Position numbers and translations under genes: made by a program. From Liolophura sinensis (taxonomy: Eukaryota; Mollusca; Polyplacophora; Chitonida; Chitonidae), in contig NC_088300.1 in NCBI RefSeq assembly GCF_032854445.1, positions 23,357,608 through 23,421,607 of the forward strand: a DNA stretch of 64,000 nucleotides. Reading direction: 5' to 3'. Of the stretch, positions 1 through 64,000 are shown one piece after another; the stretch's first letter is position 1; each line of letters starts with the position of its first letter. Under the pieces are notes generated by a model. The model was given only the letters and a program-made list of their open reading frames with translations. It ran no database searches and was not told the origin of the DNA.

Positions 1-1233
1 ACCATAGTGACCCAGAAACATCCAGGTAGTCCACAGTCAACGGGTCACATATGCGGGCACATATACAGTGACACGCTAGCGTCGTTCCTAAAACAGAACC
101 AGTTGACCTGTACACAGGTTAGGGGGGATGTTAGTTACCATTTAAGAAAATAATAAACATAGCTTCAGAAGAAAAGATCTGAAACGAAGAGAGAGATGGG
201 GGCGGGCTTGGAGGTGGGGATGGACATGCACACACCTGCCATTCATCAACTAAAACGTGTATGATCATAGTGTATATACATCGTTCTCCTCTTCAATTCG
301 AAAGCGTCTGACTTGTACTCGACCTTTAAAAACAGGACAAAGTAACGAAAGTTCCCATTCTATCTTGATTCGATAAATTTTCTGGTAAATACAAAGGTCG
401 AATAGCGAAATGTCCTCTATTGTCTCCATGTATAACTGGTAGGATGGCGGTGTGGTTTATGAGCTCCTGTTTCACGACAGTTTTTATTACTTCATCGAGC
501 GCTTAAACATTTACAGAATTTATTCTATACCAATGACTAATAAAATTTACTAGTGTTACATATGACTTTAAATAATGTTAAACCAAACAGTTTCTCAGTT
601 ATAGAGGGTGATGAACATTCATAATGTTAGTTTAACAGTTTCTAACTAAAAGTATTAGAAATTATGCACTTTACAAAATGACTGGGAAGTGCTGTAATTT
701 AACGTTTATCCTATGTCAGATGTACACTTTTAGATGTTGTGTTAAAAATTTTAAAATCTAAGATTATGTTACAACCTGCAAACACCAATTACAAGACAAC
801 CTTTACAAGACTTAACAATTTAAAAGATGTTGCACTCACATTTTTTTAGAATTTAACATATAGTATCTTAACTTACTTTGTTTTAACTCAAATTGTTGAA
901 ATTTTAACATTTGAGTTTTAAGAGAGTAGACGTCTAAAGAAACTGCGCAGAAATTTACATACTGTATACAGCGTCCATTATGGAAGCCTCATAAAGCCAT
1001 AATTGTACCATTATGCGGGCGATGGAGCAATGGTACAATGGGACGATGATGGCCTTCTCCGGCTTCCTTAAGCGTCACTTCGTCCTGGATTTTGAACCTT
1101 TTGACATTTATGTAGTATAGAGACCAAATGGAAACAATTATGCATGTTATACAGTCCTGAATGAATCAAGCCGTTGAAGTTTGAAATCTCTGGTTATTAA
1201 TCAAAAAATGAGTATTTCCTGAACACTTGAGTT
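1..1233. other. No gene recognised
   Basis: AT-rich sequence with stop codons in all frames at short intervals. I see no conserved protein segment, RNA gene or clear repeat here. Confidence 0.5.
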
Positions 1234-1299
1234 GTGAATGAATGAATGATTATGGCTTAACGCCACATCGGCGGTATCTCAGGCATATCGTGGCGAGCA
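1234..1299. repeat. Fragment of a (GAAT)n-tailed dispersed repeat
   Basis: A short (GAAT)n run is followed by GATTATGGCTTAACGCCACA and a segment ending CATATCGTGGCGA. The same arrangement recurs at 29466-29553 and, more diverged, at 47560-47600 and 60231-60310. It looks like the tail end of a SINE or similar element. No head with Pol III boxes was found next to it. Confidence 0.5.
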
Positions 1300-1318
1300 T
1301 AAGAGCATAAGAGAAACA

Positions 1319-1320
<2 letters not shown>

Positions 1321-1409
<89 letters not shown>
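1321..1409. repeat. (AT)n microsatellite
   Basis: Uninterrupted alternating AT for about 89 bases. It produces a spurious Ile-Tyr repeat in translation and is not coding. Confidence 0.95.
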
Positions 1410-1413
<4 letters not shown>

Positions 1414-1801
1414 TGATACCACCTGAAATATTGGCTAATTGGTAATCATAGCCTTTCTTCAACAGTAGCTTTATCACGCTTTTTAATCAAATGAAAAACC
1501 ACCTTATAAGGCCCTGCGCAAATTACAAAAAACAGAGGTGTCAATATATCGTGGACTCTCAGTTAGTAACATAATAGGACCAATTTAAAAAGGTGGTAAA
1601 TATTGTTGAAATTGTGGCGTACTCTCTCCAAGCAGTAAAGTAGACAAACATGTTCCAAGGATTATCATGCAGATGCAGTTGTTCTCTCATGGACGAAAAC
1701 AGACGAGCCTCCAGTCCAGTTTGTTTAGCTCGGTGCAGATGGCTACAATGCAGAATCGATTCTGATTGGTTGGTGTGAGAGACAGACAAGCCCAGGCTGG
1801 G

Positions 1802-1821
1802 ATTAAGAGACGTCTCTTAAT
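1802..1821. repeat. 20-bp perfect palindrome
   Basis: ATTAAGAGACGTCTCTTAAT is its own reverse complement. It lies just upstream of a dispersed-repeat copy (1858-1953) and may belong to it. No function is evident. Confidence 0.7.
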
Positions 1822-1857
1822 TCCAGGTCCAGACTATGCCTTTCATAAGCTGAATAT

Positions 1858-1953
1858 TAGGTATGGTACATTTATTCAAGCTTGACCAAGACTGCTGGGT
1901 TTAACCCAGGAAACCCCATCTCCATTGTCAGCCAATCTGCGACGATTCTGTAT
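1858..1953 (+). repeat. Dispersed repeat, copy 1 (partner at 25431-25530)
   Basis: The two copies share the order TTAGGTATGGT, ATTTATTCAAGC, an AACC-AGGA segment, then TTAGCCAATC or TCAGCCAATC and CGATTCTGT. Similarity is clear but diverged. I do not recognise the family. Confidence 0.55.
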
Positions 1954-4900
1954 CCCATTCAGGCATGCATTGCATTGCATATATTGCGCAATGGGAAGAG
2001 AGCACCTCGACCGTGCTAGCCATTATGTAATAGTGTTACACTATGCGTAGCACACATATATAAATGACAGGGTCGATATCCTGTCCACAATCATGCATAT
2101 ATAGGCCTCAACAATAAACCACCCCATAAGCTACCTTTGAACATGTTGTCATACACACGCGGTATTAATGACGTAATTCAATCAGTTAATGGGAGTAAAC
2201 AAATGGACTTCAGTTTTGTGAAGCGTATATTGGTGTTGTCATATAGCCTACATACCGGTACTTATACGAACCATCGAGATTTCGATCCAGTATATATTAT
2301 CAATAGAGGCTTGACGTGTCGACACGAAGTGAGAGGTGACACAGAGAGAGTCCTATTTAGCATTGATCAGCATTATTAAGTGTCTGATGCTGATAGGCCA
2401 CAAACAACGCGGGCCCTTCACCGAGTGACACGGTTTATTGTATTGCATTGTACTATTCGTTTTCTCGGTATCGGTTGAAATATCCAGTGATATATATGTA
2501 TAAATATTATATGTACATATCATAGCAAAGAAAGAAATGCACTGTTATATTAATCTTAACGCGAACATAAGTGTCACTCGAAGCAACAGTAAAACTGTCC
2601 GTAAAACTTTTTTGATTTATTTTTAAAGTTTTGCTGTGCCATAGCAAGCATTGAAAAAACAGTGTGGTAAAATACAGAGGGCTTTTCGAAGCAGATATAT
2701 GACGTCACATCATTTTCTTCACAAGAAATTCCCTTATGTGTCTATGAAACACTTTGAAAGTTTCTGTGAAACCATCTTTACGATCATTCTAATAAGTTTT
2801 GGGGATATTCAGGTTTGTAAGATTTGGTCTGAAATCCCTTCGTGCCGTTTTTCGATTAGAGAAAACTGTAAAAACACAATTTTAAGTATTTCTGGACCCC
2901 GTTTTCTGTTGTGTTTCAACGGATGCACAAATTGTTCTTTGTGCAAACTATGATAGGAACACACTTCGTGATAGACGATAGACTTTAAATAGTAAGTTTG
3001 CAATTTAGTGCTATAGATTCTTACAGGTATCTCACAGGTAGATAAGTGATAGTTGTACATACATGTATATACCTGCATGCCTGAATTAAATGATAAGAAG
3101 TTTTGCATTAGCCACAAATATAAATAAACAGAATCACAGTGTGGGCCATAAAGTCGTACGAAAACGTGTCTGATCCTTATCTAGGCGTCTATTATCAAAT
3201 AATACACAGGGATGAAAGCGCACGGGTGTACACCGTAATAAATATGTTTAAAACTGAATTAAGGTTTTATTCACTATAGTGTCAACAAAGTCTTCCTCCA
3301 GAGATCAATGCATGAGTCAACATCTAGAAACGTCAGTGTATCCATCGGTAGGAAATACCTCCGTCAGAATGTCCTCTTGTTACACATGTTACAGGGCTTA
3401 AACACAACAGATGTACACTGAGCAAAGTCAGTACAGATACAAAGTATCCCATTGTAGTAAGATACCATGGTTTAACTGAAAATGACTCACCCAGCAGTTT
3501 TAACTTGGTGTCGTATCACACACATATATAGGCCTGCTATACTGAATATGATCTCGAATTTTTTATGGAAGCGGATAGCGTCTAATCGCCATCTCTCTAC
3601 CTCAGCCATATCAACGTTACATGTAACACGCTCGAATTGCAGTCTAGATTTGGGGCAATTTTGTGTTTTCGCGTGTGCGCGAAATTTCATGTTAAATACG
3701 TACGGGAGGTGATGTCAGAAAACACAAACGCCCTGTCTTAACCTTTGTTCCTAATAATACCTGACACAAATGCATTCTCTTTATTTATAAAGTATGCACA
3801 AGCTGTTCGTGACAAACACCTGATACAATGTAATTGATACTTACACGATATGTATGTACGTTGAAATCTACGTTAAATCCCAAAATCAACAGATAAACCT
3901 GAATCAACAGGTACTTGAAGTACCGTACGTATATTAATTGGCTTAGCATTTTCTTTACCTCATCATTTTTGAGAGGATGAAAAAAAGCGATCAGCGTTAA
4001 TGCAACCAAAATTTTGCTACTACAAATAGCCCAAATAATTACCTTTCACAACCTGTCAGCCTCGTCTGCGCATGTGTTACGTATTAATAAAGTTCTTAAC
4101 ATGCATAATGCTGGTCTCAGTATATGCTTTCAACATTTAAATCATTTTAACAATGCAAATAGGACAGTATATACCAGTATATAAGCCACATGTTTTCCGA
4201 AAGGCAATAACTACAGCTCTCGATGGTAATTAAAGAGAATTTGATTTGATCAGCGATTATAGATTTTTCTTAAAAAATTACCGGTAGTCCTATAGCACTT
4301 TAAAGTGCTAGCCCGCTGTGGCAAACTGTGGCCACAAAAAGGGAAAAATTCTTCCACACGCTATTAAAAACGATCAGTCAGTCATTTCTCGACCCTGTAA
4401 GGTATGAAGAACAGCTATATAGAATGAATATTTAATAGAGAATTTGTTAAACCCTACCTCCTACGGTAATGTCGCAGATTAACTATGTCCATGTTTGACC
4501 TCAAAGAGGCGACCTAAAAACCGGTCATTGACCTGACCCTCAAAAGTATAGTTAGTTTCTTTCCTGCATAACGGAAAGCTATACAGGGCTATATTTATAT
4601 GATCTAAGCTTTGGGATAATAGTTTGATCACGAATTATACAAAAGTGCAAATACATGCCATACCGCTTTAACGTTATACGCCGCCACGTTTAGGTGCAAT
4701 CCAAATAAAAGTTTCCTGACTGTTTATATTTAGCTCTATTATAAGCAATTTAATGTTCTTCAAGGGCGATAAGGCTGCAACAGTTTGTAATTTTGTATAC
4801 ACGGATACATGATCTCTTCAACTCTTACATTTCGACTTGGGAAATTTCCACTGACATGAGCTCAATAGGCGTAACACTTACACAGAGCGGACAAAATGAC

Positions 4901-6884
4901 CTACCACCAAACATATTTTAACAATTCTTTCACGAAAGAGTTCATTGCAGCGTGCCGAGCTACGCGGGATTTTATCCATGTCTATATAACAAGTCCGCGT
5001 GTTTGAAATATTTTCCACCGTATTCGGGAGTGTAGGAAGCAAATAAAAACATTGGAGGGCGGGGGTGGGGGTGGGGGTGTAACTATCCAAGCAAGAAAGA
5101 ATCCAGGGGCGGCCTAGTCCCCACGTTCTTGGGCGTACACACGTTTGGACATGTTTTAAGACATTCACCTTCAATGTGATCAATTGTGATTATCTCGTGC
5201 ATATTTTGGCACTGATTTAGCATCTAGCTTACAGAATGGCTTAAATAACATTTGTACCGTACTCACTTTCCGTGCAGCATAAGTACAGCCTAAATATATA
5301 GGGTACTATACTCAAATAGCACATGCATTGTTTGTTATGCATCTGCGGTAACTATACCTCTGTATGATCAAAACAAGTGCATTTATGGCGTTAGCATTTA
5401 TGGTGTCAGGTGAATACTTCAAGCGAGATTCAAAGATACAGTTTGCTGGGAATTGTTACTTGCAATCCAAACAGTATTTTAATGTCCAAATGTAACAAAT
5501 ACCCACTGCAGTTTATTAACCCATCTGATTATTGTCTGGTGTCATATACTGGAGAATATTTCACTTATATGATGAGCGTCCGATTAATGGGTGCACGAAC
5601 CGCCGATTGTTGGTCCCCGCTTCCTATATACCGGTACACCATTGAATTGCCTTTATGGTACATATAGGACGCACTTGTTATGCATTTTCCTATATATATG
5701 CCTATATATTTTAAGCTGTAGAGGCGATAATATATTCCACCATGTACAATCAGAAAACGCGTGTACATATGTTTAGGGGAAGATGGAAAACTGCATATCT
5801 GGTGTAAATGGGCGAAATTATTTAACGAAAAAACAAATGCACACAAAATTTAGGTATATATGTACATGTATGGGTAACAATAAAACCAGGGGCAGCCCTA
5901 ATAAAAAAACGATAAACGATAATAAAATCAGAGGGGCAGCTTGGACTAAGAGCGCCAGAAATCCGTATTATAGCCTACTGGTAAAGGGTTCAAATTCCAT
6001 GTTTTATAGGAGTCGCATAGTGAATTGAATATATGCTTTAAGGCAAAGACCTCTAAAATCGAAGTAGACATTGCTAAGTAGACCACTTAAAACTATGAAT
6101 AAATATACTTTCATTTATTTTTTACAGTTTTGTGAAAAGAGTTAAAGGCGCCCAAACGTTCGAATTCTAATTAAGGTGGGTTTTATAGACCATAATTCTA
6201 TCAGAGGTTAAGAGATCTGACGTCACAGAAAGTTTATCCAACTCTTATCACGACACTGAATGTTGGAATAATTTTTTCTACCTATCAGTAAAACATTACC
6301 GAAATAATATTCCCAATAATTCCTTCCTTCTGGTGAAGATCATTTAAAAAGGTGATAAAAAAGAGTTCCTTTGAAATGAAGGTTTTTTGCGCATAGTTTT
6401 CAGTTGTCTGTATGATGAACCAGCATAGTTTAGCTTTCTTTTACTTTAATACACTGCACAGGAACATCCATCTGTTTTTACTGTCCTGGCACAGATGGTA
6501 AGAAATGTATAAAGTTTGACAGGTTGAGATGAATTGGCGAAGTAATAGGAAGTGTTGTGCATATATGATATAGTTATAAAAGATAACTTCCGACAGATTT
6601 TTGCTGCCACTGAATTTCAAATATCTGTGATTTGCAGTACATTTTAGAAAAACGGCCAATAGCACTGCCCGAAAAGAATTTTTTAATGGCAAGAGCAAAA
6701 AGAACAGACCTCCATCTTTCAGCATGCAATCCAAAACATCTACACGAATTAAACCTGTAACAATGTTTATTGTCAGCTTTAAATTTGGTTAACACCGCAC
6801 AAAAGGGCAAGTAACCCTTTGTAATCCTGACAACAAAATATTTTTGCAAAGTTGCTTCCCCTGAATTTACTCGCCACTACAAGT
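1954..6884. other. Gene-poor flank, nothing recognised
   Basis: Only short open frames without codon structure or recognisable motifs. The one notable feature is a G-rich tract at 5057-5078 (three runs of five G separated by single T, next to a further G run), a possible G-quadruplex. No promoter of the downstream RDH14-like gene could be pinned. A 5' untranslated exon could lie here unseen. Confidence 0.45.
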
Positions 6885-7838
6885 ATGGCGTGGTTGAAAA
6901 TTGTTGCTGCAGGAACTGTAGCATTAAGTGTTTATTTCTTGCGCCGTTTTGTGGTCGGGAAGGCCTGTGCTAGTTGCCGATCTCTGAAGGGAAAGACCGT
7001 CATTATTACGGGTGCCAACTGTGGCCTGGGTAAAGCTACAGCATGTGAACTGGCAAAGCGAGAGGCAAGAGTCATCTTAGCTTGTCGCGACATAGCCAAA
7101 GGCCAGGCAGCTCTGAATGAAATCCGCCAGGAGACAAGCGCAGGAGAATTGATTGTAAAACGACTAGATTTGGCTTCTTTAAGATCTATCCGCGAATTCA
7201 CGGCAGAAATCCTTGTGGAAGAAGATCGCGTGGACATTTTGGTGAATAACGCTGGTGTGTTCCAGTGCCCGTATTCAAAAACGGAAGACGGGTTTGAACA
7301 GCAAATGGGCGTGAACCATTTTGGACATTTTCTGTTAACAACTCGTCTTCTCAACATGATCAAAACGTCTGCACCAAGCCGAATAGTTATCGTGTCTTCT
7401 GTTCTTATGAAAAACGGCCAAATTGACTTCTCGGATGTTAATAAAGAAAAATTCTACGACAAAAAGCAAGCTTACGCTGATAGTAAATTAGCCGAAGCTC
7501 TGTTTTGCCGGGAACTGGCACATCGTTTGGAGAACTCTGGTGTGGGAGTGTTTTGCGTTAGTCCAGGCATGGTCTTAACTTCTCTGGGCCGACACGTCAC
7601 CTCTCCTCTTATGTCCTTGATTTTCTGGCCGTTGGCGAGACTGTTGTTGAAGACTCCTCACCAGGGATGTCAGACGGTGTTACATTGCTGTCTGTCTGAG
7701 GACCTGGACGAAATGTCAGGGCTTTTCTTCAGAGATTGCTCTCAGGTGCCTTGGTATAATGTAGTAGATGAAGCCACTGCCAAGAAATTATGGGAGCTTT
7801 CAGAACAACTGACAGCAGCTAAAAGTGCCAAGCCCTAA
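6885..7838 (+). CDS. RDH14-like short-chain dehydrogenase/reductase
   Basis: Predicted 317-residue NAD(P)-dependent oxidoreductase of the classical SDR superfamily, closest in my reading to retinol dehydrogenase 14 (and RDH11-13). These enzymes reduce retinaldehyde or other lipid aldehydes at the endoplasmic reticulum or mitochondrial membrane. Residues 5-19 form a hydrophobic N-terminal anchor. The cofactor-binding TGANCGLG is at 42-49, NNAG at 121-124, a conserved Ser pair at 171-172, and the catalytic YxxxK at Tyr197 and Lys201. RDH14-typical stretches are KTEDGFEQQMGVNHFGHFLL, SAPSRIV and SLGRH. The length is slightly below human RDH14 (336, from memory). I chose the ATG at 6885 because it has A at -3 and G at +4; the open frame extends upstream to 6831 with no earlier ATG. 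The coding region is uninterrupted, whereas the human gene has two exons. A 13-base A run begins 17 bases past the stop. The substrate is inferred from the family, not shown. Confidence 0.9.
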   Translation: MAWLKIVAAGTVALSVYFLRRFVVGKACASCRSLKGKTVIITGANCGLGKATACELAKREARVILACRDIAKGQAALNEIRQETSAGELIVKRLDLASLRSIREFTAEILVEEDRVDILVNNAGVFQCPYSKTEDGFEQQMGVNHFGHFLLTTRLLNMIKTSAPSRIVIVSSVLMKNGQIDFSDVNKEKFYDKKQAYADSKLAEALFCRELAHRLENSGVGVFCVSPGMVLTSLGRHVTSPLMSLIFWPLARLLLKTPHQGCQTVLHCCLSEDLDEMSGLFFRDCSQVPWYNVVDEATAKKLWELSEQLTAAKSAKP

Positions 7839-8829
7839 AAATGTCGTTATTTTGAAAAAAAAAAAAAGGTAACATCTCGATCGTTTCACAGTTGTTTCAT
7901 GTGGGCCTAGCCTGCATTTAAGTCGAAAATTTGAAATGTGAGTCCGACGGTGAAATGATGTATTAATTTGGTCTCATTAGTGTTTATTTAAATTTATAAT
8001 TTGCAGTGTCACGTATAGTGCTGATATATGAGCTAGTGAGAAGTATAATGAAAAGTAGCCTACTTGAAGATACTAATATCTCAGGTATATGATAACAGAC
8101 GAATGTCATCTTCGATTGTTGCATAGTTCTTTAACCTCTACTTTTTAAAACTAAAGCGTGTTTAGAATACTGTAGAATGTTTTATGCAATGTACAAAAAA
8201 TACATTTAGTCTGTTTCGTTATTTTCTTTCTTTCACTTTCTCTTTCGACCTACGGTCGGAGCTCTCCCCTAGTTTCATAAACCACCGCCAAAACTCGGCC
8301 GTTTTCACGAGTAAAAAATTCTTGATGTTAATTGCACGGCACTTAATGCGAATTTAGTGAAATAAGTGAATTATTATTTTCTGTCCCAGGTGACTGGTTT
8401 GCAGCAGATGGTAGTCGCTAAAGTCCCCGTACATCGCGTCAAACACCCTATAACTGTCCATCTCTATAGGGCCTAACTGTTCGTTTATACGGCTTACGGT
8501 CAGAAGGTAACTTTGCCTGGTATATAGATGGGCTTATGGGAAGAAATCTTCACCTAGGGGAGCAGGCTGACTGTGGAACAGAAAAAAATTAAATTAAAAT
8601 AAATTAAAACAATTTGCAACAATACAGGGAAGTGGCATTTGGGGGGTGGGGGTGGGGAGTAGCGGAAGCAGTTCCAAAGTCTTAAATTGCGGCCGGTACA
8701 ATAGGACCTAATTATAAACCTATACGGGACTGACTGCAGGACAACATGAAAGTACTTTTGTGGGATGCAACAAATAGGATCAAAATCAAAACACGCAGAC
8801 TGGACATATGAAAGAAATGTGAATATAGA
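7839..8829. other. 3' flank of the RDH14-like gene
   Basis: An A13 run (7855-7867) follows the stop codon and is directly followed by GGTAACA, which resembles a splice donor. No convincing AATAAA lies close to the stop. A G-rich tract is at 8641-8659. No other gene is seen. Confidence 0.4.
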
Positions 8830-9535
8830 CGCCTTTAACGTGAAACACACTATTTCATGATTAGAATCCAAGGAAGGATGCACCAGTGCAAACGCCTTCA
8901 ATATGAACTACAAATCACTTTATGGTTAGAATCCAAGGAAGGGTGCGCTGGTATGAAAGCCTTCAGTATGAAATACAAGATCCTTTCATGATTAGAATCC
9001 AAAGACAGATGCACCAGTGCAAAAGCCTTCAATATGAAATATACCGGCCCGGATAGCACAGTTGGTAGAGCGTCCGCTTCGGGACCGGTAGATCCAGGAT
9101 CAATCCTTGATCGAGTCACACCTAAGACTTTAAAAAGAGGAAGTTTTAACTTGCTCGCTTGGCGTTCAACATGAAGGGGATAGTGCAACGACTGGTTGAC
9201 CCGTATCAGTATAATGGCTCGGGCGGGGCGGCTTACTTGCCCTGGGTAAGTCGTCTCAGTGAAGCAGCACTAAATAAAAGAGCGGTGGAAATCCTTCCTG
9301 CAACAAGGAGGCACATTACACGTACATTCACCCTAAAGATTCCTTCGTCGTCATATGACTGAAAATTATTGAGTACGACGTTAAACCCCAAGCACTCACT
9401 CACTATGAAATATAATAACATTTCATGGTTAGAAGCCAAGGAAGGATGCACCAGTATAAACAAACGCTTTTAATATGAAATACAATTTCACTTCATGGTT
9501 AAAATCCAAGGAAGCGCCGGTATAAACGCCTTTAA
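8830..9535. repeat. 66-bp minisatellite, about five copies, split by a SINE
   Basis: Units contain TTAGAATCCAAGGAAGGATG and CACCAGTGCAAACGCCTTCA. The shared word TTAGAA starts at 8861, 8926 and 8992, then as TTAGAAG at 9429 after the inserted SINE, and as TTAAAAT at 9499. Spacings are 65, 66, 66 (after removing the SINE) and 70 bases. It is non-coding; the minus-strand open frames across it are by-products of the repeat. Confidence 0.85.
9044..9403 (+). mobile_element. tRNA-derived SINE, family 2, with target-site duplication
   Basis: The head carries an A-box-like TAGCACAGTTGGTAGAGCG and a B-box-like GGATCAATCC, as in tRNA-derived Pol III promoters. The body includes GACTGGTTGACCCGTATCAG and CGTCGTCATATGACTGAAAA, and the tail is (CACT)n. 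A perfect 11-base duplication, TATGAAATATA (9033-9043 and 9404-9414), flanks it. Other copies are at 11296, 38945 (minus), 48641 and 54110 (minus). The family resembles SINEs widespread in molluscs. I cannot assign a database name. Confidence 0.9.
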
Positions 9536-10994
9536 AGGATAAGACAGCGCCTGACGAAAGCGTTTCAAAGCAGGGTTCTCAAGCGTTCTAAAAGGAATCA
9601 TATTTTATTATTTTAATGAGATTTCACCGAATAACAAGTAGAACAAAATGACAATACTGCACAAATGGCAGGTGTGAGTCGAAGCCGCCATGTTGAGAAT
9701 TTTATCCAATCAGACCTGTTGCTGTCATATTACGCGGCCTAGGATAGGACGTAGCCTTTACCCATTCACTCCAAAAAGTGGCCTTAGATGACATAAAACT
9801 ACTGCATCATTTTGAAATCGTTCACATTGATCTAGTTACGTGTAGCCGAAGAGTGTTGTGGGGCAGGTCTGTATCATTTACGGACCACCACAGAAGTAAA
9901 ATCAGTTGATTTACAAGCCGTGTAATATTCAACGACGGCATCACAAATTATGTCAGTAGAATACCGTATCGTCCCAAACCTCATTCATCTCCCCAAATAC
10001 ATTTATTGTCGTTCATTTTAGCGTTTAGTAAACAGTTTCTAAATAACAAATATCACAGAGTCGGTGAAAAATTCACACAGGGATGCCGAAGGTGTATGGG
10101 AATGAGAAGACGGCATCTCACAGGACAATTTTTAAAATTAATTAAATCCTTCGTCTTTTATCGCATACAAGGGATGTTTTTTTCTGTTTTCTTTCATAAA
10201 ATACAGCAAATTTATTGAAACTGTGTACTAGCCGAGGTGCCCTCTCTCACGCCCGCGATGACTAGGTCAGCACTGCTTTCGTCTGAGAAGACGCCACCAC
10301 AAAACTGCGGCATAAACTTCAGCTACAGTCAAATGTTTAGATCAGCCTCAGTTGTGCTCAGATTTATTTTGCATTTGTTTTAGAATTGAGCATGAACCTA
10401 GTTGTACAAAAATCCTGTTGTAATTTTGTAAACATTTAATAGGTGTCAAAATCACCTCTGACGGAGGCTACAAACTATATTTAGTTGTCCCTGTCTTTAC
10501 TTAAAGGCGCTTTGTGTACATTGGTGTTTTTCAAGCATGATCTGTGTGATATAGTTGCAACATGTTATGGCGAATAGAATCGCATTTAATCCTACACGTT
10601 GTGTCCCAGCATGATGTTAAGATGACGTTATAACCTATCTGGTCTTGATGGCCAATTTGAATGGAATTTGCATTGAATTATGGCATATGTGGTTTGACAC
10701 GAATGACATCAAAGCATCACGATCATTGACATCAACCTCTCTTATTTTCACAGCAGTATACATGTCAGTCATTGTCACACATAAAGCTGCTACATATTGT
10801 ATTATCTTTTCTGCGCGTGGACTGAAAGGAACCCCATTCTCATTATCTGGTGTGGAAGATGAAAAATCTCTAGTTGTCCTCCAGTGGATCGTCAGGAACT
10901 TCTGTCCCTTTCTCGATAGAAAGCGGGGCAATGAGATGACGTAATTGGCACTATGACGTCATAATGTGATTACATCACTATCGCCCCAGGATGT
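9536..10994. other. No gene recognised
   Basis: Short open frames on both strands overlap without protein-like conservation. A CRE-like TGACGTCA is at about 10953-10960, with a related TGACGTAA at about 10935-10942. They have no gene context. Confidence 0.4.
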
Positions 10995-11225
10995 CTCGTG
11001 GTACGGCTTCGGTGGCCTAATGATTAGAACCCGGATCGGGCCATATAATTCTTTAGAAAATGGCACCTGTTGTTCCCTCGCTTGACGCTCAGCTGAGAGG
11101 TTAGGGCAAGGAAACACGATTGAGTGTCCTGTCAGGTGTCTTCGGTATGATAGCCCTGTCATAAGAAGACTATATCTGTACACGCACCTAATGACTTTTC
11201 GTCATCATTTGGCTGAAAAATTAGG
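10995..11225 (+). mobile_element. SINE-like element, family 3, diverged copy
   Basis: It shares a TTGTTCC-CTCGCTTG-CGCTCAGC stretch and GTGTCTTCGG with the copy at 47215-47545 and, in reverse, with 21830-22082. The left part contains GGTGGCCTAATGATTAG, which could be a decayed A-box region. No target-site duplication was found. Confidence 0.5.
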
Positions 11226-11260
11226 TAGGCCTATATGCGATATATTAGCCAACGCAGGAT

Positions 11261-11286
11261 ACGTTACGTTACGTTACGTTACGTTA
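11261..11286. repeat. (ACGTT)n pentanucleotide repeat
   Basis: About five tandem ACGTT units directly before a 5'-truncated SINE. Confidence 0.85.
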
Positions 11287-11295
11287 CATACATAG

Positions 11296-11641
11296 GCTTG
11301 GTAGAGCGTCCGCTTCGGGACCGGTAGATCCAGGATCAATCCTTGTTCAAGTCAAACCTAAGACTTTAAAAGAGGAAGTTGTAACTTCCTCGCTTGGCGT
11401 TCAGCATGAAAGGGATAGTGCAACGACTGGTTGACCCGTATCAGTATAATGGCTCGGGCGGGGCGGCTTGCTTGCCTTGGGTAAGTCGTCTCAGCGAAGC
11501 AGCATTAAATAAAAGAGCGGTGGAAATCTTTCCTGCAACAAGGAGGTACATTACACGTACATGCACCCTAATCATTCGTTCGTCGTCATATGACTGAAAA
11601 ATTGTTGAGTACGACGTTAAACCCCAATCACTCACTCACTC
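11296..11641 (+). mobile_element. tRNA-derived SINE, family 2, 5'-truncated
   Basis: It begins inside the A-box region and ends in (CACT)n. A perfect 10-base target-site duplication, ACATACATAG (11286-11295 and 11642-11651), shows it arrived already truncated. The body closely matches the copy at 9044-9403. Confidence 0.88.
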
Positions 11642-11707
11642 ACATACATAGACTACACACACAAGAATATATATGTACTAAAGTACATACTTTCCATTGC
11701 ATGTTTG

Positions 11708-11709
<2 letters not shown>

Positions 11710-11770
<61 letters not shown>
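11710..11770. repeat. (TA)n microsatellite
   Basis: Uninterrupted alternating TA over about 60 bases. Translations across it are spurious. Confidence 0.95.
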
Positions 11771-11773
<3 letters not shown>

Positions 11774-12127
11774 GTCACTGAATCCGCGTATGAATCAAAC
11801 GCACATATTTGTGAATTGCTTATAAATTTAATACTTCAAGTGATGAAAAAAGGAAATTTGGTGTGGACAGATTTTGGCCGAAAGTTGTCAAACAATGCCA
11901 AGTTCTGCACTGGGTTATCGATATGTTTTTAATGTAGGCTCTTATATCGGCCCGATCAGCAGTAGTCTGTATATAAATCATGCAGGATTCATATTGATAA
12001 AACAATAGTAATTTGGCGGCTAACTAGGCATTACAGTGATGTTACATAAAATCTCTGTAGCATCCATCTCCATTACCAAATTAAGAAATTGTAATTCATA
12101 TACTAAGAACATTATTAATTCTTAGAA

Positions 12128-12215
12128 AGTTGCATACACTCAAAAAATTAATCTGTTAATTTCAACAGAAGGTTTGTTTTCTGAGTGCTGTTAGAATGTA
12201 TTCTGTAATTACAAT
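12128..12215 (+). repeat. AT-rich dispersed repeat, inverted partner at 51575-51655
   Basis: ACACTCAAAAA, a TAATCTG-TAA-TTTCAAC stretch and GTTAGAATGTATTCTGT appear here. The same words appear as the reverse complement at 51575-51655. It may be a small terminal-inverted-repeat element; both ends were not defined. Confidence 0.5.
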
Positions 12216-12221
12216 AAATGT

Positions 12222-13049
12222 TTAAGGGTTTAACACCGCCGTAGCGGTGTTTGTTTTAACCGAATACGCGCATTCGAGGGATTTGACGAGGTACGAAACA
12301 AGGTTCAGGGGTATCCAGTTACACAGCAAACGCCAAAACGAAACTGTTAACGTCTATTCTACCCACAACAATGAAGAAAATGAGGCAAAAACGGCACATT
12401 TCATGCAGCTTTTTGCTGCCGTTCACTCTCCCTTCCTCCACAGATGTCATACATTTTAGACTGATGAACGGAGGCTTATTCCACTGCACTTGAACCAGAG
12501 CGTTTACGATTATGCAGAAACACTAATGTAGCTAGCCTATGAGGTCTAATCACGTTACAATAACGGCGAATAAAGTCACACGATTGGCTAGGTTAGGCTG
12601 GCAACACCGGTGTTTCCGTGTAATCGTCTAGATATTTCAAAGCTGTGTATGTATGACGTCATGTCTTATAGTTCAGTGACGTAAGAATGTAAAAGTTTAC
12701 TGTATTACGACATCATACCGCTGAGCTCAGATTGGAACGTCATGAAACATATGTTTCTTTTTCCACGCCATGGCGTCTGGGTGTAAACTATTAAAAATGT
12801 AAAAACAGAAGCAAGGTCTGTAAACTGTGGGAAATAACACTTTCATCACTGATAGTTCACTTTTATATAAATGACAAAAGCAAATCTCAGTAAGCAAACT
12901 CAAATTCTTTTATTTGTATACGTAAACAGTATGAAATGATATTGCTCGGGGAGGTAAACGTTCCGGCGGGTGTGTTGGGTGACAACTCGATGATGTTTGA
13001 AAGGTCATCTCTATTTAATATGTATATTTGCACACGGCCCACAACTAAC
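12222..13049 (+). mobile_element. Non-autonomous element of about 0.8 kb, copy 1
   Basis: The reverse complement of 52525-53236 aligns along this whole stretch. Shared anchors are TTAAGGGTTTAACACCGCC at the left end, GTACGAAACAAGGTTCAG, a TTTTACTGTA stretch followed by a CATCATACCGCTGAG-like segment, CGGGGAGGTAAACGT, and AGGTCATCTCTATTTAATAT near the right end. It contains no coding potential. The left part folds back on itself (much better preserved at 53089-53229). I infer a non-autonomous DNA element; terminal repeats and target duplication are not clear. Confidence 0.7.
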
Positions 13050-14777
13050 AGCGGGATACAATGGTTGATATAAGGAAACAATATTACATGGTTAAATAAC
13101 ATGAATAGAAGTTGAGTGAAAAGTGTGTGATGACCTATAAGAAATATAAAGCATTTTATGGGTTATTCTCTATATCTAGAATATATGTGTTATGTTTAAC
13201 AGCACCACTCAAACAAGATTTAATTAAGAAAAAAAAGAGAAAATTCAATCCAATTTTCACTATTATTTTAAAATAACCCAAATAATTACTTCAGACAAAA
13301 TATCAGCCTCTTCAGGGTACGTCTTGCCGTTCAAATTCTGTACTAAAATTCCAAAGATTTGTAACTTTATAGTAGGGATACGCGTCTTGTATTTACTAAA
13401 AGGAAATAATCTGAGCTATTCATGAATAAATACAGAAAATTTGATTTGATTTGATTAGCGAATATGGGAATGGCCTGATTTCTTGCCCAAAGTCTCCTGT
13501 ATATGATATCTTTGTGGTATCATTGGTACCCTTGCCTATTTACATTATCAAAGAACTTCATTCTTGTTGGGAGCTTGATTTCCGTCAAAACGTCCACATG
13601 AAATGTTCCACTTCCAAATACTGTATACACAGCACACAAAAATAAAGCTGAATCACGTCATATATAACAAGTCTCCAAAAACTCACTTTATACTTTCCAT
13701 AGGACTTTCTAAATGTTGAATCAGCAACAAAACCTATTCATGAAGCTCAGTCGTCGTTTGAAAGTTTCGTTTTTTTTCAGAAATTTTTTCGTTTTGAATG
13801 ATAGGACAATGGGATGACGTCATACCTATTATGATGTCATCAGGCAAATATGTCATCGTATTGTCCTAAATGGTATACATGTACCGGTCAGTCCAAATAC
13901 CCATGATTTTCTACACAAACCAGGGCAGAACTTTAGGGAGAAAGACACATCGAACGTAAAGTAGGGCACGAGCAAAGATAAAGAGCCAAATATTATAACG
14001 TGACATTTGTCGTAGCGACGATTATACAACTGCTTTTATAATGGTGCATTCGCTTAATAGTGACTTATCAATTCACTTCTTTCTTTTTTTTTTCAACATA
14101 ATTTTTGTCATACGTATATCGTAGGCACATATCGTTCACTCTTAATTCAGATTTTTGCCAAGTTTAAATTAAGTAACATGGAAGCAGTCCATACCGCGAT
14201 GTGGAGCTACGTATGTGTACGGCACGTTGTTTGCCCATTTACAAGTGATCCTGGTGGGCAGAGCATGTTTGGAAGCCATGACATCAAGTGTCGATTAATG
14301 CATACCTTGTTGTTTCCGGCGTGAAAAATGTAGCTAGAACTGAAATAAAGTGCAGCTCTACGAAATTTAATTTCCGGTATTTGTTTATGTTTTTGACAAT
14401 TTTATGATTTTTTTTTTCTTTGGGCTGTGTTTTATTACAAGAAAGACGGTTCATTTCCCAGGAGAAATTAGTAAACAATATGGCCTACACATAGCCTAAA
14501 TATATTTGTGTAAAAGATGCCAGTGCATGGTGATTTCGTGCGATTGTTTAGAATGTCCACGTGTTGCTTTATTTATAAACAAGCTGTCAAGAGGACTTAA
14601 GACCTCGTCGTTGATTGGCTGTTCGGATTGCTGTTCATCCAGTCATATGAAATCTGTTTCACAACATACGGAAAGGGGTCCAACAACAACGTGCATGTTG
14701 AAGATGTGATGGTTTAAATGAAATGAAGTGATACTTTTGTTCTTTTGTCATATAAAAGTACAAGAAAACCTTAAAAT
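13050..14777. other. Upstream region of NEMF
   Basis: No coding sequence recognised. A TATA-like TATAAAAG is at 14751-14758, only 20 bases before the NEMF start codon, too close to position a start site upstream of the ATG. A reverse CCAAT motif (GATTGGCTG) lies near 14613. The transcription start and any 5' untranslated exon cannot be fixed from sequence. Confidence 0.35.
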
Positions 14778-17700
14778 ATGAAGACGAGGTTCAGCGCTAT
14801 AGACATTAAGGCCATTGTCAAGGAACTACAAAGGTAAAGCAGTTTAGAAATAAATGAGCAAAGACCATTCTGTTGCAACGTGTGTAGTGGCTACAACAAC
14901 AACAACAAATCCAACACCACAAACGGACATCCCTACCCCCGTCCTCCGTCTAAACTGTGTACATTGTAACCACAATCACATCCAATAAATTATGACCCAG
15001 GAGGCAATACTCCGTGGGTTTTCCCTTGACCTGTGACCGTTATGCTGAACACTGTCGCACATGTGAAATCTGGGTAACTCATTCCCAGGTGAAATGTTCT
15101 TAAGTACGGCGTAAAACTTCAATAAATTAAATAAATCAATACATCAGCCCACATCGCAGCACTGAAAATTATCCAGTTACAATGTACATAGCACTCTGAT
15201 GTGTTTCTTTATATCTTTCGCAGCATACAATCAAGGAGAGGATTTTGGTTTGAGGAATCCATCATCGCCTCTCAAAAAACATGGTGTAGATTTCAAACTC
15301 ATATCTCCTTCCAACTTATGGTAGTCCAACTCACTTCCTCTGTGCATTTAGATGTAATTTTATGTGAATCTCTAATATTAAATACTATCCACACCAATAG
15401 AACTAATTCACTGGCTGCCTTTTGGTCACACTGACTGTTAGAACTTCTGCTGTTCTGAGTATATCACCGTAGCCAGCCACTTTGAAGTGTCATTTTACCT
15501 ACTCCAGAGTTTAAAATGCATCTGAGTTTTGACATTGAAATCCTATAGAAAACTATTATATTTCCACAGCCGCTTGCAAGAACGACTTTGGTCTTCGTAA
15601 TTCAAACCAAAAAGGCATAAAAAAGAACATGTATATTTTATGCAGATGCTGACAGCTCGGAATTTATTGAAATCGGCCTCATCAAGTTTTTAGGTCGCAG
15701 ATGTGAGGTGATTTGTTTGAAAGACCGCAATGGACTCAGTGTTACAATGAATATCAGAATTTTAAAACAGCACTTTGAGTCCATCTAGATGCACCAACCA
15801 CATTAGGTTATGAGAGCCTCGCCCAAACATGTGTGAACTCGTGGTACTCATTGTAAGAATACATCCGTTTGTGTTGAGGCAAAGTTTCATGTTCAGAAGA
15901 TTTCATTGTAAGTGTATTGCACTCATTAACTTAACAATGACTATTTCTTCAACTATGTTTTTTTTTTTTTTTTTTTTGGCAGATTCCTTGGAATGCGAGT
16001 TGCCAATGTGTATGACATTGATAGTAAAACTTACATGGTCAGGCTGGCAAAGTAAGTACACTGAACAACCGTGGCATAATGCTTTATATTTTTATTTATT
16101 TATTCAGTTGGTGTTTTACACCGTAGTCAAGAATATTTTCACTTATATGACAGTGACCAAGTGCTTTATAAGATGCCTGTCTTTGAAATTCAAGCACATG
16201 TGTAGTGCAGGTTGAATCCAGGCTGTAGACAGGCAATTCTTTCATTCCACCACAGCCCATGTGTTCATTTGAGCAGTCTTAGCTTCATTCCTTCCACTTC
16301 TTTTTTAGCAATGTTACATGTTTGCTTTGGGCCATCATTTGTCAAACATAAATCAATGCCAGAGCATCTGTCAGAGCATTGTCGAACAAGTTTTTAATGG
16401 GATGGAATACATGTAGTTGACAGTGACATAGTATACATGCTCATACAAATATTACCTTATATACATGAAAACTTGCCCGGTCCCATCATAATGCTGCCCG
16501 CTGTCGTATAAGTGAAATATTCTTAAGTACGGCGTAATATACCAATGAAATAAATAAATAAAACTTACCTGGCTGGTTTATACATTGTACAATAAACTAT
16601 TATTCATCCAATTCTACTAACTTTTGTGTTTTGTGTTTCCAGGCCTGATCAGAAGGCTGTGGTGCTGATTGAGTCTGGCATTAGACTTCACAGCACTGAG
16701 TTTGACTGGCCAAAGAACCCAGCTCCCTCGGCTTTTTCTATGAAGGTACTGTAAATTGAGTCAGTAATGTTCTCTGTCGACTGTCATGTAGATTATAGTT
16801 GTTTAAACACGTTTCCATCATAAAATTCTGACAGTTAGATGTGATCACAAACTTTTGGTTTAATGATGATAACTGTTATCAAACAAGTGAAATGTTCTTA
16901 ATAGAAAAACTGCATTGTACAACACTGAGCAGCTACATGAATGCAAAAGTATAGCTATACCTCAACCAGTTTCAAAAGTTTCCTTACTGGTTGGAATGTT
17001 GTGTTCACCTTTTTTCAGTATGTAGTTTATGTAAATGTTTCTTGACATTTCCTTTCTTTCACTGATGTACATGTACAAGTAATTTGCTTGTTCTTCATTG
17101 TCAGCTGAGAAAGCATCTGCGTGGGCGTAGGCTGGAGTTAATTCAGCAGCTGGGCGTGGATCGGATTGTGGACCTTCAGTTTGGCTCTGGTGAAGCGGCC
17201 TATCATCTGATAGTAGAGCTCTATGACAGGGTAAGAAAGTGATCTATTGTAAAATCAAACAGTATTAAATAGTGAAGTTTGAACAATTTGAATATAGTTA
17301 GCGTGAAAGCTGAAAGAAAAAGTGTTGTTGGGGTATTCATAAAAATAATGTTCATGACAGATATTTCCGTGATATTATGGTGTTTTTAACATTTTTTGTT
17401 TTGGACAGTTATGTGTGAATAATATGAAATTAGATTGGTTTGGCGGCAAGTTGGAGGATCTATGAACTGACATTTCCTCCACACTTCAATTGGATTTTTG
17501 TCAGATTAGTGAAATATTTTGAGGAAGAAAAGCCCAATTGTTTGATAAAATATATAAAAAAAAAAACACTGTGTGCGTCCTAAAGTTAAGCATTTTTCAA
17601 GTGACACATCTTGCTTGATTCTGATTGTTTCATTCCTGTTAAGTTTTTATTTGGTGAAATTTGATAAATTTCTTTATAACAGAAATACTTAAGCCTTGGC

Positions 17701-20700
17701 ATTAAAAGTGTCATTTTAAGGTTTTTATGTGCTTTTGAAAGTTTATGTTTGGAAATACAGCACTAGCTATGTAACAGTGATAAATCTGGTACATTGTATT
17801 TCTGGGCAGGGTAACCTGGTGTTGACAGACTCGGAGTATACAATACTGAATATACTCCGTGCCAGGACAGATGACAGTAAGGATGTCAAGTTTGCAGTTC
17901 GAGAGACATACCCCATCCACACCACAAAACAGTTTGAGTCACTTACAGAGGAGAGGTATGGTGCTGATTACAGCAACCCCACGTTGCCATGGATACCACA
18001 TTTAAGGAGTGATGGTCCTATAATGTATAAAAACCCTGAACTGATGAGCCAGTATTTGTGACCCCAAGTCCTGCAAGCAGTGATGTACATGTATTTAGTA
18101 CGGGTTTATCACATATGTTGGTGTCAGAATTCATACTTTTCTTTCATGTAGGACTAATTAGTTATTTGATTAGTTTGATTACTGTCTAATATCATACTCA
18201 AGAATTTTCCACTTTAGTATACATGTATGATGACAGTCCCAGAGGTAAACCACCGACCTTTGGCAAGCTACTGACAAACTTTCCCACATGTGCTGGACAG
18301 ATGTGGTAGAAGACAAGTGGTCTTCAACAAGGTTTAGACTTCATGAACAGTAAGCTCAGTTGGTTAGCACACTAGTGCAGCGTAATGGCCCAGGAGCTCC
18401 TCACCAATGCAGTCGCTGTGAGTTCAAGTCCAGCTTCTGCTGGCTTCCTCTCCTGCCATGAGTGGGAAGGTCTTTCAGCAATTTGCCGATCATGAACAGT
18501 AGAAGCAGGGGGACAAAATTCACACCTCGTGTGTCCTAGCAATTGAACAGCAAGCACCTAGTTCTTAACCACAATCACTTTCCTATCATGTAGGAGTGAG
18601 TGAGTGAGTGCTTAGGGTATAACTCAATTATTTAGGACTATGAACGTGTGGTGAGACAATAAGAGCAGTTAGAGTTGTGTCTGTGTACATGTAATAGTTA
18701 TGGGAATTATTCAGTTACACATGAAGATGGCTGCACATTAGCACAGGTATATCATGTGCAGCGAAGCATGTACATCTGAAGACAAGCCTATAACACTGAG
18801 ATAGATATGTGTCCCATGTGTTGTATTCACTATTCATAATTTTAGTGCCAATTTCATAAAATTAGAAACCAAATTTACTTTGTCTTATCACATTAAAATG
18901 TTACAGCTGATTAAAACCAAAAAAAAACCCAAAAAACAAAAAGGAGTAAGTGATGGGTGTGCTAATTTTTACACTATAGGATTCAAAGTTGATTTAGCCT
19001 GCCCTACAGTTTTTTTTTACTGTAAGTTTGTCAAGAACATTATAAACAAATATTGTTGCTTTGCTTTCTTCAATCCTCAGCAGCTACATGCCCTGTTATC
19101 CCCATTCTTCAAGACTTAATATAATATGAAGAAGTGAAGTGAAACGAAAATAAATTGTCCCTCCTTTTAATACTATAGATTCTCAATCTGTTTTTCATCT
19201 ATGCAAAAATAGTACTAAGGTTGTTTAATTCAGCATATATTTTGATAAGTCCGCAGAGCCCAGAATAAAATTTTTTCAGGCTCTACATTTAATGATTTGG
19301 AGATGTATGCTCAGGTTTACATGTTGAAACAATTACTGTGAGGTATTGAAGTATAAATTTGGATGTCTTAAATGCAATAAAATGTACCTGAACCTGGAAA
19401 TACATGTACTGACCAGACCAGAGATAGACTGATGCAGGTATGGTCAGATTTGACACGGTGTGCATGCATGTATCTTTACCCAACCTGCAAATCTATTCTG
19501 ACAGACTGAGACAGATTTTATTATCTGCTAAGGATGGAGATCCCCTCAAGAAGGTGCTCATGCCACAGTTAGGTGAGTTGCAACACTTGGTCTTGATGTC
19601 AGGGCATAAATTGTGATTCATATTTTTCATATTTCAAATTTTTGACATTATAATATTATAAATGAATTTGATTTTGTTATAGTGACAGTTGAAGTAATAT
19701 CCACTGTGCCCAAATCGATATAATCATACAAAACAAACATCATTTGAAAAAAAATCATTTAAGTAACAACTCGATTCTTTCTTTTTATTCCAGAATTTGG
19801 TCCTGCTCTGCTGGACCATTGTTTACGGGAAGGCGGTTTTGTCGATTTAGTGAAAATGGGAAAATCGTTCGACATAGAAACAGGTATTTACATAAGGGCC
19901 CCTTAAGAAAATCTTCTCACTGTGCTTTTCAGTTTGCCCTCCTATTACGGAAAGATTGTTTGTACAACATACAAAACCTAAGCACAGATATACACCTACA
20001 TTCACTGTGCTTTTGGCCTTCAGGCTGGTTTCATGAAGCATACTTAGCGTTAAGTAGCCCTTGGCTAAGTGCACTTTATATCTCTACGTCGTCATGGTAG
20101 TTAAGGGTAAACTCAAGGTAAACTTGAAGTGAGCTTCATGAAACTGGCCCTTGGTGATTTAAAAGTGTTAGCAATGCTTGTTTGCCTGTTTGCACGGTCA
20201 AATGTTTGTTGAAGACCACTTGTCTTTCAGCAAAATGATGTACATATCAGTATGTCAGATGTAGAAAGTAGATGGTTTACCCCAGACAGTAGATGGTTTA
20301 CCCCAGACAGTTGATGGTTTACCCCAGAAAGTAGATGGTTTACCCCAGAAAGTGGATGGTTTACCACAGAAAGTAGATGGTTTACCACAGATGCATCAGT
20401 TTCTTTCACTCGGTCATCTGACAGTCTTTTAAATGAAAATTTGTATTTAAACAGCAATTAGATAAATATTAAATTCATGGTGTCATGAACTTGAACCTGA
20501 TTTGTGATGATTTTGTCTGAAACATTTCTCCTGTAAAGTGGTTGGAAGTGCCCTGAATGAGTGAAACTTTAGTCTTCTTGTCTTTGTATCAATGTTCTGG
20601 TCACCTTTTTTCCAGTCATTGTAGTTTCTGTGATCCAGTTTATGTGTTCAGACTATTGCAGCTTTTTTTTTTTTTGCATGCTTTTTCAGACTTTGAGAAG

Positions 20701-23700
20701 TTGTTTACATGTCTGTCACAAGGAGAAACTCTACTCAACAACATTTCACAACCTTCCTCATCATCAAAAGTAAGTCTGCAAAACTTTAAAAATGAAGTAA
20801 GATACAGTGATAGATTTGTGTTGTGCATATTTTTCTCTTTGTCCTGTTTGATATACATGTATCTACAAAAAATGTCCATGGTTAAAGGTTTCTCGTTAAG
20901 TAATGTTTGTATAAACACATATAAGTAATTAATCTTTGTGCTTAGTTTGTTATCACACTTCTTTTTGTTTGATTTTCAGGGTTATATTATCCAGAAATGT
21001 GAAAAAAGGCCAAATGTGGCTGAGGGGGAATCAGGAGAATTATTAACGTAAGTTTGAAGTCTTTTTGTTATTATACCTCAGATATGTGTAGGAACTGTAG
21101 GATTTCTTTTGGGTAAAATATTGCTCCTTTCATATAGACATTATGTGGATAGTTTTGCCCAGGGAAAAATATCTACTGACATGTTACTGTGTGAACAGAG
21201 CACTATATCGGTACATCTTATTACATGTACGTTTAATTCCATCATTATTTTAAAACATGACCATCTTTCTTATATGTTTGAATCTGAGAGGATTTGACCA
21301 CATGGTTAAGAATGAATGCTTGGGGTTAAATGTCGCACTTAACAGCTTTCATGCGCTCCCGCCAACAGATGGAGCGTAATATGTTATGGCGGTTTTGTCC
21401 GTCTGTCCATCTGTCAGTATTCGTGTCTGAGATACAACTCCAACAGTTTTACAAATGGAGTTTTAATTTTTGCTGAATGCATAGATACACAGATGACGAT
21501 GTGTGGCGACTCACATATGTCCGTTTTCGCAGTTGTCATGGTCACCAGATAGCCATATTCTTTATATATACTATATAACTAGATATAATTTCTTGTCCGG
21601 GCTATAACTCCAACAGTTTTCTCACATAGAGTTTTAATTTGTGGTGGACACATTTGTCCTCTTGTATGTCTTGTGAGGTTGTCGTGGTTATCACATAACT
21701 ATCATCAACACCCATGAAGATTCCCCTCATGGGTTACACTCACCACAATGCTGCTGGTATTCTTTTGCACATTTCAAACAAATGCATTTGTTGGGGCATA
21801 TGTTGTGTTCACCTGAACTCTTGTCATATGGGGTCATATGACGACGGGGAGTCATTGGGTGTGTGTACATATACTGTGTCTTCTTGTGGCAAGGCCAGTC
21901 CATGACACCAAATGCTGCCGCCACATAAATATTATGCAGAAGACGCCAGACATAACACCCCATCAAGTCACATTACACTGACACTGGGCCAACCTGTCCT
22001 ATTTGCTTGGTCTGACGTCTCAGTGCTGAGCGCCAAGCGAGGCAGCAACAAGTACCATTCTTAAGTCTTGACCTAAGCTTGTTAAGATGCTCATCACTAG
22101 GTCACATGAGACGTGGGGTTTACTAAACTCACTATATGCAATATCAGCCTTGGACAAGGTGAGGGAATTTTCAAGGTATCCATTCCCTGGAGGTCACGCC
22201 TTCCAATCCAGCTCTCAATGCTGTGGCTGCTGCTTTAAGTCGGGAGCTTTGAAGCAGACTTGGTGAAGAGCCGTGGTTTACACCTAAGGCTGAGGTTTCT
22301 TGATTATTGGGTTAAAAACAGCAATAAAATAAATTGCATACCAACTAATTGTAAATAATGTAAACCTGATCAGTATTGTGATGAATGTCTGTGATATTGC
22401 TGTTTATGACTTCAGGAACATAATTTTGCTCAAAATCGAGATTATAGTTATACTTCCTTGCAGTCATTTGTTGAGTTTTTGTGTTCAGTGTTGTGGTATT
22501 ATTAATTATTATGGACTTATCTTTATTTACAGGTATGACGAATTTCATCCATACCTGTATAAGCAACATGCAGAAAAACACTACAAGGAATTTGAAAGTT
22601 TTGATAAGGTATTGTTGAAAACTCACTTATATTCAATATTTTGTACACTTTGTACAAGTAAAAGAATACAAAGATTTTGGTGCCCTTAGCAAGGGAAAAT
22701 ATTATGTGAAAACAAAAATGTAAATGATAGATGTAAATTTTTGATTGAAAGTCAGCTGTACATCTGCCATTTTATAATTAGTCTTACGTGTGTTGAATAA
22801 TAACATTTTGAATTAACATACTCACTTTTAGCCCAGTCGAAAAGTGTGTTGATAAATTTATTGTTTTCTTTTATTCTTACTCTTTCACACAAATAGAGTA
22901 ATTGTTTCACTTAAACCAGCAGAACTGAAAACTGTGTCCAGGTTTATGTATAATACCGACCGCCTCATCAACAGAGTAATGTTCACATAGTGCATGTCAG
23001 GTGTAAACAGAAAATTCTCTTTTGTTCAGGCAGTGGATGAATACTTCTCAAAACTGGAAGGCCAGAGACTGGATATGAAAGCCCTTCAGCAGGTGAGAAA
23101 GTCAGGTGTTCAATCCTTTGTTCATATAAATTCTTGCCTTGACAAAGTTGTAATTGTGAACAAGATGTTCATGTACATACAAACAGATGAATGAAATTAA
23201 CAAATTCGGCTTTTGAAAAAACCTTACGAAATCATTGATTTGAGAATTTAACTGTAAATCTTTTAAAACATTTGCTTGTGAAAAGACTGTCAGTTGTTTG
23301 TAATATGAAGATTTGTCAGCCTACAAAGCTCAGTTTCTAGTAGATAATGAAGTAATGCAATACTTCAAAACTTTGTGTGTTCTGAAATCTTTAATTGTTA
23401 CTTTCATCATTAGGAAAAATCTGCTCTGAAAAAGCTGGAAAATGTTCGTAAAGATCACGAAAAGAGATTGGATCAGTTACAAAAAGAACAGGTCAGTATA
23501 AACAAGTGTACTGTTACTTGTAGGCATTAAGAGTTAATTTATTTATTTATCTGATTGGTGTTTCATGCTGTACTCAAGAATATTTCAATTATACCACGGC
23601 GGCCAGGATTATGGTGGGAGGAAACTGGGCAGAGCCCAGTGAAAACCTATGACCATCCGCAGATTGCTGGAAAACATTCCCATGTACACCTGGAGAGGCA

Positions 23701-26700
23701 GCATGAATTGGACTTGAACTCACAGTGACCGCATTAGTGAGAGGTTTGTTTGTCATTGCGCCATGCTGGCGTGTTAACCACCTCAGCCATGGAGGCCCCA
23801 ATTAAGAGTAAATCCATATGTTAAAATTTTGTCTGTAGATCTTTCAATAAACCTTGTGGATTTTTGCAGAACTCTGTCTGGTTTCCACACACCATAATGC
23901 TGAGAGCCATCATATAAGTAACATATTCCTGAGTACTGCATAAAAGAGAAATCACATAAATAAATATCTGTGTATAGAGAAACATAATGAAAAGAATATC
24001 TGTTGGGTAGAACTTTACATATAACTTTGCCCTCATGCCAAGACAAGTTTTATTGATATACCTTTTGTCTGATTAATGCTTTCTAAAGTGTATAACAAAA
24101 AGCATATGAGATCAATGTATTTAACAAACTAGGATCTTCCTGAGTAAAAATGTGAAGTGTGCAAGATGATTGGTAAATTCTGTGTACAAGTGTTGTTGTG
24201 GTGAAATGTTGATCACAGACACACATCACTATGGTAACAGTGAAGGTTATTAGACATCCAGATTAAGAACTAAAATAGAAAGTTGTCAGACTTGTCTACT
24301 GGAAAATAGTATATTTAACACTGTTGCGCTGATACCCTATCACCTTCCACATGGCCTCAGAAGCTCTTGTACACTATCTCTATTGTCATCGCAATGTCAG
24401 TGTTAAATAAACTATTTTCCAGTAGACCAGTCTTACAATTTTCCATTTTACATATCAGTATTATTTTGTTGAAAATACTTTGTTTGAAATTGTCATCATT
24501 GTGTTTTTTTTTTTTTTTCAGGAAGTTGATTTCTTGAAAGGCCAGTTGGTTGAGATGAATTTAGAAATGGTAAAGTATAAATGAATGAAAAAATAAATAT
24601 GTAAAAATAATGTAAGCACTGAATTTTTTAATACACAAATATGCCAAGTACCATAAAGCTGACTTTAATGTAGTGCAGACTCATGACTCATCTTCCACAA
24701 ATCAGTTTGTAAGTTTTGTATTAGCATTTGCTCTTACATGCATTTGTCCTATGTCGTCATGATCACATTCATCAGTGTTTAAGTTATGAGAAATGTGATA
24801 TACAGTGGTTTATGAAAGCAGCCCTAGAATATTTTGCTGTTCAAAATTTGTGACTGTTCATTGAAGTTTTATTTTAAGTCAGAGTAGGGCTAAAATCTAT
24901 CAGGAATAAGGTCATTTATTAGGACTGCCCTCATGCGACATTAACTTATCTTATGGAACAGAGATACACAGGAATACATACTGGTAGACTTCACAGAAAG
25001 TGTTGTATAGATGAAATTAGAAAGCCTAAAATATCGTTAACAATACTGCTTTAGTAGGTATATTTCATTGCTTAATACACTATACTCTAATTCTTCACTC
25101 TTTTCAACAGCCTCTGTAACCAACATTTTGAAACATCCTGAGAGAACTATGGGGTGTAGAGAAATAACCCGCAGAGCTTTATTGAAGCTTGCATTTTCAG
25201 TGACACAAGCAAATCATTTTTAGTGTCATTTTCATACTAATTGTTTGTATTCCAATTGTATAAATTCCAATGGAGACTCTCCCTTAGTAGTTGAAAAGGT
25301 TGAAGATTTAGAGTAACCGATTTTTCTCTTGTGTGGAGAAGAGGAATATTGTATTTAATGTTTAATGGGGGACAGAATCTTCACAAATTGGCTGGCATGA
25401 GAGATGGACATGTCTAGATTAATCTGATTTTTAGGTATGGTAGATTTATTCAAGCATTGCTGAAGCTGAAGGCATAAACCTAGGACACCTGACCTCCTCT
25501 GTTAGCCAATCAGCATCGATTCTGTGTCTCTTTAATATGTTGAATTTCCCTCATATGATACCTCCGAAATTGATACATTATTTGTCTCCCTTCTAAAATC
25601 AGTTGTAGTTATCAAATTAATGCCTTATGTAAGATTCAGACAATAAATGAAGGTTTGGTGTTGTTGTATTAAGGTAGACCGTGCAATTCTGATTGTGCGG
25701 AGTGCACTGGCCAATCAGATTGACTGGACAGAGATCCACGAGTTAGTGAAGGAGGCACAGTTACAGGGCGACCCTGTGGCCGGGGCTATCAAATCCCTCA
25801 AGCTGGACACCAATCACATGACCATGCTTCTCAGGTCAGTTTTATATGGTGCACAATGTCCCAGTTACCATGGCAATGTATCTCGTCACTGTGATTTCAG
25901 CTAGGCATACAGATCTGTCTGTAGTAAAAGATTTCCAGGTTGTTATAAGGTAAGCATCTAAGATGTGCTCATTTTACAAATGGGCTAGCCTTGTCTGTGT
26001 GGGAAAGATCAGACAATTTCTAAGAAGTGCTTAATGTTTGCTTGACTAGAAATAACTGTTCGAAGGCAAGAGAGTGGGTCACTTGGGGTTAGTCTGGTCA
26101 TGTTTAAGGTGTTAACATTGGCAGATCTATTTTTTCATTTAGTTTAGTGCAAGCAAACAGGTCTAGTACTGATTGGCGGACAAAAAAAGTCAGTTCATCA
26201 CTGCTACATTGGTGAATGTTGATTATTTTGTGATCTCTTGTCATTGTATGATATATAGTTACATTAGTATATATATCGGGTGTTGTTGGTTTTCACGTAT
26301 GTGGGAAGGCCTGTCAGCAACCTGCGGATGGTCGTGGGTTTTCCCCGGGCTCTGCTCGGTTTCCTCCCACCATAATGCTGGCCGCCGTCGTATAAGTGAA
26401 ATATTCTTGAGTATGGCGTAAAACACCAATCAAATAAATAAATAAATTGTTGGTTTTCAGCGATCCATACACAGGTAGTGACATGGAAGATGAAGACACA
26501 GTTCGACCAATGAGAGTGGATATTGACCTTAGTCTGAGTGCATATGCTAATTCTAGAAAGTAAGTATGCTGATCTGATGTCCTAATTTTGAACACTTTCA
26601 TGTACTCTAGAAACTCTGAATTTATAAAAGTAAATACATGCAATGTCTAAGTATAGCTATTGTTAGCTTGATATTAAATGCACTGTGGACTAGGGCTGTA

Positions 26701-29700
26701 AATTGAGAAATACATGTAGGCATGTGCCTGCACAACCATGACACCACTGCCATTTGATTAGAAGCATATTTGGAACTTTCAAGATAAATAGAATTACTGG
26801 ACTTTCTTAGAAAAAATATGAGTCTCCTGGGTCCGTTTATTTTGCAGATATTTTGATAAAAAGAAACAAGCTGCCAAAAAGGAGCAGAAAACAGTTGATG
26901 CCTCAACTAAGGTAACCAAATGTCCCTTCCAGCAAAACTGTTTTGATCCGTGTAGTCGTCCATATGCACTGTAGAACCTTCCTTTTTTTCCCATTGTACC
27001 ATGTGACAGGCTTGAACTTAAAACCCATACTGGTGTAAGTTCAAATGAATTCGGGGGCCTCCGTGGCTCAGTTGGTTAGTGCGCTAGTGCAGCGTAATGA
27101 CCTAGGAGTCTCTCACCAGTGCTGTCACTGTGAGTTCAAGTCCAGCTCATGCTGGCTTCCTCTCCGGCCGTATGTGGGAGGTCCGTCAGCAACCTGCGGA
27201 TGGTCGTGGGTTTCCAGCCCGGGTTCTGCCCGGTTTCCACCCACCATAATGCAGGCGGCCGTTGTATAAGTGAAATATTCTTGAGTACGGCGTAAAACAC
27301 CAATTAAATAAATAAATAATAAATCACATGAATTCAAAGTTATCTTACGTTAAGTGACTATTTCATTTGAGTAAAAAAAAGTCTGCAGCAGTTTGGATTT
27401 GTACCATTTCTGGGCCAGGCATGATTTACCTTATAATTGGATGTTTATCAATTCCATTTTTGTTTTACCTATGGATATTTTCTTTGTGAGTAATTTCTTT
27501 TATCACTAGGCCTTTAAATCAGCTGAGAAGAAAACAAAACAGACGTTGAAAGACATGGCCACTGCTGTGTCTATCAACAAGACAAGGAAGACCTATTGGT
27601 ATGTAGAGTGCATGTTCTCAAACTCATTGATGAAGTAGATAGATTCTTCGGTGTAACAGGGTAGTGTATGCTTAAGGTACTATCTACCTTTCCAACTGGA
27701 GGGAATTTCCCATCAGTCTGTTGGTAAAAGCTTGGACTCCAAACCCCAACAGGGTCGACTCGTCACACTGATGTCAGAAGTGGGATGAGCTGGGGTAGCT
27801 TAAATCTACTTATGGAGGAATTTCACTTGAGTCAAGTGGTACTGTAGAAGCATGGACTCAAAACCCAAGGTCATTTTATCAAACCCCAAAAGGTTGGCTC
27901 CATCACACAGGTGTAAAACATCAGCACAAAATCTCATCATACACTGGGTCTTGAATGCTGCAGTAAGAAACCTTGTAAACACTAGTATTTCTTGATAGGC
28001 AGGATAGTTGATTTCAGAAAAAGGAAATGAGCAGGGCAGCATATTAATACATTGTGGGTGACCATGTATAAGCATATTTGGAAGACACAGTAAAACATAT
28101 TTGGCAGTATTTGTTTCAGAAATTGTTGATATTCTGTTATGTATTTCTGGCAGGTTTGAGAAGTTTTTGTGGTTTATCAGCTCGGAAAATTTCCTTGTAA
28201 TTGGTGGGCGTGATCAGCAACAAAATGAGCTAATCGTCAAGCGATACCTCAGATCAGGTGAGTGATTTACAGTTTCTGAGACCACCCACTCGTCAAGCGA
28301 TACCTCAGATCAGGTAAGTGATTGACAATTTCTGAGACCACCCACTCGTCAAGCGATACCTCAGATCAGGTAAGTGAGACCACCCACTTACTGATTGCTG
28401 AGTCTGTCTTTGTGATAGCAAGAATAAAGAATATCTTATTCGCATCCTACGGGGACTTGAGGGGCCCATAAATTTACATCATCTGTGAGTTCTTTAGTGT
28501 GTTAGAAATCAGTTTTCCGATTCTTTCTTCATAGTGGTTCATCATATTGAATTGGTACATTACTTCACCCATCTGATGATCTGATGACTTAACAGATCAA
28601 CTTCAGATAGTTACTTTGAATGGATATGTAGTTTATAGCTTCACTATAACAAGTTACTGACCAACCTTGAGTTTTGGCCTATTTCATCCATTTTCAACTG
28701 TGTTTGTTCCGTTTTTGACTTCACATTTTTTATTGTCTTGAACTGGAAGAGAATATGTACACTTTCAAAAACGCTTGTCACTTTTATTATCTAATTTTCA
28801 TTTGAAAGAATTAGAAATATCTTTTTGCAGGAGATGTGTATGTTCACGCAGACCTCCATGGAGCCAGTTCTGTTATTGTCAAAAATAACACAGGTTAGTT
28901 GAAAACTCCAAGAGACTCAAGAACCCCTTAAACTACAAGCTAAATATCTGTTGATTGTCTTATAGTCTTTAAATATTGATGATCAATTTTAGCAAATTTA
29001 TTCCTCTTTCTCCTGAGGATTACATTATTGGGTGACACTCTGCCTGTCAAGGCATCGAACTTAATGATAGACAAGTAGGTACATTAAATACCTCATAGTG
29101 AGAAATGTTAGCTTGAACAAAACATAATGAAAATAGTATATATTGATATATATCATTTGTATTGTACGTATACAGGTATTTGTTTAAAGTGTGACTTGGA
29201 CATGTGCGGCCTCTACCCTCAGATGACCCTATTTTCCCTCTACCCTCAGGTGACCCTATTCCCCCTAAGACACTTAATGAAGCTGGCACAATGGCTATTT
29301 GTAACAGCGCAGCCTGGGATGCCAAGGTTGTGACCAGTGCCTGGTGGGTCTATCCTGACCAGGTGTCCAAGACTGCCCCCACAGGGGAGTACCTGACCAC
29401 GGGTAGCTTCATGATCAGAGGTGAGTTCTAGGGGTGCTGCATAGAAGGAATGAAATTTTCTTAATAGAATGAATGAATGAATGAATGAATGAATGAATGA
29501 TTATGGCGTAATGCCACATCAGCAATATTTCAGCCATATCGTGGTGATCTTAATAGAAGAGACCTGTAAATCTGTTGTTACATTTCGTTGTCAGGGCATA
29601 TACTGTATATCAGCGTAACTTTTTTTGTGTAAAAATGCACCATTAGAAGCACATATTAAAGGCGAAAATATCACACTTTCGATGCCAGCACAAGTTTTTA

Positions 29701-32700
29701 TTATAAGAAATCAAGCTTCACCAAAACAACTCCAAGTATGCACTGTAGAATGAAGGAATTCCTCAATCTTTTTTGCATATGAAAGAGCAACTTTCAGTGA
29801 AGTTGTAGCTTTTTAATTGATTTTTAAGACAAAACTAAATAGGTTGGGTTGACTACCTTCAAGGCTTCACAAGAAGTATAATTTTATCAGTCTAAACTAA
29901 ATGATGCTAAATATGCTTGAATAAACACCTTGCTTGAATAAACACACCTTGCTTGAATAAACACATTGCAAACGATTATAAGTTGAAAAATTACAGTGGT
30001 AAGAATGAAGCAAAATTGAAGTGTCATTTTAAGAATGCTAAACTTCAGGTTAAATATACAGTACTTTGTATTTCCTGGCTGTGAAGATATAGCTGTGTTT
30101 GTGGAATTGGACATAATCTTTTTTAGGGTATAAGATAAACTGTATCATTTCACATGCACTTGTGTTTAATGTAGGATGTTGTTTCCAACTTGTTATAGAA
30201 GTTTTGGTGAAAGATGTATGGTGTTTGTCATAATACAACAAAATTGTGTATCCTTCCAGAGTATCACCATAATTGTTTGAAATGTACGTTGTTGTTCATC
30301 TGGCTGAAAGCAGTATAGTTAACATGTGTTTTGACAACAATTAGATTCACCTTATACATCTCTGTCATATTTTAGTTCTGTGAATATTTCCTTTCAGGCA
30401 AGAAGAATTACCTTCCACCGTCCTATCTTGTATATGGTTTTGGTTTCCTGTTTAAGGTATGTTTGACAAATGTACAGCTTTTTGACCATGGTAACTGTTA
30501 GCATTGTATTTTGGATTTGTGTGAATGATTTCATGTTGTAGTTTGCTGAATTGAATGACTGAATTGTATTTTTAATGCATTTTTGCAGATGTGACGAGTG
30601 TCTGCAGTGTGTATGTATTTATGTACAGTTTAGGTGCATCAGAGATATGAAATTTTGAAGTCTTCCATTTCGTTGTAGCTTGATGAAGGTAGTGTTTTCC
30701 GTCATTTGGGAGAACGAAAAGTGAAAACAGTTGAAGAAGATGCCATGTCGGTTGCTGACTCCTTACAAAGCGAGGTTACCGTAGAAACTAACAGTGGGCA
30801 TGAAAGTGAGGCTGAGGAGGATTCTGGGGAAAGTGAGACTGAGGGAGACAACCTTGCTGCAGCTGCTGATGAACTGTCAGGGGAAGTGAAGAGTGAAGAT
30901 GAAAGTGATGGTGAAAACCTTTTCCCAGACACAAACATCAGTTTACAACATGTAGAAGGGGACAAGTAAGTGACAGGATAAAATACAATTTGTCGTTACC
31001 ATTTGCTTGTACTCATAAAGAAATTAAACAATATTTCCGACAAGTACAACAAATCTTTATGCCTGTTGTGATATGCACTGGAATATTTCAACTTTTAATT
31101 GCTTTTTAACATGAAGTTTTTTGAGGCATACTCTGAGAGCATTACTATGTCTTGGCTGCTAAAAGTTACTTTCTGTGAAGCTCTAAAGTTAACCAGCTCA
31201 ACCCTTGTACATGTAGTTTTATCTCCAAAATAAAAATAAACATGTTCTGAAAAATTGCTTTTAAATATTAACTTTTATTTGCAAGAAAGTTGAGGAAGTA
31301 GGCTGAAGGTTTCCTGGAGTAATAATTCCAGTTAAACTTTGTCAGTCCTGCTTTTTGTGTTAGCCATGGGATCTCATTGTATCTTGGGGCCTCGGTGGCT
31401 CAGTTTGTTAGCGCGCTAGCACAGCACAATGACCCAGAAGCCTCTCACCAATGCGGTCGCTGTGAGTTCAACTCCAGCTCATGTTGGCTTTCTCTCCGGC
31501 CGTATGTGGGAAGGTCTGTCAGCTACCTGCGGATGGTCGTGGGTTTCCCCCGGGTTCTGCCCGGTTTCCGCCCACCATAATGTTGGCCGCCGTTGTATAA
31601 GTGAAATATTCTTGAGTACGGCGTAAAACACCAATCAAAAAAAAAAAAAAAAAAATCATTGTATCTTGGGGCCTCCGTGGCTCAGTTGGTTAGCGCGCTA
31701 GCACAGCACAATGACCCAGAAGCCTCTCACCAATGCGGTCGCTGTGAGTTCAACTCCAGCTCATGCTGGCTTCCTCTCCAGCTGTGCGTGGGAAGGTCTG
31801 TCAGCAACCTGCGGATGGTTGTGGATTTCCCCGGGCTGTGCCTCGTTTCCTCCCACCATTATGCTGCCCGCTGTCGTATAAGTGAAATTCTTGAGTATGG
31901 CATAAGACACCAATCAAATAAATAAATAAATAAAATAAATCATTGTATCTTATATGTCTGTCCCTGTTGTTTTCGATTAACCCAGTTTGCCGGTTGGATG
32001 TTTGTGCATGTATTAGGATTTGTCAATCAGCCCTGTGAACCTTCTGTGTGTTGAACAGGTTTTCTCTCCAGCCGCGACTCAGCAGTTCCCTATCCGTCAC
32101 TGAAGAGGAGAAGGTGGAAGGAACAGAGGATACAGAGACAGACGGACAGCCTGGAGAACAGGTATGCAGGATTAACTTCGTCGGGTGAGAAGAAATGTGA
32201 CGCTAGACTTGATCTACAACTTGAACTTTTGACATTGTACGAAATGAAAGACAATCTTGAGTGCTCTAAGTGGCTGAAAGTGGCTAGTCTCTAACTCGAG
32301 TCTTACGGTACATGTTTAACTTACGTTAGAGATGATAATGTCATAAGTTGCATTGCTAATGGTTTTCTTTGTATATTCAGACTGTGATGGAAATGTTTGA
32401 AAGAATGTGTTCAGCTCTTACCTGATCATTAAAAGTAAGAATGTTTTGTGATGAATGTGCAATTTAATGGTGTGTCTGCTTTCTGATTTTGGCCTGATTT
32501 TCAGCCTAAAAAACAAGGGGCAAAACTCTCAGCAAAACAAAGGCGGTAAGATATTTTTTTGAAATAATTATTTGTCACTGATTTGCATTGTCTCTGAGGG
32601 CATTGGTATTTTAATATAGAGTTTAATTGCTTTGTCGGGGCCTCCGTGGCTCAGTCAGTTAGCGCGCTAGTGCAGCGTAATGACCCAGGAGCCTCTCACC

Positions 32701-35700
32701 AATGCGGTCGCTGTGAGTTCAAGTCCAGCTCATGCTGGCTTCCTCTCCGGCCGTAAGTGGGATGATCTGTCAGCAACCTGCAGATGGTCGTGGGTTTCCC
32801 CCGGGTTGTGCCCGGTTTCCACCCACAATAATGCTGGCCGCTGTCGTATAAGTGAAATATTCTTGAGTACGGCGTAAAACACCAATCAAAAAGAAAAAAA
32901 AAATTGCTTTGTCGGAGCCTCCATGGCTCAGTTGGTTAGCGCGCTAGCATAACGTAATGACCCAGGAGTCTCTCACCAATGTGGTCGCTGTGAGTTCAAG
33001 TCCAGCTCATCCTGGCTTCCTCTATGGCCGTACGTGGGAAGGTCTGCAGCAACCTGCGGATGGTCGTGGGTTTCCAGCCCGGTTTCCTCCCACCTTAATG
33101 CTGGTCGCCGTCGTATAATTGAAGTGTTCTTGAGTACAGCGTAAAACACGAATCAAATAAATAAATAAATAAATTGCTATGTCTGGAGAATTCTGAAGCC
33201 TAGACATTATTGACTTGAGGTCAGATACGGCATTGGGGCTTCCAAAAATTAAACCATATGTTGGTATAAAATCACATAGAAATGAATGGTGGTTGTAAGT
33301 TTTACTAGATCTTATTTTTCTTGAGGTAATTGTTTAATATAAGTAGTAATTTTGTGTATACAGAATACAGAATTCCAATACAGAGTTATCAGGGTTGTCT
33401 GGTCTGCAGGATAAAGCTCTGTTGACTTAGTTTCCTGCATTACTATTAATTATATGTAATTTCATTACAGTGATGCTTAATAAGTGCTATGTCATTTTTA
33501 GGCAGCTGAAAAAAGCTAAGAAATCAAGAGGTCATGTAAATGACAAGGGTGACGAAGATGAAGATGCAGTGTCATGGCTGAAAACACAGTCGGAAGATCA
33601 AGAACAGGTGGGGCCACCATTGTTTTCTCCCTAATACTATTCCTGTCCTTGTCTGAATAATAATATCTTGAAATAACATGACTTTCACAACTGGAGTGTA
33701 GAATGCAAGACTGTTACATATTGGAAGTATGCATAAGATGACACCACATTAAAAAAAATAAAATCTTCATTCGTTCTATTGATATAAAATTTCAGTTTCT
33801 TCAGTACATTGAGATTTTTGATCAGAGGCAAATATCAATATTTAACCAAATGTCATTTACTTATATGATATGTTTGTAGGCAGAATCTTATGTTTTTATA
33901 CCCCACTACAGTTGGAGCATCTTGATTTGCATCTGTTCAGGGAAATGGGACGGAGGGAGGGGGCATCAATTAATCTTACAAAGTACAAGTTTTGTAAACA
34001 CCTACCCTTACAGACATGAGCTGTACACCTCAGTGTAAGGTATAGATGAGGTGTATGTGGGTGTGCAGCTCATGTACTACTTGGTGTGAGGCATAGATGA
34101 GGTGTACACCACATCTGTATTATCTGAGGTGTAGGCCAACTGTACCTCAAGTACACCCCAGCCAAATGCCTACACCTCAGGAACTTTGGGAAAAAACCAA
34201 CACTTAGAAGATGTACCTCAGGTACACCTTGGAAACTTTGAAAGTTTTTGAGCAGTTTTTGAATATGAGATAATGTATCTTAAATACACATCGGCAACTT
34301 CGAAAAAAATCAACCCCTAGAAGATGTACCTCAGGTACACCTTAGAAACTTTGAGAGTTTTTGATTATAATTTAGTGGTCATGTACCTCAGGTACACCTT
34401 AGAAACTTTTTTAAAGTTTTAAAACAAAAGATCAGATTTCGACATTTTACTTCAGACAAAATGGTGAGTATAAAGTTGCAAGTGTTTTTGTGAAAAGAAA
34501 AAATGTTTAGTAAATAAATATAAGCCTTTGTCTCACCCTATACTCACTTGTCATTCAGTCCAATCACAGAGCATGGATATATTTGTCCCTGATTATTCCA
34601 AGATGGCTGCCCAGAACAATGTGCGTGTTCTGTAAGACAGGTGGGAAGTTGAGGGTCATGTGATCACCCTTTTAGAATGGCTGCCCAGTGTTAAAGCACT
34701 GGGGAAATGGTCACTTTTTGCCACTTCGCTAGCGACCAGTAAGGCTTAGTTAGGGTTCTCTGTGGCTTAGGTGGTTAATGCGTTAGCGCAGTGTAATGAC
34801 CCAGGAGCCTCAACAATGCAGTTGCTGTGAGTTCAAGTCCATCTAATGCTGACTTCCTCTCCGCCTTAAGTGGGAAGGTCTGCCAGCAAACTGCAGATGG
34901 TTGTGGGATTAACCCCGGGCTTTGCCCATTTTCCTTCTTAATAGGAACCCACCATAATGCTGGCCACCGTCATAAAAATGAAATATTCTTGAGTATGGCA
35001 TAAAACACCAGTCAAATAAATGGCATAGAAAAGGAGTAGCACTAAATTTTGATCAAGCAGCTAGAAAGCTGTAAATGTGGATCACTGTTGTTGTTGTAAA
35101 AGAGCTGAGATTTACAGATACTGTAAACAAAGAACGGCATGCACTTACAAACTTACTTAAATTTATCTACAATTTATACGGCCAATATTTAATTACTTTG
35201 AGCTTGTTTTCTGTCAAAATGAAAGTGAAAATGGTGTACATTCACCTTGCCTGTAAGCATGCACCACAGCTGTACCTTAGCTACGCCTCAGGCATGTTAT
35301 TTTTTACCTAAAATTTATAGGGTAAACCTTCTGTGAGGTGTACTATAGGTGTGCTTGAGATATTAATTTGCGTAATTGGCAATACTTCAGATACACCTTC
35401 AATACACCTCAAGTATACTTTAGACACACCTCAGTTCAGATATCCTACACCCCAACTGTACACCTCAGATGTGCCTGATGTATACCTCCAGTACACCTTA
35501 TAATGGTAAGGGTAGTGCAGCATTTTGTCTGGGTATTGTTACGGATGTGACAAGCTATCCTCATTATCAAGGTGGTGAACAAACTAATCTACTTCTAGGC
35601 CACTGAAGTTTCAACCACAGAGGAGAGTCCGCAACCAGAAGCACCTAAACCACAGCAAGCACCAATCAAGAGGGGACAAAAGGTGGGTGTTTGGCTGTGA

Positions 35701-38700
35701 TACAGCTAAGGCTATCTGGACAGGTGACCTGAACTGATTTAAAGGATGTCCAAGTTTGGGACAGCCAGAAACGAATGAATGATTATGGCTTGAAGCCATA
35801 TCAGTATTACAGCGTATGTATACAGCCATACACTGTACCCTGCTGAGCTGTGAATAAAAGGATGTCCAAGTTTGGGTCAGCCAGAAACGAATGAATGATT
35901 AGGGCGTGATGCCATATCAGTATTACAGCGTATGTATACAGCCATACACTGTACCATGCTGAGCTATGAATAAAAGGATGTCCAAGTTTGGGTCAGCCAG
36001 AAACGAATGAATGATTAGGGCGTGATGCCATATCAGTATTACAGCGTATGTATACAGCCATACACTGTACCATGCTGAGCTATGAATAAAAGGATTGATC
36101 AAATACTTTGCATATACTGTCTCGGTCTCATAGTATCAGTGGGTTTATAGGCAAAATGCAGTACATGTAAAAGCATCTCCAAACCTTAGTGACACCTCAT
36201 TTAATAATGATCCTGGATCCTGGAGTTAGATTCAAAAATTGATGTAATTATAAAATAATGTAAACATTATTATGAATATATTTCTAGTCATTCCAATATT
36301 TGGAATATACCAAAGATAAACCTAGCTATTTAAAAAGAAATATTTGTTTGCAATGTGCCCTTAAGCTCATAATAGCATTTTTACCTAGCATATGAACACA
36401 GAAACCAACTTACATGAAGTATACAGACATTGCTGCATTCTGACCCACATGATAAGGTATCAAATCCTTTGAAATCACCAGAAGACCTTTGGATAAGATG
36501 ACACAAAAGTATATACTGAATTGAATAGAATTGAAAGTTTATCCACCATACGTAAATATATGTATAATTGCATATTTTGTAAATGGCGGGAATAAAGTCT
36601 GAGGAACTTCTTCTATCCCTGACTCATTATTATCAAATAATAATGCATGCTTGGTGAGCATTTATTGATGGTTAATATGAGAAGTGTAAATAAACCATCT
36701 GAATTGTGGCATTTTTGTTTCTAGAGTAAGTTGAAAAAGATGAAGGAGAAGTATGCAGATCAAGATGAAGAGGAGAGACAGTTACGCATGGAGATTTTGG
36801 CTGTATGTCTATTTTTGTTAACTTTCACATACAGTATTGATTAGTTTCTGCACCAACATGTTCATTTACAACTTTGTGCGTTTTATGTTGTCATTGTATG
36901 ACCGCATTGTGTTGCCTATAATGCAGTTCATATGTGCTGTAAACAGCTGCCATTTGGTAAATCCAGATGCTGAATTTGCATATAACTGTTGTGTTTAACT
37001 TTTATGGTGACTTTGTTACATGTGTGTGTCTAGATACAAGTAAATGATCAACATCCCTTGGAATAAATCCGTGTGCAGGTTCACCGTTTGTACTGATCAT
37101 GAAGTATGAAGTATCATGGTGGTTCTCGCATCCTCAGTAGGCTATTAGCGTTGTTCTGGATTGCCCGATGAGATTGCGGGTTCAGATCCAGCTCTGGTTA
37201 GCTCGTAAGTGGTGGTATTTTCAGAGGTTTGTCAGGTAGCTGGCAAAGTGAGGTGGTTTACTACAAAGGGAACTCCGGTTTCGTCCAACCTTAAAACTGA
37301 CAAATATTCCAACAAGGCTGCAGCCATTATTGAGGAAACAGGAGTTGAACATGCAACTTAATTTTTATCAATAATTATTGGAATAATTCTGAAAACAATA
37401 TCCAATACTTCCGTTACTTATGGTTTTTTCTTTTTTGATTCAAAAACTTTCAGTTAAAAGTGTGAACTCTTTATGGTGGTAGTTATGTACAGTGCAGACA
37501 GTAGGTAATGTCAGCGGCCTGAAGCAAATTTGTGTTTGTGCTGAAAAAAACGTTTTTGACTGCCAATTGAAAGTCCTTCAAATTTAAACAATTTAACAGC
37601 ATTGTAATAGGGCCAAATCAAAGAGCAACAACAAAGAAATACTGGACTGATGCATTTTACTGCACTGATACATCCTAACCCAACAAGAACCTGTACTGGA
37701 GTGGTTACGTGTGAGCATATGTTCTCTCTTTAGTCTGGTGGAGCGCAGAAAGAGGACAAGAGAAAGAAAAAGAAAGGCAAGAATAAAGCACCTCCTGAAA
37801 AGGTCAAAGTTCAAAATGTGCAACAACAACAGAAGGTCAAACAGCACTTGTTGTTGCAACAGCAGGCTGAACTTGCCAGACAACAACAGGCTTCATTGTC
37901 AGGTGTTACAGAGGAGTTCGCCAGAGACCAAAACACACTAGGTGAGAATATGTGCTAAGATAATATGTTTTCTATAATTTATTCTGTTTTTCTTTTTTTC
38001 GCAAAATTGATGTTTAGAAGTTTATTTTCTTTTGTGATTAGTGTTCTGTGGTGTTCACCAGCTCTCCAAGGAGAGGGAACTACATTTATTTATGGAAATT
38101 CTGGGTACCTGTTCATTGTTAAATATGCTCATTAACATAATCATATGAATATGCTCGTTAACATAATATGTGGGAAGAATGCTGGGGCATTCGAGTACAG
38201 CATTAATCTTACACTGGTATCAGGCATCAAATTGACCTTTGGAAATTTTGAGGAAATTTGTGTACTGTAATTCGTCAATCTTTTCACATGTTTGCAAGGT
38301 GTTGTTCAAGCAGATACTGAAGGTATTATACTGTGTTTACTGATAAAATTATACTTTTTGTGAAGCCCTGAAACTGGCCAATGAAAAAGTTGTGAAAAAG
38401 TTAAGGAATTAGGGTATTCATTTTCTTTCTGGGCCTTTGTTGAAATCAATGGCTCACATGGAGCAAGAATTTACCTTCTGCCTACACATGTATGTGGCCC
38501 CCATCTTGACCAAAGAAAATGTTTTTTTTTTTTAATCCACCTCTGGCTGCTGATTAAAGTCAAGAGCTTTAGAAGGAAGGGTACGTGTAGTGGTTTACCT
38601 TGGGCACTCTGGTTTTCCTTCACACATTCCACATTCCTCCATCCATGAACCACACCAGTCATTGAAATGAAAAATTCATGAAAATGGAAACATCAATGAA

Positions 38701-41700
38701 ATGAGTAATTAAATTTGTACCTAATCACCAGTGTTGTAATCAAGGAAGGTTGCATATACATGTATTTGGACTGTCATTTCAGAAACTCTATCTTCTGTAA
38801 AGCCGAGTCAGATTGTCAAACACGAAGAGGTAGGTAATTACTGATCTGTCGGTTTATATGCCTGTTGATAGTACAGAATATGTGCTGCTTTGTTGTGCTC
38901 ACTCCGACATTTGGATCTTATGTGTGTGCAGGGCAAGGTATGGAGTGAGTGAGTGCTTGGGGTTTAACGTCGTACTCAACAATTTTTCAGTCATATGACG
39001 ACGAAGGAATCCTTAGGGTACATGTACGTGTAATGTGCCTCCTTGTTGCAGGACAGATTTCCACCGCTCTTTTATTTAGTGCTGCTTCACTGAGACGACT
39101 TACCAAAGGCAAGCAAGCTGCCCTGCCCGAGCCATTATACTGATACGGGTGAACCAGTCGTTGCACTATCCCCTTCATGCTGAACGCCTTTTAAAGTCTT
39201 AGGTGTGACTCGATCAAGGATTGATCCTGGATCTACTGGTCCCGAAGTGGACGCTCTACCAACTGTGTTATCCGGGCCAGTCGGCAAGGTATGGATCCTA
39301 CGATCAGAACTTTGTAAAACCATTTAACTCTGCATCGTTGTGCTCACTCAGACATTTGGATCATGTGTGTGTGTGTGTGCAGGGCAAGGTTTGGATCGTA
39401 CGATCAGAACTTTGTAAAACCATTTAACTCCACTTTGTTGTGCTCACTCAGACATTTGGATCTTGTGTGTGTGTGCAGGGCAAGGTTTGGATCATACGAT
39501 CAGAACTTTGTAAAACCATTTAACTCTGTCTGCTTCGTTGTTCTCACTTAGACATTTGGATCTTGTGTGTGTGTGTGCAGGGCAAGGTTTGGATCGTACG
39601 ATCAGAACTTTGTAAAACCATTTAACTCCACTGCGTTGTGCTCACTCAGACATTCGGATCTTCAGTCTAAAGACTGATTTCATGCTTTTTACTCAGAATT
39701 CAAGAAATTGAAAAACATTCACATTTTTGGGAATGGATCAAGTGCAGTTTTAGTTAAGGTATTTGCATGTTTATTTCTGATAGGTTGACTTCATGTACAA
39801 GGTACATTGAAATTCCTCCAGTTTCATAATAGCCTTTTCTCTTGATTGACAAACATGTACTGGCTGAAACCGTTAGGTAGCTCATGTTGTACCCTGAGCA
39901 TCTTATAACAGGGAAAGCAATGTTAAACAAAATGTTAGGGGCAGTATCTTAAAAAGTACTGAAGGTTTAGAGATTACTTTGCACGCATAGAGCACAACAA
40001 GATGAGTGAGTGCTTGGGGTTTAACGTTTAGTGTTTGAGGGGGATATTCCATCGTTGATTCAGTGTGTACATATTAAATACAGTAAATGGCTGCATTCCT
40101 GACTTAATGTATTGTGTATTAGAATCAGAGTTAAACAAAATGATAGGGGTTGTATCTCAAAAAGCACAGCATGTATGAACCTTAAGTTTTACATGCAAAT
40201 AAAGCGCAATAACACAAGGGGAATGTCCATCGCTGATGCTCTGTGTGAATATTAATTACCTTAAATTATCAAATTCACGTCTTTTTAGTTCATTATGCAT
40301 TGAGCTGAAGTTTTGCATTCATGTAGATATCTCCTACAGGCATGCTCTTTGGTAGCCTTTGCTACCAAATGTATGTTTGGTTTCCTTTCACTGTATGGGT
40401 AATCTTCAAATTATATAATAAGACATGCCTGTAAGATTGTACGTGGAATTTTGTGGTTTTATGAGTTGGTCTTTACTTATGACTATGCTGTTGTTGTTTT
40501 GTGCACAGCTCCAATTCTTTCTTATAATGTCAACACAATTTCCTTGGGAACTAGGATATTGATGTAAATACACATTTTACACTTGCAACCGCAAGCAATC
40601 AGTTTTACACTATACATAGTGTTTATATAAATTAAACATGGAAACATTTTGAGTCAGCGCCATAATTGGCAGGCAGTGCCATAATTGGAAGAAAACCACT
40701 AAGTGGAAGGACAAACACATTGATTAGACATTTGAGGAAGGCTGAAGATCCAAATTTAGATAGCCCTGAGCATGTCTGGCCTGCTGTACATAATTGCCCA
40801 CTGGCTATAAACACCATAGATCCATTGAGGGGGTCATTATCATCCCATCATTCACCAGTCCGTGCTAATTGCACAAGTGGTACAGTACCTGTATTGGAAA
40901 GTACGGGCCAATTATCCTGGTAGACACCTTAGAAGCTGCCATGGGAGAGGGATTCACTATTCCTAGATGTGTGTGTTTGTCTAGAGTGCAGTTCATTGCT
41001 GAAGGAGGCTGCCAAGAAGGTCAACCAGAATGGTGGAGATGGGGTGATATCCCAGACTTCAGTTGTTTGTTATTCGTATCAGACATGATAATCAATACAT
41101 TGACTACATACAGTTGTATATGTGAGAAAAGACTAGTTACCTTTTCTTGCTTCTCTGAAAAAGTCAGTCTGGTTGGTGTCCTTGTGTTCTGTTCGGATAT
41201 GTCATAGTAAATTCTTTAGTGTTCAGTCAAATACATGTATTTTCCACATTGTCAGTTCTTTCACAGTTTTGCATAACAATTTGGCCTGGAAATTAATGAT
41301 ACTACCTTGTCAGTTCTTTGCAGAATGCACTGTAGTGCACAGTCCATCAGCAAGTGTTTTCAGGCTGGTCATTATTGGATATGGCATTCTGCTGATAGAG
41401 GTTATAAATGGCAGCAGCATATTTGTACATTCACGTGTAGTTACCATTTACAAGTAGTTACCATCTACATGTAGTTACCATTTACATGAAGTTACCATTT
41501 TTACCATGACACTGATTTACTGATACTTTGTTCATTTTCTTTTCTTTACATTACTTAGTGGGAAGACTAATAGTAAAATATTTAAGCTGGTATTTCCAGT
41601 CTAAGTGGCGTTATCTCCGGCTAATTGAATGGTGTCTTTATGCATTGGTATATAACAAACTGATTTAGAAAGAGTAAATTCTTCATAGCCATCAATATTT

Positions 41701-44700
41701 TGCTTGTACACTATATAGCATGCACACATAAATGTGCCAAATGTAGTCAGTCAACCTTGGACAATATTTAGCTTGCATGTCCTGTGTTTTTTAACATAGC
41801 TCTACAATTTTTAAAATACACACAGTACACATATAGCTCTTTTAACACAGTGATATTCAGCTATATGGCTGTAACATCTTTCTGTCACATGACATACAAA
41901 TGTGGGGGGAAATTTCATTTTTTCGTAATTTGATCGAAATTTGCGACAACAGCATACCTCAGAAGATAAAAATAAGACAGAATTTGTAATCAAGACACCA
42001 AAATGTCAGGTAACAAGTTTATAATCTTTAAATTCAAATTTTTTGATTTCACATAACATCACTTCCACTGTATAAGTTAAAACTTAATTTGCATACACAT
42101 TGCATTCTTTTTCTTTTCAAATAATGTCCAGGAATTGCTTGTTATGTGTGTTAAATTTTGATTGGAGTCAATCGGATTTGATATTCTGAAGAAAACGATT
42201 CTCAAATGATTTCACTTCAGCTCAAAATGGCCGCCAGGTCACATGACTCAGGTCACCCAAATTTTTACTCACCAAAGTTCATCTCAAGATCCACCACATA
42301 CCTAAGTTTCACGTAATTCTGTTGAGCCTTTTCAGCTGTGGAGTTTGTTCAATTTTGAAAAATTTGAAAATGGTTGGGGGTGGGGGGGGGGGAGGGGTTC
42401 TGACATGTACTACTTCCAGTTTGCTGACATCATTTCCGGTTATGTAGAATTTTTCTGATTGCCATAGAATGATATTATGCCTTAAGATTGCATCTCTAGC
42501 ATAATCGGTTAAGGAGATACACCCACTTCCCATTCTGATGATGTCACTTTTAGAAAAATGACATTTTTTGGAATCAGCATTCAAAACTTCATCAGATATT
42601 TGCCGGACATCATCTGTAGAAGTGTAGAAATTATTAGCAAAAGCTGAAAATTATCAGCAAAAAAAGACGAATTTTTTTGTCACGTGATCTATTTACCCAA
42701 TAGTGAGCTTGTGCAAATTTCAGCTGAGAAAGTTTTCGAATGTGCCTAGGCTTTGTGCAACTGCAGTTTAAATTTCAGCTCAATCGCACCAGCTGTTCTG
42801 GAGAAAATTTCTTTTGTTTGGCATAAATCGATTATGGCTGCCCAGTTACGCAACCAAGTGTTTCCAAAAGCTAAAAAGCACAACTTTCCTAAAACGTACT
42901 GAAGTTTCAGGGATGCACCATGTGCTACATTTTTCTCACAAAATTGGGGAGAATAATAATAATAATCCTAACAATTTCAGGTGAATTATGTTTGTGTGGT
43001 TTGTGATTGTAATCTTTGTGGAATCATCTTTGCAGGATTCTGAGTCAGAGGATGAGCAGACTGGGAAGGAAGAAGACAAATCCCAGGCAGATGTAAGGGA
43101 ACGTTTGTGTGTAGAATATTCTTCGTGTACACCAAGACCTGTTATAGCTTACTTATGGCCAAAGCTGTTTATATATAAATCTAAAAGTTGTTTAAGTTAT
43201 GCAAAGGTGCAATTACAATTAAATTCTCTGTCTTGTCTCATCATTTAGCTTCCTACATTCAGTGGTTCACAAATACTTATGTGTCCTAATAAACAGTCCA
43301 TTAATTCTTCGTGTATATATGCAACATCTAAGAGTCATTTTGTCTTTGTAAACACCATATTAAGTACTGTGTTCAACATCTTAGTCTTTTTGTAGACACT
43401 ACATTAAACATCTTGCACCATTTTAAGGTACATGTGTTTAGTGTCAGGTAAAACAATAAAAATTACATGTACATGTGAGAGCTTGTCTAATTTCTGAGGT
43501 CTGAGTTTCTGAGCCCTTTCAATGAATTCATTCATTCATTCATTCATTCAGTGCCACTTGTGTAATCTAAAACCTGCTTTTTAAAGTTCAAGTTGTTTCA
43601 TGATTCATCTGTTCTCTATGTGTATATGTAAATATGTTATTTTGTTTTTCAGGACACTCACATCCTGAACCTCTTGACTGGAATACCTGTCCCAGAGGAT
43701 GAGATTCTCTTTGCTATACCAGTGTGTGCCCCTTACCAGGCGATAAACTCTTACAAGTATGTATCACTATACCAGTGTGTGCCCCTTACCAGGCGATAAA
43801 CTCTTACAAGTATGTATCACTGTACCGTTGTGTGCCCCTTACCTGGCAATAAACTCTTACAAGTATGTATCACTGTACCAGTGAGTGCCGCTTACCAGGC
43901 GATAAACTCTTACAAGTATGTATAACTATACCAGTGAGTGCCCCTTACCAGACGATAGATTCTTACAGGTATGTATCACTATACCAGTGTGTGCCCCTTA
44001 CCAGGCGATAAACTCTTACAGGCATGTATCACTATACCAGTGAGTGCCCCTTACCAGACGATAGATTCTTACAGGTATGTATCACTATACCAGTGTGCGC
44101 CCCTTACCTGACGATAAACTCTTACAGGTATGTATCACTATACCAGTGAGTGCCCCTAACCAGACGATAGATTCTTACAGGTATGTATCACTATACCAGT
44201 GTGTGCCCCTTACCTGGTGATAAACTCTTACAGGTATGTATCACTATACCAGTGAGTGCCCCTTACCAGACGATAGATTCTTACAGGTATGTATCTCTAT
44301 ACCAGTGAGTGCCCCTTACCAGACGATAGATTCTTACAGGTATGTATCACTATACCAGTGTGTGCCCCATACCAGGCAATAAACTACAGATAAGTGTCAC
44401 TGCAGGAGACAGTGCACTTTTCCATGTCATAAGTACATGTATCTCTGTTCTGATTCTTCCCAATTCCAGGCCATGAATACAAGGGTGATTTGTTTGAAAT
44501 ATTTTGACAGACAGTGTATATCCATAATCATAGAACTGTTTTCATACATGTACAAGTATATGTAAGTTCTTGTTGGGTATAAACTGTATGGTCTACATGA
44601 TAACGGTTTCTGTTATTTTAACATCATGTGGGTAAATTTTCATATGTTTAAGGTACAAAGTCAAGCTGCTGCCTGGATCAACAAAGAAGGGCAAAGGTAA

Positions 44701-45948
44701 GCTTCCGTCAAGACATGGTGGTCTTTGTTATTTTTACGATCCATGGTGTATCACTTGCAAAACAGTAGTCAGATATATGGATGAAGGAGGGTGTGCAGAG
44801 ATAAGAAAGTGCACAGAAAAACAACAGCCATTTCTCAAGTTCCTGACTATAAACAAACACATTGGCAGCTAGAGACAACCTCATCTCTCAAGGGCTAAAT
44901 TGGAAACTCGTAAAACTCCTTCCTGCATGTATGAAGACAGCCCAGAGTTGTGAACTCATGTGTTCTTTCCTTTATTACCTGACAATTATCAGTGTACGTG
45001 TGCTTGTAAAACATATATGAAGTACACATGCACTGCAACATCACAGAGGAAAATGAAGTGTTCTAGTGTCATTTGAACTGTCTGTGTTGCTTTTCCTCGA
45101 GTCTCCCATTGGGTGTATCTAGGGCCTGTTGAAAGATAAACATAGCCTTTGAATCAGAACTATAATTGGAGCAATAATTGGACACTATATAACTTAGACA
45201 CTTTTAATGTAATGTATTACTCCTGGTTCATAGTGGGATGTAAATGTTCATAGCATCTCATGGCAGCATGACTTTCCTCGCTGTCAGTGTCAATATTCAG
45301 GGACTATGCCAAAGGTTTTAAAACGGTTATATTTCTGTTTCAGCTACCAAAACTGCCATGAATATGTTTATGCATGAGAAAGGGGCAACTGCGAGAGAAA
45401 AAGATGTCCTGCGTATTATGAAGGTAGGACTGGCCTTATTACTTGGTCAAGCATGCTGTTCTTTGATTGATATAATGGATAAAAGTTAAACATTAGACAT
45501 GTATATCTGTGTATTTACATGTACTTCATAAGCTGATGGTAATATTTCAAGGGGGGGAAAAAGACAAAAAAAAAAAAGGCTGTAATTCATGTGGCAGTAA
45601 TAATTTAAATGATTGAAGATTCATTTTTAAATTAATACTACACTTGATGATTATATCTTGTCTCTGAAATAGAAGGTTGATAATAAAATTTCAGTCCAGT
45701 TTTATGACATTGGACTTAAACCTTATTCTGTGATTTAGGGGGTTTAGGAAACCCCTTTGTTGTGATTCAGTGGTGTGAAGCATTTTAGGGATCAGAATGA
45801 GAATTTATGCATGAAAATCTACAACTATTGACTGAGAGTATCAAATCAGAAAAAAATCTGTTTCTGCTTGCAGGATGTGGACATGTCGAGGAATATCCCC
45901 GGGAAGGTGAAAGTTTCTGCTCCAAATCTCCACAAACAGCGTAAATAA
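14778..45948 (+). CDS. NEMF: NEMF (Rqc2/Tae2 homologue), complete, 34 coding exons, 1064 aa
   Basis: Core factor of ribosome-associated quality control. In the cytosol this family binds the stalled 60S subunit with peptidyl-tRNA, stabilises the ubiquitin ligase Listerin on it, and directs C-terminal tailing of the nascent chain. Exons: 14778-14833, 15983-16051, 16643-16745, 17105-17230, 17810-17955, 19505-19572, 19794-19883, 20690-20769, 20980-21047, 22533-22608, 23030-23092, 23414-23491, 24522-24569, 25674-25834, 26461-26559, 26848-26911, 27510-27598, 28154-28257, 28831-28893, 29250-29420, 30398-30456, 30679-30965, 32059-32161, 32505-32545, 33502-33607, 35599-35682, 36725-36802, 37734-37941, 38783-38829, 43036-43092, 43653-43756, 44653-44696, 45344-45423, 45874-45948. 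All introns are GT-AG and phases sum to 3195 bases. NFACT-N spans about 1-490, with Asp9 and the Asp95-Arg96 pair needed in Rqc2 relatives. A coiled coil covers about 316-375. NFACT-R covers about 493-627 (YVHADLHGA at 533-541). An acidic and Lys-rich linker follows, with a Gln-rich helix in exon 28. NFACT-C is about 965-1064, ending in [17 protein letters not shown]. Human NEMF is about 1076 residues. Introns contain many SINEs and satellites, listed separately; elsewhere I see nothing in them. Confidence 0.96.
15085..15147 (+). repeat. 3' fragment of SINE family 1 in NEMF intron 1
   Basis: It contains GTGAAATGTTCTTAAGTACG and a CGTAAAAC tail followed by AAAT units, matching the right end of the family 1 SINEs. 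Confidence 0.6.
16090..16155 (-). repeat. 3' fragment of SINE family 1 in NEMF intron 2
   Basis: Reverse-strand (ATTT)n tail, then GGTGTTTTACACCGTAGTCA and AGAATATTTTCACTTATA, which is the family 1 right end. Confidence 0.65.
16476..16562 (+). repeat. 3' fragment of SINE family 1 in NEMF intron 2
   Basis: CCATCATAATGCTGCCCGCT and GTCGTATAAGTGAAATATTC are followed by (AAAT)n. The tRNA-like head is missing. Confidence 0.75.
18355..18500 (+). mobile_element. Partial SINE family 1 in NEMF intron 5
   Basis: The tRNA-like head is present (A box within AGCTCAGTTGGTTAGC, B box GAGTTCAAGTCC), but the central and right parts are degenerate after about 18490. It is an old or interrupted copy. Confidence 0.7.
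18594..18640 (-). repeat. 3' tail fragment of SINE family 2
   Basis: GTGAGTGAGTGAGTGCTTAG followed by a decayed GGTATAAC segment matches the reverse strand of the family 2 tail only. Confidence 0.5.
20023..20150. repeat. Foldback (MITE-like) element in NEMF intron 7
   Basis: The left end GGCTGGTTTCATGAAGC and the right end GCTTCATGAAACTGGCC are near-perfect inverted repeats around a 90-base centre that contains further short complementary words. This is the structure of a small terminal-inverted-repeat element. The target duplication is unclear. Confidence 0.7.
20267..20391. repeat. 21-bp minisatellite, six units, in NEMF intron 7
   Basis: Units are variants of AGTAGATGGTTTACCCCAGA plus one base, with starts spaced 21 bases apart. 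The period is divisible by three, so the minus strand reads as a regular peptide repeat. There is no start context or flanking coding signal, so I treat it as non-coding. Confidence 0.9.
21420..21710. repeat. Two diverged direct copies of a ~170-bp unit in NEMF intron 9
   Basis: Both units carry ACAACTCCAACAGTTTT or its variant TATAACTCCAACAGTTTT, then GAGTTTTAATTT, a GACACATTTGTCC-like stretch and a GTTGTCATGG or GTTGTCGTGG stretch. I do not recognise the family. Confidence 0.6.
21830..22082 (-). mobile_element. SINE-like element, family 3, in NEMF intron 9
   Basis: On the reverse strand it shares CTCGCTTGGCGCTCAGCACTG, a GGTTGGCCCAGTGTCAGTG-like stretch and a GCGTCTTCTGC-like stretch with 47215-47545. 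Confidence 0.5.
22140..22330 (+). repeat. Unclassified SINE-like repeat in NEMF intron 9
   Basis: AATCCAGCTCTC (a B-box-like context), GGCTGCTGCTTTAAGTCGGG and GTGGTTTACACC are followed by a short (AATA)n end. Related words occur at 37130-37335 and around 38545-38640. The assignment is tentative. Confidence 0.4.
23533..23800 (-). mobile_element. SINE family 1, full-length, NEMF intron 12
   Basis: On the reverse strand it runs from GGGGCCTCCATGGCTGAGGT through the B box GAGTTCAAGTCC and the conserved central block to an (AAAT)n tail. It is diverged from the younger copies at 31-33 kb. Confidence 0.85.
23874..23968 (+). repeat. 3' fragment of SINE family 1, NEMF intron 12
   Basis: CCACACACCATAATGCTGAG and CATATTCCTGAGTACTGC with an AAAT-rich end, a decayed right half. 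Confidence 0.55.
24271..24450. repeat. 180-bp inverted repeat with 53-base arms, NEMF intron 13
   Basis: The arm 24271-24323 (starting TAAAATAGAAAGTTGTCAGA) is the near-exact reverse complement of 24398-24450 (ending ACAATTTTCCATTTTA). About 74 bases lie between them. It has no coding capacity. A MITE or snapback element is likely, and the transcript could form a long hairpin. Confidence 0.85.
25431..25530 (+). repeat. Dispersed repeat, copy 2 (partner at 1858-1953)
   Basis: TTAGGTATGG, ATTTATTCAAGC, GTTAGCCAATCAGC and CGATTCTGTGTC are found in the same order as at 1858-1953. It lies in NEMF intron 13, just upstream of exon 14. Confidence 0.55.
26296..26446 (+). mobile_element. 5'-truncated SINE family 1 inside the exon 15 splice acceptor
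   Basis: It starts within the central block (CGTATGTGGGAAGGCCTGTC) and ends in (AAAT)n. A perfect 13-base duplication, TTGTTGGTTTTCA, lies at 26283-26295 and 26447-26459. The right-hand copy, plus the following G, is the polypyrimidine tract and AG used by NEMF exon 15 at 26461. The left-hand copy is followed by C and is not an acceptor. Confidence 0.92.
27053..27327 (+). mobile_element. SINE family 1, full-length, NEMF intron 16
   Basis: A complete copy: GGGGGCCTCCGTGGCTCAGT head with A box, B box GAGTTCAAGTCC, the central block with AACCTGCGGATGGTCGTGGG, and right end AGTACGGCGTAAAACACCAA with an (AAAT)n tail. An 8-base ATGAATTC at 27045-27052 and 27328-27335 is the probable target-site duplication. 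Confidence 0.9.
28234..28401 (+). repeat. Triplicated exon 18 donor junction (56-bp period)
   Basis: The last ~24 coding bases of NEMF exon 18 (TCGTCAAGCGATACCTCAGA and the following TCAG) plus the donor and ~32 intronic bases are repeated in tandem. Donor GT dinucleotides fall at 28258, 28314 and 28370. The first is GTGAGT, the two downstream are GTAAGT. Reading past the first donor meets TGA at the third codon position (GGT GAG TGA), so only the first donor keeps the protein open. Confidence 0.93.
29211..29264 (+). repeat. Duplicated exon 20 acceptor (27-bp period)
   Basis: CTCTACCCTCAG followed by ATGACCCTATTTTCC (29211-29237) is repeated as CTCTACCCTCAG followed by GTGACCCTATTCCCC (29238-29264). 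The second AG is the acceptor that gives the conserved NFACT-R reading. Use of the first AG (exon from 29223) would add 27 bases, nine residues, in frame and without a stop. Confidence 0.9.
29466..29553. repeat. (GAAT)n with adjoining repeat fragment, NEMF intron 20
   Basis: About eight GAAT units, then GATTATGGCGTAATGCCACA and AATATTTCAGCCATATCGTG. Same fragment type as at 1234-1299. Confidence 0.7.
31387..31655 (+). mobile_element. SINE family 1, upstream member of a same-target pair
   Basis: Full-length copy with a homopolymer A tail. It is flanked by TCATTGTATCTTG at 31374-31386 and again at 31656-31668. Confidence 0.92.
31669..31939 (+). mobile_element. SINE family 1, downstream member of a same-target pair
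   Basis: Full-length copy with an (AAAT)n tail. It is flanked by TCATTGTATCTT at 31656 and at 31940-31951. The target sequence therefore occurs three times around the two SINEs in NEMF intron 22. Confidence 0.92.
32637..32901 (+). mobile_element. SINE family 1, upstream member of a second same-target pair
   Basis: Full-length copy ending in a nearly pure A tail interrupted by one G. AATTGCTTTGTC flanks it at 32625-32636 and 32902-32913. Confidence 0.92.
32914..33171 (+). mobile_element. SINE family 1, downstream member of a second same-target pair
   Basis: Full-length copy ending in (AAAT)n. The third copy of the target, AATTGCTATGTC (one mismatch), is at 33172-33183. It lies in NEMF intron 24. 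Confidence 0.92.
34020..34420. repeat. Irregular array of GTACACCTCA-like words, NEMF intron 25
   Basis: Many variants of TACCTCAGGTACACCTT and its reverse complement (AGGTGTACC) occur, including three units with GATGTACCTCAGGTACACCT or close variants followed by TAGAAACTTT. A second block of the same vocabulary is at 35262-35500, with a SINE between them. Confidence 0.7.
34748..35024 (+). mobile_element. SINE family 1, diverged copy, NEMF intron 25
   Basis: Head TCTGTGGCTTAGGTGGTTAA, B box GAGTTCAAGTCC, and right end TATTCTTGAGTATGGCATAA. It contains a 14-base insertion before CCACCATAATGC. It lies between the two CTCAGGTACACC blocks. Confidence 0.8.
35262..35500. repeat. Second block of GTACACCTCA-like words, NEMF intron 25
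   Basis: TGTACCTTAGCTACGCCTCA, AATACACCTCAAGTATAC, TACACCTCAGATGTGCCTGA and similar variants occur. The vocabulary matches 34020-34420. Confidence 0.6.
35741..36092. repeat. Three tandem 116-bp units, NEMF intron 26
   Basis: Each unit starts AAAGGATGTCCAAGTTTGGG, contains GAATGAATGATTA with a degenerate (GAAT)n-repeat fragment, and ends near GCTGAGCTATGAATAAA. Unit starts are at 35741, 35857 and 35973, exactly 116 apart. Confidence 0.92.
37130..37335 (+). repeat. Unclassified SINE-like repeat, NEMF intron 27
   Basis: GCGGGTTCAGATCCAGCTCT resembles a tRNA B-box region and is followed by GTGAGGTGGTTTACTACAAA. It shares words with 22140-22330. Tentative. Confidence 0.4.
38864..39660. repeat. 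~98-bp minisatellite, about 4.5 units, split by a SINE, NEMF intron 29
   Basis: Units contain GGCAAGGTTTGGATCGTACG, ATCAGAACTTTGTAAAACCA, GTGCTCACTCAGACATTTGG and a variable (GT)n. Unit starts are 39283, 39383, 39479 and 39581. The upstream partial unit ends at the SINE inserted at 38945. Confidence 0.92.
38945..39282 (-). mobile_element. SINE family 2 with 13-base target-site duplication, NEMF intron 29
   Basis: It is read on the reverse strand: head with TAACACAGTTGGTAGAGCGT, B-box-like GGATCAATCC, and (CACT)n tail. GGCAAGGTATGGA is perfectly duplicated at 38932-38944 and 39283-39295. It inserted into one unit of the surrounding minisatellite. Confidence 0.95.
39661..43035. other. Largest NEMF intron (29), remaining part
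   Basis: Mostly unremarkable intronic DNA. A four-unit GTAGTTACCATTTACA-type repeat is at 41435-41505 and a G-rich tract at 42375-42398 (a run of twelve G flanked by shorter runs) could form a G-quadruplex in the transcript. A plus-strand open frame around 40666-40923 has no recognisable protein similarity. Confidence 0.4.
43525..43550. repeat. (ATTC)n microsatellite, NEMF intron 30
   Basis: Six tandem ATTC units. Confidence 0.9.
43713..44395 (+). repeat. Thirteen-unit array of the exon 31 donor junction (53-bp period)
   Basis: The array begins inside NEMF exon 31: the coding segment CCAGTGTGTGCCCCTTACCA through CTCTTACAA plus donor GTATGT and following bases is the first unit. Twelve more units follow in intron 31, with the CCAGTG word (or its variant) every 53 bases from 43720 to about 44356. 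Later units alternate between a GTGTGCCCCTTACC type with GATAAACTC and a GAGTGCCCCTTACC type with GATAGATTC, suggesting a 106-bp higher-order unit. Most units keep a splice-donor-like ACAAGTATGT or ACAGGTATGT. Only the first donor preserves the NFACT-C frame; reading on meets TAA within the second unit. Confidence 0.95.
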
Positions 45949-46207
45949 CACTTTAAAGTTGTCCTGTTTATATTTTGTACAAACATTGTATATACTTGAC
46001 TGAAATTGTATACATATTGTTAGCATTATGTGATTACAAACTGATGTTAAATGTTTCATTGATATTTATCAGTTCATCCAGTGATCTTGGTAGTGGGATG
46101 TGGATGTGATTGGTGCAATGCTAACCTGTGAGACAGGATCAGCTGTGTAATTCTATCGTATAAGCAACCTACACATGGTTGTGGGTCCCCTTGGGCTCTT
46201 CCCCTTA

Positions 46208-46261
46208 TCCCCCCCCTCCCCCACCTCCCTTCATACTAACTAGTTCCCCCCCCCCCCGCCC
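46208..46261. repeat. C-rich tracts in the NEMF 3' region
   Basis: Two long C runs (46208-46232 and 46246-46261) separated by CTTCATACTAACTAGTT, which also recurs right after. The minus strand could form G-quadruplexes. Confidence 0.6.
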
Positions 46262-46566
46262 AATCTCCTCTCATACTAACTAGTTTATATAACAATTAAA
46301 CGATACAAACCTTCCATATCTCCTACTTTCTGGGAGATTTTCTGGAAGAATCATAACAAGGTTTTGTGTCAGAACTAGTCACTTGTGCTTCTAAAAATCA
46401 ATCAGGCTCCGCAAGCAGATGGTCGTTGACCAATAAGGTTCACAGGTCAATTCAAGTATTTGTTAGTTGGACTGCAGATTTGCATTCAGAGATTTCTGCT
46501 GATTATACTTGTCGAAGTGTGCAGGTTTTAACTAGGACACGTGACCTGTGAAAGTGTATAATGTCA

Positions 46567-46572
46567 AATAAA
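46567..46572 (+). promoter_or_regulatory. Candidate NEMF polyadenylation signal (proximal)
   Basis: AATAAA about 620 bases past the stop codon. It is the first canonical hexamer I see downstream of the gene. Confidence 0.5.
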
Positions 46573-46766
46573 GTATCTTTGAAATATGTCTCTTCCAAGG
46601 GTGTTCTTCTAATAGACTGCTTATAGACTTAATGTAGCTAATGTCGACCTTGTACAAGCTTATGTTCAGAATACATGTGGCTGTACAGTGTTAATGTGAA
46701 GGCATACGTGAGTATTGCATTCACATCTGGAATTATATAAGACAGTAATTACCTTGTTTTGTACTA

Positions 46767-46772
46767 AATAAA
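46767..46772 (+). promoter_or_regulatory. Candidate NEMF polyadenylation signal (distal)
   Basis: A second AATAAA in CTAAATAAATTATAATG, about 820 bases past the stop. Either or both could be used. Confidence 0.45.
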
Positions 46773-47214
46773 TTATAATGTATGTTCATCATTTGACACA
46801 GTTGTCAGCCTTGCTACTTTCGTATGATGAATAAGTGATAAACTGCAATATGGAAGTTGTCCTGGGCATCATCTCGAGGACTTTGCTGTTATGTTTTACT
46901 TTATTCAAAATTAAGGGGCTAATTACACAAACCTATTCCTGAGTTAAGCCAAAATTTCAATGCCTTGTCACATTCTTATTTTTTATGGTACTGGAAGATC
47001 CAGTTTTAGTTTAATATAAAATTAGTGAGGTGGTCAAAATTTTTATTTCAGAGTCCAAAATAAGCTCTAAAATCGTATTTAAAATTTTGACTTGGCTTTG
47101 CGGAATGCGTAACAAAGTTTGTAAGATGCCTCAATTTTTGAAAAAAAAAGTGTTCAAAATTTTAAGGCTCAGAAACCACTTTTTAATTCGTATGTGTAAT
47201 GTCTGAATTTGTTG

Positions 47215-47545
47215 GTGTCTGATGGTTAATACCCATTGCTTCCCTGTCCCTGGAGGTCGGGAGTCCTGGGAAGAACCCGGGTCATACAAAAGACTTTGAA
47301 AAAGGTACTTGTTGTTCCTCGCTTGTCGCTCAGCGCTGAGAGGTTAGATCAAGGAAGAAGGACTGGTTGGCCCGGTGTCAGTAAAATGTGACTGGGTGAG
47401 GCGTCATGTCTGGTGTCTTCGGCCTGATACTTCAGTGGCAACAGCACTTTGGCGGCATGGACTCACCTTTACACAAGAAGACACAGAATTACACACTTAC
47501 AATTCAATACTGAGCATGTGTATTTGCCCTGTCATCGAGACGTAT
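47215..47545 (+). mobile_element. SINE-like element, family 3
   Basis: It contains GTTCCTCGCTTGTCGCTCAG, GGTTGGCCCGGTGTCAGTAA, GACTGGGTGAGGCGTCATGT and GTGTCTTCGGCCTGATAC. The left part has GAACCCGGGTC, which resembles a B box. Related copies are at 10995-11225 and, reversed, 21830-22082. Confidence 0.6.
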
Positions 47546-47559
47546 TTATCCCAGACTAT

Positions 47560-47950
47560 TTTCTGTGGCCTAACGCTACGTTGGAATTATTTCAGTTGAA
47601 TCTAGATGAGAACGCGTAAGTGTCGGGTTCCCTATTGCATAGCGTGTGACACGAAGATCACTTTTCCCATAACTCATCAGTGTATTCGTCTTTTTTCATA
47701 ACATCATGTCTTTCCTGAACGTCACAGTGACGATAGTTCTGAGTGATGGTGTTTCAGGTTTCCCTAATCCTGTACACGATAACGCATCATAACCGCCATT
47801 GACGGGTACGCCTGTTCTCGAATGTTTTGTCATTTGTCGACATGATGTACAGTTTGTAGACATTTGATGTATTAGTTATAAAAATAGCTTCTCAATGATT
47901 TGTAAAGGCTTTGAGCAATGTACATGACAATACAAAGTTTAACTGAGTGC
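47560..47950 (+). repeat. Diverged repeat, partner at 60231-60690
   Basis: Shared anchors in order: ATTTCAG, AAGTGTCGG (AGTGTCGGGTTCCCTA here), CTAATCCTGTACACGA (there TTAATCTTGTACATGA), CCCCATTGA or CGCCATTGA, TTTGTAGACATTTGATG (there TTTGTAGATATTTAGATG) and TTAGTTATAAAAATAG. No coding potential. Confidence 0.6.
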
Positions 47951-48640
47951 GGAAAAGGATTGGAAAACAGGAAACGCTGTCACAAATTGTATACCAATGG
48001 GGGATATACATTGTGTTTGTTTACTTGTTTTATTGGCTAATAATGTGGACCGTGTACCCGCCGTGAAGGTCACAGACGCGGAAACTTGGTAAGGGGTAAA
48101 ATTACAGTTCCTGAAGCCTGGGCAGAAAATGAATTTATATAATTGATTGGGGCTTGAAGCCGGCGCTCAAGAACAGTCACTTATGTAAAGATGGCGATCA
48201 GAATTATGGTCATCAGTGTACAGATGGCAACAAAAACCGGCTAAGATTAGCCACTGGCCAATTAGTGGAATCGTTTGTCCACGGATTTGGTTGTGAATTT
48301 AAGCCAGACAGTTTGTCAAGTTTTTCTACCCTGTCGTCTTCCACCATATAAGTCTGAACTGTTGGGGTCATTGTATTATTGCACCACCCAAGACCCGGTT
48401 ACCTGGTTATTGTCACACTCAAAAAGATTAGTCTGGCAATTTAAAGAGAAAGCCTCTTTGAGTGATACTAGAATGTATTTTGCTTTTGCAACAGATTATT
48501 GTGTTAAATATATACACATATTCTATTAAGTAGTGGATAAATCTTTGAAAATAATCCACGAGGCGCGAAGTGCCAATGTAAACCACAGTCACAGCTGCTG
48601 GATTATTTTTCAAGAATCAAGTTATTGTCCTCTGAAACAA
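47951..48640. other. No gene recognised
   Basis: Short open frames only. No repeat anchor found except the left copy of the SINE target duplication at 48628-48640. Confidence 0.4.
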
Positions 48641-48982
48641 CCGGCCCCGATGGCACAGTTGTTAGCGTTCGCTTCGGGAGGCGGGAGATCCAGGGTCAAT
48701 CCTGGGTCGAGTCATACATAAGACCTTAAAAGCGGAAGTTGTAATTCGCTTGGCGCCCAGCATTAAGGGAATAGTGCAACGACTGGTTGACCCATATCAG
48801 TATAATGGCTTGGATGGGGCGCATTACTTGCCTTCGGTAAGGCGTCTCAGTGAAGCAGCGCTAGATAAAAGAGCGGTGGAGATCCTTCCTGCAACAAGAA
48901 GGCACATTGCATACACTCTAAGGATTCCTTCGTCGTCATATGACTGAAAAAGTACGGTGTTAAACCCCAAGCACTTACTCAC
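48641..48982 (+). mobile_element. SINE family 2
   Basis: Full-length but diverged: head CCGGCCCCGATGGCACAGTT, B-box-like GGGTCAATCC, ending in ACTTACTCAC. The probable duplication is TCCTCTGAAACAA (48628-48640) and TCCTCTGGAACGA (48983-48995), 11 of 13 identical. Confidence 0.88.
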
Positions 48983-49165
48983 TCCTCTGGAACGAATTAC
49001 CGGTCAAAATTGCATTCATTTTCTGGAAATACCAGGACTCACCTCCATGTTACAAGAGAACACTTAGTTCGTGTCGCTTTATACAAAGAACATCTGCACA
49101 CATCCCGACTTCCATTCACTTCAAGCGCTGGGATAATGCATGGCTATGCAAAGAAGGTACCGCTG

Positions 49166-49173
49166 TATATAAG
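49166..49173 (+). promoter_or_regulatory. TATA-box candidate of the Crypton-like relic
   Basis: TATATAAG lies 35 bases before the ATG at 49208. It could be the remnant of the promoter of the decayed recombinase gene. Position and sequence fit, but nothing else supports it. Confidence 0.35.
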
Positions 49174-49207
49174 CCGAGCGAATGAGTTTAAACGCTTCAT
49201 TCGAAAC

Positions 49208-51039
49208 ATGGCAAGCTCTGAGGATGACGATATTTTTGTAACACAAAACCGATGTTCACGTCACCAGAGTGAGGTGGAGGATTCGACGGAAGCTGATGTT
49301 GTTGAGCTGCCTGTGATAAAAGAAAGTGTTTAAGAAAGTCATCAAGATGATCAGTTTTATACACTTTCCGATGAAGTGTTGTCAACACGTCAATGATATA
49401 GAGGCCTCCCTATAAAGAAGATAATCTGCGAATAACCTGCCGAGAATATTTCCTTCGGAGATGAGCTACCATAAAACCAATAAGGCTCTTTCACTCGCCA
49501 AAGGTATGACTTTATTTCAATATCCATAACATAATTAGGATTAAATTGGCTTGTAACTGTGACATCAATTTTTTTAATAGTACTTTTTGGAATATCTTTT
49601 ATCGTCAGATAAATGTTTCAATATCAAAGACCAAAGGTCTTTACCCTGTATGGTATTCAGGAAGCGACGTGTAGCTTCTTGTGGGTTGTGAACATGCAAG
49701 CTTCATGAGTAGCGTGCTATCAAATATATTTTCAGGAGTCATGTTTAGAGTGCAGCGATCTGAACAGTTTAGATATATGCTGTCAATATGTAAATGTTGC
49801 TACATTTAATTGTTACGTAACTAATTCGTCTATTCTATACATTTCATTAGTCTGGCCAAGTCGACTGAAGCCAAGTGCAGGTGGGCAGCTGAGCTGTTTA
49901 TATCCTGGCAACTGGAACGGAATCGTGTCGCGCAAATGAGCTCTAGCATAAGCGCTATTAAGCCAGGACTTACGGAGATGACTAAAGATGAAATATGTTA
50001 CTGTGTTTCTCGATTCTTGTGTGAAGTGATGAAGGGTACCGAAGGGTCAGATCTACAGACTGCTCCAGCACAATGCATTCCTTCGGCTGGAACGAGCAGA
50101 AGAAAGTATATTCAGAGTGAATCGTATAGCAGAGGTAATAACTTTGTGTGAGAAAGAGTTATCATGGCAGACAGGTTTAGGAAGTTCAACTCAGCAGAAA
50201 CTAGAAGATACTATGTTGTACCTGTTGGGCTTGAACTTTGCATTATGGGCTGGAAAGGAACACCGGCAGTTGCGCTGGTAGAACAATCAGCTGTCCACAT
50301 TGCAGAATTCACGTGGAATACGATGCCTTTGTTGTCGCGAGGATCTGTCAAAGGGTATTCAGGTAGGTCTTGAACACCACAAAATCCACCGTAAAGTGGT
50401 CTACGCATACGAAAACGTAGACAACCCAGAACTGAGCGTCGTTCGACTCTTTCAGCTCTTTCAACGTATATAATAAATCGAACACTTATACTGGTAGCAA
50501 CTTTTCATTTTTTCGCTTTTTTCAGGTGAAAAATAAGTTATGGTTAAGTGTTCGCCACTGGCTAAATCAACCTGCGATAACTGCGACTTATTTTCAACCG
50601 TTTTATCGTTGCCGGTATTATGTGTCACACTTTCTTCAGCTCACCAGAAAGACTAGCATGTTATCTCCGCCCACTTTATAAGGTGAACGGAGATATTTGG
50701 TTTTCCCAGCAACGTATAGGTGTCAACCAACTTACCGGCACTGTGGCGAGACTGTGCAGAGAAGCGTGCATTCATGGATTTGGGACCAACCCCTCGTTGC
50801 GGGTCACAGCTGCGACATGATTATATCAGCAAGATGTGGATGATCAGATCATATCGGAAATCACCGGCCACCGTAGCAGTGCTGTACGGAATTACAAACG
50901 TACAAGCGACGACCAGAGAAATGCCTGCAACATCATTTGTGGGCGTCATGTGCAACACCAATCCGACCTAGCCAGCACGCCGGAAACGTCTCGCCTTTGT
51001 CCCAGTATAACTGTTAACGTACACGTCAGGAAAAATTAA
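49208..51039 (+). pseudogene. Decayed Crypton-type tyrosine recombinase (DUF3504-like) gene
   Basis: Pieces of one protein lie in order in different frames. A likely N-terminal piece (MASSEDDDIFVTQNRCSR) is at 49208-49333. A helical N-terminal core-binding part follows at 49852 to about 50060 (WAAELFISWQLERNR, MTKDEICYCVSRFLCEV). The catalytic domain starts in the next frame at about 50060-50470 (LERAEESIFRVNRIAEVITL, YLLGLNFALWAGKEHRQLR, KVVYAYENVDNPE). The last piece is at about 50648-51039 (ACYLRPLYKVNGDIWFS, VTAAT, LYQQDVDDQIISEITGHRSS, AVRNYKRTSDDQ). The GHRS and the Tyr of VRNYKRTS match the last tyrosine-recombinase boxes. Breaks: TAG at 50279, double TAA at 50471, TGA at 50818, and a frame change near 50060. 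The usual HxxR box reads PSLR, so His is lost. A small intron (donor at 50466, acceptor ending 50647) would remove the double TAA. Relatives are Crypton transposons and the Crypton-derived ZMYM2/QRICH1/KIAA1958 group. Confidence 0.82.
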
Positions 51040-51574
51040 TGCAGAAATGGAAGAGAAGCCACTGATAATGAGCATTTGTTGCATTATGTAATGTGAAGAA
51101 CGTTAAATCCACTTAATTCAGTTTCTTGATCAGTAACTTATTTGGGATGTTCCGTAAAAATCATAACTTTTCTATTGAATTAGAACATCTGAGTTAATCA
51201 AAACCTCTGCACGTATTGTTCAAAATTAGTGAAGTTCACCATTCATCATGCATATCGGTTTTTAATTTTAATCATATTAATACTGTGGGCTGTGGGCTGT
51301 TGTTTACAAAGCCTGAATTTCATCAGGTGGATGTTTGGAATTGCATAGAAAAATAAACGTTTATCATTTATTTATATGATGTTAAGTTGCGTGCGTTCAT
51401 TCCCCCAGTGCCTCAATATTCACGTAGTGTTTCGTGTCTAATACTTCCTCCTGTGGATTCTTAAGAAATAATCCACACTTTCAGAATGGTGTGACGTCAC
51501 AACTGTAGTTTAATTTAACTTAGATTCTTGAAGACCAACATGACATTATGTTGAATATGATATAGTAATATGTA
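51040..51574. other. No gene recognised
   Basis: AT-rich sequence after the recombinase relic; nothing recognised. Confidence 0.4.
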
Positions 51575-51655
51575 ATAATAACAGAATACATTCTAACATC
51601 GCTGAAACTTTCCGTTAAAGTTTACCAGATAATATTTTTGAGTGTACAATGTAAC
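51575..51655 (-). repeat. AT-rich dispersed repeat, inverted partner of 12128-12215
   Basis: ACAGAATACATTCTAACATC and TTTTTGAGTGTAC are the reverse complement of words in the 12-kb copy. Confidence 0.5.
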
Positions 51656-51778
51656 ATCATTGGATCTAAAAAAGATATCCGTATACTTTAATAACAAACT
51701 GTGCCTTTATGGTAAAATTTGCTGGCAGTTTGGACTGTGGAGAAACCGATGTCTTCTAACTACATTCAGAGCCGATTC

Positions 51779-51850
51779 TTTATTTACTTACATACTTACT
51801 TATTTCTTTATTTACTTACATACTTACTTATTTCTTTATTTACTTACTTG
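51779..51850. repeat. 28-bp tandem repeat, about 2.6 units
   Basis: Repeats of TTTATTTACTTACATACTTA followed by CTTATTTC. Low complexity; open frames here are spurious. Confidence 0.9.
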
Positions 51851-52524
51851 AGCAGGGAGTCAACTGACACTAGAATCAATAAGAGGCTCGAAAATCTTAT
51901 TTACAAAGGCTTTAGTTCTTTTGCAGCCTATTGCAAATCAAATATACATCAAGATGATGTAAACATAGTCACAATATATATCTCTGTTGTGCTTTGATTG
52001 CGACTCTTCATACATCCAACCTGGGGATCTAATTTAGCAGGATGCATATAACGACCTTAGCCCCAGGTTAATCGGAACTAGACCAAATTATGAAGAAGAG
52101 CTTCGGGGAGCACCAACCAAATAAAATCAATAAATAAATAGGTTCCAGGTGAGCGTTGCTGTTATTCACTCGAGTAGCCCATACGTGTGGGCGGATTATT
52201 TACCTCTGATCTCGGGGTAAACATCCTGAGCAGCAATTACAATCCGACATGTGGCTTGTGCTCAGTGTCTTCGGAGGTAATGAATGTATAACAGAACTGG
52301 GATGAGACTCGATTTAAATGTACAGTGCCTTAATGAGGAAGTGATGTGGAGAAAAACCGCCTGGTAAGAATAATTAGCCGGTACACTTGTAGTATATAGT
52401 CGATTTTCACCTGTCGGGGCAGCCTGTCGGGCTGATTTACCTGCCATCGAGGACTGGCATAGTGTTAATGCAACGACCAAATGTTATCCGAGAACATGAT
52501 GCTGTCAATCCATTATTCTACCTC

Positions 52525-53236
52525 GTTTTAGTTGCAGGCCGTGTGTAAATATACATATTAAATAGAGATGACCATTCAAACAACATAGTGTTTTACGGAA
52601 TACACCGGCCGGTACGTTTACCTCCCCGAATTATATCATTTCATGCCGTTTATCTCTACAAATAAAAGAATTGGAGTTTGTTTGCTTGATAGATTACTTT
52701 GATGATGTTATATAAAGGTGAACTATCGGAATTTCCTTCAGTGATAAAAGCGTTATTTCGCACAGTTTATAGATATCTCTTTTTGTTTTCACATTTTTCA
52801 TAGTTTACACCCAGATGGCGTTGAAAAAGAAACATTTGTTTCAAAGACGTTCCAATCTCCGCTCAGTGGTATGATGTCATAATACATTTACAGTAAACTT
52901 TTACATTTTACGTCACGCAACACGAAGACACGACGTCATACAGACGCAGCTTTGACGTACCTAGGACAAATGCTATGGCCTAAGCTTGCATGACCTCTGC
53001 GAAGGGAGTAAAACAGAATGGCAGCATGAAATATGCAGTTTTTGCCACATTTTCTTTATTTGGCGGGGGGGTGGGGGGTACAATAGACTTTAACACCTTC
53101 GTCTTGGTGTTTGCTGTGTAACCCGATACCACTGACCCTTGTTTCGTACCTCGTCAAAATTCGACTCTATACGAAACAAGGTTCAGCGATATCGGGTTAC
53201 ACAATAAACACTGATACGGCGGTGTTAAACCCTTAA
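52525..53236 (-). mobile_element. Non-autonomous element, copy 2 (inverted relative to 12222-13049)
   Basis: The reverse complement matches 12222-13049 end to end. Comparison with units B and C of the surrounding repeat, which run directly from the CGACCAAATGTTATCC anchor to the GCATTGGTATTAAG anchor with no such segment, shows it is an insertion. It includes a hairpin (53089-53229) with roughly 60-base arms, TTAACACC at one end and GGTGTTAA at the other. Confidence 0.8.
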
Positions 53237-53289
53237 GCAGGCATCATTGCCATGGCATTGGTATTAAGAATTCAACTCATAGATTAATT

Positions 53290-53528
53290 TCTTTCTTTAG
53301 TTATTTGATTGATGTTTTACGCCGTACTCAAGAATATTTCACTTATACGACGGCGGCCAGCATTATGGTGGGGGGAAACCCACGACCATCCGCAGGTTGC
53401 TGCAGACCTTCTCGCATACGGCCGGAGAGGAAGCCAGCATGAGCTGGACTTGAACTCACAGCCACCGCATTTGTGAGAGGCTCCTGGGTCATTACGATGC
53501 GCAGTAACCTACTGAGCCACGAACGCCC
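53290..53528 (-). mobile_element. SINE family 1 within unit A
   Basis: On the reverse strand: diverged head, B box GAGTTCAAGTCC, CAACCTGCGGATGGTCGTGG and a right end with TACGGCGTAAAACATCAATC. It has a small internal deletion in the CCCGGGCTCTGCCCGG part. Confidence 0.85.
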
Positions 53529-53587
53529 CCCTCCCCCCCCCCCGGATTAATGGTCTATGCTGCAGCAGCATGCGGCGGAATTCGACG

Positions 53588-53588
<1 letters not shown>

Positions 53589-53650
<62 letters not shown>
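53589..53650. repeat. (TA)n microsatellite
   Basis: About 60 bases of alternating TA, expanded at the place where units B and C have only a short AATATATATG. Confidence 0.95.
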
Positions 53651-53654
<4 letters not shown>

Positions 53655-53671
53655 CCACATTTTAAGAGTTT

Positions 53672-53922
53672 ATGGGGCCTACGTGGCGGAGCTGATTAGC
53701 GTGCCAGCGCGGCCCAATGACCCAGGAGCTTCTTACCAATGCGGACACTGTGACTTTAGCTCATGCTGTCTTCCTCTCCGGTCGCACCTGGAAAGGCCTT
53801 CCATCAATCTGCGGACGGCCGTGGGTTTCCCCCTGACTGTGCCCGGTGTCCTCCCACCATAATGCTGGCCGCCGTCGGATAGGTCAAATATTCCTGAGTA
53901 CGGCGTAAAACACCAATAGGGT
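53672..53922 (+). mobile_element. SINE family 1 within unit A, diverged
   Basis: GGGGCCTACGTGGCGGAGCT head, AATGACCCAGGAGCTTCTTA, then CATAATGCTGGCCGCCGTCG and GAGTACGGCGTAAAACACCA. The B box is damaged: GTGACTTTAGC stands where GAGTTCAAGTCCAGC is expected. Confidence 0.85.
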
Positions 53923-54109
53923 AAATCGACAAATAAGAGTTTAAAGGTGGCCATCATGGTACATGTCCTTTTTGGGTACGCCACTCAGATACGTGTGACC
54001 ATTTCCCAGCTATTCCGTTGTCGCTGTTCTAGTTTTACTCTCTATGCTGTGTTATTTCATACATGTACTGCGAATGCAAACCTGGTGTCTTTAGCATTGC
54101 TCCTGGTAA

Positions 54110-54347
54110 GTGAGTGAGTGAGTGACTGCTTGCGCTTTACCGTCCTACTTAACAATTTTTCAGTCATAGACGACTTACCATAAGCCGCGTAACCCGAGCC
54201 ATTATACTGATACGGGTCGACCAGTCAGTGCACCATCCCCTTAATGCTGAACGCCAAGCGAGGAAGTCACAGCTTACTCTTTTAATGTCTTAGGTGTGGC
54301 CCAAGCCACGACTGACCCTGGATCTACTGCCCACGAAGCGGACGGTT
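54110..54347 (-). mobile_element. SINE family 2 within unit A, internally deleted
   Basis: GTGAGTGAGTGAGTGACTGC opens it on the plus strand. About 95 bases between the CAGTCATA and GACGACTTACC parts are missing compared with the copy at 38945. The tRNA-like head is at the right end and is degenerate. Confidence 0.8.
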
Positions 54348-55087
54348 TCTGTTAATGTAATATAAATATACAGAGCACATTGGACTCGGGGTCCAAGCTG
54401 GATGGACCGTTGTTCTCCTCCAGTACATAAGTAAAACGTTACCACATTACCAACAAACGTCATAACAAAAGCAGGAGTGATCAATACCCTACACAGCTCT
54501 CACCTGAGTTATTTAAGTCGAGGAAGGTTCCCCAATGGCACTGTGATCTACGTCCTAAGAGATGACGCCATCATCCAAACTCAATAAACCCAGCTGGATG
54601 TAGGAATTTAGGCTGATTCAGATAGGCCACGATTGTGATATGGACTGCATGCTAATACCTTATTTTAGTATGTTCATGACTGGTGGATAGATCTGCAGAT
54701 CACTGAAACACTAAATGTATCGGCTACATTGGATCACACACACACAAATCGTTGACACATACCGTTATATTTAACCCACCATTCTATAAAGCTGGTCAAG
54801 ACACTGTGTCTGAACATCCTCAGAATGTGAGGGTATGTGCACTACGCTCGTTTTATCATAGCTTGGCTAGATGAGCGATGTAAACTGTTCATGAAAGGCC
54901 TACAAATTTTACCAACGACAGTTTATGCCAAGGTGCAAACATAAAGCCATTTCTTAAAGCTGTAACTAAACTAGTGGCACGGAGTTGGTACCAGTCGCTG
55001 ATTGACATAAGACTTCAAGATTGATTGGCATACGCGTGACGAGTACAACTCCTGTTTAGTCGCGTCGTTGTTCCGTATACACGCGTG

Positions 55088-55134
55088 CTTAGGACCCGAC
55101 TCAACAGTCGAGTTGAACTGAGTCGGGTCTTAAG
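55088..55134. repeat. Perfect-to-near-perfect hairpin, 16-base arms
   Basis: CTTAGGACCCGACTCA (55088-55103) pairs with TGAGTCGGGTCTTAAG (55119-55134) with one mismatch. The 15-base loop holds a further CAAC/GTTG pairing. Confidence 0.85.
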
Positions 55135-55385
55135 TATGCCGAGCTTCAGGTTCAATTCGGACCACAAACTAAGACTCTAGTAAAACTGACGTGAGGAAAG
55201 ACCGAGTCTGTGTTTATATATCAAATACCAAAAGTCCCACTTAAGATTAAGGCTGCTATGAAGTTTTTAGACAAGGCCATTGTTAGAGCGACTGTCTTTT
55301 CCAGCTGCTGAGGTGGAGGCAATCATTTCTCCCAGTCCGTGGCCTTGTATCCATGTCATTAACAGCGTGGTCTATTATATGACAG

Positions 55386-55651
55386 GCGGCTTCTGTGACT
55401 CAGTTGGTTAGCGCGCTAGCGACGAGTAATGACCCAGGAGCCTCTCACCAATGCGGTCACTGTGAGTTCAAGTCCAGCCCATGCTGGCTTCCTCTCCAGC
55501 CGTACGTGGGAAGGTCTGTCAGCAGCCTGCGGATGGTCGTGGGTTTCTTCCGGGCTCTGCCCGGTTTCCCCCCACCATAATGCTGGCCGCAGTCGTATAA
55601 GTGAAATTTTCTTGAGTACAGCGTAAAACACCAATCAAACAAATAAGTAAA
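55386..55651 (+). mobile_element. SINE family 1 with 13-base target-site duplication
   Basis: Full-length, little diverged. TATTATATGACAG is perfectly duplicated at 55373-55385 and 55652-55664. Confidence 0.95.
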
Positions 55652-56791
55652 TATTATATGACAGCACGCATAGGGTTTAGTACGAGTGAGAAATTTTCCT
55701 CATTATTACACCCGCGGTTGGGGTGTGGGCGGATGAGCAGTCAATGGCTCTTGTGAATTGAAACAGGAGGTGTAGGCTTACAATCTGTAAAATTGTGTGG
55801 ATGCTTAGAAATGACAATTCATTTTTGCGTAAATATTAACCTGGTGTTCAGAATCTAGGGCCCTCTGTGCGTCTTTTCGGCATCATTGAAAACTGTCAAA
55901 ATTATCTTTTTACAGCACGTCGCCCTAACTTTAGCGCGGTGGTGGTTTGTATTAAACGTTTTTTCGGCCCTCCACGAATTTCTTCATAGGACACAATGTA
56001 CCGGGTCAGTTGTATTTGATTGTTTAAGCTGGTTTTGATGAAGCGTTCTGGCTTGTCTTAACCTGTGACCAATGAGATCGAGCTTTTGATTGCTGCTTCC
56101 GCTGATCTGACTCTGGCTGTAGGTCTGAGGAATTGATCACGTGGTTCTAATCACAATCTTCACAACGCATGCGTGTTCTCTAAAGTTATTTTACACCTCT
56201 GCCACCCTGGTCACTGGCATACTTTGTACACAAAGTTTGAAGAACGCGATCCTGGTAATGATATAAACAAAAATCTCAACCTTTGTTCCCTTCAATATCT
56301 GATACGTATGAAATTCTTTTTATTTAAAATATGTGAAACCTAAGTGTATTGGACGCCTGCACCATTCACGAAAGTTGATTAAAGCTCGGCGCCAGGATAT
56401 GCAGCAGTGGTTGGGCAGACATTGTTTGACCTTTGAATTCCCTAGTTCAATTCAAGCTCTTGCTAGCTTGACAGGTTTGCATTATTGGCTTTCCCTCAAT
56501 CTCTTGCTTTCGTATGCTATTTCTTCCACTCATTGTAGGCTTTTTCTAAGTTGACACCTGATAACTTGTGAACGTGTTAAATGTGAAAGGTGTATCCTTT
56601 TCTGTGCAGTGGCGAATAGGTTCCAATCCGGCCTTGGTTCTGTTGTAATGGGTGATTGATACGTTACCACAAGCTATCATCACCAAGACAGGAATGACTA
56701 CAAAGCTGTCATGTACCTCAGCTGCGTTTTGATCGCGTTGAACTAGTCGCTTTAGCAAGATGCATGCAGAGCCCTTTAGCTCTGTGATAAG

Positions 56792-56935
56792 TGGCAGCAA
56801 CCTGTGGATGGTTATTGATCCCTCCCCCTACTATCGAACTTTGCCCGGTTTTCCCCATCACAATGCTGGCTGCTTTCGTATCTTTTAAGTGAAAAATTTC
56901 CGAATTAAGCGGAATTAAACATAATTATGTGATTA
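56792..56935 (+). repeat. Degenerate right half of SINE family 1
   Basis: GCAGCAACCTGTGGATGGTT, TTGCCCGGTTTTCCCCATCA and CAATGCTGGCTGCTTTCGTA match the family core with many differences. Confidence 0.65.
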
Positions 56936-59900
56936 CGAAGAAGAGCGCCAGAAACTGAACATCCCCCAGATAAATTCAAGAAATTAACATGTTTCAGGGC
57001 CGTGTCTGTCATTCACGAAGGTAGACACGTGGGCAGATAATTTACATCTAAGCTAATGGTAGATGAGCCGAGATTATACTCAGACATGCGGCCACTGCTT
57101 AATTTCTGCGAAGTGACATAGCGATGGACTACATGTACGTTTGTTATGCTTCTTTTCGTCATACTCATTACAGCCCAATCGCCGCTCTCAACGTTTGCCC
57201 TACCACTATCATGCACGCACTACCACTTTTGGGAGTTGAACAAGCTATTTCTTCATAGATTTAACTCTCAGGTTCGGGAAACCTTTACACACAAGGTGCT
57301 CTCTGGTGATTGAACGGAGTTTCGGCCTGGGTTCAACAATATTCTCAAATTCCTAATTCTGGAGAGTGGCGATTTATGAAGTTGGACAATTGGCATCTAA
57401 AAATCTTTCACACTTTAAATGGACGCCTTAGGAAATAATTATCGGAAATTTAATGGCAACAACTGAATGTCGATCAAGTCGACTTTACCGTTGAATTGGC
57501 AATTACGCCCCATGTCACAGTGCTAAGTGCCGGGGGACAGTAAAGACAAAGCCTGCTTATCGTATTGATAATAATACCTTCGCCATTGCATGTTCATGTT
57601 CGGCTTTTAAGGACGTAATAAATATGTAAATGTAAATCTGTAACGGATTTAATTCAAATGTACGGTAGCTTAATGGCGTAGGGGGAAGTCCTCTGCTAAG
57701 AATACTCAGTACCGATATAGTGAATGTCCACATACCTGTGCATTGGGACTAAATGATCTATGTCCTTGAGCTGTGGCATGAGATTAACTAAACGACCAAA
57801 TATTATCCGCGAACAGGACATCAAGTCTCCCGCCTCCATACAAGCGAATGCTCCTGCATTGATATTAAGTATTCAATACTACAGACTAGGGAATCTTCAC
57901 AGAGACTGATGCTCCAGCAGCGAATATCGACATTAATAATATATATGTGCGTAAAGATTAAGAGTTTAAATGAAGCAAATGCTGTAGATGTACTTTTTGC
58001 GCGGCACCCAGTATCACGTATACACGACAACAGCACAGAGCAAAACTATAAGCGACGACATTGTGATGCACGCAGCTGGGAAATAATCACATGTTACCAC
58101 GTGACCGGTGAAATCTGACCTCTTGACATTTTACCTCGGTTATGGTTTTTACCCTAACTAGTTTTGTAAATGCTTAAAGAGTAGCAATTTACACGTTCAA
58201 TGGCACCATGGCAAACAGAATCTGTTTCAGACTTGTTTCCGTCAATAAAGCGCGAAGGTCTGTTTGTCACCCTGGGAAAGGTTCACCCATAACTAGCCAA
58301 ATGTTGGTGGTTTATTTCGCGCACACTGGTTTGCCTTACACATAAGTATTCACCACCGTGGAATACGTCAAATATTCATCGGTATGCGAATCAAACAACG
58401 TCTCAATCAATCAAATAAACAATCCTCACGTACAAGTGTTCTGTCAATGGAAGTACCCTCCGTCCTTAGGTTAAATCTCCAGACTAGTAAAACTGATCTG
58501 AAGAACGAACGAATTTATAACATCTGTATGTCATGGAAGGGTGACTTAGAAACTTAGATAAAGTCATTGCAGAGTGATAACCTTTGTCAGGCGTGATGAC
58601 GTGTATGGGCTTCATCAGTTAGAAGGAAATTGCTGCTACGCTCGTGGTTGAGCAATTAATAAGTTTATGTAAAATGAGAGAGAACCTGTAGGCATATACG
58701 TTAGACGTTATGAAGATACTTAGAAATGAATCCGTATTCGTCTCGTGATGGAGTGTCCAGAATCTCCCTTGCTCTGCTTCAGAATTGTTCAAAATTTGTT
58801 TTATTTTTGGATAACTTAGTTTTGCCACATGGTACACGATTTGAATTTGAATATTCTTTGCGTCTTTCCGGCATCCTTGGAAACTGCTGACATCTTCAAT
58901 TTGCAGGACTTCGTTTTAATTTCTTACTTCATCTGTACTTTCTTAGCTCTGTGACGGTTTGTTGCTTTGGAAATTATGATCTTGCATTTATTAGCCTGAA
59001 CGTACATTGTGGTGCACGATTAGAATAGCAATGTCTAAGTCTTATGTCTTACGATGCCTAGGTCCATTTAATGGATATTTAATGCGGTACTTCACTTAGA
59101 ATGTTTCACTTATACACTTTTTATGGGTGGATGAAATTGGAGAACTCGTGTAAACCTCCGTTCTTTGACCAGTTACTGACCAACCTCTCATGTATAATGT
59201 ACATACATGTGCACCGTTTTGGTGGAAAACAAGAGGGGTTCAATGAAAGTCAGACTGCGCAAAGTGCCGTCAACCGCTTATTGTCACTGTGACAGCTGGA
59301 GAATATGCAAACTCTGTCTACAGACGGAATTGAACCCCCTACTCGAATGTCCTAAAGCACACTAAACAGAATTCCAACGCACCTGGAGGGCATATTCTTT
59401 AATGTATGTTGATTATAAATCCGCAAAAGGACATTTACTGGTTGGGCAAACAGGTATTGCCCAATGTTGTGATACATGCTCTTTGTACACTAACACCAGG
59501 TTTTCATAAGCTCTTTGTACACTGACACCAGGTTTTCATAAGGTCTTTGTACACTGACACCAGATTTCATAAGCTCTTTGTACACTGGCACCAAGTTTTC
59601 ATAAGCTGTTTGTACACTGACAACAAGCTTTCATAAGCTCTTAGTACACTGACACCAGGTTTTCATAAGCTCTTTGTACAATAACACTAGGTTTTCATAA
59701 GTTCTTTGTACACTGACACCAGGTTTTCATAAGCTCTTTGTACACTGGCACCAGGTTTTCATAAGTTCTTTGTACACTGACACCAGGTTTTCATAAGCTC
59801 TTTGTACACTGGCACCAGGTTTTCATAAGTTCTTTGTACACTGACACCAGGTTTTCATAAGCTCTTTGTACATTGACACCAGGTTTTCATAAGCTCTTTG

Positions 59901-60230
59901 TACATTGACACCAGGTTTTCATAAGTTCTTTGTACACTGGTACCAGGTTTTCATAAGCTCTTTGCACACTGACACCAGTGTGTCATCGAAGAAAGGATTA
60001 TACAACTTACACGTGAGTCAGCTCTGTACAAACTTGTATCCTGTATAGATATACAATATAAATTTATAATGTATATTACATTTATCTCAGTAGTCATACA
60101 GGAAAGCATTGGCCTTATTCTATAGAAACAGACATTTTGTACCAAATTTCTATGCTGTTCTGTGATTACTGGTTATAAACAGAGAACCAGTCGAGTGCTC
60201 TGTTCAAACAAAATGAATTTTTCACCAACT
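56936..60230 (+). repeat. Multi-kilobase repeat, unit B
   Basis: Anchors: AGATAATTTACATCTAAGCT at 57035, CAGACATGCGGCCACTGCTT at 57081, AACGACCAAATATTATCCGC at 57792, TGATATTAAGTATTCAATAC at 57860, AGACTAGTAAAACTGATCTG at 58481, and TTGCGTCTTTCCGGCATCCT at 58857. It has about 470 extra bases near 57140-57600 relative to A and C, and holds the 32-bp minisatellite at 59476-59985. Confidence 0.6.
59476..59985. repeat. 32-bp minisatellite, about 16 units
   Basis: Unit GCTCTTTGTACACTGACACC plus AGGTTTTCATAA. Unit starts are 32 bases apart from 59478. Variants (GTTCTT for GCTCTT, TGGC for TGAC) alternate in neighbouring units in the middle of the array, as in recently expanded higher-order repeats. 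Confidence 0.95.
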
Positions 60231-60690
60231 GAATGAATAGATAAATGAATGATTGAATTATTCTGGTTTGATACCACGTTCGCAGTATTTCAGCTATATA
60301 TCGTTGTGCATTAGGAACCTGGATATTTTAAAGTGTCGGATTCACTATCGTTGTCTCTACAATGCGAAGATGACTCTTTCCACATATCTGATCAACGCAC
60401 TGGTTTTTTTTTTGTGGTATCGTGTCTGTCTTTGACGTCATTTCTAGGATAGGGGTGGATGATTAATGGTGTGTCATGTTTCCTTAATCTTGTACATGAC
60501 AACTCACCGGAAGGAACACGACCCCCATTGAAGGAGAAAGATCCTCCGGCTCCCTTGTACTTAAACACCCTTGTCATTTTCCGACAACATCATTTACGGC
60601 TATAAATCAGAAGCTTTTTGTAGATATTTAGATGCGTTAATTACAAATATAGAGGAAGAAACGGAGGAAGAGAGAAGTAATAACCTTTGA
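60231..60690 (+). repeat. Diverged repeat, partner of 47560-47950
   Basis: It starts with a degraded (GAAT)n fragment (GAATGAATAGATAAATGAAT) and TTCAGCTATATATCGTTGTG, then follows the 47.6-kb copy through TTAATCTTGTACATGACAAC and TTTTTGTAGATATTTAGATG. Confidence 0.6.
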
Positions 60691-60779
60691 CGATTTTTCA
60701 CTGACCAATTATGAGTTGCGCGTTTGAACATATTACTGTTCATTAAAATACATGTCTATATCTCAGTTGGGCCTTGATA

Positions 60780-62400
60780 GCAAGTGTTTCTGTATCCACG
60801 GTGACCAATCAAATACACTCAACAAATAATAGATTCCATGTTATCATCTCTGTTATTCACACAGGTAGAAGTGTGGGTGGATTATTTACCTCTGGTTTTA
60901 TGGAAAATCACTTAAACTGAACAGCTATTATGATCAGACATGCGGCCTGTGCTCAACTTCAGCGGTGGTAATAAACAAGAACAAGAACCCTTGATCAGAT
61001 CGAATTTAAATGTACAATTCCTTAACCAGGAAACGATCGCAAAGAGAAACCCTCAGGTGACAATAATTAGTAGCGCTATACTACATTTATAGTTAATTTC
61101 CCACTGTCACTAAATTCGGAGAGGCCAATCTATGCAGGCCTACTTGGGCAGTGCTGTGCGATAATGAAACGACCAAATGTTGTCCAAGAGAAGAACGTTA
61201 TAAAACTTCTACAATCTGTCTCCCGCCATCCGGAGACGCGAATGCATCGTCTTTCGTATTAAGTACTCACAGCTTTTGATGTATTCTTCATCGAGATTGA
61301 TGATCTGTGTTCCATCTGCATGCGGTGAATATCGACGTTAAAATATATATGCCATGACGGTGCGTCTCTATTCACAGCCTTGTGTTCGCAGCCTTTGTTA
61401 ATAAAACAAAAGAAATAGCAGAAAAACTGATATCTTTGCCATCCAACATATTGATGTCCATAAGCTTTGCCGTCAAAATGCGTTGGAACTGTGTTTTCTT
61501 GCCATTGTGTTGCTGTGCAAACATGTTAATCGAATTGCTTTGGTATAAGGAAAAAAAAAACACGTTTCAAGAGCTTTCTCTAACCTTTGAAGTTTTTTGG
61601 ATTGGCTCTCGATGTAAACTACTGCTCGGTCAACTCTCTCAATGTACTGTGACTGCGGGCCCTTTACCTCCGGCATGGATCTTGCTATTCAACTAAACAG
61701 TGAACCTTTTTCTGCCCAGTGTCGACTCCAGTAAAAGCTAGATTGACTATTGTTCTCTAGCAATACTCGAGTAACTTTCTTCACAGTACGTATGTATTGC
61801 TGGGAACCAATTGTGTGTTCCAGCTATTGCAGAAGAAATCGTATCCCATTTGACCAATGCTGTTGTACTTTGAAATATTTGATCAGTCTATGTAGGCCTA
61901 CCGTTCTCGTCTGTCCTAAGTTGTTTTGGAAATGGGCCTTGCGATCATCGACTTGGAACCTGGTCTACGAATGGTATAAGAATGTCGTGTGTGTTGTTTA
62001 GATTGAGATGAAGTTTTCAGGATACTAAAACTGAATCTATTTACATGAACTTAATAGATAATGGCATTGCTGGGGCGGCAACCTTTGCTATGCAATTGTT
62101 TGAATGGGGGCAATATTTTCTTTCATCCAGTCATCAGACGTATAGTATATAAAGTGATGGCTTTTATCAGCTTTAGTATTATTCTCTCATTCCTCATTAA
62201 GGTCGCCCTGATTGAGGTGTGGGTAGATGCGTACTCAACGGCTTTAAATAAATGACGAACCTGAAGTAATTAGGTCAACGGCTGTTTTGTATGTTCTTCC
62301 GTTTTGTCTTTATGACGGCCACGGTTACAGTTTACCTGATGCGAAAGTCCGCTTGTCAACGTGAATTTTCCTCACATTTATCGACTGAAATGCCTTAATA
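60780..62400 (+). repeat. Multi-kilobase repeat, unit C
   Basis: Anchors: GGTGGATTATTTACCTCTGG at 60886, CAGACATGCGGCCTGTGCTC at 60936, TTTAAATGTACAATTCCTTA at 61005, AAACGACCAAATGTTGTCCA at 61168, TATTAAGTACTCA at 61257, and GAGGTGTGGGTAGATGCGTA at 62213. The open frame at 61382-61696 falls in this repeat and has no protein-like features. Confidence 0.6.
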
Positions 62401-64000
62401 GAATTATCGCCTTTTAGAATCAAGCTTCCATATGTTCGACTATGGTTTTAAGTCAGGCGGCTTGTGAGGTAGTTCTTGTGGCTTACTTCATATATAAACC
62501 TGGGATTCCCATGGATTAACTTTTAATCAATCAGTCAGTCAGTCATACGTATAAGCTGGTAAATCTGAACATATAATATTAGTCTGGTGGTGCAAAAGCA
62601 ACCAAAGCCGATCAGTGAATTGAATTATTCTGTCCTCCATAGACATTATGTATTGTCTCTCTTATACAAAACACCACACCACATGGCCATTTTATAGTGG
62701 CATAATTTGTGTTCCATTTTTTTTATTATACATACACATATAATTTCGATTAGTGACAGGCACTGTTCACGGCATCACATTAACAAGTAAGAATCATACT
62801 TATGTATTCATTAATATCCGTCATCAAAAATATTTATTTGGAAAATAAATCCTGTGAAAGAGCGTAAACGTTCTGATTGGGCAAGTGGTCCGGACGAAAT
62901 AACACAACAGCAGTCCCATACCTATAGCACTTCAACATTATCTCAAGGTCACATGCGGATATAACTACAACCGCTAGGAGAAAAATACTTATCTTGTTTG
63001 AACTGGGCCTTCTCTCCATTGATTGTTAATACAATATATTCATGTACACTATCATATATATACATGTATTCTTGAAAATCCAAACTGGTACCGTGAACAA
63101 CATCGCTCTAAAACAGTAGAGCTATTTCGAATTCTTCATGAAGCTTCTTCAGAAGGGTTCTTCGTCAATGAATACAGGTCTTCAACCGCTCGACACATAT
63201 TCAGAAAACGACGCTGTTGTTGACCGAATGACCGAATTAAACGAGTACGTATTTACAGAGACGTCATTACCGGCAGCTTTTCAATATAAATCATATACAT
63301 ACAGCTTTACGAAGGAAAACGTTTGGAAGGAGTTGGACAGTTGATAATTACGTTAGTCTTAAAACGATAGGCTTGTTAAATTGCAAAATATAAATTAGGG
63401 TTTAACAAAAATTGTTTCGCAAATATCATGGGTAAACAAGACTAAGCTCGCGGCATAGAGAATCGTATTTCCCAAACTGTGGAATATGGAAACTGGAATG
63501 TAAAGGATTTCCACCGTTCCAAGATCAAATATATCATGGAATAAACCCGCGTTGACTACCATTTTATAGGCATGGTTATAGCTTAGCCATTATGGCTGGG
63601 AAATATATCAACTTTCGATATTATCTCAATAACGAGTTCGACTCCCACAGATATTCAGATATTTTTTTTTCATTCTGGAGAATTCTCTTCATTGCTTTGG
63701 TGGTTAATATAAATATAACTCATGATAGATTTGCGGTACTGCTCCCGAATTTGTAAAATGCACCTGCAGATCGCTTAGTCTTTCATGAACTGGGCTTCTT
63801 GTAAATTTATCTGTCACTGTCACTTCAAAGAAATGTGTCATTTCTGCTTGATTATTGACCGATTTTAGAGATTTTAGAATGTCATATTCTTTGTCATCAC
63901 TTGATGCCCAGGCAAGATTATGGTATCGTGTGGGAGAAGGCATATCAAGCACAATGCATCACCTGATTACCTTAGTGATAACGGATTATAAAAGATGATC
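62401..64000. other. No gene recognised
   Basis: AT-rich with a short (CAGT)n run near 62530. Open frames at 63023-63344 and 63704-63952 have no recognisable motifs. A gene could continue beyond the window edge unseen. Confidence 0.35.

Follow-up and report, generated by a model that had tools for sequence, protein, structure and literature searches.

A minisatellite across a splice donor of the NEMF gene in the chiton Liolophura sinensis, and similar arrays at the exon ends of other genes

The chiton Liolophura sinensis has a NEMF gene in which the donor site of a coding exon is included in a tandem array with a period of 53 bp, and 10 of the 12 copies lying downstream of this donor have kept a GT donor of their own (three with CAA and seven with CAG). 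We propose that this array is a minisatellite that has caught a splice junction (a "mirage"); it probably grew by slippage or unequal exchange and is probably tolerated through exon definition. The window, i.e. the whole stretch of DNA analysed, covers 64,000 nt of the forward strand of NC_088300.1 (GCF_032854445.1). The chiton assembly is reported to comprise 609.5 Mb in 632 scaffolds, with an N50 of 37,343,639 and a longest scaffold of 96,433,062 (PMC11068029), and the species name L. japonica was later corrected to L. sinensis (PMC12441733).

The 53-bp array and its place in NEMF

A gene model was obtained by a tblastn search with human NEMF, after which the exon boundaries were read off the sequence (Table 1). 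The gene is NEMF/RQC2, a member of the NFACT family, as the earlier note had named it: the best PDB match of the window exons is human NEMF (9gy4_Z, E-value 3.3e-80), and the profile search recovers all three NFACT domains, namely NFACT-N (PF05833, E-value 7.7e-37), NFACT-R_1 (PF05670, E-value 7e-45) and NFACT-C (PF11923, E-value 1.8e-32). NEMF acts in protein quality control. The reading phases on either side of a 5.1-kb gap (37942-43035) do not match, so that at least one NEMF exon must lie inside this gap; otherwise the gene model reads through intact. The exon that opens the array is number 29 in the model and had been counted as 31 in the earlier note; once the missing exon or exons are added, the two numbers agree to within one or two. 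A scan of the window with Rfam at the gathering threshold gave no match.

Tandem Repeats Finder describes the array at exon 29 as 12.7 copies of period 53, with 90% matches, a score of 1043 and a length of 672 bp, and the array is located at one place only in the assembly. Arranged in the register of the donor, it consists of 13 units: the genuine unit is followed by 12 copies, each unit being composed of 43 nt of exon and 10 nt of intron. The last unit is damaged and has no GT. Donors were scored with a weight matrix built from the 29 other NEMF donors, on which the genuine site falls at the median of the gene. The downstream copies with CAG score above it (Table 1), and their predicted pairing with U1 is also stronger (-7.8 kcal/mol versus -1.6 kcal/mol for the CAA donor). 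Most units contain a second, weaker GT site, CCA|GTGAGT or CCA|GTGTGT (scores of 5.1 or 3.7), and one of these weaker CCA|GT-type sites, at position 43722, falls inside the genuine exon 29. The unit types alternate from unit 5 onward, unit 8 being mixed, and the latest growth would have taken place in two-unit steps. These data agree with the earlier note on the array, its 53-base period and its location over an exon/intron junction, on downstream donors that are often stronger than the genuine one, and on an alternation of unit types that points to two-unit steps. Its "twelve decoys" stand as copies, but only ten of them are GT decoys, one having a GC and another having lost the site.

The codon that crosses the junction, AA|G, encodes a lysine in the run YKYKVK, which alignments show to be common to human NEMF and yeast RQC2. 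A CAG at the genuine site would convert this codon to AGG and the conserved lysine to arginine, and the lysine codon may for this reason hold the genuine donor at CAA. Intronic copies, which carry no such codon constraint, would have been free to turn to CAG. The presence of four CAA units in a row at the exon end could instead be mere history.

The next exon of the model has a weak acceptor (Table 1). In the same intron, between positions 44450 and 44511 of the window, two acceptor-like sites (exon starts at 44470 and 44511) score 6.3 and 8.2 and far outscore this genuine acceptor.

Table 1. Positions of the features of NEMF and of the junction-crossing arrays (window coordinates, except for the arrays in flippase and dynein loci).
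Feature	Position	Strand	Description
NEMF gene	14778..45948	+	32 modelled exons, 62 junctions; at least one exon missing in 37942-43035
53-bp tandem array	43714..44385	+	spans the donor of NEMF exon 29 (model numbering)
Coding exon 29	43653..43756	+	104 nt, 35 residues; its last 43 nt open the array
Genuine donor CAA|GTATGT	43757..43762	+	8.2 bits
In-frame TAA	43797..43799	+	met with any decoy
Three decoy donors CAA|GTATGT	43810, 43863, 43916 (43810..43921)	+	same as genuine donor
Seven stronger decoys CAG|GTATGT	43969, 44075, 44128, 44181, 44234, 44287, 44340 (43969..44345)	+	11.1 bits
Copy with CAG|GCATGT	44022	+	GC, not GT; within 43969..44345
Next exon (model 30)	44653..44696	+	weak acceptor ending AAG, 1.6 bits
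Second junction array, donor side	28234..28377	+	56 bp x 2.6; crosses the donor of exon 18 (28154-28257)
Third junction array, acceptor side	29210..29266	+	27 bp x 2.1; crosses the acceptor of exon 20 (start 29250)
L025, flippase, donor side			34 bp, 18.6 copies; clear
L038, flippase, acceptor side			40 bp, 3.1 copies; clear; found by reading, unflagged by the automatic rule
L018, flippase	1752-2091 (in L018)		21 bp, 16.2 copies, continuing the reading frame of the exon hit at its end; probable
L056, dynein, donor side			58 bp, 2.2 copies, decoy identical; clear
L064, dynein, donor side			35 bp, nine copies, six GTAAGT including the genuine one; clear
L066, dynein, acceptor side	1502-2947 (in L066)		66 bp, 22.1 copies; clear

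Choice of the donor and its consequences

The products of the decoys at 43810, 43863, 43969 and 44340 were translated, and all four end at the same TAA, in the second unit as the earlier note had placed it. This codon precedes the first decoy, and the remaining decoys must therefore meet the same stop. The NFACT-C profile is matched over positions 2-104 of 104 in the normal product and over positions 2-39 in the decoy product, so that most of this domain is lost, again as had been claimed. Three modelled exons follow the shared stop. Messages with an early stop and exons downstream are removed by nonsense-mediated decay, and this would be the expected fate of the product of a rare use of a decoy.

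Tolerance of the array may be understood as follows. The array would have grown into the intron, where length is free. Exon 29, with 104 nt, is short, and the introns on its two sides, with 560 and 896 nt, are long; pairing of the splice sites would therefore take place across the exon and select the donor closest to the acceptor of the exon itself, so that the array would be tolerated. The three closest decoys equal the genuine site in strength and would lengthen the exon to 157, 210 and 263 nt, respectively; the stronger CAG donors start at exons of more than 300 nt, the decoy exons then ranging from 316 nt, with the first stronger donor, to 687 nt. Exon definition predicts the use of the exon-proximal one among equal donors, which makes the NEMF case less paradoxical than it first seems. 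Experiments reported on competing donors point in the same direction: in five minigenes placed in human cells, each with a pair of identical donors and flanking introns of 365 nt, splicing went only to the upstream donor, and donor strength has less influence on alternative exons longer than 250 nt (58% versus 87%) (PMC9225289). The same source also gives figures of the opposite sense. In human data, the major donor is the stronger of the competing sites in 86% of events and, before correction for strength, every class showed a preference for the downstream donor, the exon-defined one included (PMC9225289). The 86% figure and the seven stronger decoys count against a tolerance through exon definition, with the reservation that these data are human and not molluscan.

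These same two facts, decoys that outscore the genuine donor and a major donor that usually is the stronger, would be expected if the decoys were used often; NEMF would then be expressed as a mixed pool of messages, many of them with an early stop, and the array would be a slightly harmful load. We consider this unlikely, since exon-defined minigenes with identical donors used only the upstream one (PMC9225289), the amphioxus mirages are reported to be normally spliced (PMC3087553, PMC3902484) and NEMF is otherwise intact in its reading in this chiton. The retention of a predicted working donor in 10 of the 12 copies, together with the single stop that all decoys share three modelled exons before the end of the model, would suit a ladder of regulatory sites in which a tuned use of decoys sets the level of NEMF through nonsense-mediated decay. 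Arrays with the same layout nevertheless occur in unrelated genes (see below), which points to a by-product and leaves such a regulatory role very unlikely.

Still smaller is the probability that the array is an error of assembly. Long arrays are prone to mis-assembly, and the amphioxus draft is reported to have contained errors of this type (PMC3087553), but the units differ from one another in an ordered way and the HiFi reads, with an average of 8,347 bp (PMC11068029), are far longer than the array. We give equally little credit to an intron or an exon in the making. In the CAG units, which read TTCTTACAG|GTATGT or CTCTTACAG|GTATGT, a signal resembling an acceptor directly adjoins one resembling a donor, and such units could be recruited; new introns are also reported to arise by tandem duplication (PMC3087553, PMC4974935); against this, just three acceptor-like sites of the array reach 3 bits, the best one having 4.9, and the TAA in unit 2 blocks the frame. 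A minisatellite tolerated through exon definition is the reading that we retain as the probable one.

Junction-crossing minisatellites in NEMF and in other genes

Two other junction-crossing arrays have been detected in NEMF, one on the donor side and one on the acceptor side (Table 1). At exon 18, the genuine donor CAG|GTGAGT (28258, score 11.4) is followed by two decoys CAG|GTAAGT at 28314 and 28370 (score 12.4). These decoys are slightly stronger than the genuine donor and would give exons of merely 160 and 216 nt, so that exon size offers no protection to exon 18. At the other 59 NEMF junctions, a search for hidden older duplications found none above the 90% point of a null drawn from random positions, although this test responds poorly to close copies: the known acceptor array scored only 13 in it.

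The survey of other genes was carried out on two families, flippases (38 of the 47 profile hits, i.e. 76 exon ends) and dyneins (86 of the 86 hits, i.e. 172 exon ends), these exon ends being the ends of profile hits rather than proven junctions. Eight flippase hits without sequence of their own and one located at an edge were left out, as were the six hits of a search for the MRP family. The flippases display two clear junction arrays and a probable one, and the dyneins three clear ones; together with NEMF (three arrays for 62 junctions), this amounts to eight clear cases in 310 exon ends, or nine if the probable array of L018 is included. This last array reads (YPHGWYI)n in frame from the flippase exon hit, and it may be both coding and junction-spanning. 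Upstream of the same exon, a 65-bp array resembles the acceptor over 16 bases only. In L066, a search with the acceptor pattern matched four decoys among the 22.1 copies, all TTTGAG, with scores between 1.9 and 7.5 bits versus 8.2 for the genuine TTTCAG. Arrays that are only adjacent to exons number two in the flippases (L031 and one on C12) and four in the dyneins, and one more lies inside a dynein exon hit; among them, L053, L055, L057 and the array near the C12 flippase exon were called adjacent from their coordinates alone.

The acceptor-side arrays (29210-29266 in NEMF, L038 and L066) also fit exon definition. A rule by which the first site to be transcribed is the one taken would favour their decoys.

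In the gene regions measured, 2 to 6% of the bases belong to minisatellites: 1,912 of 31,171 bases in NEMF, 4,724 of 73,769 in the dynein regions, and 371 of 20,000 and 865 of 20,000 for two flippase genes. When the nine minisatellites of NEMF are placed at random, 2.3 junction-crossing arrays are expected and three are seen (P = 0.42). The expectation based on coverage is 3.8 for NEMF, where three are seen, and 11.0 for the dynein regions, where three are also seen; the Poisson probability of three or fewer when 11 are expected is 0.005, a rough figure because the arrays clump in few loci. Neither coverage nor random placement thus supports an excess of arrays at junctions, and their location there calls for no particular explanation. 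If a mechanism were directed at splice junctions, it would instead create such arrays beyond the number expected by chance. Weak support for it comes from a stricter null, with one seed unit per array, under which 0.64 arrays are expected in NEMF versus three seen (P = 0.018), and the amphioxus literature treats mirages as a distinct phenomenon (PMC3087553). Set against the random placement of whole arrays in NEMF and the coverage values of both NEMF and the dyneins, this directed origin appears improbable, and we conclude that the junction arrays arise as a by-product of the abundance of minisatellites and that selection has perhaps thinned them.

Several other features of the window and of the assembly were observed. 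A 32-bp array of 15.7 copies lies outside NEMF, at 59478-59978 of the window. Two SINE-like families are present in the window; the first (23536-35016 and 53304-55639) has ten or more copies, each about 220-330 bases long, in the 64 kb, and the second is found at 9062-9404, 11298-11640, 38944-39281 and 48633-48983. The SINE-like tails in the window appear molluscan; pattern scans of viral contigs and of genome contigs gave no match, and neither did a literature search for the SINE sequence. An intronless open frame of 335 codons (6831-7838, + strand) resembles by eye a short-chain dehydrogenase and is a candidate for this family. Contig C99 (108,685 bases) contains, in L006-L011 and L013, seven matches to COX1 at steps of about 15.5 kb, as would be seen with mitochondrial genomes linked in head-to-tail order, and an eighth COX1 match is found on C632 (15,209 bases). 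This mitochondrial contig of 15,209 bases carries nad1, nad6, cob, nad4L, nad4 and nad5 on one strand and cox3, nad3, nad2, cox1, cox2 and atp6 on the other, cox1 having been identified by profile and the other genes named by eye; we take this gene order to be the ancestral molluscan one.

Significance and comparison with known systems

The arrays described here bring the mirage phenomenon into a distant phylum and tie it to the plain abundance of minisatellites. By extrapolation, junction minisatellites could occupy a few percent of exon ends, that is thousands of junctions, with copy numbers that vary between animals. They would then represent a standing natural experiment, in which arrays of near-identical sites challenge exon definition, and would continually supply new exon ends and introns; mirages would be a property of minisatellite-rich genomes in distant phyla and not a peculiarity of amphioxus. 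We put forward this generalization as a tentative one, which may well prove too broad. The NEMF array itself constitutes a sharp natural test of the choice among near-identical donors: nearly all messages should use 43757 under exon definition, the distant decoys should be chosen if proximity across the intron decides, and the CAG copies should win if raw strength does. Such a splicing test is within reach, since RNA-seq data from five tissues, SAMN35319765 to SAMN35319769, are listed for the species (PMC11068029). Gene predictors may call copies of this type exons, as is reported for PGBD5 of the lancelet (PMC3902484).

The literature search recovered junction-spanning tandem copies in amphioxus and one potato duplication; none in a mollusc was found among the matches listed, which covered few subscription papers, and a mollusc paper on introns mentions, in its available text, only microsatellites there (PMC3862624). 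Mirages are known from amphioxus Adh3 and the globins BflGb6 and BflGb9 (PMC3087553), and are reported for lancelet PGBD5 and troponin C (PMC3902484). They are described as minisatellite-like copies over an exon-intron boundary, on the donor or the acceptor side, with units of 10 to about 160 bp, many of which contain AG or GT signals (PMC3087553, PMC3902484). The NEMF array is of the same build, its units spanning the exon-intron boundary and carrying splice signals. It differs from them in its number of units, 13 versus two to seven copies in the globin and PGBD5 cases, and in its host, a chiton and not a cephalochordate; the occurrence in cephalochordates only is taken here as a matter of range rather than as a structural feature. 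Length instability and a splicing that is normal as far as it was tested are reported for the amphioxus mirages (PMC3087553). Judged by its structure, we would file the NEMF array as an extension of the mirage kind, known from amphioxus, to a new phylum.

The array is also related to the gain of introns by tandem duplication, as reported for the potato RdRp gene and formulated in the AGGT model of Rogers, where a duplication over a boundary likewise multiplies the splice signals (PMC4974935). In the potato gene, a single duplication has led to a new intron that is in use (PMC4974935), whereas the many copies of NEMF give no sign of a new intron. Finally, the NEMF array resembles the competing identical 5' splice sites studied in human genes and cells, in which several equal donors follow one acceptor and the flanking introns are long; the donors of that study were in pairs (PMC9225289), whereas in the chiton one genuine donor stands against ten GT decoys, seven of them stronger.
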